DNA of 64,000 bases, taken from Cinnamomum chago (taxonomy: Eukaryota > Streptophyta > Magnoliopsida > Laurales > Lauraceae). Shown here piece after piece: positions 1 to 64,000 of this stretch; position 1 is the first letter of the stretch; every line of letters starts with the position of its first letter. The position numbers were made by a program, and so were the translations under genes. Below the pieces are notes generated by a model. The model was not told the origin of the DNA and did no database searches. It saw nothing but the letters and a program-made list of their open reading frames with translations. The DNA lies in assembly GCA_038049695.1 (NCBI GenBank), contig CP142453.1, positions 112,834,001 through 112,898,000 on the forward strand, in the 5' to 3' direction.

Positions 1-315
1 CCCTCTCTAATTCGATATTGATACCTGTTGTGCATGGGTAATCACACAACCAACCCTTGATAGATGTGTGGACAACTCTTAGCTTACATAATGACATGCC
101 ACGGTCATACAAGAAAACATGAATTTAAGTACAATAATAGCGCTTCAAATCAGCTATGCATAATCAAACCATAGACAGTATACTACACAATAAATCAGAC
201 ACATTGATTGTTACACACGGGGTCACACATTAATTCTTCAATATCATGTAGGAAGGATAACCGCCACAATCTATACATCATAAAGAATATAAAGAACCAA
301 TAAACCATAATTTAA

Positions 316-317
<2 letters not shown>
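1..317. other. AT-rich non-coding DNA, probably intron
   Basis: No coding signal or recognisable repeat is visible. It ends with the 5-bp target site TAAGG (313-317) that is repeated at the far side of the adjacent copia element. It is probably intronic because PI4KA exons downstream lack their 5' partners in this window, but an intergenic position cannot be excluded. Confidence 0.4.
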
Positions 318-373
<56 letters not shown>

Positions 374-639
374 CTGTGAAATGCTTCCAATCGACGCTTC
401 CAATCGACTTACTGTCTTCTTGGATTGCTCTTCTTTATATAGACTTTACATTGCCTAAGTTTAGGCTACAAATCATCAAAGCAAAACCTAATTAAATCTC
501 TAAATATGGTAAGACATCCTAGCATACGATTTAGTCTTGCTGTACAAGTTATGACTAGATCTCATATGTACAAGTGGGCCGGGCCTATTATCATACAAGT
601 GAGCTGGGCCTATTTATCATACAAGTTTACACTTTAACA
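318..639 (-). repeat. copia-1 3' LTR
   Basis: Begins TGAGAGAG and ends TTAACA on the plus strand. Its first about 50 bp are a pure GA microsatellite. It shares most of its sequence with 5458-5831 but has an extra small repeat of 'cttccaatcgac' near 383-406 and lacks the 47-bp duplication of the other LTR. Minus-strand TATA element at 433-442. Confidence 0.9.
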
Positions 640-1646
640 CCCCCCCTCAAATTGATGCGGAGAGTCAACCAGCAACAATTTGCGAACCAAGAATTCATGC
701 CGCAGCCGTGGAAGGCCCTTGGTGAAGATATCAGCAAGCTGGAACTCAGTGGAAATATGGGGAAGAGTAATGACTTTGCGATCATACTCGTCCCGAATGA
801 AGTGACAGTCCACCTCTATATGCTTGGTCTGTTCATGAAACACAAGATTTTCAGTGATTCGAATGGCACTTGTGTTATCAGCATGAAGAGGAGTTGATTG
901 AGTCTGTGAGAATCCAAGCTCTGAGAGCAACCCACATAGCCATAGGATCTCAGATCAAGCGGAAGACATGGCGCGGTATTCTGATTCCGTGGAAGATTTT
1001 GAGACTTTATCTTGTTTTTTACATTTCCAGGATATCAAGGCGTCTCCCAAGTAAATGCACCATCCTGTGGTAGAGCGGCGTGTGTCCGGACAGCCGGCCC
1101 AATCCGCGTCAGAATAAGCAGTGAGTGTAAGCGGTGTGCCAACTGGAAAAAATAAGCCACGGGTAGAGGTACAAGGATATATCGAATAATCCATTTGACT
1201 GCCGCCAAATGATGATGCCGCGGGACCGTCATAAACTGATTGACCAGATTAACAGCATAAGAGATATCTGGTCGGGTGATGGTTAGGTAGACAAGGCTAC
1301 CAACTAACTGACGATAAAATGTAGGATCAGGAAGGAGCTCTCCGTCTTGTTGACGAAGCTTGACATTCACTTCCAAAGGGATGTCAACTGGGCTATAATC
1401 ACCTAGATCGGCGAGAGCCACTAGGTCAGTAGCGTATTTGTGTTGATGTAGAAACAAACCTTTCTTTGATTGATGAACTTCTAAACCCAAGAAATAATTC
1501 AAAGGTCCCAAATCCTTCATATGAAACGTATCTTGCAGAGCGGCCCGTATCTGTCGAATCATATCACTGTGTGGGCCAGTAATAATGATATCATCGACAT
1601 ACACAAGGAGAATTGTGGATCCTCTGGATGAATGAATCGTGAACAT
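634..1646 (-). pseudogene. copia-1 C-terminal reverse transcriptase and RNase H remnants
   Basis: Three minus-strand fragments in different frames continue the polyprotein. 1646-1035 has LLVYVDDIIITG (RT active site). 1194-955 carries the RNase H start (YSDADWAGCPDTRRST, SSTESEYRAMS). 930-634 carries the RNase H end (LHADNTSAI, HIEVDCHFIRD, ADIFTKGL). Frameshifts near 1650, 1100 and 940 separate them. The polypurine tract and 3' LTR follow directly. Confidence 0.87.
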
Positions 1647-1664
1647 CGAAGGATCATACGGGCT

Positions 1665-3585
1665 CTATATAAAAGAAAGCCGAAGGAGAGTGGTACGGAA
1701 CTTGTCAAACGAGGCTCTGGGCGCCTGTTTAAGGCCATATAAGGAGCGTCGTAAACGAGCGACATCGGTCTTGGAAGAAGAAGGAATTCCCTGAGGGTGA
1801 CGCATATAGACTTCCTCTTTAAGATCCCCATGAAGAAATGCATTCTTCACATCCATCTGATACAGGGGCCACGACTGAGAAGCGGCTATTGCAAGAACTT
1901 TACGTACAGTTGTCATTTTGGCCATCGGAGCAAAAGTCTCCTCATAGTCGATACCATACTCCTGCCTGTTTCCAAGTGCAACCAGGTGGGCTTTGTAGCG
2001 ATCCAAGGATTCATCAGATTTCAATCTCACCGAGTATACCCATTTGCATCCAATGGGTTTGACAGATGAAGGACAAGGAACAACATCCCATGTATGATTT
2101 GTTTGAAGAGCGGTAAGTTTTTCCTGCATAGCCTGTATCCAACAATCATGCTGTACTTCCTGAGAGTACGAGTTAGGGATAGAAACAGAAGACAAAGTGG
2201 TTAATAATGAAGCATGTGTAAAGCCATAACGATCAGGTGGCCTGATGTGGCGAGTGGATCGGCGAAGAGCAGGAGGCTCCGGAGGTGGATCAGGTGCAGG
2301 AATGGTAGGCGTAGGGAGAGACCTAGAGGCAGAATCAGCTGTAACCTTCAGTCGTTCATACACAAAATTCGGCCTACAACAAGTAACCGGTTGAGGCATT
2401 GCATCTGAAAAGGGTGGTAAAAAAGATAAAGGGACAGAGTCATTCGAATCACCATGCCTTGGAAAGAAATACTGATTTTCAAAAAACATGACATTGCGAG
2501 ACACCCGAATTCTTTTGGCTGTAGGATCATAACATAGATAGCCTTTTTGATTAAGAGCGTACCCAAGAAAGGCACATATGGAGGACTGTGCTGTTAACTT
2601 AGTGCGCTCAGTGGGAGGGAGAAGGACAAAACACACACACCCAAAGGGACGAAGATGATCATGAAGAGGATGTTTTTGAAAAAGTCTAAAAAAAGGTTTC
2701 TGGTTGCCTAATCTAGAGGAAGGTAAACGATTTATTACATGCACAGCGGTTGAGAGGACTTCGGGCCAAAACCTAGTGGGAACAGAAGAAGCTAACAAGA
2801 GGGAACGAGCAGTATCTAAAAGATGTCGGTTTTTTCGTTTAGACACACCATTTTGTTGGGGGGTGTAGGGACAAGATCGCTGGGAGATAATTCCTTTGGA
2901 TTGCAAAAATAGTTGAAAGTCCTTAGAAACATACTCCCCCCCCGAATCAGATATAAGAATTTTAATGGTAGTTGAAAATTGATTCTCAACATCAGACAAG
3001 AAAACCTTAAAAATTGAGAAAACATCAGACTTAGAATGCAAAAAATAAATCCAAGTAAAACGACTATAATCATCAATGAATGTAACAAAGTATTTATAAT
3101 GAGAATGAGAGATAACAAGTGGAATACCCCAGACATCACTATGAACAGTATCAAAACATTTCAGAGCTAAAGAATCATGAAGAGGAAACAGAAGGGTTTT
3201 CCCTTTCCCCATCTTGCAGCTATCACAATTAGAAGAAACATCCTTAAAAGAAACTTTATTATCATTAATTAAACCAGAATTTAATAAAAACATCAAAGTT
3301 TTCGAATTAGGATGTCCTAAACGATTATGCCACAACTGGCATTTATTATGACTAGAATGAGAAAGCAAAGCAAACTCTGAAGGGGGGCCTTTCTTGTGAC
3401 GAACTCTGGAGAGGAAACAGTCGTCCCTGCTTAGGGCCCTTCGCCAGCACCTTCCCCGATACTTGATCCTGCACAACACAACCAGAGCGAGAAAAAAGAA
3501 TGGAGCAATTATTATCAACAAGTTGACCAACTGATAACAAATTTGTGGTTAAGCGAGGGGAAAGAAAAACATTATGCAAGGGCAA
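1665..3585 (-). pseudogene. copia-1 integrase and N-terminal reverse transcriptase
   Basis: Open frames 3585-3352 and 3530-1665 overlap in different phases, marking a frameshift near 3350-3530. The long frame holds the GAG-pre-integrase zinc finger (LWHNRLGH...CDSCKMGK) and integrase core signatures (FIDDYSRF, ISDSGGEY). It continues into RT (CKWVYSVRLK, YQMDVKNAFLHGDL, SLYGLKQAPR). At the usual integrase motif NGVAERK the sequence reads NGVSKRK, so the catalytic Glu of the D,D-35-E triad is replaced by Lys. The frame ends just before the RT catalytic YVDD segment. Confidence 0.88.
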
Positions 3586-3667
3586 GGAGTGAGGAACGTG
3601 GCCAATAGCGGTAATGGGAACACTGCCACCATCAGCAGTATTGATGTAGAGGTCTCCATCATACGTC

Positions 3668-4753
3668 CTAATGAGTCATATTGGCAGGAGAGTGTGTCAT
3701 ATGATTGGAGGCCCCTGAATCAATATACCAGGTGGATACTGAAGATTTTGGTTTACCTGACAGGCCAAGTGCAGAGAAAGCATTTATGATCATTTGTTGG
3801 ACCATTTCAGGAGTAAGGGTAGAAGAAGAAGTGGCAGCAGGTGGTGCAGGCATGACTAGTGAAGAAGCTTCAGGTGGTGCAAGCATGACTGGTGAAGAAG
3901 CTTCAGGAAGATGTGCAGAATAGGCTCTCTGTTGTTGTGGCCTATTCTGAGGTCGTGTCCGGCATTCCGGAAGAACATGACCTTTGGTTTTGCAGTAGGA
4001 ACAAAACTTCTGGTTGCACTGAGTGGAAACATGTCCGAGTTTTTTATAGCAAAAACATTTCACCTTGCTCATGTCTCGGGCTTGGGGCTTACCCCGGGCT
4101 ATATAAGCAACATCGATAGGAGCCGCCTGAGGAGCAGTCTGTGTAAGTGTTGTCTGAGTCACCAAGCGCTGTTCCTCTCTAAGGAGTTCGCCCAAACATG
4201 ATTTGAGTGAGGGGGATGGCACCTTGCTCATTAAGTTGGAGAGGACAGTTTCAAATTGTGGCCGTAACTTCATCAGAAACTGATCCCGCTGACTTGTTTG
4301 ATGGATCTCTTGAAAAGAGGCTAAGGAGGCAGTGGGGAGGTCAGCATAAATAATTTCAGCATAATCAGTCCACAGACTTGTAAATTGAGAGTAGTAATCC
4401 TGTATCGACAAGGTCCCTTGAACAAACTGCGAGATTTCATGTTCTAAATGAAACCGTCGAGTAGAATTTTCCTGTAAATATATCTTCTTTAAATAAAGCC
4501 ACATTTCTTTGGCAGTCTTGTATGGGCGAAGGTTCAGGATAAACTGTGGATCGACGGATCCCAATATCCAAGTCATGATCTGGCAATCTTTAACCTCCCA
4601 TTTAGCGAGAAGCTTATCATCAGTAGGTTTGAGATCCGAACCATCAAGATGTCCCCAGAGTTCTTTACCCTTAAGGTAAATTTGAAATTGAAAAGACCAA
4701 GTGGTATAGTTTTTACCATTAAACTTGATCAGAGTGATATCATTTTTCTCCAT
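3668..4753 (-). pseudogene. copia-1 gag and start of protease
   Basis: A 361-residue frame starting MEKNDITLIKFNGKNY. The N-terminal two thirds match plant copia Gag (the region with 'YTTWSFQFQIYLKGKELW'). Two zinc knuckles follow around residues 233-265 (CFCYKKLGHVSTQC and CSYCKTKGHVLPEC). Near residue 345 comes the aspartic protease motif WYIDSGASNHMT with the catalytic Asp intact. A stop follows soon after the protease motif, and the rest of the protease continues in other frames toward 3585. Gag packages the RNA; the protease would cleave the polyprotein. Confidence 0.88.
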
Positions 4754-5445
4754 AATATCAATGCAGAGATATACTTAGAAAAAAACAGCAACAAGCAGCA
4801 ATCCTACTACCAGCACAATAAATTGCAACTCGAAAACACACTAATTAGAGATCCAGAGTATTCAAAATAGCAGTGTATCGCCAAAAATTCACAGAAGATC
4901 AGAATCTGTGATGTAATCTGAGATGATTTCACTAACCCAGCATGATGGAGGCAGTTGTAGTTGCTGAGAGATGCATTCAACAAAGTTTGCCCCAGAACAG
5001 AAAAAAACAGTGCCTGACGACCTAGAGTTTTTGTGCAGGAGAGATGCGTGGGCCCCACCGCTTGGTCCAATCACAGATCAGAGGACATCATCCTGGAGGA
5101 GATCAAAAGTGTGTCCTCTAGTCCAAGTTTGATGGGATTTGGATAAATATCCACAAAGTTGTACGGTGGAGATGAAATCCTTTTGAGAGAAAAACACCAA
5201 AGTTGCCAGATGAAGAAGATGATGAATGGCACCTTATCAGATGAGAAAAAAATCCAGAAAATCTTCAAAATAACTTTGAAGAGTAGTCGATCATCACCAT
5301 GTAGGTTGTTGGCTACAAGTGATTGATCAGAGATGGGCCACCTTGATCAGAGATACTCTAGGCAGAGAGAAGAGAAGAAACAAAGAGATAACTCTTAATT
5401 AACGAAGGAAGCCTCTCAGAGGGAATTAGATTTCTTAGAACCAAA
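4754..5445 (-). other. untranslated leader of copia-1
   Basis: About 690 bp between the primer site and the gag start codon. Short open frames here have no retroelement similarity and look like chance. Confidence 0.6.
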
Positions 5446-5456
5446 GCTCTGATACC

Positions 5457-5457
<1 letters not shown>
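5446..5457 (-). other. primer binding site of copia-1
   Basis: GCTCTGATACCA on the plus strand is the reverse complement of TGGTATCAGAGC, the standard plant retrotransposon site complementary to initiator tRNA-Met. It sits immediately inside the 5' LTR. Confidence 0.9.
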
Positions 5458-5531
<74 letters not shown>

Positions 5532-5831
5532 TTGTGAAATGCTTCCAATCAACTTACTGTCTTCTTGGATTGCTCTTCTTTATATAGACTTTTCATTGCC
5601 TAAGTTTAGGCTACAAATCATCTTCTTTATATAGACTTTTCATTGCCTAAGTTTAGGCTACAAATCATCACAGCAAAACCTAATTAAATCTCTAAATATG
5701 GTAAGACATCCTAGCATACGATTTAGTCTTGCTGTACAAGTTATGACTGGATCTCATATGTACAAGTGGGCTGGACCTATTATCATACAAGTGAGCTGGG
5801 CCTATTTTTTATACAAGTTTACACTTTAACA
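5458..5831 (-). repeat. copia-1 5' LTR
   Basis: This is the promoter-bearing LTR of the minus-strand element, directly next to the primer site. It opens with a GA tract of about 70 bp (5458-5528) and carries a 47-bp direct duplication (unit starts 5575 and 5622) that doubles the minus-strand TATA box CTATATAAAG (5578-5587 and 5625-5634). It ends TTAACA at 5831. Confidence 0.9.
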
Positions 5832-6317
5832 TAAGGTTGACTACAAGTACAAGATGTACATAGCATCAACCATCCTCCTTTTAAGTTCAGGATTTTCAGG
5901 TCAATACCATGTTTTTTTCCCATTTAATTGAATTAAGATTTTAGCATTCAGCAACTTACATTAGTTATCCATAACAACATTACGCAATCAACACCCTAAG
6001 AAACTGTTGGTTTGATCAATCCTAATGTCCTAGACCTGGGGTTTCTATTATTTTACGGCCACGTTATTGGTTATTCTTATATAGCCACATTATCGGTTCA
6101 GATCTGAATCCTCTTTTTAAGATTTTCAATTCATCTCTTGATCCCTGAATTCCTTACAAAATAATGCACATGATAAAAAATGGAAGTTCCTCTGAAATTC
6201 AATCAAGGCCAGCCCCTAATTAGGGGTTCAACTACTGTCCAAAACCTGTTATGATGTTCGGCCAACCGGAGACCCAAGGATTGGGGTTCTATCGAGGGTA
6301 GAATCCTAGGGAAATTT
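5832..6317. other. non-coding spacer between LTR elements
   Basis: Starts with the right TSD of copia-1 (TAAGG). No open frame of note and no recognised repeat. Confidence 0.4.
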
Positions 6318-7400
6318 TGATGCAGCCAAGTAATGGATCCTGATAGTTTGTGAACCCAATACCCTATAAATCCTTAATCAAACAACTTTCTACGCAAATA
6401 CAAGGAACTAGTAGTAGATTAACTCACCATAAACGGTGACTAATCCGCTGTAACTTCAATCTGATAGAGATTCAATCAATCCAAGGAGAAGAGAATAAAG
6501 GGAATATACTTTCATTCATTTTTTTTTTTTAATTGCTTACAACCCTTATATTTATAATACCCCTCAATCCCATACATTTAGCGGTCAATCCCTTCAATCA
6601 CTCATTCCTCTCAATTCCATACATTAAGCAATCAATCCCCTCAATCACTCATTCCTCTCAATCCCATTCATTAAGCAGTCACTTCCCTCAACAAGTGTAA
6701 CGCCCCACCCTATACGTATGCATGATATTGTCTGCTTTGGCCCACGTGCCTCACGGTTTTGTTTCTGATGAGCCTCATCGACTATAGAGAGGAAAGTGAA
6801 TGAGATTATACATAGAGCTTATACCCTTATCTTGCATGAGGCCTTTTGGTGGGTTGAGACCCACCATAAACAAAACCTTGAGGCCCGCGGGCCAAAGCGG
6901 ACAATATCATGCATGCGTGTAGGGTGGAGCGTTACAAATGGTATCAGAGCCGACTTTCGACTAGTTCGAGTATGGGTCCCTGTTGTGGTCTGGTGCAAGT
7001 GGGTGAGTTTCCATGTGAGTGGGCCAAGAGAGCTGGCAGGCTAAAGGGATTGGCAGGCTGCTGCACAGGGACGTGCAGCCCGAAGGAGGGTGGATTGTGA
7101 TGCCCTGGAATCCCACATCGACTATAGAGAGGAAAGTGAATGAGATTATATGTAGAGCTTACACCCTTACCTTGCATGAGGCCTTTTGGTAGGTTGAGGC
7201 CCACGAGAAACAAAATCGTGAGGCCCGTGGGCCAAAGCGGACAATATCATGTATGTGTGTAGGGTGGAGTGTTACAACAAGCTTTGACCTAAATGACATA
7301 TAACACGCTAGAATTATAAAAGGCTCATGTAAATGTCTGTTCTGCCAAACCAGCCTATAATAATAAAATTTATTAAATATTTTGGCCATTTGCTCCTGCA
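6318..7400 (-). repeat. left LTR of the LARD-like element, split by a TRIM
   Basis: Matches 8443-8974 in two blocks, 6318-6695 and 7282-7400, with the inserted TRIM plus one TSD copy between. Without the insert it is about 500 bp. It contains repeated 'ctcattcctctcaatccc' motifs also present in the other LTR. Confidence 0.75.
6696..7276 (+). mobile_element. TRIM (terminal-repeat retrotransposon in miniature)
   Basis: 581 bp bounded by TSD ACAAG (6691-6695 and 7277-7281). LTR1 6696-6936 ends GTTACA and is followed by the tRNA-Met primer site TGGTATCAGAGCC (6939-6951). After about 160 bp comes a purine tract (near 7082-7097) and LTR2 7098-7276, also ending GTTACA. No coding capacity. The two LTRs agree over their last about 180 bp but differ at the start: LTR1 begins with an inverted copy of its own end. 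The copy of this site in the other LTR at about 8860 lacks the insert. Confidence 0.88.
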
Positions 7401-7611
7401 TCAAGCTCCCACACTTGGAGAGGACTCGTCCTTGAGTTAGCTTCGACTTTACATTGCTTTGCTTCCCACTTCCTTTCCTGTTGCAACTCGTCCACATCAA
7501 TCCCTTGATTTTCGGGCTGCACCTCTACATGTCTTAATAAAATATAGGACTCCGAGATTGTCTTCAGGTGGTATATTTGCAAAAACCATAAGTTATATCC
7601 ATCCAATCCAC

Positions 7612-8301
7612 CTAGTGTATTCTTATCCATTGATGCACGACCAAATCATGGATGAATTTCAAATATAATTGTTGCGGATGGACCTGACTAAATGGATCAT
7701 CAATCTTGTGGTTCTTTTTATACCAATTTGTTGTGAAGGCAACAATAAGGTCTAACATAATGCCCTTTGAATCTGACTTGAGACTGTTGAGGTAGGCTTC
7801 ATAGAAGATTGAAGCGCCAATTCCACCATTAGGATACACATCAAAAACAGATTCACCATCCTGATATAAATAAAAAATCGGTTGATCTATGACATCATCG
7901 TCTTGATAGACACCAAAGAGCGGTGTATCATCAATAACATTATATTAAGATTTGTCAAAGATATGATCGTATACAATATCTTCATCTTCATAGGTATCAA
8001 ATTTCGGAGTGTCATCCTCATCTTGATCTTCATCATAGATTGAGTGATCGACACATTCATCGTCGCTATCTTCATCAAATATCGAATGCTTAAACCAATC
8101 GCCTTCCTTTGATGTCAAAGATCGGCCACCATCACTGTAGAACATCTCATCATCACTATCTTCATCCGATCCATCATTATAAATCGGATCATCAGTGTCA
8201 CCATCATATGATGACTTATCAAACGGCTGATCCTGTGGTTCAAATCTGCCCAAACATCGGGTCATGACATAAGCCTGCCTGCGTAGATCCTGGATTTTCA
8301 T
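7612..8301 (-). pseudogene. acidic gag-pol linker-like remnant inside the LARD-like element
   Basis: Minus-strand frames 8301-7945 (118 residues) and 7839-7612 are rich in Asp and Glu, with repeated motifs such as HSIYDEDQDEDDTPKF and a later VYPNGG. Such acidic 'YDE/FDxD' repeats are known from linker regions of plant Ty3-type polyproteins; that assignment is by resemblance only. No catalytic domain is present and stops interrupt the frame. Confidence 0.4.
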
Positions 8302-8442
8302 TTCTTGCGGGTGAGAAGGGTTTTCTCCTTCGTTCTTAACGTTCTGCCTACGAACACAATTTCTTCAGGGAGGCTTTTGAAAAATGGAGAATGACAAATC
8401 ACAGAATCAATCAATTAGAATTCTTTGGCTCTGATACCAAAA

Positions 8443-8974
8443 TGATGCAGCCAAGTAATGGATCCTGATAGATTGTGAACCCATTAGGGCCAATACCCTA
8501 AATCCTTAATCAAACAACTTTCCACACAACTAAAAGGAGGGGGTAACAAATTAACTTTCCACAAATGGTGACTAATCCACAGTAACTTCAATCCAATGGA
8601 GATTCAATCAATCCAAGGAGAAGAGAATAACGGGTATGTACTTTCATCCATTTTTTTTTTTTCAATTGCTTACAACCCTTATATTTATAATTCCCCTCAA
8701 TCCCATACATTAAGCCGTCAATCCCTTCAATCACTCGCTCCTCTCAATCCCATACATTAATCAATCAATCCTCAATCAATCCCATCAATCACTCATTCCT
8801 CTTAATCCTCTGAATCACTCATTCCTCTCATTCCCATACATTAAGCAATCACTCCCCTCAACAAGCTTTGACCAATAACATGCTAGAATTATAAAAGACC
8901 CATGCAAATGTTTGTTTTGCCAAACCAGCCCATAATAATAAAATTTATTTAATATTTTGGCCATATGCTCGTGC
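8443..8974 (-). repeat. right LTR of the LARD-like element
   Basis: About 532 bp, uninterrupted. It shows the pre-insertion state of the site where the TRIM entered the other LTR ('cccctcaacaagctttgacc'). Confidence 0.75.
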
Positions 8975-9808
8975 ATAAAATATTTCAGCCAACATCTAGT
9001 ACCCAACTGCTAAGGTTCGAATGAACCCCTAGGCTCAAATCTCGGTTTGGCTGCCCCAAAACCCCAAGTTGAAGTTTCGGCCATCCTGGATTTTGGACTT
9101 GGGTTTTGGTTGGGTTCCATGTTCCCCTACCCAATGATCATCTACATCTGCGCAATTCAATAAAAAACTCTACTAAGCACTAATTATCACACAGCCATGG
9201 TCTAGTAATTAGGGTTCTTGAAAACTCAGATTTAGAGAAAACTTCATGGTTTTGCAAATACAATTTGAATGCTACTCACCTTTGGTAGTGGAAGTTGCCC
9301 TAGCAATATGAGGGAGGCTATAGGTCATTTGAAAAAGGCTCCCTCGGCTGGTTCTCTTCTTCTCCTTGTCTTCCTTCTAGGGTTTGGCCAATCTCTTGTC
9401 CAAAACTAGGGTGTGGAGTGGGGAAAACAACAACTAAGAGAGTTAGAGAGGAAGAGAAGGTCCTTGGATGGGGATATAGCTTCACATGATGGTTTTTTAT
9501 TCCATTAACAGTTGGCAATCTAGTTTGAAAGAGGAAAGGATTCATTGCTCTATGGGGATTGGGGAATGCATGCGCACCATTCAATTTCCAATGGGTTTTG
9601 TGCGCAGTGAGGCCAATCTTTCTTATTAAATCGTTGGGCCCTTCTATTAAAATAAAGCTACAATTAAACTAACATCTATGGGTCCCATCTCTCTCATGTA
9701 CATGACTAATTCTCATAAGCCCACCTTCCCATGGTTTTTATGCATGATGATCTATATAATTTTTTTTAGCATTTTTCTAATCAAGTTAACATTTTGTACA
9801 TGTTTCAG
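8975..9808. other. PI4KA1: non-coding DNA upstream of the first visible PI4KA exon
   Basis: AT-rich and without recognised repeats. It ends in a pyrimidine-rich stretch and the acceptor TTTCAG at 9803-9808, so at least its right part is intron. Confidence 0.6.
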
Positions 9809-9998
9809 AGCCTCGTTGGGTTGGTTTGCTTATGAACCAGAATGGTATGACACGAATGATAAGAGTTTTGCTCAGAGTGAAGCTCAATCGGTTTCCATAT
9901 TCGTCCAACATCTTATCAATGATCGAGTGGATATTCCTCAATCTGATACATCTTCGAAAGGAAGAGGACGTGAGAATGGAAGTTCTTTCACTACTACG
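9809..9998 (+). CDS. PI4KA1: PI4KA exon (first visible)
   Basis: Encodes the segment with [13 protein letters not shown] and the linker [14 protein letters not shown], then a Ser/Gly-rich stretch. The acceptor at 9807-9808 leaves one base of a split codon, so an upstream exon must exist. Confidence 0.92.
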
Positions 9999-12900
9999 GT
10001 AGGGTTGGTATCTTTGTATTTTTTAAATGCTCTAGTTCACTGCCTTTGTGTTTTGCAGGGCCAGCTTTGATACGGTTTTATGATTTGTATTTTCTTACCA
10101 TGAGTTTGGGATGTACAGGTTCTGTGGGTTGCTCACTGAATTTGTTTTGTAAATAGATGGATCAGCAACATCCCATCTGGGGACGGATGGAGAACTATGC
10201 TGTAGGACGTGAAAAGCGAAAACAGTTACTGCTGATGCTATGCCAACAAGAAGCTGATAGGCTTGATGTGTGGGCACAACCTATAAATTCAAAGTATTCT
10301 TCATCAAATCACTTGATTCCCTGTTTAAATTGATAGTTGACTAAATGATCATGGGACAGTATATGTGTGAAGCTCATATGGAGTCTAGACTTCCACTTTA
10401 TTTTCAATTTAACTATATTTCATCGTTTGCTAGGGAAAGTGCTCCTCGGACTAAAATTAGCTCAGAGAAGTGGATTGAATATGTAAGAACTGCATTTTCT
10501 GTGGATCCTCGGATAGCTTTTTCCTTGGCCTCAAGGTTTCCAGCCATTTCTTCTGTGAAGGCTGAAGTAACACAATTGGTTCAAGTATGTGTTATCATTT
10601 TCATCTCAGGTCTAATGATTGGTTGTTTTTGCATGTTTCATTTAATTGCTTGAAAGCCTTATTTCTGCTTATTCATTGGAAAAGAAAGTTCATTTCTGAA
10701 AGTTTCTAATGCCTTAAGATCAAGGCACTCACGTTGTAGGATAAGTGTTAAAAAGAAACTGTTTTACATTATGTGAACTCTTAGTTATTAAGTTTTGGTC
10801 ATGTTCTCCTTAGATTGGCTAACTCCTTGGTTATTAAGTGCTCTTAGTTGATAAGTTTTGGTCTTAGTTATTAAGTTTTCTTAGGTCGGCTTACTCCTTG
10901 GTGGATAGCCTAGCTAAACAAGGGGTGGATAGTCTCACTATGGGTGGCTCATGTTATGTAATTAGCACTTGTTTATTCCGTTTTCTATCTCAGAGTTGCT
11001 AGCTAGTAATTCCGAAACCAATTGGTGATAGGAAACTGCACAAACAACTACGTAACACCTCGCTCTTGGTTGGGACACCGCCCAGATCTGAAGCACACTC
11101 TTGCAGAAGACTACAACGCAGCATGGGGCCTTCTTGCACTGTGCACTTGTGCCAGCTCAAACATATAACGCGGCGTGAGGCATTTTTCCGAGCGTGGTTT
11201 CGTACTCGAGACCTCTAGCTCTGATACCATCTCAGAGTTGCTAGCGAGTAATCCCAAAACCAATTGGTGATAGGAAACTACACAAACAATTACTTAACAT
11301 GCTATAGGGTATAATCTCTTATTCCCTTGTTGTCGTCTTTGTACTGCCTTTTCTCTTAATATATTTGTTTTCATGTTATTGATCCAAAACAAAAAAAAAA
11401 AAGAAGTTTTGGTACAATGTTCAATGATAGTGATGATGATAATGATTATAATGAAGTTTGTCATAGGCACCGGAGCACATGGAAGCATTGGAATTCATTC
11501 AGTGGGGCCAAGTCACGTCTTGACCTTGGTTTCGAACATTTTGTGGTTTTCATCATTAATGGGCCTACTATGATTCAATTGTTCTGTTGTCAGGTTGTGT
11601 CAACATTGTCTTCGGTTCACTATTTTTGCCATTGGAGTGTTAAGGTTCCCATACTTTTTTCTCTTTTTTAACATATCATTGAACTAGTGGTGATTCACCA
11701 AGTTCTAAAGGTCAGAGAAAATGTGCTCTTAGAATAAATGAGGTGCTATGCATTAAATAAAAAGAGGAAATGATAAATGGCTATTTGTTGTAAAGTGGCT
11801 GTTGAAGATGGCATTTTTAGAGATAAGGAACTGTGGAGATTGTCATTTCTTGCGGTGCTGTGGATAATGTGGAAGGAAAGGAACTCAAGGTGTTTTGAAG
11901 GGGTTGTTTCCAGTGTCAGCTGCTTGGTGGAGAAAACTAAGTTTTGAGTTGCTCTATGGGTATCCATAAGCCCATCTTTTAAAGGATACTCTTTGGAGCA
12001 GTTAATGTTACATTGGAAGGAGTTTGCCTTCTCTTATGCAGGGCCTTAGCTGTTTTGTCTTAGGGCCCTTTTTCTTTTTCATGTTTGCCTGATTTAGCCT
12101 GTCAGTATACTCCTCTTATACTGCTTGCTTCTTTTTTTAATGAAAGTAACCATTCATAAAAAAAAAGATGGCATTTTTGCTCAAGAGGAAAATAGATCTC
12201 AGAATTTGCTCACATCATAATTTCTTTTTGGGGCATAGTATATGTATGTATTTTTTTTTAATGATCATTGTATATGTATGTAGATGTCTAATTTGTTCAA
12301 ATGGGCAGTTTTTGGCTAATTATCTTTTGAGAAATTATTTCATATTCACGTAAGATATGTTATAATTATTTTACTAGAACTTAAAAAAAATATGTTATCA
12401 GATTTAGAGGACTTTCATCGACCAATTAGTTAAGGAGTCCGTCATTTGTCGAAATCTGATTTCTGATCATTCCTTGATGCCTTAGTCTGTTATGCTTTTC
12501 TTTGTTTTCCATGTGTGCCCTCGATTGTGTTTTGGGCTGTGGTTTTTTTTTTTTTTTGTTAATTAAAGCTGTTCAGTATATTTCTCAAGTACGTTTAGAC
12601 TTTTTTTTAATGACAGCCATCATTCACAAAAAAAAATGGGCAGGTTTCTTTGACATTGATCATATCTTTTGGTCTGTCCATCTTGGATTGATAGTTTTGC
12701 TGTGGCCCATCTCTTGTAAATTTGCTTAAAAGTTATAAATGGAATTCATGGAAGAAGCTTCTGGTTGTTTTTTGTTTGTCATTCGTGCAAGACATTGTTT
12801 GTATTCATTCAAAAAATCCTAATAATGGATATTGCTTGGGTTCTGGAGTTTGAGATTAATGAATGCATAAAGACTATGGTTTTGCATTGGTCTAGGGTTT

Positions 12901-15900
12901 TGTTCTCCTTTCTCCTTTCTTCTTGTGATTTTTTTTTTTCAGGAAGGAATTCAGATCTACTAGATTTACTTTTCTCTTCTGTTGTCTTGACTGGGTTAGG
13001 TCATCCTGAGTAGATTAATTGGTATCAGTCTGTTATAATAACAATTTAGGGTTCCCCAAAGTCTTCAGTCCACATAATGGTTAAGTCGAAGGGAGGGAAG
13101 GAAAATCATGTATTTGACCCATCGGCACATGGAAGTGGCCATGAGGCATGACCCTTTGTCCAATAATGATAGTTATCAAGAGTGAAACAATCCTACCACC
13201 CCTCTTGGTGTGCTGTAAGGAGAGGTCCCAAAATTTGGTTAGGTGATACACACACAATGAGCGATATTGGAATTTTGACATGAAGGTAGAGTTGCCAGAA
13301 TATTTGGGAAGGGTCAAGGTTATTGGTTTTTCTTGCATTCTAAACGGATCAGGTCTGGTCCTCGCTATTTGGCCTGATAAATAAATGGGCCTGGGTTGGA
13401 CAAACTCTGCACCGGCTCAACCCGGGCCGCGAACACAGCCCTAGTCAAATCACATCACTTACTGGGATGCAATCCCTTTTGGTTTGTGATTGTGATGGGT
13501 ACTTGTTATATACTCTTAATGCAGCAGCTGTTGATGCGTTGTGATGGCTAATACCTTGCTGTCAATGGATACATGAGTTTAAATGCTAAGATACTTGGAA
13601 TTAAGTACCAAATATGGATCCAGAATTTTTGACAAAATCATTGTTCATGTGCAGATAATCTATCCCCCTTTTTTTCTAAATATATTTTTATTGACTGCTG
13701 CCTTTTAGGATATGTTTGGGTATATCTTACCGATAGTAATGATTGGTTAATATCCTAGATTAGGATTGTATTTGATTAAGTTTACGGTTGGATATGGTTT
13801 TATATTTTATCTCAAATATTGCACCCTTTTAATTGTATTTATTTCTTTAAACGTAATTTTATAGTCTAATTTCATAAATTCATTAAATTTACATGGTATC
13901 AAAGTGAGGTCCTAGAAGTCAAAACCAGATAGATTAAATCAATTCTAATAATAAACCTAATGAAATCTAATCCTAATCTGATATCTTATCAGATCATTAT
14001 TATTTCCATCATATATCGAAATATTTTCTAACATGCTTTACTGATCAGCAGTTTTGTTTTTAAAGGTACCCTGCCTCTATAATGTAGGGGATGCCTTGCT
14101 ATTGCTCCAGGCATTGGTTCTACATCATCAAACCATGAAACCATAATATTTGGTTTTGAAACACGTTAAGCATGTTTAGGTCTCGGAAATGGTGTATTTA
14201 TTCAGTAAAACACAATGTATTAGAGGTGTCATTGTGGAAATTGTTTCTGTAAGGAGGGATGAGGTTGAGATGGCTCTATTCTCAAAAGTGAGCTTTTGAG
14301 AAATGTCTCGATTTATCATATTTGACTAAATTTGAGTAATGAAGTTTATGGTTTTCTTTCTGCTAATGTATCAACACCATATTGTAGGTTTAGGTGCATA
14401 TTTTATTTTGTTTAGTGTGATATTTTACTGCCATGGTTCTTTAGCTCTTTACTGTTATTCATTTCAAAGGATCTCTACTCACCTTTTCAATTTTCACGTT
14501 AATTTTCTGCATCAGTTTAAACTTTTTTGGACAGTATATCATATGTTCTGGTCACTAAGTCCATGGAAAATCACATGCAGTTGCACATATTGGAACTGCG
14601 CTCAACACCTGAAGCCTTGCCATTTTTTGTTACTCCAAAAGCAGTTGAAGAAAACTCAGTAGTACTGCAGCAGTTGCCGCATTGGGCTGCTTGTTCAATT
14701 ACGCAGGCTCTTGATTTTCTTACTCCTCCTTTTAAGGGGCATCCTCGTGTCATGGCGTATGTTTTGAGAGTTTTGGAGACCTATCCTCCTGAGCGGGTCA
14801 CGTTTTTTATGCCACAGCTCATACAGGCTCTCAGATATGATGAGGGGGTGAGCTTTCACTTTATCATTATTGTTTCTTTTGATAGCTAGTCATCCCATTA
14901 TTTAATCTATTAATTGTTTTTAGTTGTAGCATTATTGCCCTTGCTATGATGTTTCTCTTGTCATTTCTGAAGTTACGTATTTATTTATTTTCAACTGCAT
15001 TAATCTTTTGACGCCTTGCGGTATTATGTTTCTCTTGTTATCTTGTTGCTATTGTTGTTCTGCAGAAGTTAGTAGAAAGATACTTACTTGGAGCAGCTCA
15101 AAGAAGTGATATATTTGCTCATATTTTGATATGGCAACTTCAGGTAACTTCTAACTATATTCTTTCCCAACCACATATTTGTACTTTGACTTGAACAGTA
15201 GCGAAGTGTACTTGAATGTCGCTTATTGCAACAATTGATTACAAATATTGAAGATGCTTGCATTCAAGCCATAGATGCTGTTTTTTTCAGTGTTGATGTT
15301 CCCATTCTCCAATTGATTATTCAGACCTATGATTTGCAATTATTGATTTATTCTAAAGTTACTACATGAGAAACAAATTTATTGGATGGTTTTTTAATTT
15401 TTCATGTCATTATATCTTTGTTGTACTTATGTCCGTACTAAAAATGCAGGGGGAGTCATTTCCTGATGAACCAGGAAAAGATGCAGCTTCCACAAAGGTA
15501 TGCTTCCCTAATTTTCCCTTATTTTAAGTAGTATGCATTCAGTTTGACAGAGTGCAAGATCTGTTATTTCAAGTTCTCTGTTTTAGTTTATACAAGCAAA
15601 ATTTCCCGTGCATTGGACTAAAAAAAAAAAAAGAAAAAGAAAAGAAAAAAAAAGAAGAAAGAAAAATTAAAAAAAAGGCCATCAAGAAAACAAAGGGAAA
15701 AAAACTGCTAAAGTCAAATATGTATTGATAAGGAGGACCTATCTCATTGTAAAGAGGAAAGATTATCTGAGGTTGTCCACACCATGGAGGCAAGTAAGGT
15801 TGAGTCAAACTTGTACATTTTTGCTCCACTTTGTGAAGATCCCAACCATTCAAACAAAGTGACAACTCGTTAGGTTTGGACAAGTTTAAAAGGTGGTCAT

Positions 15901-18900
15901 TAAAATTATTCGTCTCATATTTTTATTAAATAATAGTTTTCATAGAATGGGCCAATATAACATCTATCCAAACCATGTACTCATTCATCCCTCCATGAGT
16001 TGTTGGATGGCCCAACTTTCAGGTCAATTGGACCATTACCATCAGATTGGCCATGCAAAAATATCATGGCTAACTTGTCAATTCCAAAGTGTGAATGTAA
16101 CTCTGTTTTCATGGAAATTATGTATATATATATATATATATAGTTGTGGCAGGGGAAGCTGCACGTCTATTGGACGGTCTGGATGACCAAAAGTGGACCC
16201 TGATGTGCAAGGATCAAAATAGCGGTTTCGGTGTCCAAAACGCTACGTAGCGACCGATATGTAGTAGCGTAGCGGTGTGAATCGAAAAAGTTGTTAATTT
16301 TTTTTAAAGAAATATCCAAAATTTTGGAAAATGTTAGAATTTGATGCTTTTTTTCTATACTAGCTAAGATAGAGGGGTGTAGCGGTCCCTTCAATGCATA
16401 GAAATTCTATATTGCTGGATGATTCTTAAAAGAACAATATTGATTTAATTTTTTTCATGTATTTATGTTGGTTAGCCATACTAAGTTAGATTCTATCATG
16501 TATTTCTAAATTCATAATTTAAATATGCAATTTAGTACAGCTGTATATAACAAAGGATATATAAATTATAAAATAATGCTTAAATAAAGTTTAAAGTTCA
16601 AATTTTGAAGTTCAAACCAGATAACAAATTACTTTTCATCAAAACAAACAATGTGTTTTTGTTGAGTGTAGAGAAAAGAATACCAAAGGGGGTGTCTATT
16701 AGGATGTAACTAGGGAAGACTCCTTGATAAGAACTCCCTGTATCGACTGTAATTCAATGAGATCATGTATTTTTTGGTGTTCTTTTAGGCATAAAAGGGT
16801 AGAAGAGTTGCGTAGAAATGTTATTTGGAGAGAAGAAGAAAATAAATAAGTCTTATTATGCATTTTAAATTTTTTTAGAAAGTAGGAATTTGTCTCACTC
16901 CATAATGACCCCGTAGCGGGCATAGCGGCCTCTTAGCGGACTGTAGGGTCGCTACGGATGTGAGCGGCGCTAAATTCTATTTAGTGTAGCAGTCTTCACC
17001 GATACACCCGTAGCGTAACTGCCACTATTTTGATCCATGTTGATGTGCGTTAAAATAAGTTTATTAATAAATCATGATTAATTAGTGCTTTTATCACATT
17101 TCCCCCCTGATAACCGCTCATTTTGTTCTTTAAAGAAAATATCAAGCTTGCCAGTCACAACTTGAAGTTAAATATCTTTGGAATGTGGTCCCAACATGTA
17201 GATTTGAATTGACCTTACTTGACCATAGGGCCCAATTATAGATTTTCCAATCCTTTTATTCAACAGATTCTTTTTTGGAGATTTTTGAAAAATAATTGAA
17301 AAAGTAGTTGCATATTTCCAAAGCCGCAGAGATTAAAAAATTCCTAAATTGTAAAATGTAGTGAAAGGATTAAAAGGTTGAAAAGTAAATTAAAAATAAT
17401 GGGGAGTGACAACGTGAGGTTAGCCTTACCGAGTAGGTCAAGTGTGGCCAAGTTCTACATATGCACTTTAGGCGCACAACTTGGAGATCCAAACGATTAT
17501 AAGGATGCATGCAATGTTTCACCCATTTGGATCCAAGTTTAAGTTTGACCATCACCACCAAATTGGCAAAGGTCATAAATATATATATATATATATAAGT
17601 AAGATTTAAATTTGACCACTCCCATGACATTAGAAAAAGAAGTTTAAGGAACTACATCAACAAACCAAAGAAAATTTTGCGATAAACCTGTTTTTACAGA
17701 TGGTCCGGTTGGTCATTTGGGTTATAGGACACCAAAGATTAAAACGTTGATTATATGGAAGCCTATGAAAGGTCTCATGGCTGAAACAAAGAGTACTAAA
17801 CAAAGGCTGCAAAACTACCAAGGAAGCATTACACTGATCATTTGTAAGACTCAGATTTAGTTGAACCCTGTAATTTTCTTCCAGATAACCTCCAAATGTT
17901 TCCAGGGCAACTAGAGACAGATTCTTTGACTAGAAAGAAATCAGTTCAGATGTAGGATATGTATCCAATTTCAGTTTGCCAGGTTGTCTCTTGCCTTCCC
18001 TTGGATATATTGCAGTTCGAAAGGTTGACCTATTTGGGAATCTCTGTATCTATGGAGCAATTGTATTCTAACACCAAACCAAGATATACCTAAAAATGGT
18101 CCAAAACATTTCAAATCCTAGAATAAATGGTTAAAGCCCATTAGACGTGGTGCACATTAGAAAATCCCCAGATACATCTCCATTCTTTCTTCGTTCTTCT
18201 TTCTGTAGAAACCTCTATTGTGCAACGTCTCTGATTTTTTTTTCTTGGACCCTGCCTTTCCTTTTTTAGAAGAGCATTTCTTATATCATGGATTCTGTTC
18301 CAGTTTCCCTGGGATCTGTTGGAGGATTTAGGAACCATAATTATTTTAAATTCTCTTTCAGGATTGATGTGCAATGACTTACTTGTCTTGGATTACTGCT
18401 TTTACAATATTTACACTTTTTTGTAGGGAGATGTTATTCCCATATGCATGTTTATATGATTCTCATGTTTGCATTTGTTTCCTTCCTAACATGGCTATGA
18501 TTCTGTCTGTCCTTCAGAATAGCAATTTTCTGGCATTGTTACCTATTGTTAGGCAACGGATTATTGCCGGTTTCAACCCGACGGCCCGTGATTTGTTTGA
18601 AAGAGAGTTTTCCTTTTTTGATAAAGTCACATCTATTTCCGGCGTTCTCTTTCCACTTCCAAAGGAAGAACGCCGAGCTGGTATTAAAAGGTATTGTTTA
18701 AGATTCATTTCTTTCAGCTGTCCATAGAGTGTGACTTTCAAAAAATAAAAATCTTTTTGCTATTTGTAGGGAATTGGAAAAAATAGAGATGGAAGGGGAT
18801 GACCTTTATCTGCCTACTGCTCCAAGAAAACTCGTGCAGGGCATTCAAGTTGATAGTGGAATTCCCCTACAATCTGCAGCAAAAGTCCCAATTATGATTA

Positions 18901-20975
18901 CATTTAACGTGGTGGATAGGGATGGTGACCAGGATGTTATAAAGCCACAAGCCTGCATCTTCAAGGTAATCTATTTATTTTTCCATGGTTTTGACTTTGC
19001 CGTCTTGGTACCTACTGCTCACTCATTTTCTTGTCTTCATTTGAATTACCTTTAAATTCTCATTGACATGTCATTAAAGAACATAGTGAACTGAGCACGT
19101 CTCATGCTTATAATTTATTCCACCACCAAGGCCCTTTGACAAATAATGTGTCATCTGCATACTTGTGCTCTTCTTATTAGCATCATTGTTAGAGCTTCAC
19201 ATTATGTAAGAGTGTTTTACTTCTCCCAAACAGCAGTTCAAATTCCAATAGAAATTGTGGGGCTCAGTTATCTATCATTCCAATTATTTAGAGGGATCTA
19301 TTTCTTTTTCACAATATTATTGTAAAGGAATCAGGTTCCTGACAACCGAGCTTCCATTCAATGTACTGTTGCTTGATGCCCCTGATTACATACATGTTGG
19401 GCCATTTGATATGATGGGCCACCATCCTTGACATGGAAGACATTAACTTCTCGTCTGTCACCTTTTCTTTCTTTCTTTTTATCTTTGCTGATTGTTCGTG
19501 TCCTTTCCTAATGGTCTACTTTCAGTTTACATTTCCTATCTAGGTTTTTATTTATTTACTTTTGAGAAATTCTCTTTTCCACAATAGAGTTTGTAATGAT
19601 TGATAAATGATCGTTACTAGAAATTGTATTAGTTGTATTCGGAAACTACACTCCTAATACAATAATTGCTCGTCGTGTATCAACTTTATGGCCTCTCTTC
19701 TGATGGCAGTCTAGACAATTTTATCCTTTTATTTTCTACTGGTAACTTAATTTTATTAGAAGGAGCTTAAACAGTATGAGATAAATATATGGAAAAGGTA
19801 CCAAAACAAAACCCCGGGAACAATACAAACACAACAAGGATCCTAGATAAGCAAGAAGATACTCATCCCAATCAGTCATCAAACTGTGGAGAGTGGCTAT
19901 GGGCCGGCCCGGTCCATGAGCATCCCTACTGAAGATAGTGGCTATGAGGATAACATGAAAAAAAAAGGAAGGTTTGGACGCCATGCAACTAACATGGGAA
20001 GTAAATACTAGAGTTACAAACACTTGCATATTTGTCTGTCATGAAATATTCCTATAATGAACAATACATTGTTGGACAGGTCATATATGTATATAATCAT
20101 TAAATATGCACGCATTAAAATCCAATGGCATGGATCAATCTGATTTAAGCGTAGTTTGGGTCAGTGCCTTAATTACTTTAATGACTATAGTATAAGATTG
20201 CTTGTATTGTATGTTTACTATTTTTTGAGAATGGTTTAATCATCCTTTTTTTAACTTGGAGACTTGGTATAATTATGAAAGTGGTTGATTACTGCCAACT
20301 CCTCTTTCTCTCTCTCTCAATGTCTGCCATCATCATCATTATTGCGTTGGTCCCAACTATGTTGGGGTTGGCTACATGAGTTATGTTTCTTCATTCCGAT
20401 ATTTCCCGAGTCAAATGAACTGGACCATTGCATCCAGTGTGCACTTGTTTTGGATTGAGTGGGGCCGTTGATGATTGGAGCCTCCGTCATCGTACATGGG
20501 CAGTCGGGGGGCGGGGGGGATCGCTTGCCCAGGAGGGGCCCGAGCTGGGGCCCATAAGCAGTGAGCGCTGGCACACAACAGAGGTGTCAAGTCCCCAATT
20601 TGGATCACCATGTCTCCCAAATTGCGAGGCATAAGTAGCGTGGGGTTTGAGTCATTTTGACTCTTAAAATACTTTCCCCTACACTACACCCACAAGATAT
20701 CACGCGTGAGTCTTTGTACAATTTTTCATCCCAATTTATAACATTTTCCTGTGGAAGATTGAATAGTTAACCAATTTATAATTCTGAGAGTTTTTTGTCT
20801 CTTAAGTCAACCGATTTTGCTCTTTCCAGGTTCATTTTACCATCCAAAGAACCTAATAAATCGATTGACTTAAAGAGACAAAAAATTCTCAGAATTATTA
20901 AGCTCTTCTTCAGCACACTGATTACTACTCAGGAGCCTGAGAAATATGGATATTTGAGGAAAAGGGGTGTGTGTG

Positions 20976-21020
<45 letters not shown>

Positions 21021-24000
21021 GATGGGATCAACAAATCCAAACCATCCACACATATGGGACCTTGAATTACACTGAAGCCCATGGGTTTGCACCCATCTGA
21101 ATGGACTACACTGTTGGATAAGGGTCAATTTTTTTCTTTCATGTGAGGACAGTCCGATGGCCCACCTTATGACCCATACTGAAGCCCATGGGTTTGCACC
21201 CATCTGAATGGACTACACTGTTGGATAAGGGTCAATTTTTTTCTTTCATGTGAGGACAGTCCGATGGCCCACCTTATGACCCATCCAAATGGACTGCATA
21301 TACACAACCCCCATAAGTCATTGAATCCCATGGATTTGTAGGGATTCGGATGAAGCTATTAAACTTGTGAACCGTGGATAAAGGGGCTAGAGGTATTAGA
21401 TTGACGTCGAATTTGATATCTAGGGATGCCCCACTTGGATCTTTCAATCCCTCTCTGTCCCATGATCGGGATCCCTACTGTAAGACCGTGATGACTGTCC
21501 TCATAGGACCGGTTCCCTATATGGATATATATATATATATTATGGTGAGCGCCAATGATCCAAAACATGTGGTGGGGCCCACTTTATTGTCCATCCGAGT
21601 GGACCATTAAGTAGGGACCACCCTTTCTCTTATAGGTATGCGTCCCGAGGTTTGGCACCCTTCTGAATGTACTAGACCATTGGATCAACTATGTACTCAT
21701 TTTGGATGGTGAAAACTTCTGGGTCATGCCTCCATCACCATTCATAGGGCTGTGGGGGATCTTTCGATCACCCCCAGTCCCATTTGTAGCTAGGGCTTGA
21801 GGTATCTGACGCTCATGCTATGTATATATGGCAGAGCCTCTCTCAGCTCATGCAGATGGGAGGAACCCGTCTGCTCACACTTGTGGGCCTCACTATTAGC
21901 CCATCCGTGTGACCACAAAACAGTCACCCATCTGAATGGATTGAACCGTTGGATTGACTGTGCAACTTGTTTTGGACGGTGAAAACTTGTTGGTCGTCGA
22001 TCAAGGGCTTTGGATGATCATTCGAGCCTCCGCCACTGTACACAGGTAGGTAGTGGGGGATTGGAAGGTGGGGTTCCAAGTGGTCCCCACAGGCGAGCGG
22101 ATGGGAATTTCTGTTTGCTCGCATGGAGAAGAGTCCCATATTCCTGTTCTTCTGTATGGTGAGAACTTTTGGCTAGCCCACCTTGATATTCACCAGACAT
22201 TGAGGTTTTCACCCATTGAATGGATTGGACGGTTGGATTGATGGTCATTTTTTTGTTTGTTTAGATAAAGTTGTTAAACTTGTGGGCCATGGATCAAGGG
22301 GTTATAGGCATGAGATTGACCATATTTTTTATATCTGGGTCCATCATGAGTTGATCTTTCCATCCCCCCTCTCCCATGATTTGTGTTCCTGTCTAGGTTG
22401 TGTGCACGGCAGATGTGCACGAATATTACCTTATTTAGAAGTGTCTTTGAAGTAAGACACTAATAAAATTTAATACCCTCATATTGTAATTTACTGGTTG
22501 AACATATATGCAACTTGTGCTTTGAGCATGGTTTGCTCCTTGTGTACATAGATAAAAGGTTTAAAGTCACCATTCTACATGTTGCCTCGATGGTGCACAG
22601 CTTGTGCTTGTTTCATATTAGTTTCATAATTTGCAAGTTACGAAACAATAGGCTAAAGTGAATTAAGAATTGCATACAGTAAAAAGAGTGCAAATTTAAT
22701 TAACTGAAGCAAAGTTGAGAAACTGTAATTTTCTTCCTAGTTAGGATCAGTAAACACTTGAATTGTTTGTCTTTTACTTCCTCTTGTCATTTTCTTTAAT
22801 TTTTATATTAGTGCATCCATTTTCCTACCTTTGTTAGTACTGTTTTTCTATTTATCTGTGACACTGAAGCGGGTGACATATATTAGAATTCTTCCAATTC
22901 TAGGTCGGTGATGATTGTCGGCAAGATGTTCTTGCTCTTCAAGTGATATCACTGCTTAGAGATGTATTCGAAGCTGTTGGACTCAAGCTCTATTTATTCC
23001 CTTATGGGGTTCTCCCAACTGGCCCTGAGAGAGGAATAATTGAGGTGAAGTTAATTTTGCATTTTACATGTTGGAGATAATATTGATTTTGACTTTTATG
23101 TCAATAAGATTGATAAATATCATTTAATCGCTGGCTCGTGTTTTGGTATGATTGATTGTTTTGAAGTGTATTGCTTGGTTTTTCGGGTACTAGTTTTTGT
23201 ATTTAAATGACTTCCATGTCAGTTGTTTGTTCTGGGTACATGGGACTCATTTTGTATTCATTATCAATAAAATCATCAGCACGATAATATGCATTGCAGA
23301 GTTTATTAAATAAATTATTTGTAATCGGTGTTATTATGTGTCTTATTCTGTATATACTGGCATCCTTAATGGTTTAGTACTATGCATTTCAGAATTGGTA
23401 TTCTTTCTTTTACACAAAAATTGATTGGCATGGCCGTGTTAGTAATCGTTTTTATTGTAATGCATATATATTAGGAGGAATATCTGAGAGTATATGAAAT
23501 GTGTTGGTCAGAATTGAAGACATATTAACACTGTGTAATCGATTTTAATATCTAGGAAAAAAATGTAGAACAATTTGTTGGGTTTGAGTTAGATGTAGCA
23601 AATTGGATCATTGTAGTGTGGGCTAATTGGAAACCAGTGGAGTGTTATGTGGTCTTCGTCTGCCCTTTCAAGTCAAGGGAACATTTTTTTTTTTTTAAAT
23701 GGTAGGTAGATCCACTTTTTTATTTTTCTTTTATTATCAGTAACAATGACTTTTCATAAAAAAAGAAAGGAATGCAAATAATTACAGACCGCAACCACTA
23801 ATGAAACGAGGATCAAAAGGTATAAAAGCATTATACCTGCACAAAGAAAACAAAAAGAGCAGCAACAAGGAAAAAATGCAGCAAAGCAACTAGGTAAATG
23901 TGACAAATGGGAGCGATCTTTCCACCATTAGCTTAGCCATCGAGTCAGCGAAATCATTAGCCTGCCTTCCCATGTAATGGATTCCACAGAAATCGATGAA

Positions 24001-27000
24001 GACAACTCCTCAATCTCATTAAAATAAAACTGAAATCTCCAAGGAGGCAAAGCATGATATGTCACCTAGGAGATAGCATTGAAAAAGTCACTCTCCACCA
24101 CTAGCTTATTGGGAAAATGGTGTACAAATAACTGAAGAGCTCCTAGGATAGCCAAAGCCTCCGCTTCGTTATACACCATGCGCCTCACAAACTTGGAGAA
24201 CTTGGCCAACAAAATCCCATCACTGTTTCCTAGCGTCCCTCCAATCCTGGCTGGCCTTTTGTTGCACCATCTACATTAAACATCGAAGCACTTGGACTCT
24301 GAGGAGCCCAAGAAACCAACTTCCTCGCTTTAGGGGCCCCACCTAAAAGAGAGGCCTCCCAATTGAATAAGGCCTTGTCTACCTTCAGTTGGCAACCTTA
24401 CAACCAGTGAGTAATATCATCCTCCTCGAAGCTCCCCTAAACAACCTTACATTTCTGTCCTTACTAACGAACCAGAGAACACCAAATGGAATGACCCTCC
24501 ACAGGATCACCCCACATCTGAGAAAAGGACACAACCTCCATACCTCAAACGAGCTCGCCAATTAACCTGGGAAGCACCAGTGAGACACCACTCTTAGTGT
24601 CACGACCTGAAACCCGGATTTCTATAAGAGTCCATCTTTTGTGCCACTAATATAATCTTGCCATGTTTACGAGATTGGGTCAAATTGTAATGCAGCGGGG
24701 TTTTTTTTTTTCCCACAAAACAGCAATTATCAAACATTCATAACAGAGCACAAGTAATGGTAAATCCTAATTCATTAATCAACTTCAAATTGTCTACCGA
24801 ATTATAAATTAAATCAAAACCATATAAAAGCCCTGACCAATTATAGGGTCTTATTACAACTGTTAACTTAAAATAAACTAAAGCAAATTAAATGTTCTCT
24901 AAGAGTGTTCTTTGACGTCTCTAGACTACGCCATCCGTACCGAGGTCTCCCTTTGAACATGTTATCCTCGTTGGGATTGTTAACCACCTCCTTACCTCTA
25001 AAGTGCCAATGAGTGGGTTGGGTTTATGACAACATACCAAGCAGCCCTTCAAAAAGCTCCATAGAAGTGCAATTAGAATTAACGACAGAAATGATCGCAT
25101 GAGGTCAGAAGCTGGATATACAAATGCTAGATTGTGCAACAATTGAATTACATCATAAGCATGAATCATCATGACAATGTCATGATGATAACAAGCCACT
25201 AAGCAAAATGGCGATCCGCAGGAGCTAAAGGACTGGTGTTTCTAGCCCCATTTCTAAGCCGACAAAGTTGCCATATATGGCGCTCCGTTTATTGTTGCGG
25301 GAACAAGAGCTAAACTGGTACCCAAGATTCCTTGTAGGGATCTACTTGATGGTTATCAAACTTTCCATCAAGCTTGATGGTACCCAAGATTCCTTGTAGG
25401 AATCTACTTGATGGTTATCAAACTTGCGGGAACAAGAGCCGACAAAGGACTGGTGTCCACTGGTTTTGCACCTAACTTTCCAGTTTCTTTGAGGAGATCA
25501 AGAATGTATTTCCCTTGTGATATGACAATTTCCCTTATCGATCCTGCCACTTCAATTCCTAGGAAATATTTAAGCAGGCCTAGGTCCTTTATCTCAAACT
25601 CCATTCAAAGGAATACAAGTGATAATCCATGATATGAGATAAAATTTTGGATTGGATGGTGTGTAGCACAGGATCTTGCACGTTTCCTCAAGGCAATGGG
25701 AAGGTCCAAATGAGAAGAGAAAATACCTAGATTAGGAACCTCTGACTGAGGTGGAGGATTAAACAGATGATTGAATGACAATGAAGGATCTGAATAAGGA
25801 ACATCAGATGATGATGGTATGGATGAGAACATCGGTCTGTCTGTTGTCTTTTTCCTGGAGTACACTTGCAATGGCTCCTTAAACTTTTCTGTTTTCTCCT
25901 TTACTTCCGTAATGGTGCAACTTTGTACCTGTCTCTATTGTTGATCCTTGATTTACTGGAGTGGGAACTAAGTCAAAAGGAGGTAGCTCTTCACTTTGCT
26001 GTTCCCCTTTTTCATGTATCAGTTCCTCACTCGTAGACAAATAGGAAGGAATCTTTTCATGAAAGCTTACATCCATTGTAAGAAATACACGACCCTTCTT
26101 GCCTGAAGCATAGCATTTGTTGCTGGGGTACCCCACAAATATGCACTTGATTGCTTTCGGATCTAATTTATCCCGCTGGTGTTTAGGAATATGTACAAAG
26201 CATGAATTTTGATAGTGGCATGCTAGGACATAACATCTCTATTGGACTTTTTCCTCCCTAGATCCGTGAATGCATTCTGTTTATCAAATAAGCTTCAGTC
26301 AGGACACCATCTGACCAGAAACATTTTGGAGCATTCATCTCAAACAAGAGAGCTCATGCAACTTCCAGAAGGTGTCGGTTCTTACGCTCAGCTACTCCAT
26401 TCTGCTCTGGACTATACGCACATGATGTTTGTGACTCAATCCCATTTTCAGAGTCAAGTACATCTAAAAATTTGTGGTATATTCTCCACCATTATCAGAT
26501 CTGGAAGCTTTGATCTTTTTTTTTATCAAATTGAACTTCTATCATTTTATGATAGAAGGTCATCACCTAGTGCGGTCCCACCGAAATAGAGTCCTGGGAG
26601 GATCCAGACTGGAGACATACTTAACCTCTGGCAATTTTGCACAAAGTGGCTGCTCTCAGGTCTCAAACCTGCATTATCACACATGGCACCCGAGTGCAAT
26701 GACCCCTATCATTTTATGCTAGGTTTTGAAAATACTGAAAACCGCATCTTTTAATTTCATTAAATACACCCATGCAACTCGAGTTGCATCATCAATGAAT
26801 GTAACAAAATAACGATGAGTCGATGACCATAAGCGGAAACCACAAGAGCATACCACACATCAGAATGAACTGCATCAAATGTACTTTTATTAATATTTAC
26901 AGAATATGTAGTTCTCCTATTCTTAGCAAACTGGCATGCATCACATCTCAAAACATTATTATTGTTGTTCTGAATATTCAGAAAAGAGCTTTATTTTTAT

Positions 27001-30000
27001 CAACTGTTTGTGTCTGTTGGGTGATGGCCAAGATGACGGTGCCACAATTGCACTTTATTTTCATCAGTTGTTTCTGTCTGCAACACTTGAGGCTCTATGT
27101 TCTTCAGATCCTGAGTATACAGACCATTGTTCTCACTACCACCACCAATCCTCTGTCTCGTCCTCGTATCCTGAAAAACATAATAAGATGGATAGAAGAT
27201 GACACCACAATTGAGGGTTTTAGTTAGAGAACTGACATACGTAAGATTAAATGAGAAATGTGGAACATGAAGAACAGATGTGAGATGACAAGGAGAGGTC
27301 AGGTGAGACTTGAATAGTTCCTTTTCCAACTACAAGAGCATATGAACCATCGGCAATTCTCACCCTCCCTTGAGTGTTAGAAGTATAAGGTGAAAACTCT
27401 GAACATGTACCTTTCACATGATCTGTAGCGCCTAAATCATTGACCCATGGGGATGAATCAATGCCACAGGATTATGAGAAGAAGTCACACCAACAAATGA
27501 ATCCTGAGTAACACCTTCCAATGCAGCTAATCTCTGTCGAAGAACCAAAAGTTCATCCTTCCAATGTCTGTTGCATGTCTCTTGCTTTGTAATCTCATTG
27601 AGATGCTCTACTTAAGCTGGTGTGGCAGACAAATTGCGAGGCATACCATTCAAATCCCAACAAGTCTCTCTAGTATGTTGATATCTCCCACAATGAGTGC
27701 AATAAAGCTTATCACGATCAGTGCCACGACCACCACTGCCACGGCCACCACGACGTTGACCTCTACGACCACGGCCTTCACAACCATTATATCCTGTATT
27801 AGTTACTATGTTGCCCTTATTACTATTTGCAAGAGCTAACTGATCAAGCACTACATCTTGCTTGACACTCATAAGTCATAACCACTTTGCGACTTTCCTC
27901 CCCTTGTAACAATGCAAACATTGTGCCTATAGGAGGTAAAGTATCTTGACTTGTTACTTGTGCACATATAGCCTGACACTCTGAATTAATACCCCCCAAG
28001 CAATTCAAAGATGTCTTGGTCTTCTATTAAGTTTGCTTCCTTCTGAGCACAACATTGTTTCTTTACGCAACACAGTTCAGGAGTCATGTACAACTCCAAT
28101 TCTTTCCATAAAGCTCAAAATTTGGAGTAATAATCACCAACAGACAGACTCCCCTGTTTGCATGAAGCTCCAATTCTTTCACCATTCTTGTTTGTGATTA
28201 TGGGCGAAGCTTTGAGTTGAATGGTTGAAGCGGCAGCTAACAGGAACCTCATTAATGGATTTAGAGCTAGTATTAATGGTCCTACAGTTAGTCATTTGCA
28301 GTTCGCTGATGACACGCTTCTCTTTTGTGATGCGGATGAGGATGAAATTAACAATTTTATGTCTACACTGCTGTGTTTTGAAGCGGCATCCGGTTTAAAG
28401 ATCAACTTTTTCAAAAGCGAATTAATTGGTGTAAGAGTGCTTGAATATCATCTTTTCTCTTTGGCTGGGGTTATGGGTTGTAAGGCAGGTGTGCTTCCTT
28501 CAACCTATTTGGCACTGCCTCTTTGCATCAGATCTCCTCCTAAGCATATGTGGTCCCCGGTGATGGAAAGGCTAGAAAAGAGACCTGCTCTCTGGAAGGC
28601 CAAGTATCTTTCCCATTGGAGGTAGAATTACTCTGATTAAATCGGTCCTTGTCCAATATGCCACTATACTTTTTATCTCTGTTTAAGTGCCCCATGGAGA
28701 TTATAAATCGCATTGAAAAATTACAGCGGGACTTCTTGTGGTAAGGGGCTGAGGTGAAGAAGAAATTCCACTTGATGAGATGGCAAATGGTTTGCAAATC
28801 TAAAAAAGAAGGCGGTCTGGGAATTCGACCAATTAAATCTATGAATCAAGCTCTTCTTGCTAAATGGTTATGGTGCCTCGGGGATGAGTTAGATGGTCTC
28901 TAGAAGAAAGTGCTCTTTTCAAAATATAGTGTTTCGAGAGATTGTTGGGAGGTGCATGGTGATTCTCGTAACCATTCTGGAATTTGGAAGGGCATCTTAA
29001 CCATTCAGGAGCTCTTCTCTACTTTCACCCGTTATCATGTGGGTAAAGGAGATAAAGTTCTATTCTGGTTAGATACTTGGCTTGGGGACTCTCCTTTGGC
29101 TTCCCAATTCCAGAACCTATTCTGTTGTGCAAAGGATAAAAGAGCTCTTGTGAAGGATTATGTGGATCAAGTAGGAGGGGAAAATATATGGGATCCCATT
29201 TTTAGGAGAAATATCTCTGTTATGGAAGAGGGCCAATTTTGCTCTTTGTTGAACCTAATTGATGAGGTATACATCCCGGTGGATGGTAAAGACTTGATGA
29301 TATGGTCTTGTTAATTGTGAAAATTCAAAGCTCCTCCAAGGGTCCTTGCTTTCGATTGCCTTACTTGGAGGTACTTTGACCATTGACAACCTCCAACGCA
29401 GAAATATGTGTATTGTAAATGCATGCCTCATGTGCCTGGCTGATGAGGAAACAGTGGATCACCTTTTCCTAAATTGTAGGGTTGCTCGGTTCCTTGGAAG
29501 TCTGTTTTCGGTTGGTTTGATGTTAGCGGGGTTCTCCCATTCAATCTGGTTCATCTCTTTGAAGCTTGGAATTTGGGAGTAGGTTCTTGTAGAGGACGCA
29601 TAATGTGGAGGTCTTCTTTTGTGGCTACGTTATGGGTGATATGGAAGGAGAGAAACAATGGATGTTTTCAAGATAAAGCTACCAACGAGGCTCTTCTCAT
29701 GGACAAGATCGAACATCTTGGTAGTTTCCTGAGTCTACCCCCCTTGACTCCTTTCGGGGCCTCCCAGTGGATATGATTCGGAGAAATTGGAAAGAAGTGT
29801 CAACCCCTTCCTCGGCAGTGGTCGAATTTATTCATAGATGGACAACCACCCCCACAAGCAGGTAGAGTGAAACTAAACTTTGATGGCAGTGCTCGTGGCA
29901 ACGCCATCGTGGCTGAGGTAGGAGGCATTATTCGAAATGAGCCGGGTATGCCCATTCTTTCCTTCTCAGGACCTGCTGGATTCTCCTCTACAAATGTGGC

Positions 30001-33000
30001 AGAACAAAGAGAAGCAAAGTGCTTGAACCTACACAACTCGATCATTGAAGGAGACTCCTTTTGTGCAATTCAGTGGGCCTCATGAGCAACTAAAGCTCCT
30101 TGGAAGGTGGCGGGTGTGGTGGGGGAGATTTTGGATCTTGTAATTAGTATTCAAGTGGCCTTTTCCCATATTGGTCGAAATGCTAACTAAGAAGCCGATT
30201 GCCTAGCCAAGAAAGGGGCATGTCATAATGTGTTGCGAGTTATAGTGTATAATCTGTAGTTTTTTTACCCTTTTTCTTTTCTTGTTTGTAGTCTTTTGAG
30301 TTGGGGCGGGACCCTCAATTTTGTTTGGGTCTAGGCTTCATCCATCTTTTGTTACAGTATACTTCTCCTTTACTATACTGTATAGCTTTTCTTTTTAATA
30401 TAGTCACTTTTTCTCAAAAAAAAGAAAAAAGAAAAAAAGAAAAGAATCTAGCAATTTCTTTCTTTAAATCTAAAACTCTTACCATTTTTCCTTTTTTGAG
30501 CCTAGGCACTCTCAATTGAATCTCAAAGTTCCTTCGTTGTATCCAACTATTTGAAGCTTTTTGCAATTCCTCCTTCCGTGGAATTTAGGATCCAATTCAT
30601 AGCTAACATGTTTTCAGAGACCCAATCTGAATATTTGGGATCATTTTTATTTGGTTCCTTGATACTCTTGTCAATGTAACCAAGTCTCCGTGTTCCTCCA
30701 ATTGCCATTCTAGCCGAGTAAGCCCAATCTTTATAATTGGAGCCATTAAAGAGCTCAGCTATTATTTTAACATTTAAACTTGCAAAGGTGGGAATTTGTG
30801 AGACAGTGGTGGTATTTGAATTGTCACTTTTAAACTCCATCATACTTAGAAATCAAGCACAATTGAATTCTGACATAAATTGAATTCAAGAAAATGAATT
30901 ATCACATACCAGTTATCACACAGAAGCCTGCTGAAGACCACACCTTCACTAAAAACTCACGCATGAACATCAAGAGCCCAAATGTTGGTATTGACACTGG
31001 AGATCATCACAGAGCTTCAGCAACCACAGCACGGGTCACAAAGTACACCTCTAACCATCACACGCTCATCATTCGAGCCTTACAGAACATTGTCGAGTCT
31101 TGCACACCACTATTGATCCATGACAAATCACCAAATATGCCTAAAAACATCACACACTTATTCAGACTTCACAAAATGCTGTTGAGCCTTACACACTACT
31201 TTTGAACCAAGAAACCAAGTTATTCATCATGTTTCGATGAATACCGACTACCGAGCATCCATTCCTCCCAGCCGAACCTACACACATGTTCGGCTAGGGT
31301 TTGTGCCGTCCAAGATGATCTTTTCTTCTAGATCTGAACCCTTAGAATGCCTTTGGCAAGGCTTCATATACTTGTTTGAGCCTTCCACCTATCAGCTTAA
31401 GCTTTTGAGTTGGTATCTGGTATCTTACAGACACAACACACTGACTATATACGAAACGAAACTATTTTCATACCTTTTCATTGTGTACCAAGTAGCTTTG
31501 CATTTGCACAATGTTGAGACCCAGCATATTCTTTTGATAATTGACATTTTGAGGACAATATAACACATGATGACCTAGTTATTACAGACTATTATGAGTG
31601 AATCATACGGTGTCATACTTGATGAAAATACTCGAGCTTAGTTATAATTGTAATTTTTCTGAAATCAATTGAAAATTTAGACTTTGGTTTGTGAAATGTA
31701 AAACGATTAACTATTCTATCAAATCTACAATTATGGAGTTCTAACTTTACCCAATGTGAGAAATTTGAAATGAATAATGACAATGCCATCATTACTAATT
31801 TATGGTTGTTTTTTCTGTAAATGTGAATTAAATCCTTATTAGACACACCCATGGTTTTATTATTCTTTGGCTTGTTACTTGAATGAGTTTTGATTCTGTT
31901 GTGTGTCTCAGCCACACATTATTAGCCTTCTTTTCAGTTTGTTAAATTTCAGTAACTCTTCAGGTAGTCCCAAATACGCGTAGCAGAAGCCAAATGGGTG
32001 AAACAACGGATGGTGGTCTGTATGAAATATTTCAGCAAGATTATGGGCCTGTTGGTTCTCCCAATTTTGAGGCTGCCCGTGATAATTTCATCATCAGCAG
32101 TGCTGGTTATGCAGTTGCCAGTCTGCTGCTTCAACCTAAGGATCGTCACAATGGAAATCTCCTTTTCGACAAGTAAGCGCTGCTGTGTCTCTTAAATATG
32201 AAATTTTCATGGGCAATATTTTGTTTAGGTTCATCTTCCTAAGTAGGGTATTAAGCCCAACTTGATTCCAGTTTGCCGGTCAGGTTCTAAGATTAGTGTT
32301 CAAATCAAGCTGGGACAGTTTATCTCGTAGGGCTTTTTGGCGTAGGATTTGGGCCAGCCGAAATAAAGACTTAGGTGGTTAAAGTACTGGTTAAAAAAAA
32401 AGATAGTCCAAGCTCGGTTGCTCTTATTTTCCATTCTTGTAAGAGTTTCGATGACAAACCTTGTTCATTTTGCAGTGTTGGAAGGCTTGTCCATATAGAT
32501 TTTGGCTTTATCTTGGAAACATCACCTGGTGGCAACATGCGCTTCGAGAGTGCCCATTTCAAGTTGAGTCATGAAATGACTCAGCTACTTGATCCATCTG
32601 GGGTTATGAAAAGTGAAACCTGGAATCAGTTTGTCAGGTGAGTCTTACTGCATTTTCACTTATTGAACATGTGTGACTAGGGGTGCTCATGGGCCAGGCT
32701 TGGATATATAATCTTGAGCCTGTTTAGTAGTTGTGCCAGGCCTGATTAAGATATAGAAAGCCCAAAGCCAAGCTGGACCTGGCCCCAATAATGAGTGCTT
32801 GTAATTAATGATAATTTGTCCAAACAATTGCTAGAGAGTCCATACAACTAATGAAAGCCTGGTTCGACCGAGTTGGCCATTGACTAAATGGGGTGGCTTG
32901 CGCATGACATTTACTGACCGTGTTGGGCTTGGGCTGGATACGGGCCTGTGTTTCTAAGTCTGGCCAGGCCTTGATATGCCCCAGCCCAGCCCATTAATGC

Positions 33001-34816
33001 CCCTCGGTGTGACATCCCAAAGGCAAATTTTATTTTCAGTTGTGCCTACACAATGCTTTATGGATGAGAGGAAGTGTGGAAGATGCATCACCTTACAGGG
33101 TCCATTTCTTTTCTTTTTATTTTACATTAATATTGATGATGTCTTAGGTCCGAATAGGCCTGTCCAGTTAACCTGTTGAAATGGGTACCTGGCCTGGCCT
33201 GGCCTGGCCCAAGCCCGAAAACACAGGGCTTTTAGAAAAGTTTGAGCCTGGTGGGCTAGGTTTAAAGTTCGGTGACAGTATAAGAATAATTAGAGAATGT
33301 TAATCTTATGTTCAAGATCATGCTATAACCCAGGCCCGCACGGGATGGGATTTGACATGCGGCAATTTCGGGCCGAGACTAGACAACCCTCGGCAAGCCC
33401 GTCCAATATTCGGGACGGGATTGAACAACCCATGCCTAGGCCCATGGCCTAGGTCCGAAGCAAAGCCATAGTCAATGCTTATTTGGATAGAAAATCAACC
33501 CATCTACATAAGGACATTTGTTTTCAGCCTTAAAAAACATTCCTCGGACCTGTTACCACTACTCAATTTTGTGGATAATTAAGAGTGATTTAAATGAAAT
33601 CAGCAAATGAATTATGGAACCTCATTCCATTGTGGCAGTTATACTGTGCAATGCAAATGACCAAACTGAGTAAGAATGCTCTTGGATATATATGATCCCT
33701 TATTCACTTTGGTCATTAGGATTATACATTAACCTTGATTCTACAAAATAGGTGGTTGTACCAAATTCGTCAATTCTCCATTGTTGAGTCATTTTTTAAG
33801 ATGGTAAGGATAATTTAAATTGGTTGATTAGGGGGGCATTTGGTATTTTCGATGACTCTTTGTATCCAGTTACCCTTGTGCTTCTAATTCTTAATATATA
33901 TTTGCTAATAGTATGAGTTGACGTGTGAAGTGGTGGCATGACATAGTGTGGACAAATCAAATGTGCATAAATCCGACATCTGTGGACCTGGGGCAGTGGG
34001 GCCAGCAATCTAAACCATGCCCACTCCATGAGTACTATAGATCTAAAACAACTTGCTGAGTTTCTATCTGACTTCAAGGTTATCTAGTGGCCTGGGCATG
34101 TCTGAATGGCTTTTTTTATAAATGACAGTCTGCAGGGCCGGCTAGGTCCCTTCAAGTTGAGTTCACTCATTTACTTAGTGGCTACTCGAGTTGAGTTTTT
34201 AACACTAATAAATGAATGCAGACCATTTGCCAACATTTTTTGTAACAGTTGGTTCTTTGTACAGTTTGGCCAACCTGATGAAATATTTAATTGACTAGCA
34301 TGAGTTCTGGGCCGACAGCTCCTTGAGGAGGGTTTGGTATTCAGATCTTGCAACTGCGCCCACCCAGAAAATGCAACAATCTTTACACCCCATACTTTTT
34401 CTAATATATATGGAATTATGATGTGTGTATATAGATGATGCAAATATGCATACATTCATGAGATGTGCATATGTCAAATTAATCTGGTGTATACTTGTAA
34501 TATAAATGCAGCTTCTATCCCCCAATCTAATTGTATACTTTATGGTGGCAAATGCAGCTTGTGTGTGAAGGGATACCTTGCTGCACGCCGTTACATGGAT
34601 GGAATAATCAGCACTGTGTTGCTGATGGTGGACAGTGGGCTACCTTGCTTCAGTAGGGGTGATCCCATAGGTAACCTCCGCAAGCGGTTCCATCCCGAGA
34701 TGAGCGAGCGGGAGGCAGCAAACTTCATGATCTATACATGCACAGATGCCTACAACAAATGGACCACTGCTGGCTACGATTTGATTCAATACATACAACA
34801 AGGTATAGAGAAGTGA
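9809..34816 (+). CDS. PI4KA1: phosphatidylinositol 4-kinase alpha (type III), 3' part, 12 exons
   Basis: Phosphorylates phosphatidylinositol at D4 to make PI4P, at the plasma membrane in plants. Exons: 9809-9998, 10157-10293, 10434-10584, 14581-14847, 15066-15143, 15450-15497, 18518-18690, 18770-18965, 22904-23044, 31964-32172, 32476-32637, 34558-34816. Every junction is GT-AG and the phases agree, giving about 669 residues to a TGA stop. The helical/accessory domain is in exons 1-6. The kinase domain has [13 protein letters not shown] (ATP-binding Lys), QPKDRHNGN (catalytic loop) and HIDFGFIL (activation loop), and the protein ends YIQQGIEK. No frameshift or stop was seen, so it appears functional. 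The plant protein is near 2,000 residues; the 5' two thirds lie outside the window. Confidence 0.95.
10157..10293 (+). CDS. PI4KA1: PI4KA exon, [11 protein letters not shown] segment
   Basis: Reads [19 protein letters not shown] and [15 protein letters not shown], a conserved plant PI4K-alpha stretch. It ends with two bases of a Lys codon before the donor GTATTC. Confidence 0.92.
10434..10584 (+). CDS. PI4KA1: PI4KA exon, start of accessory helical domain
   Basis: Encodes [20 protein letters not shown] and [21 protein letters not shown] in phase with the previous exon. Donor GTATGT. Confidence 0.93.
10988..11299 (-). mobile_element. SMART/TRIM-like very small LTR element
   Basis: 312 bp in total, with two 70-bp LTRs (10988-11057 and 11230-11299) about 90% alike. 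A primer site GCTCTGATACCA (11218-11229, minus orientation) touches the right LTR. On the minus strand the LTR starts TGTTA. Flanks TTCTA and TGCTA match at four of five positions, a worn target site duplication. Size and LTR length agree with the SMART class of plant elements of about 300 bp. Confidence 0.82.
11819..12165 (+). mobile_element. 5'-truncated LINE (L1-type) 3' end
   Basis: A 13-bp target site duplication AGATGGCATTTTT lies at 11806-11818 and 12166-12178. The insert encodes a C-terminal LINE stretch ([15 protein letters not shown]) typical of the region after plant L1 RT, and ends in an A-run at 12158-12165. Confidence 0.85.
14581..14847 (+). CDS. PI4KA1: PI4KA exon, accessory (PIK) helical domain
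   Basis: 89 codons. [18 protein letters not shown] and [17 protein letters not shown] are diagnostic of the PI-kinase accessory domain. Phase 0 at both ends; donor GTGAGC. Confidence 0.95.
15066..15143 (+). CDS. PI4KA1: PI4KA exon, end of helical domain
   Basis: 26 codons: [20 protein letters not shown]. Acceptor TGCAG and donor GTAACT. Confidence 0.94.
15450..15497 (+). CDS. PI4KA1: PI4KA 48-bp micro-exon
   Basis: 16 codons, [16 protein letters not shown], between clear AG and GT sites. It keeps phase 0 and matches the linker ahead of the catalytic lobe. Confidence 0.85.
15498..18517 (+). other. PI4KA1: PI4KA intron 6 with low-complexity runs and a TIR element
   Basis: Holds an A-rich tract (15621-15675), TA dinucleotide runs (about 16124-16141 and 17580-17597) and the TIR element 16209-17040. 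The remainder shows no coding signal. The acceptor is GTCCTTCAG, ending at 18517. Confidence 0.6.
16209..17040. mobile_element. non-autonomous TIR DNA element, about 832 bp
   Basis: 8-bp direct repeats TGATGTGC flank it (16201-16208 and 17041-17048). The ends are inverted: GGATCAAAATAGCGG on the left, and the complement of CCACTATTTTGATCC on the right. Many short 'tagcg/cgcta' motifs lie near both ends. No transposase. An 8-bp TSD fits hAT, but the superfamily is uncertain. Confidence 0.7.
18518..18690 (+). CDS. PI4KA1: PI4KA exon, entry to kinase lobe
   Basis: Reads [20 protein letters not shown], then [16 protein letters not shown] and [10 protein letters not shown]. It ends with two bases of an Arg codon completed in the next exon. 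Confidence 0.95.
18770..18965 (+). CDS. PI4KA1: PI4KA exon, N-lobe of kinase domain
   Basis: Reads [20 protein letters not shown], then [16 protein letters not shown], and ends ACIFK, the last residue being the conserved ATP-binding lysine. Confidence 0.96.
20780..20896. repeat. foldback (inverted repeat, about 39-bp arms)
   Basis: Left arm 20780-20818 (AATTCTGAGAG...CCGATTTT) and right arm 20858-20896 (AAATCGATTG...CTCAGAATT) are reverse complements with few mismatches, around a 39-bp loop. Probably a small MITE; no clear TSD was identified. Confidence 0.75.
20979..21016. repeat. (GA)n microsatellite
   Basis: Uninterrupted GA run of about 38 bp, preceded by a short GT run. Confidence 0.9.
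21071..21284. repeat. 107-bp tandem duplication
   Basis: Units 21071-21177 and 21178-21284 appear identical base for base (starting ACTGAAGCCCATGGG), indicating a recent event. Confidence 0.95.
21285..22440. repeat. cluster of diverged repeat modules in intron 8
   Basis: Two related blocks of about 115 bp starting 'ttaaacttgtg' (about 21358-21475 and 22274-22392) run in the same direction. Between and around them recur variants of 'catctgaatgga' followed by 'ccgttggat' and 'ttttggacggtgaaaactt'. No protein or TSD-bounded unit could be resolved. It resembles DNA built from several old MITE copies. Confidence 0.5.
22904..23044 (+). CDS. PI4KA1: PI4KA exon, kinase domain VGDDCRQD
   Basis: 47 codons: [18 protein letters not shown], then [19 protein letters not shown]. 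Donor GTGAAG. The next exon lies 8.9 kb away. Confidence 0.96.
23685..24595 (-). mobile_element. LINE (L1-type) 3' fragment with RNase H domain
   Basis: On the minus strand, 24480-24380 reads [15 protein letters not shown] (the region downstream of RT). 24290-24070 then reads [44 protein letters not shown] and [11 protein letters not shown], the plant L1 RNase H pattern. The 5' part is missing and small indels break the frame. The T-run near 23685 on the plus strand may be its poly(A) tail. Edges are approximate. Confidence 0.75.
25316..25427. repeat. 62-bp imperfect direct repeat
   Basis: 'ggtacccaagattccttgta' starts at 25317 and again at 25379, followed in both by 'atctacttgatggttatcaaactt'. 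It sits at the broken 3' edge of the copia relic. Confidence 0.8.
26552..26706 (-). mobile_element. SINE-like insert (Au-SINE-like)
   Basis: 155 bp flanked by a perfect 12-bp target site duplication TATCATTTTATG (26540-26551 and 26707-26718). On the minus strand it starts GGGGTCATTGCACTCGGG, contains a B-box-like GGTTTGAGACC, and then a segment recalling the Au family ('gcaaaattgcc...gtatgtctcc'). Family assignment rests on memory of motifs; insertion by retroposition is supported by the TSD. Confidence 0.7.
28181..30451 (+). mobile_element. 5'-truncated L1-type LINE with RT, zf-RVT and RNase H remnants
   Basis: 28221-28625 carries the RT active-site region ([25 protein letters not shown]). 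28910-29314 holds [20 protein letters not shown]. 29346-29776 holds the zf-RVT-like end ([22 protein letters not shown]). 29867-30085 is RNase H ([21 protein letters not shown]). Frames are broken between these. An A-rich tail lies at 30416-30445. Flanks CAATTCTTTC (28171-28180) and CAATTTCTTTC (30452-30462) are a probable target site duplication with one indel. It split the gag of copia-3. Confidence 0.83.
31964..32172 (+). CDS. PI4KA1: PI4KA exon, catalytic loop
   Basis: Reads [20 protein letters not shown] and [20 protein letters not shown], containing the DRHNGN catalytic loop. Acceptor TCTTCAG ends at 31963; donor GTAAGC. Confidence 0.97.
32476..32637 (+). CDS. PI4KA1: PI4KA exon, activation loop
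   Basis: Reads [20 protein letters not shown], then [23 protein letters not shown] is intact. It is preceded by TTTTGCAG and followed by GTGAGT; both sites are lost in the downstream duplicate. Confidence 0.97.
32638..34557 (+). other. PI4KA1: PI4KA intron 11 (1.9 kb), source of the duplicated intron
   Basis: No coding signal. Contains runs of 'gggcctgg/ggcccagcc' near 32690-33440. The whole intron is present again at 58475-60379 with scattered substitutions and small indels. Confidence 0.8.
34558..34816 (+). CDS. PI4KA1: PI4KA terminal exon
   Basis: Reads [40 protein letters not shown] and [12 protein letters not shown], then TGA. The conserved C-terminus identifies the family without ambiguity. 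Confidence 0.97.
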
Positions 34817-35160
34817 TACTCGATGGGCCCTGATCAAAGGAAACATGGTCCAGTTCATTGTACACCACTATCGCATGGAAGTCCTTTGATAGCCATTATA
34901 TTGTTATTATTAATATTTTTTGTTCATGGTAGTTTTGTTTTTATTATTTTCTTTTTTTTTATATACCCTAGTAATTAGAATCTTTAGCCATTATTTTTTG
35001 AGGAGCATCTAGATATTTCTAGTTCTTCCTGTTTCGGAGCTCCTCTTGAGGTATGTATGTAGAAATCTGTTTGTAATTGTATCTCATCAATTCAAAATTA
35101 AGGAAAGTGCATTGTGGTGAAATAAACTTTTTGAATGAGTTATGAAAAACTTGGCCATGT
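34817..35160 (+). other. PI4KA1: PI4KA 3' untranslated region (probable)
   Basis: AT-rich sequence after the stop, with a canonical AATAAA at 35121-35126. The cleavage site cannot be seen. A matching tract with the same AATAAA follows the duplicate exon at 60639. Confidence 0.6.
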
Positions 35161-37020
35161 AGGGGTCCTAAAGTCTTTAATATAGTTAGTTTGGTGGTAC
35201 ACTAGACCTGTTGCTTACTTCTGTGGATGGATCTTGCCTTGCACTGGAATGTCACTCCTTATCCTTATGAAGAAAACCCCAGCCCCAAATTGTTGAACAA
35301 GAGAATCATTTTTATCTGTGGATTATTCTTTGTGGGGTTGTTTCAGAACATAGTGCCCTGGAGACATCAAAGGTTACAGGATATGTTGGATTGCATGACC
35401 AACCAACTGAATATATACGCTGGCAATGGGTTGTTGATGTTGTTAAGAAATGCTTCAAACCTCAAAAATGAATTGACTTGAATGTTGTAAACAGGACCAA
35501 ATTAAAATGGTCCACAGTTGATTTGACACTGTATAGATGAAGTTTCAATGGTAGTCATCCACTGTGGATCGTTAGATGATGAACTGTACGTGTCATGCCA
35601 CCTAAAAGCTCAAGAACATGCAATGGCTTATTCTAGGGTTTTTTTTTCCTAGTGTTTGTGGCTTGCTTTCTGTATAGGGAACTAAATGTGGCTTACTGGA
35701 TAGGGCACTGTGTTCGTTATTCTATGCGTGTACATATAGATAGCTTCTCGTTCAACATGCGATGCCACGCTACTTAACGTTTGGTTTCTCGGAATTATTG
35801 AGTCGGTTAGTCGTTAACTTCAGGTCCAGGACGATATTATATCATCTCCATCTCCTAAAATGCTCTAATGCCGTATTACACTTGGAAAGGGCCGTTAAGA
35901 GATTCGGTTGACTAAATTTTATGAAAAGGAAATGAATACATGTTGCTTTACAAAATCAAATAAAGGCTGTCAAGCACGTTTTAAATTTATATTTTTATCT
36001 AGTGAGAGGATTTGAAATAACCCAGTAGTTTCTAATTTCTCCCTCACGTGTCCTAGCGCCCCCCCCCCCCCCCCCACCCAAACGAACAAAAAAAAAAAAA
36101 AAAAAAACCACATTAGATGTGCTCTATAAAGAGTCTACTTAAAAGGAAAAAAAAAAAAAAAAAAAAGAACAAACAAAGCAGAACAACCACATATTAGTCC
36201 ACGGATTAGAGGGACATGTAGTGGTCGTGGGAGGATGTTATTTAATTAAGACCAACATCCATTCATGACATCCACCTAATTGAAGTGCACCAGTCAAATA
36301 GCCCAAAAACTCTCTCATCTAATTTTATTTTCCAGTGATTCTTCAAAACGAAGGAGCTATTTAGGGATCTAATCTCCCTCCTTTTTTAATATATTTTGCA
36401 TAGAATTGAATTCTTAGGAATTTATGGTAAATGGGTTTGAAAATGGGATCATTAAAGGGGTGACTGGAGAAACAACCCCACAATGATAGATGCTGAGTTT
36501 AATATTTTTAATGTCTCATTTTCAAGGTATACTTATGCAAACAAGAATCGAATTATAGCTTCTTCTTTTTCTTGCAAGACTTTAGCTACATTTATGACTC
36601 ATCTTCCTTAGTAAATGTATATGTCTTAGCTTTTTGTCGAATCTGTGAAAATGTGACACATTTTGGACATCTTTTCACAAAAGGGTCTCAATTTTATTGG
36701 ATAAAAGATTTAATATCTATATACTTTTTTTTTTGTTAATATAGGTGCTAAATCATAGTGTTTTTTTATTTTAAGTTTTTAGTATATTCTATTTTCACCG
36801 TTCAAAAGAAAAATATATTCGATTTTCAAATTTTGGCACTTACAGGTGATGATATGACTACTTCACCACCTAATTTTCTAATTTGTATACAAATCTACGT
36901 GCCCATGATTTAAGTACGTTTGTTTGTATTTTCTTTTCTTTTTTTATTTTCCTAAAAGGTAAGTACTCATTGCACCCCTCACCCAAGTCTCCCACCATTG
37001 GTGCTACTATGTAAGGGAGC
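35161..37020. other. 3' flank of PI4KA, part of the duplicated segment
   Basis: Intergenic AT-rich DNA with a run of C residues next to A-runs (36059-36108) and a second A-run at 36149-36166. An 84-codon open frame at 35227-35481 has no recognisable similarity; although largely kept in the duplicate, it is probably chance. The duplicate of this flank is about 60980-62878. Confidence 0.7.
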
Positions 37021-37071
37021 TCTCTCACTAGGGATGTAATTGGGTCTCTCACTAGGGATGTAATTGCACCC
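37021..37071. repeat. 24-bp tandem repeat of MITE end plus target site
   Basis: TCTCTCAC plus the first 16 bp of a MITE end (37021-37044) is followed by TCTCTCAC plus 14 bp of the same end (37045-37066). Then the sequence jumps via 'cacc' into a truncated copia LTR. The intact MITE is at the matching place in copy 2 (62887-63289). Confidence 0.85.
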
Positions 37072-37261
37072 CTTACCGGAGAAGAAAAGACAAAGCACAA
37101 TAGAGTTGTGATTCCCCATTGAAGACCAACCTTCTATTGGATCATAGTTTAAAGATGGCACAATCAGGTACCATTTTACTACTCCACTGGTTTAGATTAT
37201 ATTATTACAGTATTATTGGATTGATTCCGGAGAGGGTTTATAAACCCAAGATTTTCTAACA
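37072..37261 (+). repeat. copia-2 5' LTR, missing its first 225 bp
   Basis: Corresponds to the last 190 bp of the right LTR and ends CTAACA directly before the primer site. Its left edge abuts a broken MITE end, so the promoter-bearing part of the LTR is gone. Confidence 0.93.
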
Positions 37262-37263
37262 TT

Positions 37264-37275
37264 TGGTATCAAAGC
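37264..37275 (+). other. primer binding site of copia-2
   Basis: TGGTATCAAAGC, the initiator tRNA-Met site with one change from the usual TGGTATCAGAGC, two bases after the LTR. Confidence 0.9.
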
Positions 37276-38765
37276 TTGCTGGTTTCAATCCAATGATCTA
37301 TTATCGTTTTATGGGGGCTTTCTGGTTTCTTTCGGGAATAAAAACCCAAATACCCAGAGGAAGGAAATTTTGGGTATTTGATAAAGGGTATTCAATTTAT
37401 TGAATAATAATAGCTTCAAAAATGAGGATTACAGTGCCCAACTCAATCTAAAAGAGTTGAGAAGAAAAAATTTATTTTCTGTAATTTAAATTTTTATTTA
37501 AGAATTACATTAGAGATTTTTTATCTCATATTTTGTTACTATTATCATTTTTTTTTTGGGCATGTCAGTAGCATGATATGATAATATGAAAGTATCTCAA
37601 AAAAAAAAAGTCATAAGGGATGATATTTCTTTTATGATATTTATATTAAAAAAAAAAAAAAGGGTTGTGCGCTGTCCTCCTGCGTGTGTTCTGTGCGCAG
37701 GATGAATCAGTTATATGCAAGTAAATCTTAATAATTCTGGGCAAGTTCTGTGCAAGTTACCTTTTATATGGATGATTGGGCCAAGCCAGGCAGGTCGGGT
37801 CAACCCAACCTTACTAGCCTAGCCTAGCTACCCAAGCAGGATAGGCTGGGCCGGGTCAGGTTATGGTTCGGCCCGACCTGACCTGACCTACTATTCATAA
37901 TTTTTCTGGGCAGGGTTAGGTTCTGGTCTGGGCCAATTGTGGGTTGGGCCTGACTCGTTACGGGCCCTCTAAGCCCATTTCAGTTTTGGAGAATTTTTTT
38001 CAGTTGGACCCACTTATTAGATGGTACATAATTGTACATTCAATTGACCAAAATAAGATTTAGAAGTGACCCATATCAAAGTTTCAAAGTTGACCATGAA
38101 CTATGAAATTGTAAATTATAATATGATCAACGATCAATTAATGATAATTTGACCATTGATCTATGAAATGATGCCTAATCAACTTAAATGTGATATAATA
38201 AAGTTATTCGGAAATTATATAATGGTGCATGGACCAATATTTTTGATTGATTGGTTCATCACATTTGATGACAGAATGAACTAAACTTTATCACTTAAGT
38301 GTTGTTATCAATTTAAAGAATTCAACAATTTCTTAACTTGGTACCGCCAAAGCGACCCAATTATAGATAATTGTTTAATTCTTTAAATTGAGTTAAGGTA
38401 GTACAAACTCTTTTGTTTGAATATGACAACACTTAAAATTGCAATTTCATAAAGGAAATTATTCGATTACACCCAAAGGTATGATTGTCCATAATTTGAA
38501 ATTGGAATATGACATGGTTGATAAATGCGTTTTGCTTGTATTTGATTTATATCCAAAGGAAGATATTCAATACAATCAAATAACATATTATAAACAGCTC
38601 ATATTAATCAAAGAAAAGTAATATATTTATATATTGTTTTCCAACCCAAAGGTGGCTTTACAATGATGTACATATCACTTTTAAATTTAAGTATATTGCG
38701 TAGATAAATTCAAAGCATCATATAACTTATTGTTATTTTTTTATTTTTCTTCAGTTACAAATTCC
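37276..38765 (+). other. long leader of copia-2
   Basis: About 1.5 kb before the gag ATG, with A- and T-rich runs. The stretch at 37790-37990 is full of 'gggccgggtcagg/cccgacctgacc' motifs unlike its surroundings and may be a small insertion. No gene recognised. Confidence 0.55.
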
Positions 38766-39657
38766 ATGGCATCACTTTCGACTTTAGGGAATATACCTAT
38801 GTTAGATGGATCAAATTTTATTGAATGGTTGGATATATTATTGTTAGACATTACTTACTTGGACCTTGATATAGCTTTGGATGAGCCTAAGCCAGCAATG
38901 CCCACGGATGCGAGCTCAGTTGATGAAATGGCTAACTATAGTAAATGGATTAAGGCTAATAAGGTTGTGATGGGAATTATTACAAATTCAATTTCGAGGA
39001 CCATTAGAGGTTCCATCGAAGCAAAGGAAAATGCTAAGGACCTATTAGAAGTTATAAAAGGTCAGTTTCAAATAACTGATAAAGCTTTAGGTGCATCCTT
39101 GATTAGTCGTCTTACAAGCATAAAATATAATGGAACGTTGGGAGTAAGAGAACACATGCATATTTACAATGACAAATATCGCTTCTAAATTGAGAGAAGT
39201 TGATATGACCGTGTCTGAAAAATATTTGGTGCAATTCATTTTCAATTCTCTTCCTCCCGAGTTTGGCCCATTTAAAGTAGCCTACAACCAGAGCTCAACT
39301 CCGTGGTCATTGAATGAGTTGATCGCAAAAGCTGATCAAGAAGAAAGGAGGCTTAAGGCTGAGGGACAATTAACAGTTAATTATGTCTCTCAAAATAAGT
39401 CCAAGGGAAAAGGAAAAGGCAAAAAGAAAACTAATGTTCAGGAAGCAAAGCCCAACAGGAAAGAGAAAGGTGTACATAAAAAATGTTTTTTCTGTGGGAA
39501 GAATGGACATTTTAAGAAGGATTGCCTAAAGCGTAAAAGTTGGTTTGAAAAGAGAGGTAAAAATCTATCTTTTGTATGTCAAGAAACCAACTTAGCTAAT
39601 ATCCCATCAAATTCTTGGTGGGTCAACTCTGGAGCAACCATTCATGTATCTGGGTGA
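38766..39657 (+). pseudogene. copia-2 gag and protease start
   Basis: The likely start is the ATG at 38766 (MASLSTLGNIPMLDGSNFIE); an upstream in-frame ATG at 38730 adds an unlikely leader. The frame shifts near 39180 and continues as 39169-39657 with LVQFIFNSLPPEFGPFKVAY and a single zinc knuckle CFFCGKNGHFKKDC. The protease motif reads WWVNSGATIHVS: Asn (AAC) stands where the catalytic Asp belongs, and a TGA follows three codons later. Confidence 0.88.
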
Positions 39658-40925
39658 GTGCAGGGATTCCTTTCAAGGCGGACTCTAAATGATAGCGAGA
39701 AAACCATTACGATGGGGAATAAAAAGGAATCAAGGGTCGAAGCTGTAGGCACTTGTAGGCTGGTGCTTAACACTGGTCATGTCTTAGATTTAGATAATAC
39801 TTTCTTGGTTCCTGATATTTCTAAGAATTTGATTTCAGTTTCCAGACTTGATTGTAATGGATTTAATTTTAACTTTGGACTGGTATTATGCATATTTTTA
39901 GCAATAATATTTTGATTGGGAATGGTTATATGTGATTGTTTGTATAGATTAAAGTTAGAATATTCTCTATATGAACAAACTTTACACACACCTCACATTA
40001 ATTGTGGATTGCACATAGGCATGAAAAGAGGGTCACTAAATGAGAACTCGTCAAGGTCGTGGCACAAAAGATTAGGGCATATCTCTAAACAGAGAATGAA
40101 AAGATTAGTGACTGATGGTTTATTGCCCAATCTTGATTTCACCGATTATGGTGTTTGTATTGATTGTATAAAGGGAAAACAAACCAATACAAACAAGAAA
40201 AGTGCCACAAGAAGTTCTGCACCCTAAGAAGTTATTCATACAGAAATATGTGGTAAAATTCATGTTCTATGTTTTACGGGAGAGGCATACTTTATCACGT
40301 TTATAGATGATTTTCACGATATGGTTATGTCTATTTGATTAAAGAAAAATCTTATGCTTTAAAAGTTTTCAAGATTTTTAAGGTAGAAGTAGAAAAGCAA
40401 TTAGACATGAAAATTAAACTAGTGAGATCTGATAGAGGTGGTGAGTATTATGGTAGATATACTGAATCGGGTCGTAACCCGGGCCCATTTGCTAATTTTT
40501 TAGAAATGGAATGTATTGTAGCACAGTATACAATGCCAGGCACAACTCAACAAAATGGTGTAGCCGAAAGAAGGAATAGAACGTTAATCGATATGGTAAG
40601 GAGTATGGTTAGTAACAACAACTTACCCGATTCAATGTGGGGAGAGGCACTAAAGATGACAATGTATGTATTGAATCGTGTTCCTACAAAAGCAATTCTC
40701 AAAACTCCTTTCGAGTTGTGGACCGGTAGGAAGCTCAACTTATATCATTTTCGAGTCTGGGGTTGTCCATCTGAAGTGAGAATTTTTAACCCACAAGAAA
40801 GGAAATTAGACCCTAAAACAATCAGTGGATATTTTATTGGTTATCCGGAAAAGTCTAAAGGGTATATGTTTTACTGTCCGACCCATACAACTAGGATTGT
40901 TGAATCTGAAATGCCGAATTTATAG
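39658..40925 (+). pseudogene. copia-2 protease end and integrase
   Basis: Frames 39658-39915, 39916-40227 and 40335-40925 carry the protease tail (FLVPDISKNLISVSRL), the HHCC finger (WHKRLGHIS...CIDCIKGK) and the integrase core. TFIDDF appears outside an ORF near 40300, then SDRGGEYYGRY and NGVAERRNRTL, so the three acidic residues survive. Stops at 39915, 40227 and around 40337 break it. Confidence 0.86.
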
Positions 40926-40996
40926 AAGATCATGAGAAAAGTGGGAGTGATCATAATAGAACTGTAACTTACAATGAAATAAGGGAGCCACTAGAG

Positions 40997-42142
40997 TTGC
41001 CTATTGAACAAAGTAGAGTTGTTGTCCCACTTGATATCATATTTAATGATTATCAAGAGGAACAACAACTACACAATTTTCAAAATCCCATCAATGAGGC
41101 ATTTCCTGAACAAAATAATGATTCACTTCAAAATACACAACAAAGCATAAATGAATCCAATCCGGAGATATTGAGAAGGTCAACTCGAATGAGAAAACCT
41201 GCTATTCCGGATGACTATATAGTATATTTGGAAGAATCTGATATTGACATTAAAGAAGATCCTAAGATGTTTAAGGAAGCAATTGTAAATGAGAATTCCG
41301 ATAAATGGTTAGATGCCATGAATGATGAGTTAGAATCAATGGCCACAAATGAAGTTTGGGATATCGTTGAATTACCCAAGGGCTCCAAGGCCGTTGGCTG
41401 TCAATGGGTCTTTAAGACCAAAAGGGATTCCAAAGGTAAAGTTGAACGGTTCAAAGCCCGACTCGTGGCCAAAGGTTTTATTCAAAGAGAATGTATAGAA
41501 TATCATGAAACCTACTCTCCGGTGTCTAAAAATGACTCATTTAGAATTGTTATGGCAATTGTAGCTCATTTCAACTTAGGGTTACATCAAATGGATGTCA
41601 AAACAACGTTTTTAAATGGAGATCTAGAAGAAGAAGTGTATATGGAACAACCTGAAGGTTTCGTGAAAGAGAATGAAAATAAACTAGTTTGTAAATTAAA
41701 GAAATCGATATATGGTCTTAAACAGGCTTCTAGACAATGGTATTTAAAGTTCAATCGCATTATTACATCTTTTGGTTTTACTGAAAATATCGTTGATCAT
41801 TGTATATATCTCAAGGTTAGTGGGAGCCGATTCATGATTTTAGTCCTATATGTCGATGATATTTTATTGGCTAGTAATGATCTTGGAATGATTTACGAAA
41901 CTAAGGAATATCTTAAGAACAATTTTGATATGAAAGATATGGGTGAAGCGACCTTTGTAATAGGAACCGAGATTTATCGAGATAGATCTCGAGGATTACT
42001 TGGATTATCACAGGAAGCCTATATTAAAAATGTACTTAAGAGATTTCGTATGGAAGGGTGTAAGGCACAAAAAGTACCTATGACTAAAGGTGACAGGTTT
42101 AGTAAAGAACAATGTCTAAGAAATGAAATTGAAAGGCAATAG
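40997..42142 (+). pseudogene. copia-2 reverse transcriptase
   Basis: 381 residues. An acidic and Gln-rich linker leads into RRSTRMRKPAIPDDY, then RT: WVFKTKRDSKGKVERFKARL, LHQMDVKTTFLNGDL, KKSIYGLKQASRQWY and the active site LYVDDILLAS. The frame ends at TAG (42140-42142), just upstream of the CACTA insertion; RNase H lies beyond the insert in the matching frame. Confidence 0.9.
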
Positions 42143-42145
42143 ATG

Positions 42146-42215
42146 CACTACTAGAATATCGAGTTTTCGCGCCTCAAAAAGGCGGGCGACCGCCACTGGC
42201 GGTCGCAAATACCAT
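42146..42215. repeat. CACTA left terminus and subterminal palindrome
   Basis: After the terminal CACTACTAGAA comes one strong palindrome, GCGACCGCCACTGGCGGTCGC with minor imperfection, at about 42187-42207. Only this single motif pair is seen here, against about 17 motifs at the other end. Confidence 0.85.
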
Positions 42216-42573
42216 CGCTTTTTTTTTTTTTTCGTTTCTTTCCTTCCCTCGCTCCTTTCCTTTCCCTATTCCCCTTTCCCCTTTTCCCCCTTTCCCTCCC
42301 GCGCTCAGTTTCCTTCTCCCGCGCTCTCTCCCTCCTCGTGGTCTCGTCGTCGTCGGATCTCCCTCTCTCTCTCTCCCTCTCTCTCTCTGTTTCTCTCTGC
42401 AGTCAAGGAACGGAGATCCCCTCCTGCCGCACCAGCACCAACACGCCCTCTCTCTCTCGTTGCTCTATTTCTCTCTCTCTCTCTCTCTCTCCCTTCCTCT
42501 CCCTCTCGCTCTGCACTGTGCCCTACCGCCACCAGTTCTCTGTTTCTCCCTCCCTGCGCCGAATCCGCCACAG
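42216..42573 (+). promoter_or_regulatory. CT-rich leader, possible promoter/5' UTR of the CACTA genes
   Basis: A long C/T-rich tract (CTCTCT and CCCTTTCC runs) like plant 5' UTRs, ending CCGCCACAG before a donor-like GTACTT (42574). It could be the leader exon spliced to 45743, just before the transposase ATG. The 195-residue open frame across it is low-complexity Ser/Leu/Phe and starts outside the element, so it is not treated as a gene. Confidence 0.4.
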
Positions 42574-45500
42574 GTACTTCATTAAATAATTATCATTCAA
42601 CAAAATCCATAATAGAAGAATGCGCAGTAGAGGAGAATCATCCTTACAGTCCCTTTCTACAAGAACAAAGATACTTCAAAATGTTCAAGCAACCAAGCTT
42701 TCAAACTTAATTTTTATTGAACCCAAGTAAAATAGATGAACTCTTAGAACAAGAAAAACTTTAGTTTTATGAAAAAAAAACAAGAATGTTACAAAGTCAT
42801 TTTACTACTTTGACCTAACAAAAATATAGATAGAACAGGAATCATTATAGATATAAATTTTATTAATTTAGAGAAGACTTGCAATAAAACATCAAGACAA
42901 ATTATTTGGGAAATGCTTTCAAGAATATATTTACATCCTCAATTATTTATCCCTTTTACATTGTTGTCCCTTTCTCATGGCCATTTATCTTGCATTGTTA
43001 CAAAACTGTGTAGTCTGTTTTCTTAATTTATGAACGAGATTGGAGTTTTGTTTGCTTGCTTGTGCTTGCTATTTTTTATCCTTGTTTTGACCTCTACCAT
43101 TTATAAGTCTAAACCTTGTTAGACTTCTACATATATTCTTATAGTTGCATTTAGACCACTTTCAATTCAGGTATGAACACACATATACTGCTCTAGTACA
43201 TTAGCCTGTAAGCCACAAGAATAAGATATGTAGCACATATGGAGGATGGGGGTGGACGTAGTATCACTCCAATTAAACAATGCTAACCGATTAAGACTTT
43301 TCAAGTATATCCTTTTCAGAACAAACTTTATGATTAAATTCAGTTATGGTTACTGGTTAATCAAATGTCAACTTGTAGGTCTGGATTTTATAGTGAGACC
43401 TACCAAACAGAATCAGAGTGTTTAAAAGAAACTTACAATGTGGATGTTGTTGGAAGTGGATACTTGGATAGATTATAGTGAGGAAAAAAAAAAACGACAA
43501 TGTAATCAGTCTCCTTTTTTGCCTCCTGAATAACCATAATCATACATCATATATTACTTGTGTAAGTTTCTACAGCTTTTTAATTAATAGCTGCCTTGGG
43601 TGGGTCGCACTTGTGCAAACGATCTGAATCGTTCCTCTTAGAACTACTTGTGCAAAAGATTCGGTGCTCAGCCGAATCTTAGAACCATGGGTCATATTGG
43701 GCCTGCCAAATGGGGTCAGGTTGACTTGTTTTGTCTAGAGGTTGAAGATAAACTTATATTCATCCCCCCTTTATGAAGGGTTCAGGAAATACAACCTGCA
43801 CCCGATGTGGGTCGAGTTTAATCTAACATGCACCTGATGCATGTTAACTTGACCCGGCCTGCATAACCCTCAGCCTATATGGGTCACCAACTCATTTAAC
43901 CTGAACGATTTTAGCCAACTTGTAGATGTTTGGCACAATCCCAAACCATTTCAAGTGTTAAGGTTATGCTTGGGTTTAGTTGTGGGTGAAAAAAAGGGCC
44001 AAGTTTATAAAAATATTAAACCACCAAACTGTTTAAATCCATTTAGATATGCAAGTCGAGCCCAACCCAACCCATTTAAATGGGTTGTGCGGGTTATGCA
44101 TTTCAATCCTAATCGGACCCATTTTACTGTGGGTCAGATTTATTTCATTCGTGATTGACTGGTATTCAATGTGGTGCAAGTTATGTGTGCCAAATACAAG
44201 TTGGGTCATATGTTGCCACCCTTGTTCTTCATCATCGCTAGTACATATGCAAGGTTAATGAAAAGGGATTGCCTGATGGATACCATCTATATTTAGAATA
44301 GAAAATGTACGAAAAATTATATTATTGATACATCCTCAAGGAAGCATTGGCCATTTTTAATTTTAATGTCCCTTAGCTACATATAATGTCTTGGACTACA
44401 TGGAAACTCAATTTGTGCTGGCTGGGTTTGTTTGGGCAGGAATAGGTATCCAAATGGGCCATGGGTACTTAAATTACACAGTTACACAGATTAATCATAG
44501 TACCAGTATCTTTATAGTTTTTAATATAACATATATACTGCTAAATATAAAATAGACAATATTGGGCTCATAGGAAGAGAGAGAGACACTCAAAACGTCT
44601 GTGCAAGATTTAGTAATCATCATCACCCTAGTTACACTTGTGACTTGTGAGGGCCTCAATTCTCAATTCTAATTGTTGATGGATAAAGTTGGATGGTGCC
44701 AAACTTGCATGATCAATCCAAGGGCCTATGAAGCCCGAATGGGTCTCACATTTGGGTGGGTACTATGAGGCCAGATTGATTATAATTTATATGATGGGCC
44801 ATGGGGAGGTTCATTTGTTGGAATTGTATGAAAATTCTGTTTACGGGCAGTGTGAAACAATGGGATTCTTGTAAGGGAAAATTCCAGCAGTCCCAAAGTT
44901 TTGACCAAATAACGAAGAAAAGGCCCAATAAAAAAAATTAAAAAGGCCTCAACTTTTTGACTTTTTAATAGATATTAGCTGTTCCTTACTTCCACCAGTA
45001 TGCTGCATGAAAACCAAACTGCCCTTACAAATTAGGACAAAACATGAACACTTGGGAATTTGTTAGAGAGAATAGCAATTTCATTAGATGCCAAACATTG
45101 AGGGTTTTTACTCTCCAATTCATGCAATTTTACTTAAATTATAGGAGGGTGTTCTTGACTCTCCAATTCATACAACTTTACTTATAGAAAATTTTATATT
45201 TGAAGATTTCATTGGTTGTGAACCTTTCATTATCAACTTATTCTATTCATTTGCATGCATTAGTGAAACTTAGATCCGTTCGAGAATTGTGTACGACATA
45301 GGTTCGGTAATCCTTGACGCAACGGATTGGGTCTTCGACTAGATTCGTTGTTCTTGTGATGTACATTCGAACTTTGTCGTATACAATTCTTGAATTGTCC
45401 AGTTCGGACAGTTTGAGAATGCAATTATACATCTTATACTCAATAGCTCATGCAAGTCTGATGTTAGACAGAGTTTCGGTTGATGTCCCATTGTTCTCTG

Positions 45501-45742
45501 GGTACATACATAGGTACGACTGATGTTGTACCTGTGTCGTGTACTTGGAGAACCACGCGGACATGCTGCCGAAATTTTGTTTGACTAGGGGACGAAGCAT
45601 TCGAGTTGTTGAGTGCAAGTTGGATCGTGCATTCTCGAATGGGATAGGACCAACCACCTTGTAGTAAGGAGTTTGCAGTTTATGGATAGGTGACTTGCAT
45701 GATGACACGGTATATTGGGCTAATTGTACTTGTTCATTTTAG
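42574..45742. other. 3.2-kb non-coding stretch inside the CACTA element
   Basis: AT-rich, no transposase similarity. 43690-44220 has repeated 'acccaaccc...gggttgtgcgggt' motifs. It may be a leader intron (acceptor CATTTTAG at 45735-45742) or captured host DNA; neither can be decided here. Confidence 0.4.
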
Positions 45743-45766
45743 ACTTCCACAGAAGCACTTACGGAG

Positions 45767-48700
45767 ATGGACAAGAGTTGGATTGATTTACCGAATAGGA
45801 TGTCTCGGGAATACATGGAGGGGATTAACCAGTTTATGGAATTTACCAATGGGTTTGACAATGAGTTCATCAGTTGTCCATGTAGAAAATGTGCGAATCG
45901 GTATTTTTACAGAAGAGAGATTGTCCGAGAGCATCTGATTCTGAACGGATTCTTGAAGGACTACAAGAACTGGATAAAATATGGAGAAGAGTATGTTTCC
46001 TGTCGCAGAGAGGAAATAGATGAAATTGAGGTGGATGATATGTCAGAGGCTGATCCGATGAACGTGATGTTAAATGATATCGCGTGCGGGTTGGCACCCG
46101 AATACTTCAGCGATGCGACTGAGGGGGCGGGTGGGAGTAATCCTCGCTCTGGTGCCGATGAAGAAGCCTTGAGATATTTTGAAATTCTAGACGATGCACA
46201 GACAGAATTGTATCCTGGATGCAATGACTTCAGTAAATTGTCCTTTATTGTTGAGTTGTTACATTTGAAGGCATTGAGCCTATGGTCTGACAAGTCTTTT
46301 GATATGCTCCTCCAGTTGTTGCATCGAGCGCTCCCATCCGGTGCAAAACTTGCTGAGTCCTACTATCAGGCTCGCAAGTTAACTGAAAATTTAGGCTTCA
46401 CATATGAGACTCTGGATGCATGTCCGAACAATTGCATGTTGTTTAGGAATGAGAATGCCAATCTTGATAAGTGCATTGTGTGTCAGACTTCGAGATGGAA
46501 GGAGGACGGGGTTGGTTACAATCGTCAGAATAGTTCTACAAGTGTTATCAACCATGGCAAACCTGTGGCAGTAAAGCAATTGAGATATTTCCCACTTAAG
46601 CCAAGGCTGAAGAGGCTTTTTATGTCATCAAATATTTCTAAACTGATGAGATGGCATGCCGAGAATAGCAGGGACGATGGTAAGTTGACCCATCCAGCAG
46701 ATTCCCCAGCATGGAAAGACTTCGATCGGAGGAATCCAGACTTTGCCTTGGATTGTCGCAATGTGCGGCTTGGTTTGGCTGCAGATGGTTTTAGTCCGTT
46801 CAGATCCATGACTGGGGCAAATCACAGTACGTGGCCAGTTGTTTTGGTACCTTATAATCTTCCGCCATGGATGTGTATGAAGCAACCTTTTCTTATCCTA
46901 TCCACACTTATTGATGGATCAAGAGGACCAGGGGACAAGATTGATGTATATATGCAACCTCTGATAGATGAATTGAATGAATTATGGGCTGATGGTCTGA
47001 TGACATTTGATGCCGAAGGCAATGAAATGTTTAAACTCCGCACCGCATTATTATGGACAATCAACGACTTCCCTGCGTACGCCAACTTGTCGGGTTGGAG
47101 CACAAAGGGAGAGTTTGCATGTCCTTGCTGCAATAAGGAGAAGAAGTCAACTTGGTTGAAGCACGGCAGAAAATGGGCATACACGGGTCATAGGCGCTTT
47201 CTACCTCCATTGCATAGGTTCAGGAGGGACAAAGTGTCATTTGATGGGAGTCGAGAATATGGTCCAGCACCTCGAACAATGACGGGAGTTGACTTGTTGT
47301 CACAGCTTGAGCAGGAGCAAATACGTACTGTGTATGATTTTCAAGATTTACTGGCCCCTGTGCTGCCTTCTATTCCCGGTGCAAGTAGAAGGCGAGGTCA
47401 TAATTGGAAGAAAAAAAGTATTTTCTACGATTTACCATACTGGAAAGATAACTTACTCAGGCATAATTTAGATGTTATGCACATCGAGAAGAACGTTTGT
47501 GATAATATACTGTGGACCATTCTCGGTGCTCAGGGGAAGTCGAAGGATGGTGTCAATGCACGCCGTGACTTGGAAGAAATGGGCTTGAGAAAGCCGTTGC
47601 ACTTGCAGTTGAGAGAGTCTAACAAGGCATACATGCCTCCTGCGCAGTACACGATGAGTAAAGATGAGAAAGATGTATTCCTCTCAGTTCTGAAGGGTGT
47701 CAAGGTTCCTGACGGGTACTGTTCGAATATCGCAAAGCGTGTGAACATGAGAGAGAGAACATTACAGGGTTTGAAGAGTCATGACAATCATATTCTTATT
47801 CAACAATTACTGCCTATCTCCATACGGAATTGTTGGCCTAAGAATGTTGTAGCGCCGTTGATTGAATTTAGTAGCCTAAGAATGTTGTAGCGCCGTTGAT
47901 TGAATTTAGTAACTTCTTCAGACAACTTTGTTCTAGAGTTCATCGAATTGATGAGTTGAATGGTTTGCAAGAGAGGATTGCTGTGACGTTGTGTCATTTA
48001 GAAAAAAAATTCCCACCTGCATTTTTCGATGTCATGGTTCACTTGACCATACACTTAACCAGTGAAGCCCTGCTTGGTGGCCCCGTCCAATTCAGATGGA
48101 TGTATCCGATCGAGAGGTATATGAACACATTGAAGAGATATGTTCGCAATAGAGCTCGTCCGGAGGCATCGATAGCAAAGGGGTATCTGATGGATGAGTG
48201 CACAAATTTCTGCGCAGCATATCTTAAAGAGAATATTGAAACAAAGTTAACTAGGCCCTCGCGGATTAATGATGGTCCAGTTGGGATGGCACGCCATTTG
48301 ATCTTAACAATATTGAGTGGATTCAAGCTCACCGGTGGGTGTTGTTCAACACCCCATCTGTTGTGGCTTTCACTCAGTAAGTGATCACTCATTTATACGT
48401 GTAACTTGTCAGTTTTTTGCCTAAAACATCACACTTGTCATTAACACGTATTATGCATCGCAGGACACACATTGATGAGCTGAAACGGGACATGCCTCAT
48501 GCTACAGAGAATGAAATTCATCAGTCTCATTACCAGTCATTTCATGAATGGTTCAAGAATCACGTATGTACTCAATCATTAGGAGTAGTTTCACTTGTTC
48601 TTGTCATATTACTTTCATGTAGTGATATTCACTGATTACATGCATTGCGTAGGTATGTAGCTTACGAAGAACCAACGATCCGTATTTGACTGATGAAATG

Positions 48701-49264
48701 AACCAGTTAGCTGATGGCCCATTTATAACGGCCCGACGTTACACAACTTGTGATGTCAACGGCTTTCGATTTCGCATCAAGGATGTAGATGAGAAACGAG
48801 CGACGCAAAATAGTGGGCTCGGTTGTCCATCCGTCGATGCTGGTTACTATTATGGCCGGTTGAAAGATATTGTTGAAGTTGTGTATAATCACGGGCTAAA
48901 GTTTCTATTGTTTAAGTGTGATTGGGTGGATCCCATCCGAGGAGTGAAAACAGATAATTACCAGTTTACATTGGTAAATTTTAACAATTTGTTACACCGT
49001 GATGATCGAATAAGTGCCGATCCGTACATACTGTCTTCAATGGCTGAGCAAGTTTACTATGTCAGAGATCCGAAAGATCCTAACTGGCAGGTTGCAGTTA
49101 AAATGTCAAGGAGGGGAGTGTATCAGATTGAATGTGATGAACCAGATATTGATGCATTCGCCCAACAAGAACTTGACCAGAATACAGTTGTTCAACATGA
49201 TGAAGATATACATTGGGTTCGGGAAACCATTGATGGAGATACAGTTGACTTACATGACCAATAA
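45767..49264 (+). pseudogene. TNP2-type CACTA transposase (TnpD-like), two frameshifts
   Basis: Exons 45767-48376, 48464-48563 and 48653-49264. The N-terminus has the transposase-associated domain (MDKSWIDLPNRMSREYMEG, CPCRKCANR, about residues 1-75). The TNP2 core follows (LWTINDFPAYANLSGW, ACPCCNKE, DLPYWKDNLLRHNLDVMHIE), then a DUF4218-like region (HLEKKFPPAFFDVMVHL, FRWMYPIERYMNTLKRY). The last exon has DUF4216 (YYYGRLKDIVEVVY, FKCDWVDP). A 38-bp tandem duplication (47837-47912) shifts the frame. Near 48283-48297 a 1-bp loss shifts it again: downstream homology (HRWVLFNTP) and the splice phase are only right in the shifted frame. As it stands it encodes a truncated 707-residue protein. 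Confidence 0.92.
47837..47912. repeat. 38-bp tandem duplication in the transposase
   Basis: Units start at 47837 and 47875 with CCTAAGAATGTTGTAGCGCC and match along their whole length. As 38 is not a multiple of three, it creates the frameshift and the early stop at 47888-47890. Confidence 0.97.
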
Positions 49265-49373
49265 ACGGTTGGGAACTATTTCAGTAATGTTAAATTTTAG
49301 TGTAAATAATTTTTAAATGTTAATTTCAATTATCTTGTTTAATGAAATTTATCTTACAAACATTTGAACAGAT

Positions 49374-52300
49374 ATGTCAGGACGAAAGAGGAGTTTGGCA
49401 TCCGCATCTCATTCGAGTCCATCCACTCCAGTGGATGCTTCAGCGTCGTCCAGTGCGGCAGCTCCACCATCTTCAGCACCACCATCAGGAGATACACTGA
49501 CTGGTATAAGTTGATTTAATTAAAACATTTTAATTCTAGCAAATTATTTTATTTCAATTTAATTAGATTATCTCGAATTTAAACAGGTGCTACGAGCACG
49601 GGCCCATCTTCCAGCAGGGGGAGAGGCCCTGCTAGAGGGATCCGGACATGGAATTCCGGGCATCCCATTGACGTAGAGTTTGATGAGTCATATCATCCGG
49701 TGGGCCCTCATGCTCGCCAGCTCATCAGCCAGTTAGGACATATGGTCCGGGATCCATATGTATTTCCTTTGACCACACATGATTGGGACGCATTCCCGGT
49801 GGCGACGCTAGATCGGACCTGGCAGCAGGTCAAGGTAATAATTTAACATTTCTCCTCAGGATGTGTCAATTTAAACCATAACTTAATGAAAAATAATTTG
49901 TCAATGAAAAATTATTTGTCCTTTTCAGGACAATCTGAGAGCATGTCCTGAGCTCTTCCGGCCAGTTTGCATGTCTAAGTGCCGGAAGATGTGGAAGGAT
50001 CATAAAAATAAAATAAAGACGCAGCACTGGAAGCCTCATCAGGGTGCGCCTGACATACTTCAGCGAGTTCCGACTGGCGTTCTCCCTGATCAGTGGACTC
50101 AGCTCGTCGGGTACTGGTCGAGCGAGGAGGCTCAGGTGAGAAACTTGTACTTTTTTATTTTAATTTTAACATTTTACTAATAACTAACGTAACTAACAAA
50201 AATCCCTACTAATAAATATTGAAAACAGAGAGTGTCTGCGACGAATGAGCAGAACCGCGCATTGCAGGGTCCTGCACATAGGTTGGGGACTCGACACATC
50301 ACCCAGGTCCGCCACGAGGTAAAAAGTTATATCGTACATTTAATTTATGTTTTTGTCATTCTGTATGATAGTATACTAGTAATACATTCCTCCACCAACC
50401 AGTTGCGTACCGAGGGTGTTCCGGTTGATAGGATGTCCGTCTGGATGCGTTCTCGAGATCCTCGCCATCCAGAGGTTGCAGCTATCTTCGTAAGTTAATA
50501 TATTGAACTGTTTAAATTATGTTTCTATTTGTATGTCTTGTTATGCATAATAATATACTAAATGAATGAACTACGCAGGCCCAGTATCAGTCACGCTTGG
50601 AGGAGTTACCCGAGGAGGAGTGCAGATTGCCATCGCGGAGGGATGCGATATTCCACTCCGTCGTTGGCCGGGATGGGCATGGATACACTCTGACGTATGG
50701 GACGGGCATTCCACGCTCGCACATCAAGCGATCGGAGTCATCCGGTGCTAGCTCCTCCCAGGGCATACACTTCCGTACGAATGAGGAGATTCAGGCGATG
50801 CTGCAGTCCATGAGGGCATCGATTAGAGAGGAGCTCAGGGCAGAGGTCAGGGCAGAGGTCAGTGCAGAGATTAGTGCAGCGATGAGGGCCGAGTGGAGAG
50901 CGGAGATAGCAGAGCTTGAGAGTCGTCTATCACAGAGTCGCGCCCCGCTTGCTTCAGACCCACCACCCACTACTCAGGTTAGTAAGAAAAAAATTTCGTA
51001 CATATAAATTGTCAATTATGTAATTGATGCATCAATACTTATGTCTTTTTTTATTGTTTTTTACTGTATAATAAATAATTACAGGCACCAGATGCTGGCA
51101 GCGGCCACAGGGCTAGACATGACTTCGGTGGAGAGGGCAGTCATGATTTAGCAGGCTCGAGTGATCCTGACCAGGTAAAATTATTTTTTTATAATTCAAG
51201 ATTTCAACATTTAAGTTAAAAGCTTAACATAAAACTTAGAAAACGAGCCTCCGGGCGCACAAAACGAGCAAACGGGCTCCGTTGCCCGTGAAACTTGACA
51301 GGCACGGGCCCCTAGTCATTCATGACTTGCAGGAACTGACGGAACGAGAATCCGACTCCCGGATTGCTCGTAATGTTGAAAAGTAGGTTTAAGTTAGAAC
51401 GTTAAGTTAAAACTTAGAAAACGAGCTTTCGGGCGCTCAAAACGAGCAAACGGGCTCCGTTGCCTGTAAAACTTGATCGGCACGTGCCCGTAGTTATTCA
51501 TGACTTGCAGGAACTGACGGAACGAGAATCCGACTCCCGGATTGCTCGTAATGTTGAAAAGTAGGTTTAAGTTAAAACGTTAAGTTAAAACTTAGAAAAC
51601 GAGCTTCCGGGCGCACAAAACGAGCAAACAGGCTCCGTTGCCTGTAAAACTTGATCGGTACGTGCCCGTAGTTATTCATGACTTGCAGGAATTGACAGAA
51701 CGAGAATCCGACTCCCGGATTGCTCGTAATGTTGAAAAGTAGGTTTAAGTTAAAACGTTAAGTTAAAACTTAGAAAACGAGCCTTCGGGCGCCCAAAACG
51801 AGGATCCGACCTCTGTTACCAATGAAACTTGATGGGCACGGGCCTCTAGTCATTCCTGACTTACAGAAACTGACGGAACGAGAATCCAACGCCCGGATTG
51901 CTCGTATAGTTGAAACGCAGGTTTAAGTTAGAACGTTAACTTAAAATTTAGAAATTGAGCATCCGGGCGCCTAAAATGAGCAAACGGAGTCCGTTGCTCC
52001 TGAGGGTTGACGGGCATGGGCCCGTAATAATTCATGACTTGCTGGAACTGACCGAACGAGATTCCGACTCCCGGATTGATCGTACAGTTGAAACGTAGGT
52101 TTGAGTTAGAACGTTAACTTAAAACTTAGAAAACGAGCCTCTGGGCGACCAAACTGAGCAAACGGTGTCCGTTGGTCGTGAAACTTGACAGGCACTGGCC
52201 CCTAGTCATTCCTGACTTGCAGGAACTGACGGAACGAGATTCCGACTCACAGTTTGATCGTACAGTTGAAACGTAGGTTTGAGTTATAACGTTAAGTTAA

Positions 52301-55300
52301 AACTTAGAAAACGAGCCTCCGGGCGACCAAACTGAGCAAACGGTGTCCGTTGCTCGTGAAACTTGACGGGCACGGGCCCCTAGTCATTCCTGACTTGCAG
52401 GAACTGACGGAACGAGATTCCGACTCCCGGTTTGATCGTACAGTTGAAACGTAGGTTTGAATTAGAACGTTAACTTAAAACTTAGAAAACGAGCCTCCGG
52501 GCAACCAAACTGAGCAAACGGTGTCCGTTGCTCGTGAAACTTGACGGGCACGGGCCCCTAGTCATTCCTGACTTGCAGGAACTGACGGAACGAGATTCCG
52601 ACTCCCGGTTTGATCGTACAGTTGAAACGTAGTTTTGAGTTATAACGTTAACTTAAAATTTAGAAAACGAGCCTCCGGGCGACCAAACTGAGCAAACGGT
52701 GTCCGTTGCTCGTGAAACTTGACGGGCACGGGCCTCTAGTCATTCCTGACTTGCAGAAACTGACGGAACGAGATTCCGACTCCCGGTTTGATCGTATAGT
52801 TGAAACGTAGGTTTGAGTTAGAACGTTAACTTAAAACTTAGAAAACGAGCCTCCGGGCGACCAAACTGAGCAAACGGTGTCCGTTGCTCGTGAAACTTGA
52901 CGGGCACGGGCCCCTAGTCATTCCTGACTTGCAGGAACTGACGGAACGAGATTCCGACTCCTGGATTGATCGTAATGTTGAAACGTAGGTTTAAATTAGA
53001 ACGTTAACTTAAAACTTAGAAAACGAGCCTCCGGGCGACCAAACTGAGCAAACGGTGTCCGTTGCTTGTGAAACTTGACGGGCACGGGCCCCTAGTCATT
53101 CATGACTTGCAGGAACTGACGGAACGAGACTCCGACTCTCGGATTGAGCGTACAGTTGAAACGTAGGTTTGAGTTATAACGTTAACTTAAAACTTAGAAA
53201 ACGAGCCTTCGGGCGACCAAACTGAGCAAACGGTGTCCGTTGCTCGTGAAACTTGACGGGCACGGGCCCCTAGTCATTCCTGACTTGCAGGAACTGACGG
53301 AACGAGATTCCGACTCCCGGATTGATCGTACAGTTGAAACGTAGGTTTGAGTTAGAACGTTAACTTAAAACTTAGAAAAAACGAGCATCCGGGCGACCAA
53401 ACTGAGCAAACGGTGTCCGTTGCTCGTGAAACTTGACGGGCACGGGCCCCTAGTCATTCCTAACTTGCAGGAATTGACGGAACGAGATTCAGACTCCCGG
53501 ATTGATCGTACAGTTGAAACGTAGATTTAAGTTAAAACGTTAACTTAAAACTTAGAAAACGAGCCTCCGGGCGACCAAACTGAGCAAACGATGTCCGTTG
53601 CTCGTGAAACTTGACGGGCACGGGCTCCTAGTCATTCATGACTTGCAGGAACTGACGGAACAAAATTCCGACTCCTGGATTGATCGTAATGTTGAAACGT
53701 AAGTTTAAATTAGAACGTTAACTTAAAACTTAGAAAACGAGCCTCCGGGCGACCAAACTGAGCAAACGGTGTCCGTTGCTCGTGAAACTTGACGGGCACG
53801 GGCCCCTAGTCATTCCTGACTTATAGGAACTGACGGAACGAGATTCCGACTCCCGGTTTGATCGTACAGTTGAAACGTAGGTTTGAGTTAGAACGTTAAC
53901 TTAAAACTTAGAAAACGAGCCTCCGTGGGACCAAACTGAGCAAACGGTGTCCGTTGCTCGTGAAACTTGACGGGCACGGGCCCCTAGTCATTCCTGACTT
54001 GCAGGAACTGATGGAACGAGATTCCGACTCCCGGTTTGATCGTACAGTTCGAACGTAGGTTTGAGTTATAACGTTAACTTAAAACTTAGAAAACGAGCCT
54101 CCGGGCGACCAAACTGAGCAAACGGTGTCCGTTGCTCGTGAAACTTGACGGGCACGGGCCCCTAGTCATTCCTGACTTGCAGAAACTGACGGAACGAGAT
54201 TCCGACTCCCGGATTGATCGTACAGTTGAAACGTAGGTTTAAGTTAGAACGTTAACTTAAAACTTAGAAAACGAGCATCCGGGCGACCAAACTGAGCAAC
54301 GGGTGTCCGTTGCTCGTGAAACTTGACGGCCACGGGCCCCTAGTCATTCCTGACTTACAGGAATTGACGGAACGAGATTCCGACTCCCGGATTGATCGTA
54401 CAGTTGAAACGTAGGTTTAAGTTAAAACGTTAACTTAAAACTTACGAGCCTCCGGGCGACCATACTGAGCAAACGATGTCCGTTGCTCGTGAAACTTGAC
54501 GGGCATGGGCTCCTAGTCATTAATGACTTGTAGGAACTGACGGAACGAAATTCCGACTCCTGGATTGATCGTAATGTTGAAACGTAGGTTTAAATTAGAA
54601 CGTTAACTTAAAACTTAGAAAACGAGTCTCCGGGCGACCAAACTGAGCAAACGGTGTCCGTTGCTCGTGAAACTTGACGGGCACGGGCCCCTAGTCATTC
54701 CTGACTTGTAGGAACTGACGGAACGAGATTCCGACTCCCGGTTTGATCGTACAGTTGGAACGTAGGTTTGAGTTATAACATTAACTTAAAACTTAGAAAA
54801 CGAACCTCTGGGCGACCAAACTGAGCAAACGGTGTCTGTTGCTCGTGAAACTTGACGGGCACGGGCCCCTAGTCATTCCTGACTTGCAGGAACTGACGGA
54901 ACGAGATTCCGACTCCCGGTTTGATCGTACAGTTGAAACGTATGTTTGAGTTAGAACGTTAACTTAAAACTTAGAAAACGAGCCTCCGTGCGACCAAACT
55001 GAGCAAACGGTGTCCGTTGCTCGTGAAACTTGATGGGCACGGGCCCCTTGTCATTCCTGACTTGCAGGAACTGACGGAACGAGATTCCGACTCCTGGATT
55101 GATCGTAATGTTGAAACGTAGGTTTTAGTTAGAACGTTAACTTAAAACTTAGAAAACGAGCCTCCGGGCGACCAATCTGAGCAAACGGTGTCCGTTGCTC
55201 GTTAAACTTGACGGGCACGGGCCCCTAGTCATTCATGACTTGCAGGAACTGACGGAACGAAATTCCGCCTCCCGGATTGATCGTACAGTTGAAACGTAGG

Positions 55301-55937
55301 TTTAAGTTAAAACGTTAACTTAAAACTTAGAAAACGAGCATCCGGGCGACCAAACTGAGCAAACGATGTCCGTTGCTCGTGAACCTTGAAGGGCACGGGC
55401 TCCTAGTCATTCATGACTTGCAGAAACTGACGGAACGAGATTCCGACTCCTGGATTGATCGTAATGTTGAAACGTAGGTTTAAATTAGAATTTTAACTTA
55501 AAACTTAGAAAACGAGCCTCCGGGCGACCAAACTGAGCAAACGGTGTCCGTTGCTCGTGAAACTTGACAGGCACGGGCCCCTAGTCATTCCTGACTTGCA
55601 GGAACTGACGGAACGAGATTCCGACTCTTGGATTGATCGTAATGTTGAAACGTAGGTTTGAGTTAGAACGTTAACTTAAAACTTAAAAAACGAGCCTCCG
55701 GGCGACTAAAATGAGCAAACGGTGTCCGTTGCTCTTGAAACTTGACGGGCACGGGCCCCTAGTCATTCATGACTTGCAGGAACTGACGGAACGAGATTCC
55801 GACTCCTGGATTGATCGTAATGTTGAAACGTACGTTAAAATTTTAATTTTAATTCTTAATTTTGTATATTTAGTATAAATTGCCAATTTTTATACTTATC
55901 TTTTAATATTTATTTTTCTTTTTCTGTTCAGGTTTGA
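49374..55937 (+). CDS. CACTA second gene (En/Spm-type plant transposase family), 8 exons
   Basis: Exons 49374-49503, 49587-49834, 49929-50135, 50229-50318, 50403-50489, 50579-50977, 51085-51174 and 55932-55937 join with GT-AG sites and correct phases into 418 residues. A Ser/Ala/Pro-rich start is followed by a conserved middle (YVFPLTTHDWDAFPVATLDR, CMSKCRKMWKDHKNKIKTQH, TGVLPDQWTQLVGYW, RMSVWMRSRDPR). Then comes a probable coiled coil of EELRAEVRAEVSAEI type. The layout matches the plant En/Spm (Ptta) family found beside TNP2 transposases, which binds subterminal motifs. The last exon is Val plus stop. An acceptor-like ACAG before the ATG suggests an upstream leader. No lesion seen. Confidence 0.8.
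51175..55931 (+). other. 4.76-kb terminal intron of the second CACTA gene
   Basis: Donor GTAAAA at 51175, acceptor TTCTGTTCAG ending 55931. All but the outer about 100 bp is the 178-bp tandem array. The other introns of this gene are 83-107 bp. Confidence 0.7.
51210..55835. repeat. tandem array, about 26 units of 178 bp
   Basis: The anchor 'cgagc' recurs at 51244, 51422, 51600 and 51778 (exactly 178 bp apart) and the last full step begins at 55692: 25 steps in 4,448 bp. Each unit contains a small inverted repeat around CAAACGGTGTCCGTTG and ends near 'gttaacttaaaacttag'. The first four units form a distinct subfamily ('gggctccgttgcc', 'gctcgtaatgttgaaaag'). Later units read 'ggtgtccgttgctcg' and 'gatcgtacagttgaaacg'. 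Single-unit indels are rare. Confidence 0.97.
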
Positions 55938-56225
55938 GAGCATCGGATATATACCACGGCACCCGGCACGGAAAATTTTTCTTTTTCTTGAAATTGTAAT
56001 GGATATATTTTATTGAAACTTTTGTAATATTTGAATGCAATTAATATAAGATTTTCTTTTTTTATTTGTAATTTTAATTGATGGTACTAGTTGTATATAT
56101 TTAGTCTTTGTTATCTGTAATTTTAATTGATGGCCGTAGATATATAGGTATAGGTACAGGTACAGGTATAAATAAAAGGGAAAAATTTGAGAAAATACGG
56201 GAATTGTATTTTAAAAAAAAAAAGG
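55938..56225 (+). other. 3' UTR region of the CACTA genes
   Basis: AT-rich, with a diverged repeat of 'gtaattttaattgatgg' (about 56069 and 56115) and short 'ggtaca' repeats near 56155. Possible polyadenylation region; no exact site called. Confidence 0.4.
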
Positions 56226-56645
56226 GGGCTTTAGCGGCCGCCATTGGCGGTCGCTAAAAGTGCCATTGGCGGTCGCTAATAGTTTCAAAAACAAAAAAAA
56301 AAAAAAAAATTCAAAAAAAACGAGCGGTATTAGCGACCGCCATATGAGTATTAGCGACCGCTATGGCGGTTGCTAATACTAAAAAAATAAAAATAAAAAT
56401 AAAAATTTAAAAAAAAGGAGCCATTAGCGACCGCTAACATAGTATTAGCGACCGCCATGGCGGTCGCTAAAAGTCCAAAAAAAAATTTTAGCGACCGCCA
56501 TGTGGCTGTCGCTAATAGTAGTGGCGGTCGCTAATACCTTTAGCGACGCCGTTTTCGCGGCCGATGCTTGGCGGTCGCTAATACTCTTTAGCGACCGCCA
56601 GTTGACTTTTAGCGACGGCAACTGGCGGCCGCTAAAAGTCAACTT
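56226..56645. repeat. CACTA right subterminal repeat cluster
   Basis: About 17 copies, counting variants, of AGCGACCGCC or its inverse GGCGGTCGCT alternate in both orientations between A-rich spacers, many forming palindromes such as at 56435-56470. In En/Spm elements such motifs bind the TnpA protein and bring the ends together. Confidence 0.93.
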
Positions 56646-56658
56646 TCTACTACTGATG

Positions 56659-57345
56659 GAAACTTGTCCTTATGCAGTTGCAATCGAATGTTTAATGTAT
56701 GCACAAACATGCACTAGACCCGATATCAGTTTTGCAGTCGGCATGCTTAGTAGATTTCAAAGTGATTCGGGAATGGCACATTGGGTAGGAGTTAAGAAAG
56801 TTTTGCGATATCTTAGTGGCACAAGAAATCACATGCTCTCTTACAGAAGGTCCAATCACTTAGAAGTGGTCGGTTATTTAGATGTTGACTTCGCCGGTTG
56901 CCTCGATACAAGAAAGTCGACTTCATGATACATTTTCCTGTTAGCTGGTGGGGCAGTTTCATAGAGAAGTGCAAAACAAACTTTAGTGACTCCATCCACA
57001 TTTGATGCTGAATACGTGGCATGCTTTGAAGCCACGGGTCATGCTCTATGGATGCGTGATTTTATCTCAGGACTACGTGTTATGGACACCATTTCTGAGC
57101 CCTAAAAGATTTATGGTGATAATGACGCTGCAAGAAGATTTGCTCAGAATGACAAGGTTTCCAGTAAATCAAAATTTTTGGAAGTAAAATACCTTGTACT
57201 AAAAGAAAAGGTACGAGATCGGTTAGTGTCTGTCGTTGGGATCCCGACAAGCCTTATGATAGCAGATCCTTTGACAAAAGCATTGGCGCCAAAGGACTAC
57301 AAAGAGCATGTTAGAAATATAGGCATAATTGAATTGCCTTGTTAA
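56659..57345 (+). pseudogene. copia-2 RNase H, downstream of the CACTA insert
   Basis: Continues the polyprotein with YAQTCTRPDISFAVGMLSRF, LDVDFAGCLDTRKSTS and, after stops near 56926 and 56960, STFDAEYVACFEATGHALWM, YGDNDAARRFAQNDK and IADPLTKALAPKDYKEH. Ends IIELPC and stop at 57343-57345. At least three in-frame stops. Confidence 0.88.
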
Positions 57346-57765
57346 AGATATGTAACGACACTGTCATATTTATCACTGAAATAAGATTTCGTATTTTCTT
57401 ACTTTATTTTATTGTCACATGTGATTGAAGTGTTTAAAGTGAGAAAAATTAAAGAAAAATGGCATTATTGTACCCAATAAATAGGATTGCCATGAAAATC
57501 ATCCTATTTTACCCTTAATAAGGATTGTGTTAAGTTAGAATGTTAGTGAATTAATTATGGAAGGAAGCACGTCGTTCAAGACATGTAGCCGCTATAGTTC
57601 TCATTAGCAAACTGATTTAATTACAAATTAAAGATTAACAAAAAGGTTGAGATGGCAATTGTTATTTTAAAATGGTGATCACCAGTCAAAATCATTTTCG
57701 AACTTAATTTTTTGATTTTATTTAAAAAAAAATATTTTTGTGGTCATATGGACCAAGTGGGAGAA
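57346..57765 (+). other. copia-2 3' untranslated part and polypurine tract
   Basis: AT-rich and non-coding. Purine-rich AAGTGGGAGAA (57755-57765) sits directly before the LTR start TGTTGG. Confidence 0.8.
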
Positions 57766-58180
57766 TGTTGGACCGAATAATGTGACCCACATGACCATCC
57801 AAAATGATTAGTTATCCCTCCTTTCAATTTTCTTTAAATTGATTTAAGTTTTCCTTTGGTAACTACCATCTATGTTAATTTGAGGGTTAAAAGCTATTTA
57901 CTCTGTCCTTGATGGAAGGAGAGATTCAGGGCCTATAAAAGGCAACCCGGGTAACTCTCTTGGCTACTATTGTTTTCTCTGCAACCATCACTTACCGGAG
58001 AAGAAAAGACAAAGCACAATAAAGTAGTGATTCCTCATTGAAGACCAATCTTCTATTGGATCAGAGTTTGAAGATGGCACAATCAGGTACCATTTTACTA
58101 CTCTACTGGTTTAGATTATATGATTACAGTATTATTGGATTGATTCCAGAGAAGGTTTATAAACCCAAGATTTTCTAACA
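57766..58180 (+). repeat. copia-2 3' LTR, complete (415 bp)
   Basis: TGTTGG...CTAACA, bounded on the left by the polypurine tract and on the right by PI4KA copy-2 intron DNA. The 5-bp target duplication cannot be checked because the other LTR end is lost. Confidence 0.92.
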
Positions 58181-58330
58181 CTTTTTACTTGGGCGTAGGA
58201 TTTGGGCCAGCCGAAATAAAGACTTCGGTGGTTAGAGTACTGGTAAAAAAAAAAAAAAGATAGTCCAAGCTCAGTTGCTCTTATTTTCCATTCTTAAGAG
58301 TTTCAATGACAAACCTTGTTCATTTTGCAC

Positions 58331-58474
58331 TGTTGGAAGGCTTGTCCATATAGATTTTGGCTGGTGCAACATGCGCTTCGAGAGTGCCCATTTCAAGTTG
58401 AGTCATGAAATAATGACTCAGCTACTTGATCCATCTGGGGTTATGAAAAGTGAAACCTGGAATCAGTTTGTCAG
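58331..58474 (+). pseudogene. PI4KA copy 2, activation-loop exon, disabled
   Basis: Matches 32476-32637. The acceptor is TTTTGCAC instead of TTTTGCAG and the donor reads GAGAGT instead of GTGAGT, so neither edge can splice normally. A 21-bp net loss removes the residues after HIDFG, and an extra ATA codon lies before MTQLLDP. Confidence 0.93.
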
Positions 58475-60379
58475 GAGAGTCTTACTGCATTTTCACTTAT
58501 TGAACATGTGTGACTAGGGTTGCTCATGGGCCAGTCTTTGATATATAATCTTGAGCCAGTTTACTAGTTGTGCCAGGCCTGATTAAGTGATAGAAAGCCC
58601 AAAGCCAAGCTAGACCTGGCCCCAATAATGAGTGCTTGTAATTAATGATAATTTGTCGAAACAATTGCTAGAAAGTCCATACAACTAATGAAAGCCTGGT
58701 TCGACCGAGTTGGCCATTGACTAAATGGGGTGGCTTGCGCATGACATTTACTGCCCGTGTTGGGCTTGGGCTGGATACGGGCCTGTGTTTCTAAGTCTGG
58801 CCGGGCCTTGATATGCCCCAGCCCAGCCCATTAATGCCCCTCGCTGTGACATCCCAAAGGCAAATTTTATTTTCAGTTGTTCCTACACAATGTTTTCTGG
58901 ATGAGAGGAAGTGTGGAAGGTGCATCACCTTACAGGGTCCAATTTTTTTCTTTTTATTTCACATTAATATTGATGATGTCTTAGGTCCGAATAGGCCTGT
59001 CGAGTTAACCTGTTGAAATGGGTACCCGGCTTGGCCTTGCCTGGCCCAAGCCCGAAAACATATATAGGGCTTTTAGAAAAGTTTGAGCCTAGTGGGCTTG
59101 GTTTAAAGTTCGGTGACAGTACAAGAATAATTAGAGAATGTTAATCTTATGTTCAAGATCATGCTATAGCCTAGGCCCTCACGAGATGAGATTTGACATA
59201 GGCCCGCTCAATTTTGGGCCGGGATTGGACAACCCATTGCCCAGGCCCATGGCCTAGGTCCGAAGTAAAGCCATAGTCAATGCTTATTTGGATAGAAAAT
59301 CAACCCATCTACAGAAGGACATTTGTTTTCAGCCTTAAAAAACATTCCTCGGACCTGTTACCAGTACCACTACTCAATTTTGTGGATAATTAAGAGTGAG
59401 ATTAAAATGAAATCAGCAAATGAATTATGAAACCTCATTGCATTGTGGCAGTTATACTGCACAATGCAAATGACCAAACTGAGTAAGACTGCTCTTGGAT
59501 ATATATGATCCCTTATTCACTTTCGTCATTAGGATTATTCATTAACCTTGATTCTACAAAATAGGTGGTTGTATCAAATTCGTCAATTCTCCATTGTTGA
59601 GTCATTTTTTAAGATGGTAAGTGTAATTTAAATTAGTTGATTAGGGGGGCATTTGGTATTTTCGATGACTCTTTGTATCCAGTTACCCTTGTGCTTCTAA
59701 TTCTTAATATATATTTCCTAATATTATGAGGGGGCGTGTGAAGTGGTGGCATGACAGAGTGTGGACAAGTCAAATATGCATAAATCCAACATCCGGGGAC
59801 CTGGGGCTGCGGGGCCAGCAATCTAAACCATGCCCACTCCATGAGTACCATAGATCGATCTAAAAAAAACTTGCTGAGTTTCTATCTGACTTCAAGGTTA
59901 TCTAGTGGCCTGGGCGTGTCTGAATGGCTTTTTTTAATAAATGACACTCTGCCGGCTAGGTCCCTTCAAGTTGAGTTGACTCATTTAATTAGGGGCTACT
60001 CGAGTTGAGTTTTTAACACTAATAAATGGGCCTGGCGTGAATGTTGAATGCAGACCATTTGTCGACATTTTTTGTAGTACAGTTTGGCCAACCTGATGAA
60101 ATATTTAATTGACAAGCATGAGTTCTGGGCCGACAGCTCCTTGAGGAGGGTTTGGTATTCAGATCTTGCAAGTGGGCCCACCCAGAACATGCAACAATCT
60201 TTACACCCCATACTTTTTCTAATATATGGAATTATGATGTGTGTGTATATATATGATGCAAATATGCATACATGCATTCATGAGATGTGCATATGTGAAT
60301 ATAATCTGGTGTATACTTGTAATGTGAATGCAGCTTCTATCCCCCAATCTAATTGTATACTTTATGGTGGCAAATGCAG
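58475..60379 (+). other. PI4KA copy 2, intron 11 duplicate
   Basis: Aligns with 32638-34557, with scattered substitutions and indels, for example a shortened segment around 60030-60085. No other feature. Confidence 0.85.
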
Positions 60380-60638
60380 CTTGTGTGTGAAGGGATACCT
60401 TGCTGCACGCCGTTACATGGATGGAATAATTAGCACTGTGTTGCTGGTGGTGGACAGTGGGCTACCTTGCTTCAGTAGGGGTGGTCCCATAGGTAACCTC
60501 CGCAAGCGGTTCCATCCCGAAATGAGCGAGCGGGAGGCAGCAAACTTCATAATCTATGCATGCACAGATGCCTACAACAAATGGACCACTGCTGGCTACG
60601 ATTTGATTCAATACATACAGCAAGGTATAGAGAAGTGA
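60380..60638 (+). pseudogene. PI4KA copy 2, terminal exon duplicate
   Basis: The reading frame is intact to TGA and the acceptor CAAATGCAG is kept. Amino-acid changes include Met to Val, Asp to Gly in FSRGGPIGN (FSRGDPIGN in copy 1), Met to Ile and Thr to Ala. With its partner exon unable to splice, it cannot yield a kinase domain, though it could be transcribed. Confidence 0.92.
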
Positions 60639-62878
60639 TACTCGATGGGCCCTGGCCAAAGGAAACATGGTCCAGTTCATTGTACACCACGTACTATCGC
60701 ATGGAAGTCCTTTGATAGCCATTTTATTGTTATTATTAATATTTTTTGTTCATGGTAGTTGTTTTGTTTTTCTTATTTTCTTTTTTTTTTCATGTACCCT
60801 AGTTATTAGAATCTTTAGCCTTTATTTTTTGAGGAGCATCTAGATATTTCTAGTTCTTCCTGTTTCGGAGCTCCTCTTGATATATGTATGTAGAAATCCG
60901 TTTGTAATTGTATCTCATCGATTCAAAATTAAGGAAAGTGCACCGTGGTGAAATAAACTTTTTGAATGAGTTATGAAGAACTTGGCCATGTGGGGGTCCT
61001 AAAGCCTTTAATATAGTAATTTGTTTGGTGGTACACTAGACCTGTTGCTTACTTCTGTGGATGGATCTTGCCTCGCACTAGAATGTCACTCCTTATCCTT
61101 ATGAAGAAAACCCCAGCCCCAACTTGTTGAACAAGAGAATCATTTTTATCTGTGGATTATTCTTTGTGGGGTTGTTTCAGAACACAGTGCTCTGGAGACA
61201 TCAAAGGTTACAGGATATTTTGGATTGCATGACCAACCAACTGAATATATACGCTGGCAATGGGTTGTTGTTGTTGTTAAGAAATGCTTCAAACCTCAAA
61301 ACTGAATTGAATTGAATGTTGTAAACAGGACCAAATTAAAATGGTCCACAGTTGATTTGACACTGTATAGATGAAGTTCAATGGTGGTCATCCACTGTGG
61401 ATCGTTAGATGATGAACTGTACGTGTCATGCCGCCTAAAAGCTCAAGAACATGCAATGGCTTATTTTAGGGTTTTTTTTTTTATTCCTAGTGTATGTGGC
61501 TTGCTTGCTGTATAGGGAACTAAATGTGGCTTACTGGATAGGGCACTGTGTTCGTTCTTCTATGCCTGTACATATAGATAGCTTCTCGTTCAACATGCGA
61601 TGCCACGCTACTTAACGTTTGGTTTCTCGGAATTATTGAGTCGGTTAGTCGTTAACTTCAGGTCCAGGACGATATTATATCATCTCCATCTCCTGCTCTA
61701 ATGCCGTATTACACTTGGAAAGGGCCGTTAAGAGATTCGGTTGACTAAATTTTATGAAAAAGAAACGAATACATGTTGCTTTGCATAATCAAATAAAGGC
61801 TGTCAAGCACGTTTTAAATTTATATTTTATCTAGTGAGAGGATTTGAAATAACCTAGTAGTTTCTAATTTCTCCCTCACACGTCCTAGACCCTCCCAGAC
61901 CCTCCCCATCCCCCCCCCCCCCCCCCCCCCCCCCACACCCACCAAACAAAAAAAAAAAAAAAAAATCTACATCACATGTGCTCTATAAAGAGTCTACTTA
62001 AAAGAAAAAAAAATGAAAAATGAAAAAAAACAAAGCAGAAGAGCCACGTATTAGTCCACGAATTAGAGGGACATGTAGCGGTCGTGGGAGGATGTTATTT
62101 AATTAAGACTAACATCGATTCATGACATCCACCTAATTGAAGTGCACCAGTCAAATAGCCCCAAAACTCTCTCATCTAATTTTATTTTCCAGTGATTCTT
62201 TAAAAAGAAGAAGCTATTTAGGGATCTAATCTCCCCCCTTTTTTAATATATTTTGCATAGAATTGAATTCTTAGGAATTTATGGTAAATGGGTTTGAAAA
62301 TGGGATCATTAATGGGGTGACTGGTGAAACAACCCCACAATGATAGATGCTGAGTTTAATATTTTTAATGTCTCATTTTCAAGGTATACTTATGCAAACA
62401 AGAATCGAATTATAGCTTCTTCTTTTTCTTGCAAGACTTTAGCTACATTTATGACTCATCTGCCTAAGTAAATGTATATGTCTTCGCTTTTTGTGCAATC
62501 TGTAAAAATGTGACACATTTTGGACATCTTTTCACAAAAGGGTCTCAATTTTATTGGATAAAAGATTTAATATCTATATACTTTTTTTTTTTGTTAATAT
62601 AGGTGCTAAATCATAGTGTTTTTTTATTTTAAGTTTTTAGTATATTCTATTTTCACCGTTCAAAAGAAAACTATATTCTATTTTCAAATTTTGGCACTTA
62701 CAGGTGATGATATGACTACTTCACCACCTAATTTTCTAATTTGTATACAAATCTACGTGCCCATGATTTAAGTACGTTTGTTTGTATTTTCTTTTCTTTT
62801 TTTATTTTCCTAAAAGGTAAGTACTCATTGCACCCCTCACCCAAGTCTCCCACCATTGGTGCTACTATATAAGGGAGC
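60639..62878. other. PI4KA copy 2, 3' UTR and flank duplicate
   Basis: Parallel to 34817-37020, including the AATAAA motif (about 60951), the C-run (61911-61934, longer than in copy 1) and A-runs. No independent gene is visible. Confidence 0.85.
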
Positions 62879-62886
62879 ACTCTCAC

Positions 62887-63289
62887 TAGGGATGTAATTG
62901 GGTCTCTGATTACCTGGAAGTTCCGACCTGTTAAAAATCGGATTTGGGTCCTTATTTAGGCCCCGCTAAGTCAACGGGTCCAAGTCCTTGTCCATTTTTT
63001 GGACCGGCAACCTAAACAGATCTGGTTCCAATTCCATATTGATTCGGACCCATTTACCCGACGCATTACTTTAATTTTCGAGAATCTCTCCTTAAAATTA
63101 GATTCATTTTTTTCTAATATCATTGTCTATTTAGACTCGGACCTAGTCCTAAACCATGGTTCGGGTTCTGAGTCCGGTTCCACCTTCTCCTTATCAGTTC
63201 CAGGTCCATAACTAAGAAACTGGCCCAAGACGGTTCCGGGTCCAGGTCCACCAAGGACCAAGACCGGAACCGACCCTTTTACATCCCTA
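62887..63289. mobile_element. hAT-type MITE, 403 bp
   Basis: Inverted ends TAGGGATGTAATTGGGTC (62887-62904) and the complement of GACCCTTTTACATCCCTA (63272-63289) agree at 16 of 18 positions. 8-bp target duplications ACTCTCAC (62879-62886) and TCTCTCAC (63290-63297) differ by one base; copy 1 keeps TCTCTCAC. The interior is full of 'ggtccaggtcc/ggttccgg' motifs and has no gene. Confidence 0.88.
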
Positions 63290-63297
63290 TCTCTCAC

Positions 63298-63464
63298 CAA
63301 CTGACCTACAAGTGGATTGAAGCATGGGCTTCTAAGATAGTTATTTTTTAAATGCAGTAAAATCTCTCTAAATCTTCTTTTTCGTAAGTAAGAATCCCTC
63401 TAATTATATTACATCAAAGCTATTGGTTTTCTTAGGCCAGGTCGGGCACATTGAGGCATTTCCT
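63298..63464. other. junction spacer between copies 2 and 3
   Basis: Continues the 3' flank beyond the MITE for 167 bp, then switches abruptly into the middle of a PI4KA exon at 63465. The corresponding part next to copy 1 has been deleted. Confidence 0.7.
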
Positions 63465-64000
63465 TGCCCGTGATAATTTCATCATCAGCAGTGCTGGTTA
63501 TGCAGTTGCCAGTCTGCTGCTTCAACCTAAGGATCGTCACAGTGGAAATCTCATTTTCGACAAGTAAGCGCTGCTGTGTTTCTTAAATATGAAATTTTCA
63601 TGGGCAATATTTTGTTTAGGTTCATCTTCCTAAGTGGGTATTAAGCCCAACTTGAGTCCAGTTTGCCGATCAGGTTCTAAGATTAGTGTTCAAATCGAGC
63701 TGGGACAGTTTATCTCGTAGGGCTTTTTACTTGGGCGCAGGATTTGGGCCAGCCGAAATAAAGACTTAGATGGTTAGAGTACTGGTAAAAAAGAAAAAAA
63801 AAAAAGATAGTCCAAGCTCAGTTGCTCTTATTTTCCGTTCTTGTAAGAGTTTCAATGACAAACCTTGTTCATTTGCAGTGTTGGAAGGCTTGTCCATATA
63901 GATTTTAGCTTTATCTTGGAAACATCACCTGGTGCAACATGCGCTTCGAGAGTGCCCATTTCAAGTTGAGTCATGAAATGACTCAGCTACTTGATCCATC
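63465..64000 (+). pseudogene. PI4KA copy 3, partial catalytic exons, runs off the window
   Basis: 63465-63563 matches the last 99 bp of the catalytic-loop exon and 63879-64000 matches the first part of the activation-loop exon; the intron between is also alike. The catalytic loop reads DRHSGN instead of DRHNGN, and DFG reads DFS. One base is missing in 'cctggtgcaac', shifting the frame. The 5' part of the exon is absent: homology to 32074 starts without a splice site. Confidence 0.93.

Follow-up and report, generated by a model that had tools for sequence, protein, structure and literature searches.

We consider it likely that a family of CACTA transposons in Cinnamomum chago carries a 178-bp tandem array as heritable cargo in the last intron of its tnpA-type gene, where the array recombines in register, and that related arrays with all their units on one strand exist on the chromosomes C2, C9 and C10. 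According to this explanation, the array sits one codon before the stop, so that its size could vary without changing the protein if splicing proceeds as predicted, and it travels with the element into independent insertions. In-register recombination adds or removes whole units and leaves hybrid units at the joints, and one segmentally duplicated pair of copies indicates that such changes can also occur in place, without transposition. The same repeat family would most likely also form the long arrays on C2, C9 and C10.

The birth of satellites and their rate of change are hard to study because arrays usually come without dated, comparable copies. Here, a recent burst has left one array in at least 17 near-identical copies that were inserted independently, and individual crossovers are readable in them as hybrid units. 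This provides a natural experiment in which array turnover can be compared with point mutation in the same copies, and its value lies mainly in the many independent steps of satellite evolution that a fresh burst has frozen. Moreover, the question of seeding or capture can be reduced to a plain tree test, and an intron one codon before the stop would be a site at which a DNA transposon can gain and lose kilobases of repeat with little cost to the protein.

Structure of the array-bearing element

The window, i.e. the whole stretch of 64,000 nucleotides that was analysed, contains a CACTA (En/Spm) element with two genes (Table 1). Its termini are of the CACTA...TAGTG type, the left end reading CACTACTAG and the right end CTACTACTG (56647-56655), and the window copy is flanked by a 3-bp target site duplication. 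The right end CTACTAGTG, from which the window copy differs, was present in 28 of the 31 fetched copies and was not found in the fetched stretches of L029, L031 and L035. Many GCGACCGC-type subterminal motifs lie at 56231-56640, and only one inverted pair was seen near the left end (42186-42206). The first gene encodes a tnp2/tnpD-type transposase (PF02992, E 5.5e-93 in Pfam). A perfect 38-bp tandem duplication in this gene, detected by TRF at 47836-47911, shifts its frame, and the open reading frame 45767-47890 stops there; the transposase is therefore broken in the window copy.

Table 1 Features of the CACTA element and of its tnpA-type gene in the window.
Feature	Position	Strand	Remarks
CACTA (En/Spm) element	42146..56655	+	14,510 bp; target site duplication ATG at either side
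First gene, tnpD/tnp2-type transposase	45767..49264	+	PF13963, PF02992, PF13960 and PF13952 on three separate pieces
Second gene (tnpA-type)	49374..55937	+	eight exons, 418 codons, single open frame
tnpA-type exons 1-4	49374-49503, 49587-49834, 49929-50135, 50229-50318	+	
tnpA-type exons 5-8	50403-50489, 50579-50977, 51085-51174, 55932-55937	+	
Predicted last intron, array-filled	51175..55931	+	4,757 bp, GT..AG
Intron leader, donor side, outside the array	51175..51209	+	
178-bp tandem array	51210..55836	+	TRF: period 178, 26.0 copies, 91% matches, score 7433
Intron trailer with polypyrimidine tract and acceptor	55837..55931	+	
Final coding exon piece	55932..55937	+	Val-stop; protein end ...DPDQ-V-stop
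3' subterminal region and right terminus	56215..56655	+	rich in GCGACCGC/GCGGTCGC

The element looks as if it had inserted into a copia-type retroelement: PF07727 (Pfam) is matched by the open reading frame that ends just before the insertion (copia-type frame 40997-42142), and no Pfam match was obtained for the short piece that follows the insertion. A second copia-type retrotransposon frame is present in the window at 1035-4753 on the minus strand, as are two stretches of about 4.7 kb, 32336-37049 and 58189-62907, which are 92% identical and of no assigned identity.

The gene that bears the array matches PF03004 (Plant transposase, Ptta/En/Spm; E 2e-19), which marks it as a tnpA-type second gene. 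Its seven introns measure 83, 94, 93, 84, 89, 107 and 4,757 bp, with GT..AG borders in each. An earlier note on this DNA had described about 26 direct units of 178 bp between a GT donor and an AG acceptor, with the reading frame kept, a last exon of only Val-stop and sibling introns of 83-107 bp. This description held in full: TRF returned the same unit number, and the exons, spliced at these coordinates, form one frame of 418 codons. The array accounts for about one third of the element, and its head-to-tail units show the homogenisation expected of a satellite (26 units at 91%, together with the recombination record below).

With blastn at E<=1e-3, the unit gave 26 hits in the window, none of them outside the array; at word size 7, the best hit in the window outside the array had an E value of 0.78 and was not convincing. 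An origin of the unit from exons of the element is thus unsupported. We also observed that AGGTTTGAG, which occurs in many units (51210-55836), consists of the same nine letters as 55930-55938, i.e. the acceptor and the start of the last exon; this may be chance.

The array in other copies of the element

The query for a search of the window's genome (1.06 Gb, 14 contigs) comprised exons 6-7, the intron that separates them, and the leader. Of 369 first-look candidates, the best 40 were scored and each reached 96% or more; 31 of the 39 scored copies other than the window copy were read (n = 32 with the window). Because these copies were drawn from the top 40 matches to upstream exons and leader, older and deleted copies are under-sampled. 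The results showed the same donor side, the same acceptor side and a 178-bp array between them in 32/32 copies (31/31 besides the window), with 11 to 46 units per array. The array is therefore not unique to the window copy, and its presence in independent insertions indicates that it moves with the element, in support of the earlier proposal that the element carries and disperses it. The accompanying proposal, that the array had expanded inside the intron, gained no support as regards growth from a short ancestor: no array-free intron was seen among the 32 copies read and the 38 introns paired from their junctions (21 of them in new places), a sample in which diverged and deleted copies are under-represented.

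These paired introns came from genome-wide matches to the two intron borders. At <=3 mismatches, the donor-side junction pattern had 291 matches (158/133 by strand) and the acceptor-side 28-mer had 434 (232+202), with none for either reversed control. The larger number of acceptor junctions may reflect 3'-only copies or differences in pattern length or divergence. Junctions were paired on C1-C5, which hold 65 of the 100 listed donor matches (291 in all) and 94 of the 100 listed acceptor matches (434 in all). An exact acceptor was found for 38 of the 65 listed donor junctions, implying introns of 1,911-8,320 bp, 17 of them in copies also read and 21 in new places; the remaining 27 had no exact acceptor within 20 kb among the listed matches. 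Furthermore, a pattern joining the leader to the first unit had 77 matches in the genome at <=3 mismatches (26 exact), which by eye include a second subfamily whose leader also enters a unit-like start.

Units were cut by cyclic alignment, and irregular pieces remain in L011, L029, L034 and L035. The introns of L011 and L029 contain pieces of 342-343 bp, which may be a dimer of a unit of about 165 bp and one of 178 bp.

The edge units of 15 of the 32 arrays were compared by position, a set that includes one misparsed first unit and leaves out L034, L035 and 15 of the 17 copies of the burst described below. Units 1, 2 and 4 of the window array agreed with the same unit in the other 14 copies at means of 0.931, 0.949 and 0.883, and at lower values (0.881, 0.856 and 0.823) with the other units of the window array. 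Units 3 and 5 differed little in this respect, and units 6-7 and the last six units showed no clear difference. The agreement by position at units 1, 2 and 4 suggests that the 5' edge is inherited and the rest of the array turns over; judged from these sequences, the array is old in the CACTA family.

In-register recombination in a recent burst

Seventeen of the copies (L012-L028) form a recent burst, each with a distinct right flank. Upstream of the intron, 601 bp are the same in 17/17, and the approximately 783 bp downstream differ by at most one substitution from the commonest form (9 copies); three copies additionally have a gap there, of 13, 1 and 1 bp respectively. The arrays of these copies range from 11 to 46 units in 11 different sizes, and the size differences are exact multiples of 178 in 17/17. 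One 26-unit layout is common to six of the 17 copies: four of these introns, including that of L018, are identical, and two more are one base off. The other 11 have another layout, which in eight cases (L013, L016, L019, L020, L021, L022, L026 and L028) corresponds to a single deletion or duplication of the 26-unit form with <=1 mismatch on either side; L014, L015 and L027 need more than one event.

Nine novel unit sequences were found in the changed arrays, of which eight are perfect two-parent hybrids, in which the left-hand portion of a progenitor unit is joined to the right-hand portion of a second one, and the ninth shows 1 mismatch. When the progenitor types were themselves tested in this way as a leave-one-out control, 2 of 14 were explicable as hybrids. 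Only unit types with more than one difference from the progenitor types entered this test, and type T has only 2 differences from a plain progenitor unit. When the units at the junctions were compared with the parents predicted by their neighbours, all 10 fitted (9 with no mismatch, 1 with one), against a chance fit of 0.5-6% of all parent pairs. Such hybrids of neighbour-predicted parents demonstrate that the array changes by in-register homologous recombination between units, with whole units gained or lost and the joints marked by hybrids. Any of three processes would give this pattern: unequal exchange (between sisters or homologues), single-strand annealing, or template switching in the course of repair.

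Two copies lying 61 kb apart (L030 and L033) have about 900 bp in common outside the element (5 mismatches and 6 gap positions over 903 aligned columns), so that the pair most likely arose when one insertion was segmentally duplicated. The two arrays, of 21 and 23 units, nevertheless differ in their interiors, which indicates that arrays also change in place, without transposition.

Probable related arrays outside recognised elements

A conserved 33-mer of the unit was matched genome-wide, at <=3 mismatches, in 14,735 forward and 5,465 reverse places (reversed control 0), of which the 32 introns read contribute 709, or about 22 each. Strand balance is expected of dispersed elements and is seen for the junctions, so the forward excess of 9,270 units (about 1.65 Mb) points to long one-way arrays. 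In line with this, a unit variant that is absent from the 32 introns occurs in 97+73 places, of which 100 are listed, reaching up to C9; the listed places include 14 successive ones on C2 (29.79-32.09 Mb) and 10 successive ones on C9 (39.80-40.45 Mb), every one of them on the minus strand. On C2, the distance is 2,668 bp, i.e. 15 units, in three cases (31.12-31.52 Mb). A narrower form of the variant occurs in 20+22 places, all listed, and is on the plus strand in 14/14 places on C10. Twelve of these fall within 18.53-21.80 Mb, and three spacings at 20.50-20.52 Mb measure 1,408-1,409 bp, about 15 bp short of 8 units. With 2,668 bp on C2 and about 1,409 bp on C10, the spacings suggest different higher-order repeats on different chromosomes.

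Taken from these counts and places, long same-strand arrays outside recognised elements are likely to exist on C2, C9 and C10. The earlier note had envisaged that the element seeds satellites elsewhere in the genome; the strand excess and the same-strand clusters make the arrays themselves likely, and seeding by the element is one of two possible origins for them. None of the 77 places with the leader-plus-first-unit junction (<=3 mismatches) falls inside the C2, C9 or C10 clusters. An exact 45-mer from the intron units has 180 places in the genome and is strand-balanced (95/85), which makes it probable that the clustered units are not the same as those in the introns but a diverged relative. 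The reading that no long free array exists, drawn from the 180 exact 45-mers and their small clusters, was overturned by the strand excess and the same-strand clusters. Fourteen of the 52 examined 45-mer places on C1-C5 had no listed junction within 10 kb; these may be short loose arrays or diverged copies.

Alternative explanations

A question raised by these findings is whether the array region is indeed an intron. We infer from the sequence that it is the last intron of the tnpA gene, and consider it rather improbable that transcripts instead end in or before the array, which would make it 3' untranslated or non-transcribed DNA. Exons 6-7 are open in 31/32 copies (the tnpA frame of L032 is broken), the in-frame end after splicing is DQ-Val-stop in 30 of the 31 open copies and DQ-Ala-stop in L011, and the first 34 nt of the leader are identical in 31/32 copies, the window copy having one additional T. 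Without splicing, the frame would meet a stop 12 residues on in 30 copies and 14 residues on in the window copy, L032 being frameshifted. Changes in the array would hence alter the protein by no more than a few residues, a circumstance that suits untranslated DNA as well and that, under the intron reading, would explain why kilobases of repeat are tolerated. What argues for splicing is that the donor, the acceptor and the polypyrimidine tract are kept in 32/32 copies and the in-frame end in 31/32, including those of subfamilies only about 96% identical here, although close relatedness weakens the point. As for the size differences within the burst, assembly is difficult where tandem arrays of 2-8 kb lie in near-identical elements, and collapsed or expanded repeats could have produced these differences. 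We regard this as very improbable, since the junction units are hybrids that match their neighbours in 10/10 cases, even if an assembler could in principle make hybrids, and since 6/17 burst copies keep one and the same layout.

On the origin of the intronic array there are two main possibilities. The satellite may have existed first in chromosomal arrays, from which several units were taken into the intron of an ancestral CACTA element and then spread with it, the element being their vehicle and not their origin, a course of events that we hold to be well possible, if short of probable. Long same-strand clusters, seemingly diverged from the intron units, do seem to exist, the rest of the window offers no convincing donor for the unit (best E 0.78), and capture is the origin favoured by the Chenopodium authors, in the passages concerned, for their own 171-bp CACTA array (PMC8978399). 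However, no array-free relative among the copies found marks the time of a capture, and the better agreement of the 5'-edge units 1, 2 and 4 across copies speaks for an array that is old in the family. Conversely, the array may have arisen in the CACTA intron and the chromosomal arrays may have grown from insertions, for example by amplification of a 15-unit block; this is conceivable but somewhat doubtful. It would accord with an array in every copy read, with intron arrays of 16-17 units in 7/32 copies, near the 15-unit spacing of 2,668 bp on C2, and with published CACTA-satellite links that, in the parts concerned, point the same way (PMC7320549). Against it stand the lack of leader-plus-first-unit junctions (0/77) in the clusters and the strand balance of the 45-mer, which speaks against a recent origin. 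On the whole, we lean slightly towards capture or an old common origin over seeding. A stronger version, in which a recently active CACTA family acts as an itinerant satellite factory, its last tnpA intron maintaining and spreading the recombining array, and its insertions grew into higher-order arrays of about a megabase on several chromosomes, possibly centromeric, seems unlikely to us; the centromeric role is a guess from array size.

Comparison with known CACTA-satellite systems

CACTA elements with internal satellites are already known from Chenopodium and Arabidopsis, according to the parts of the literature concerned. Among the open-licence PMC papers listed by our searches, none was recognised as describing a satellite array within an intron of a CACTA tnpA gene or a between-copy record of hybrid units; relative to what was found there, the array in a predicted tnpA intron, its constancy across the copies read and the copy-by-copy crossovers appear to be new.

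The closest description is that of a 16.5-kb CACTA element of Chenopodium quinoa with a 3'-ward array of about 5.5 kb, made up of 32.5 copies of a 171-bp unit; the pertinent passages report the array in elements on four scaffolds and arrays of the family elsewhere in the genome, and speak of 'captured (or possibly generated)' arrays (PMC8978399). The two elements are alike in size (16.5 vs 14.5 kb), in their nucleosome-sized units and in the 3'-ward position of the array. However, the quinoa array is placed 3' of the coding sequence by its authors, whereas that of Cinnamomum chago lies in a predicted tnpA intron, and the quinoa passages neither call the array intronic nor hold a between-copy recombination record such as the hybrid units give here (PMC8978399). 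Kinship between the units themselves was rejected, as their local score of 15 compares with a shuffled mean of 17.3.

The Jozin CACTA element of Chenopodium is likewise tied to a satellite family, CficCl-61-40, but the excerpts on it derive a unit of about 40 bp from the tnp2 coding region (PMC7320549), in contrast to the 178-bp unit in a tnpA intron found here, which has no convincing match elsewhere in the window. In Arabidopsis thaliana, the CACTA element Atenspm has been linked to centromeric repeats (as cited in passages of PMC8909793 and PMC7320549), a link between a CACTA element and a chromosomal satellite that resembles ours by description only.

Ogre/Tat LTR-retrotransposons carry hypervariable tandem repeats in the 3'UTR, named as the origin of most of the Lathyrus sativus satellites studied, and these repeats are hypothesised, in the sections concerned, to arise during replication of the element in virus-like particles (PMC7004042). 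Since the host there is a retrotransposon, that route cannot apply to a CACTA element, and the array described here works alike without being a member of the Ogre type. The likeness lies in hypervariable repeats that follow the last coding part, accompanied by related satellites in the genome (PMC7004042, same sections).
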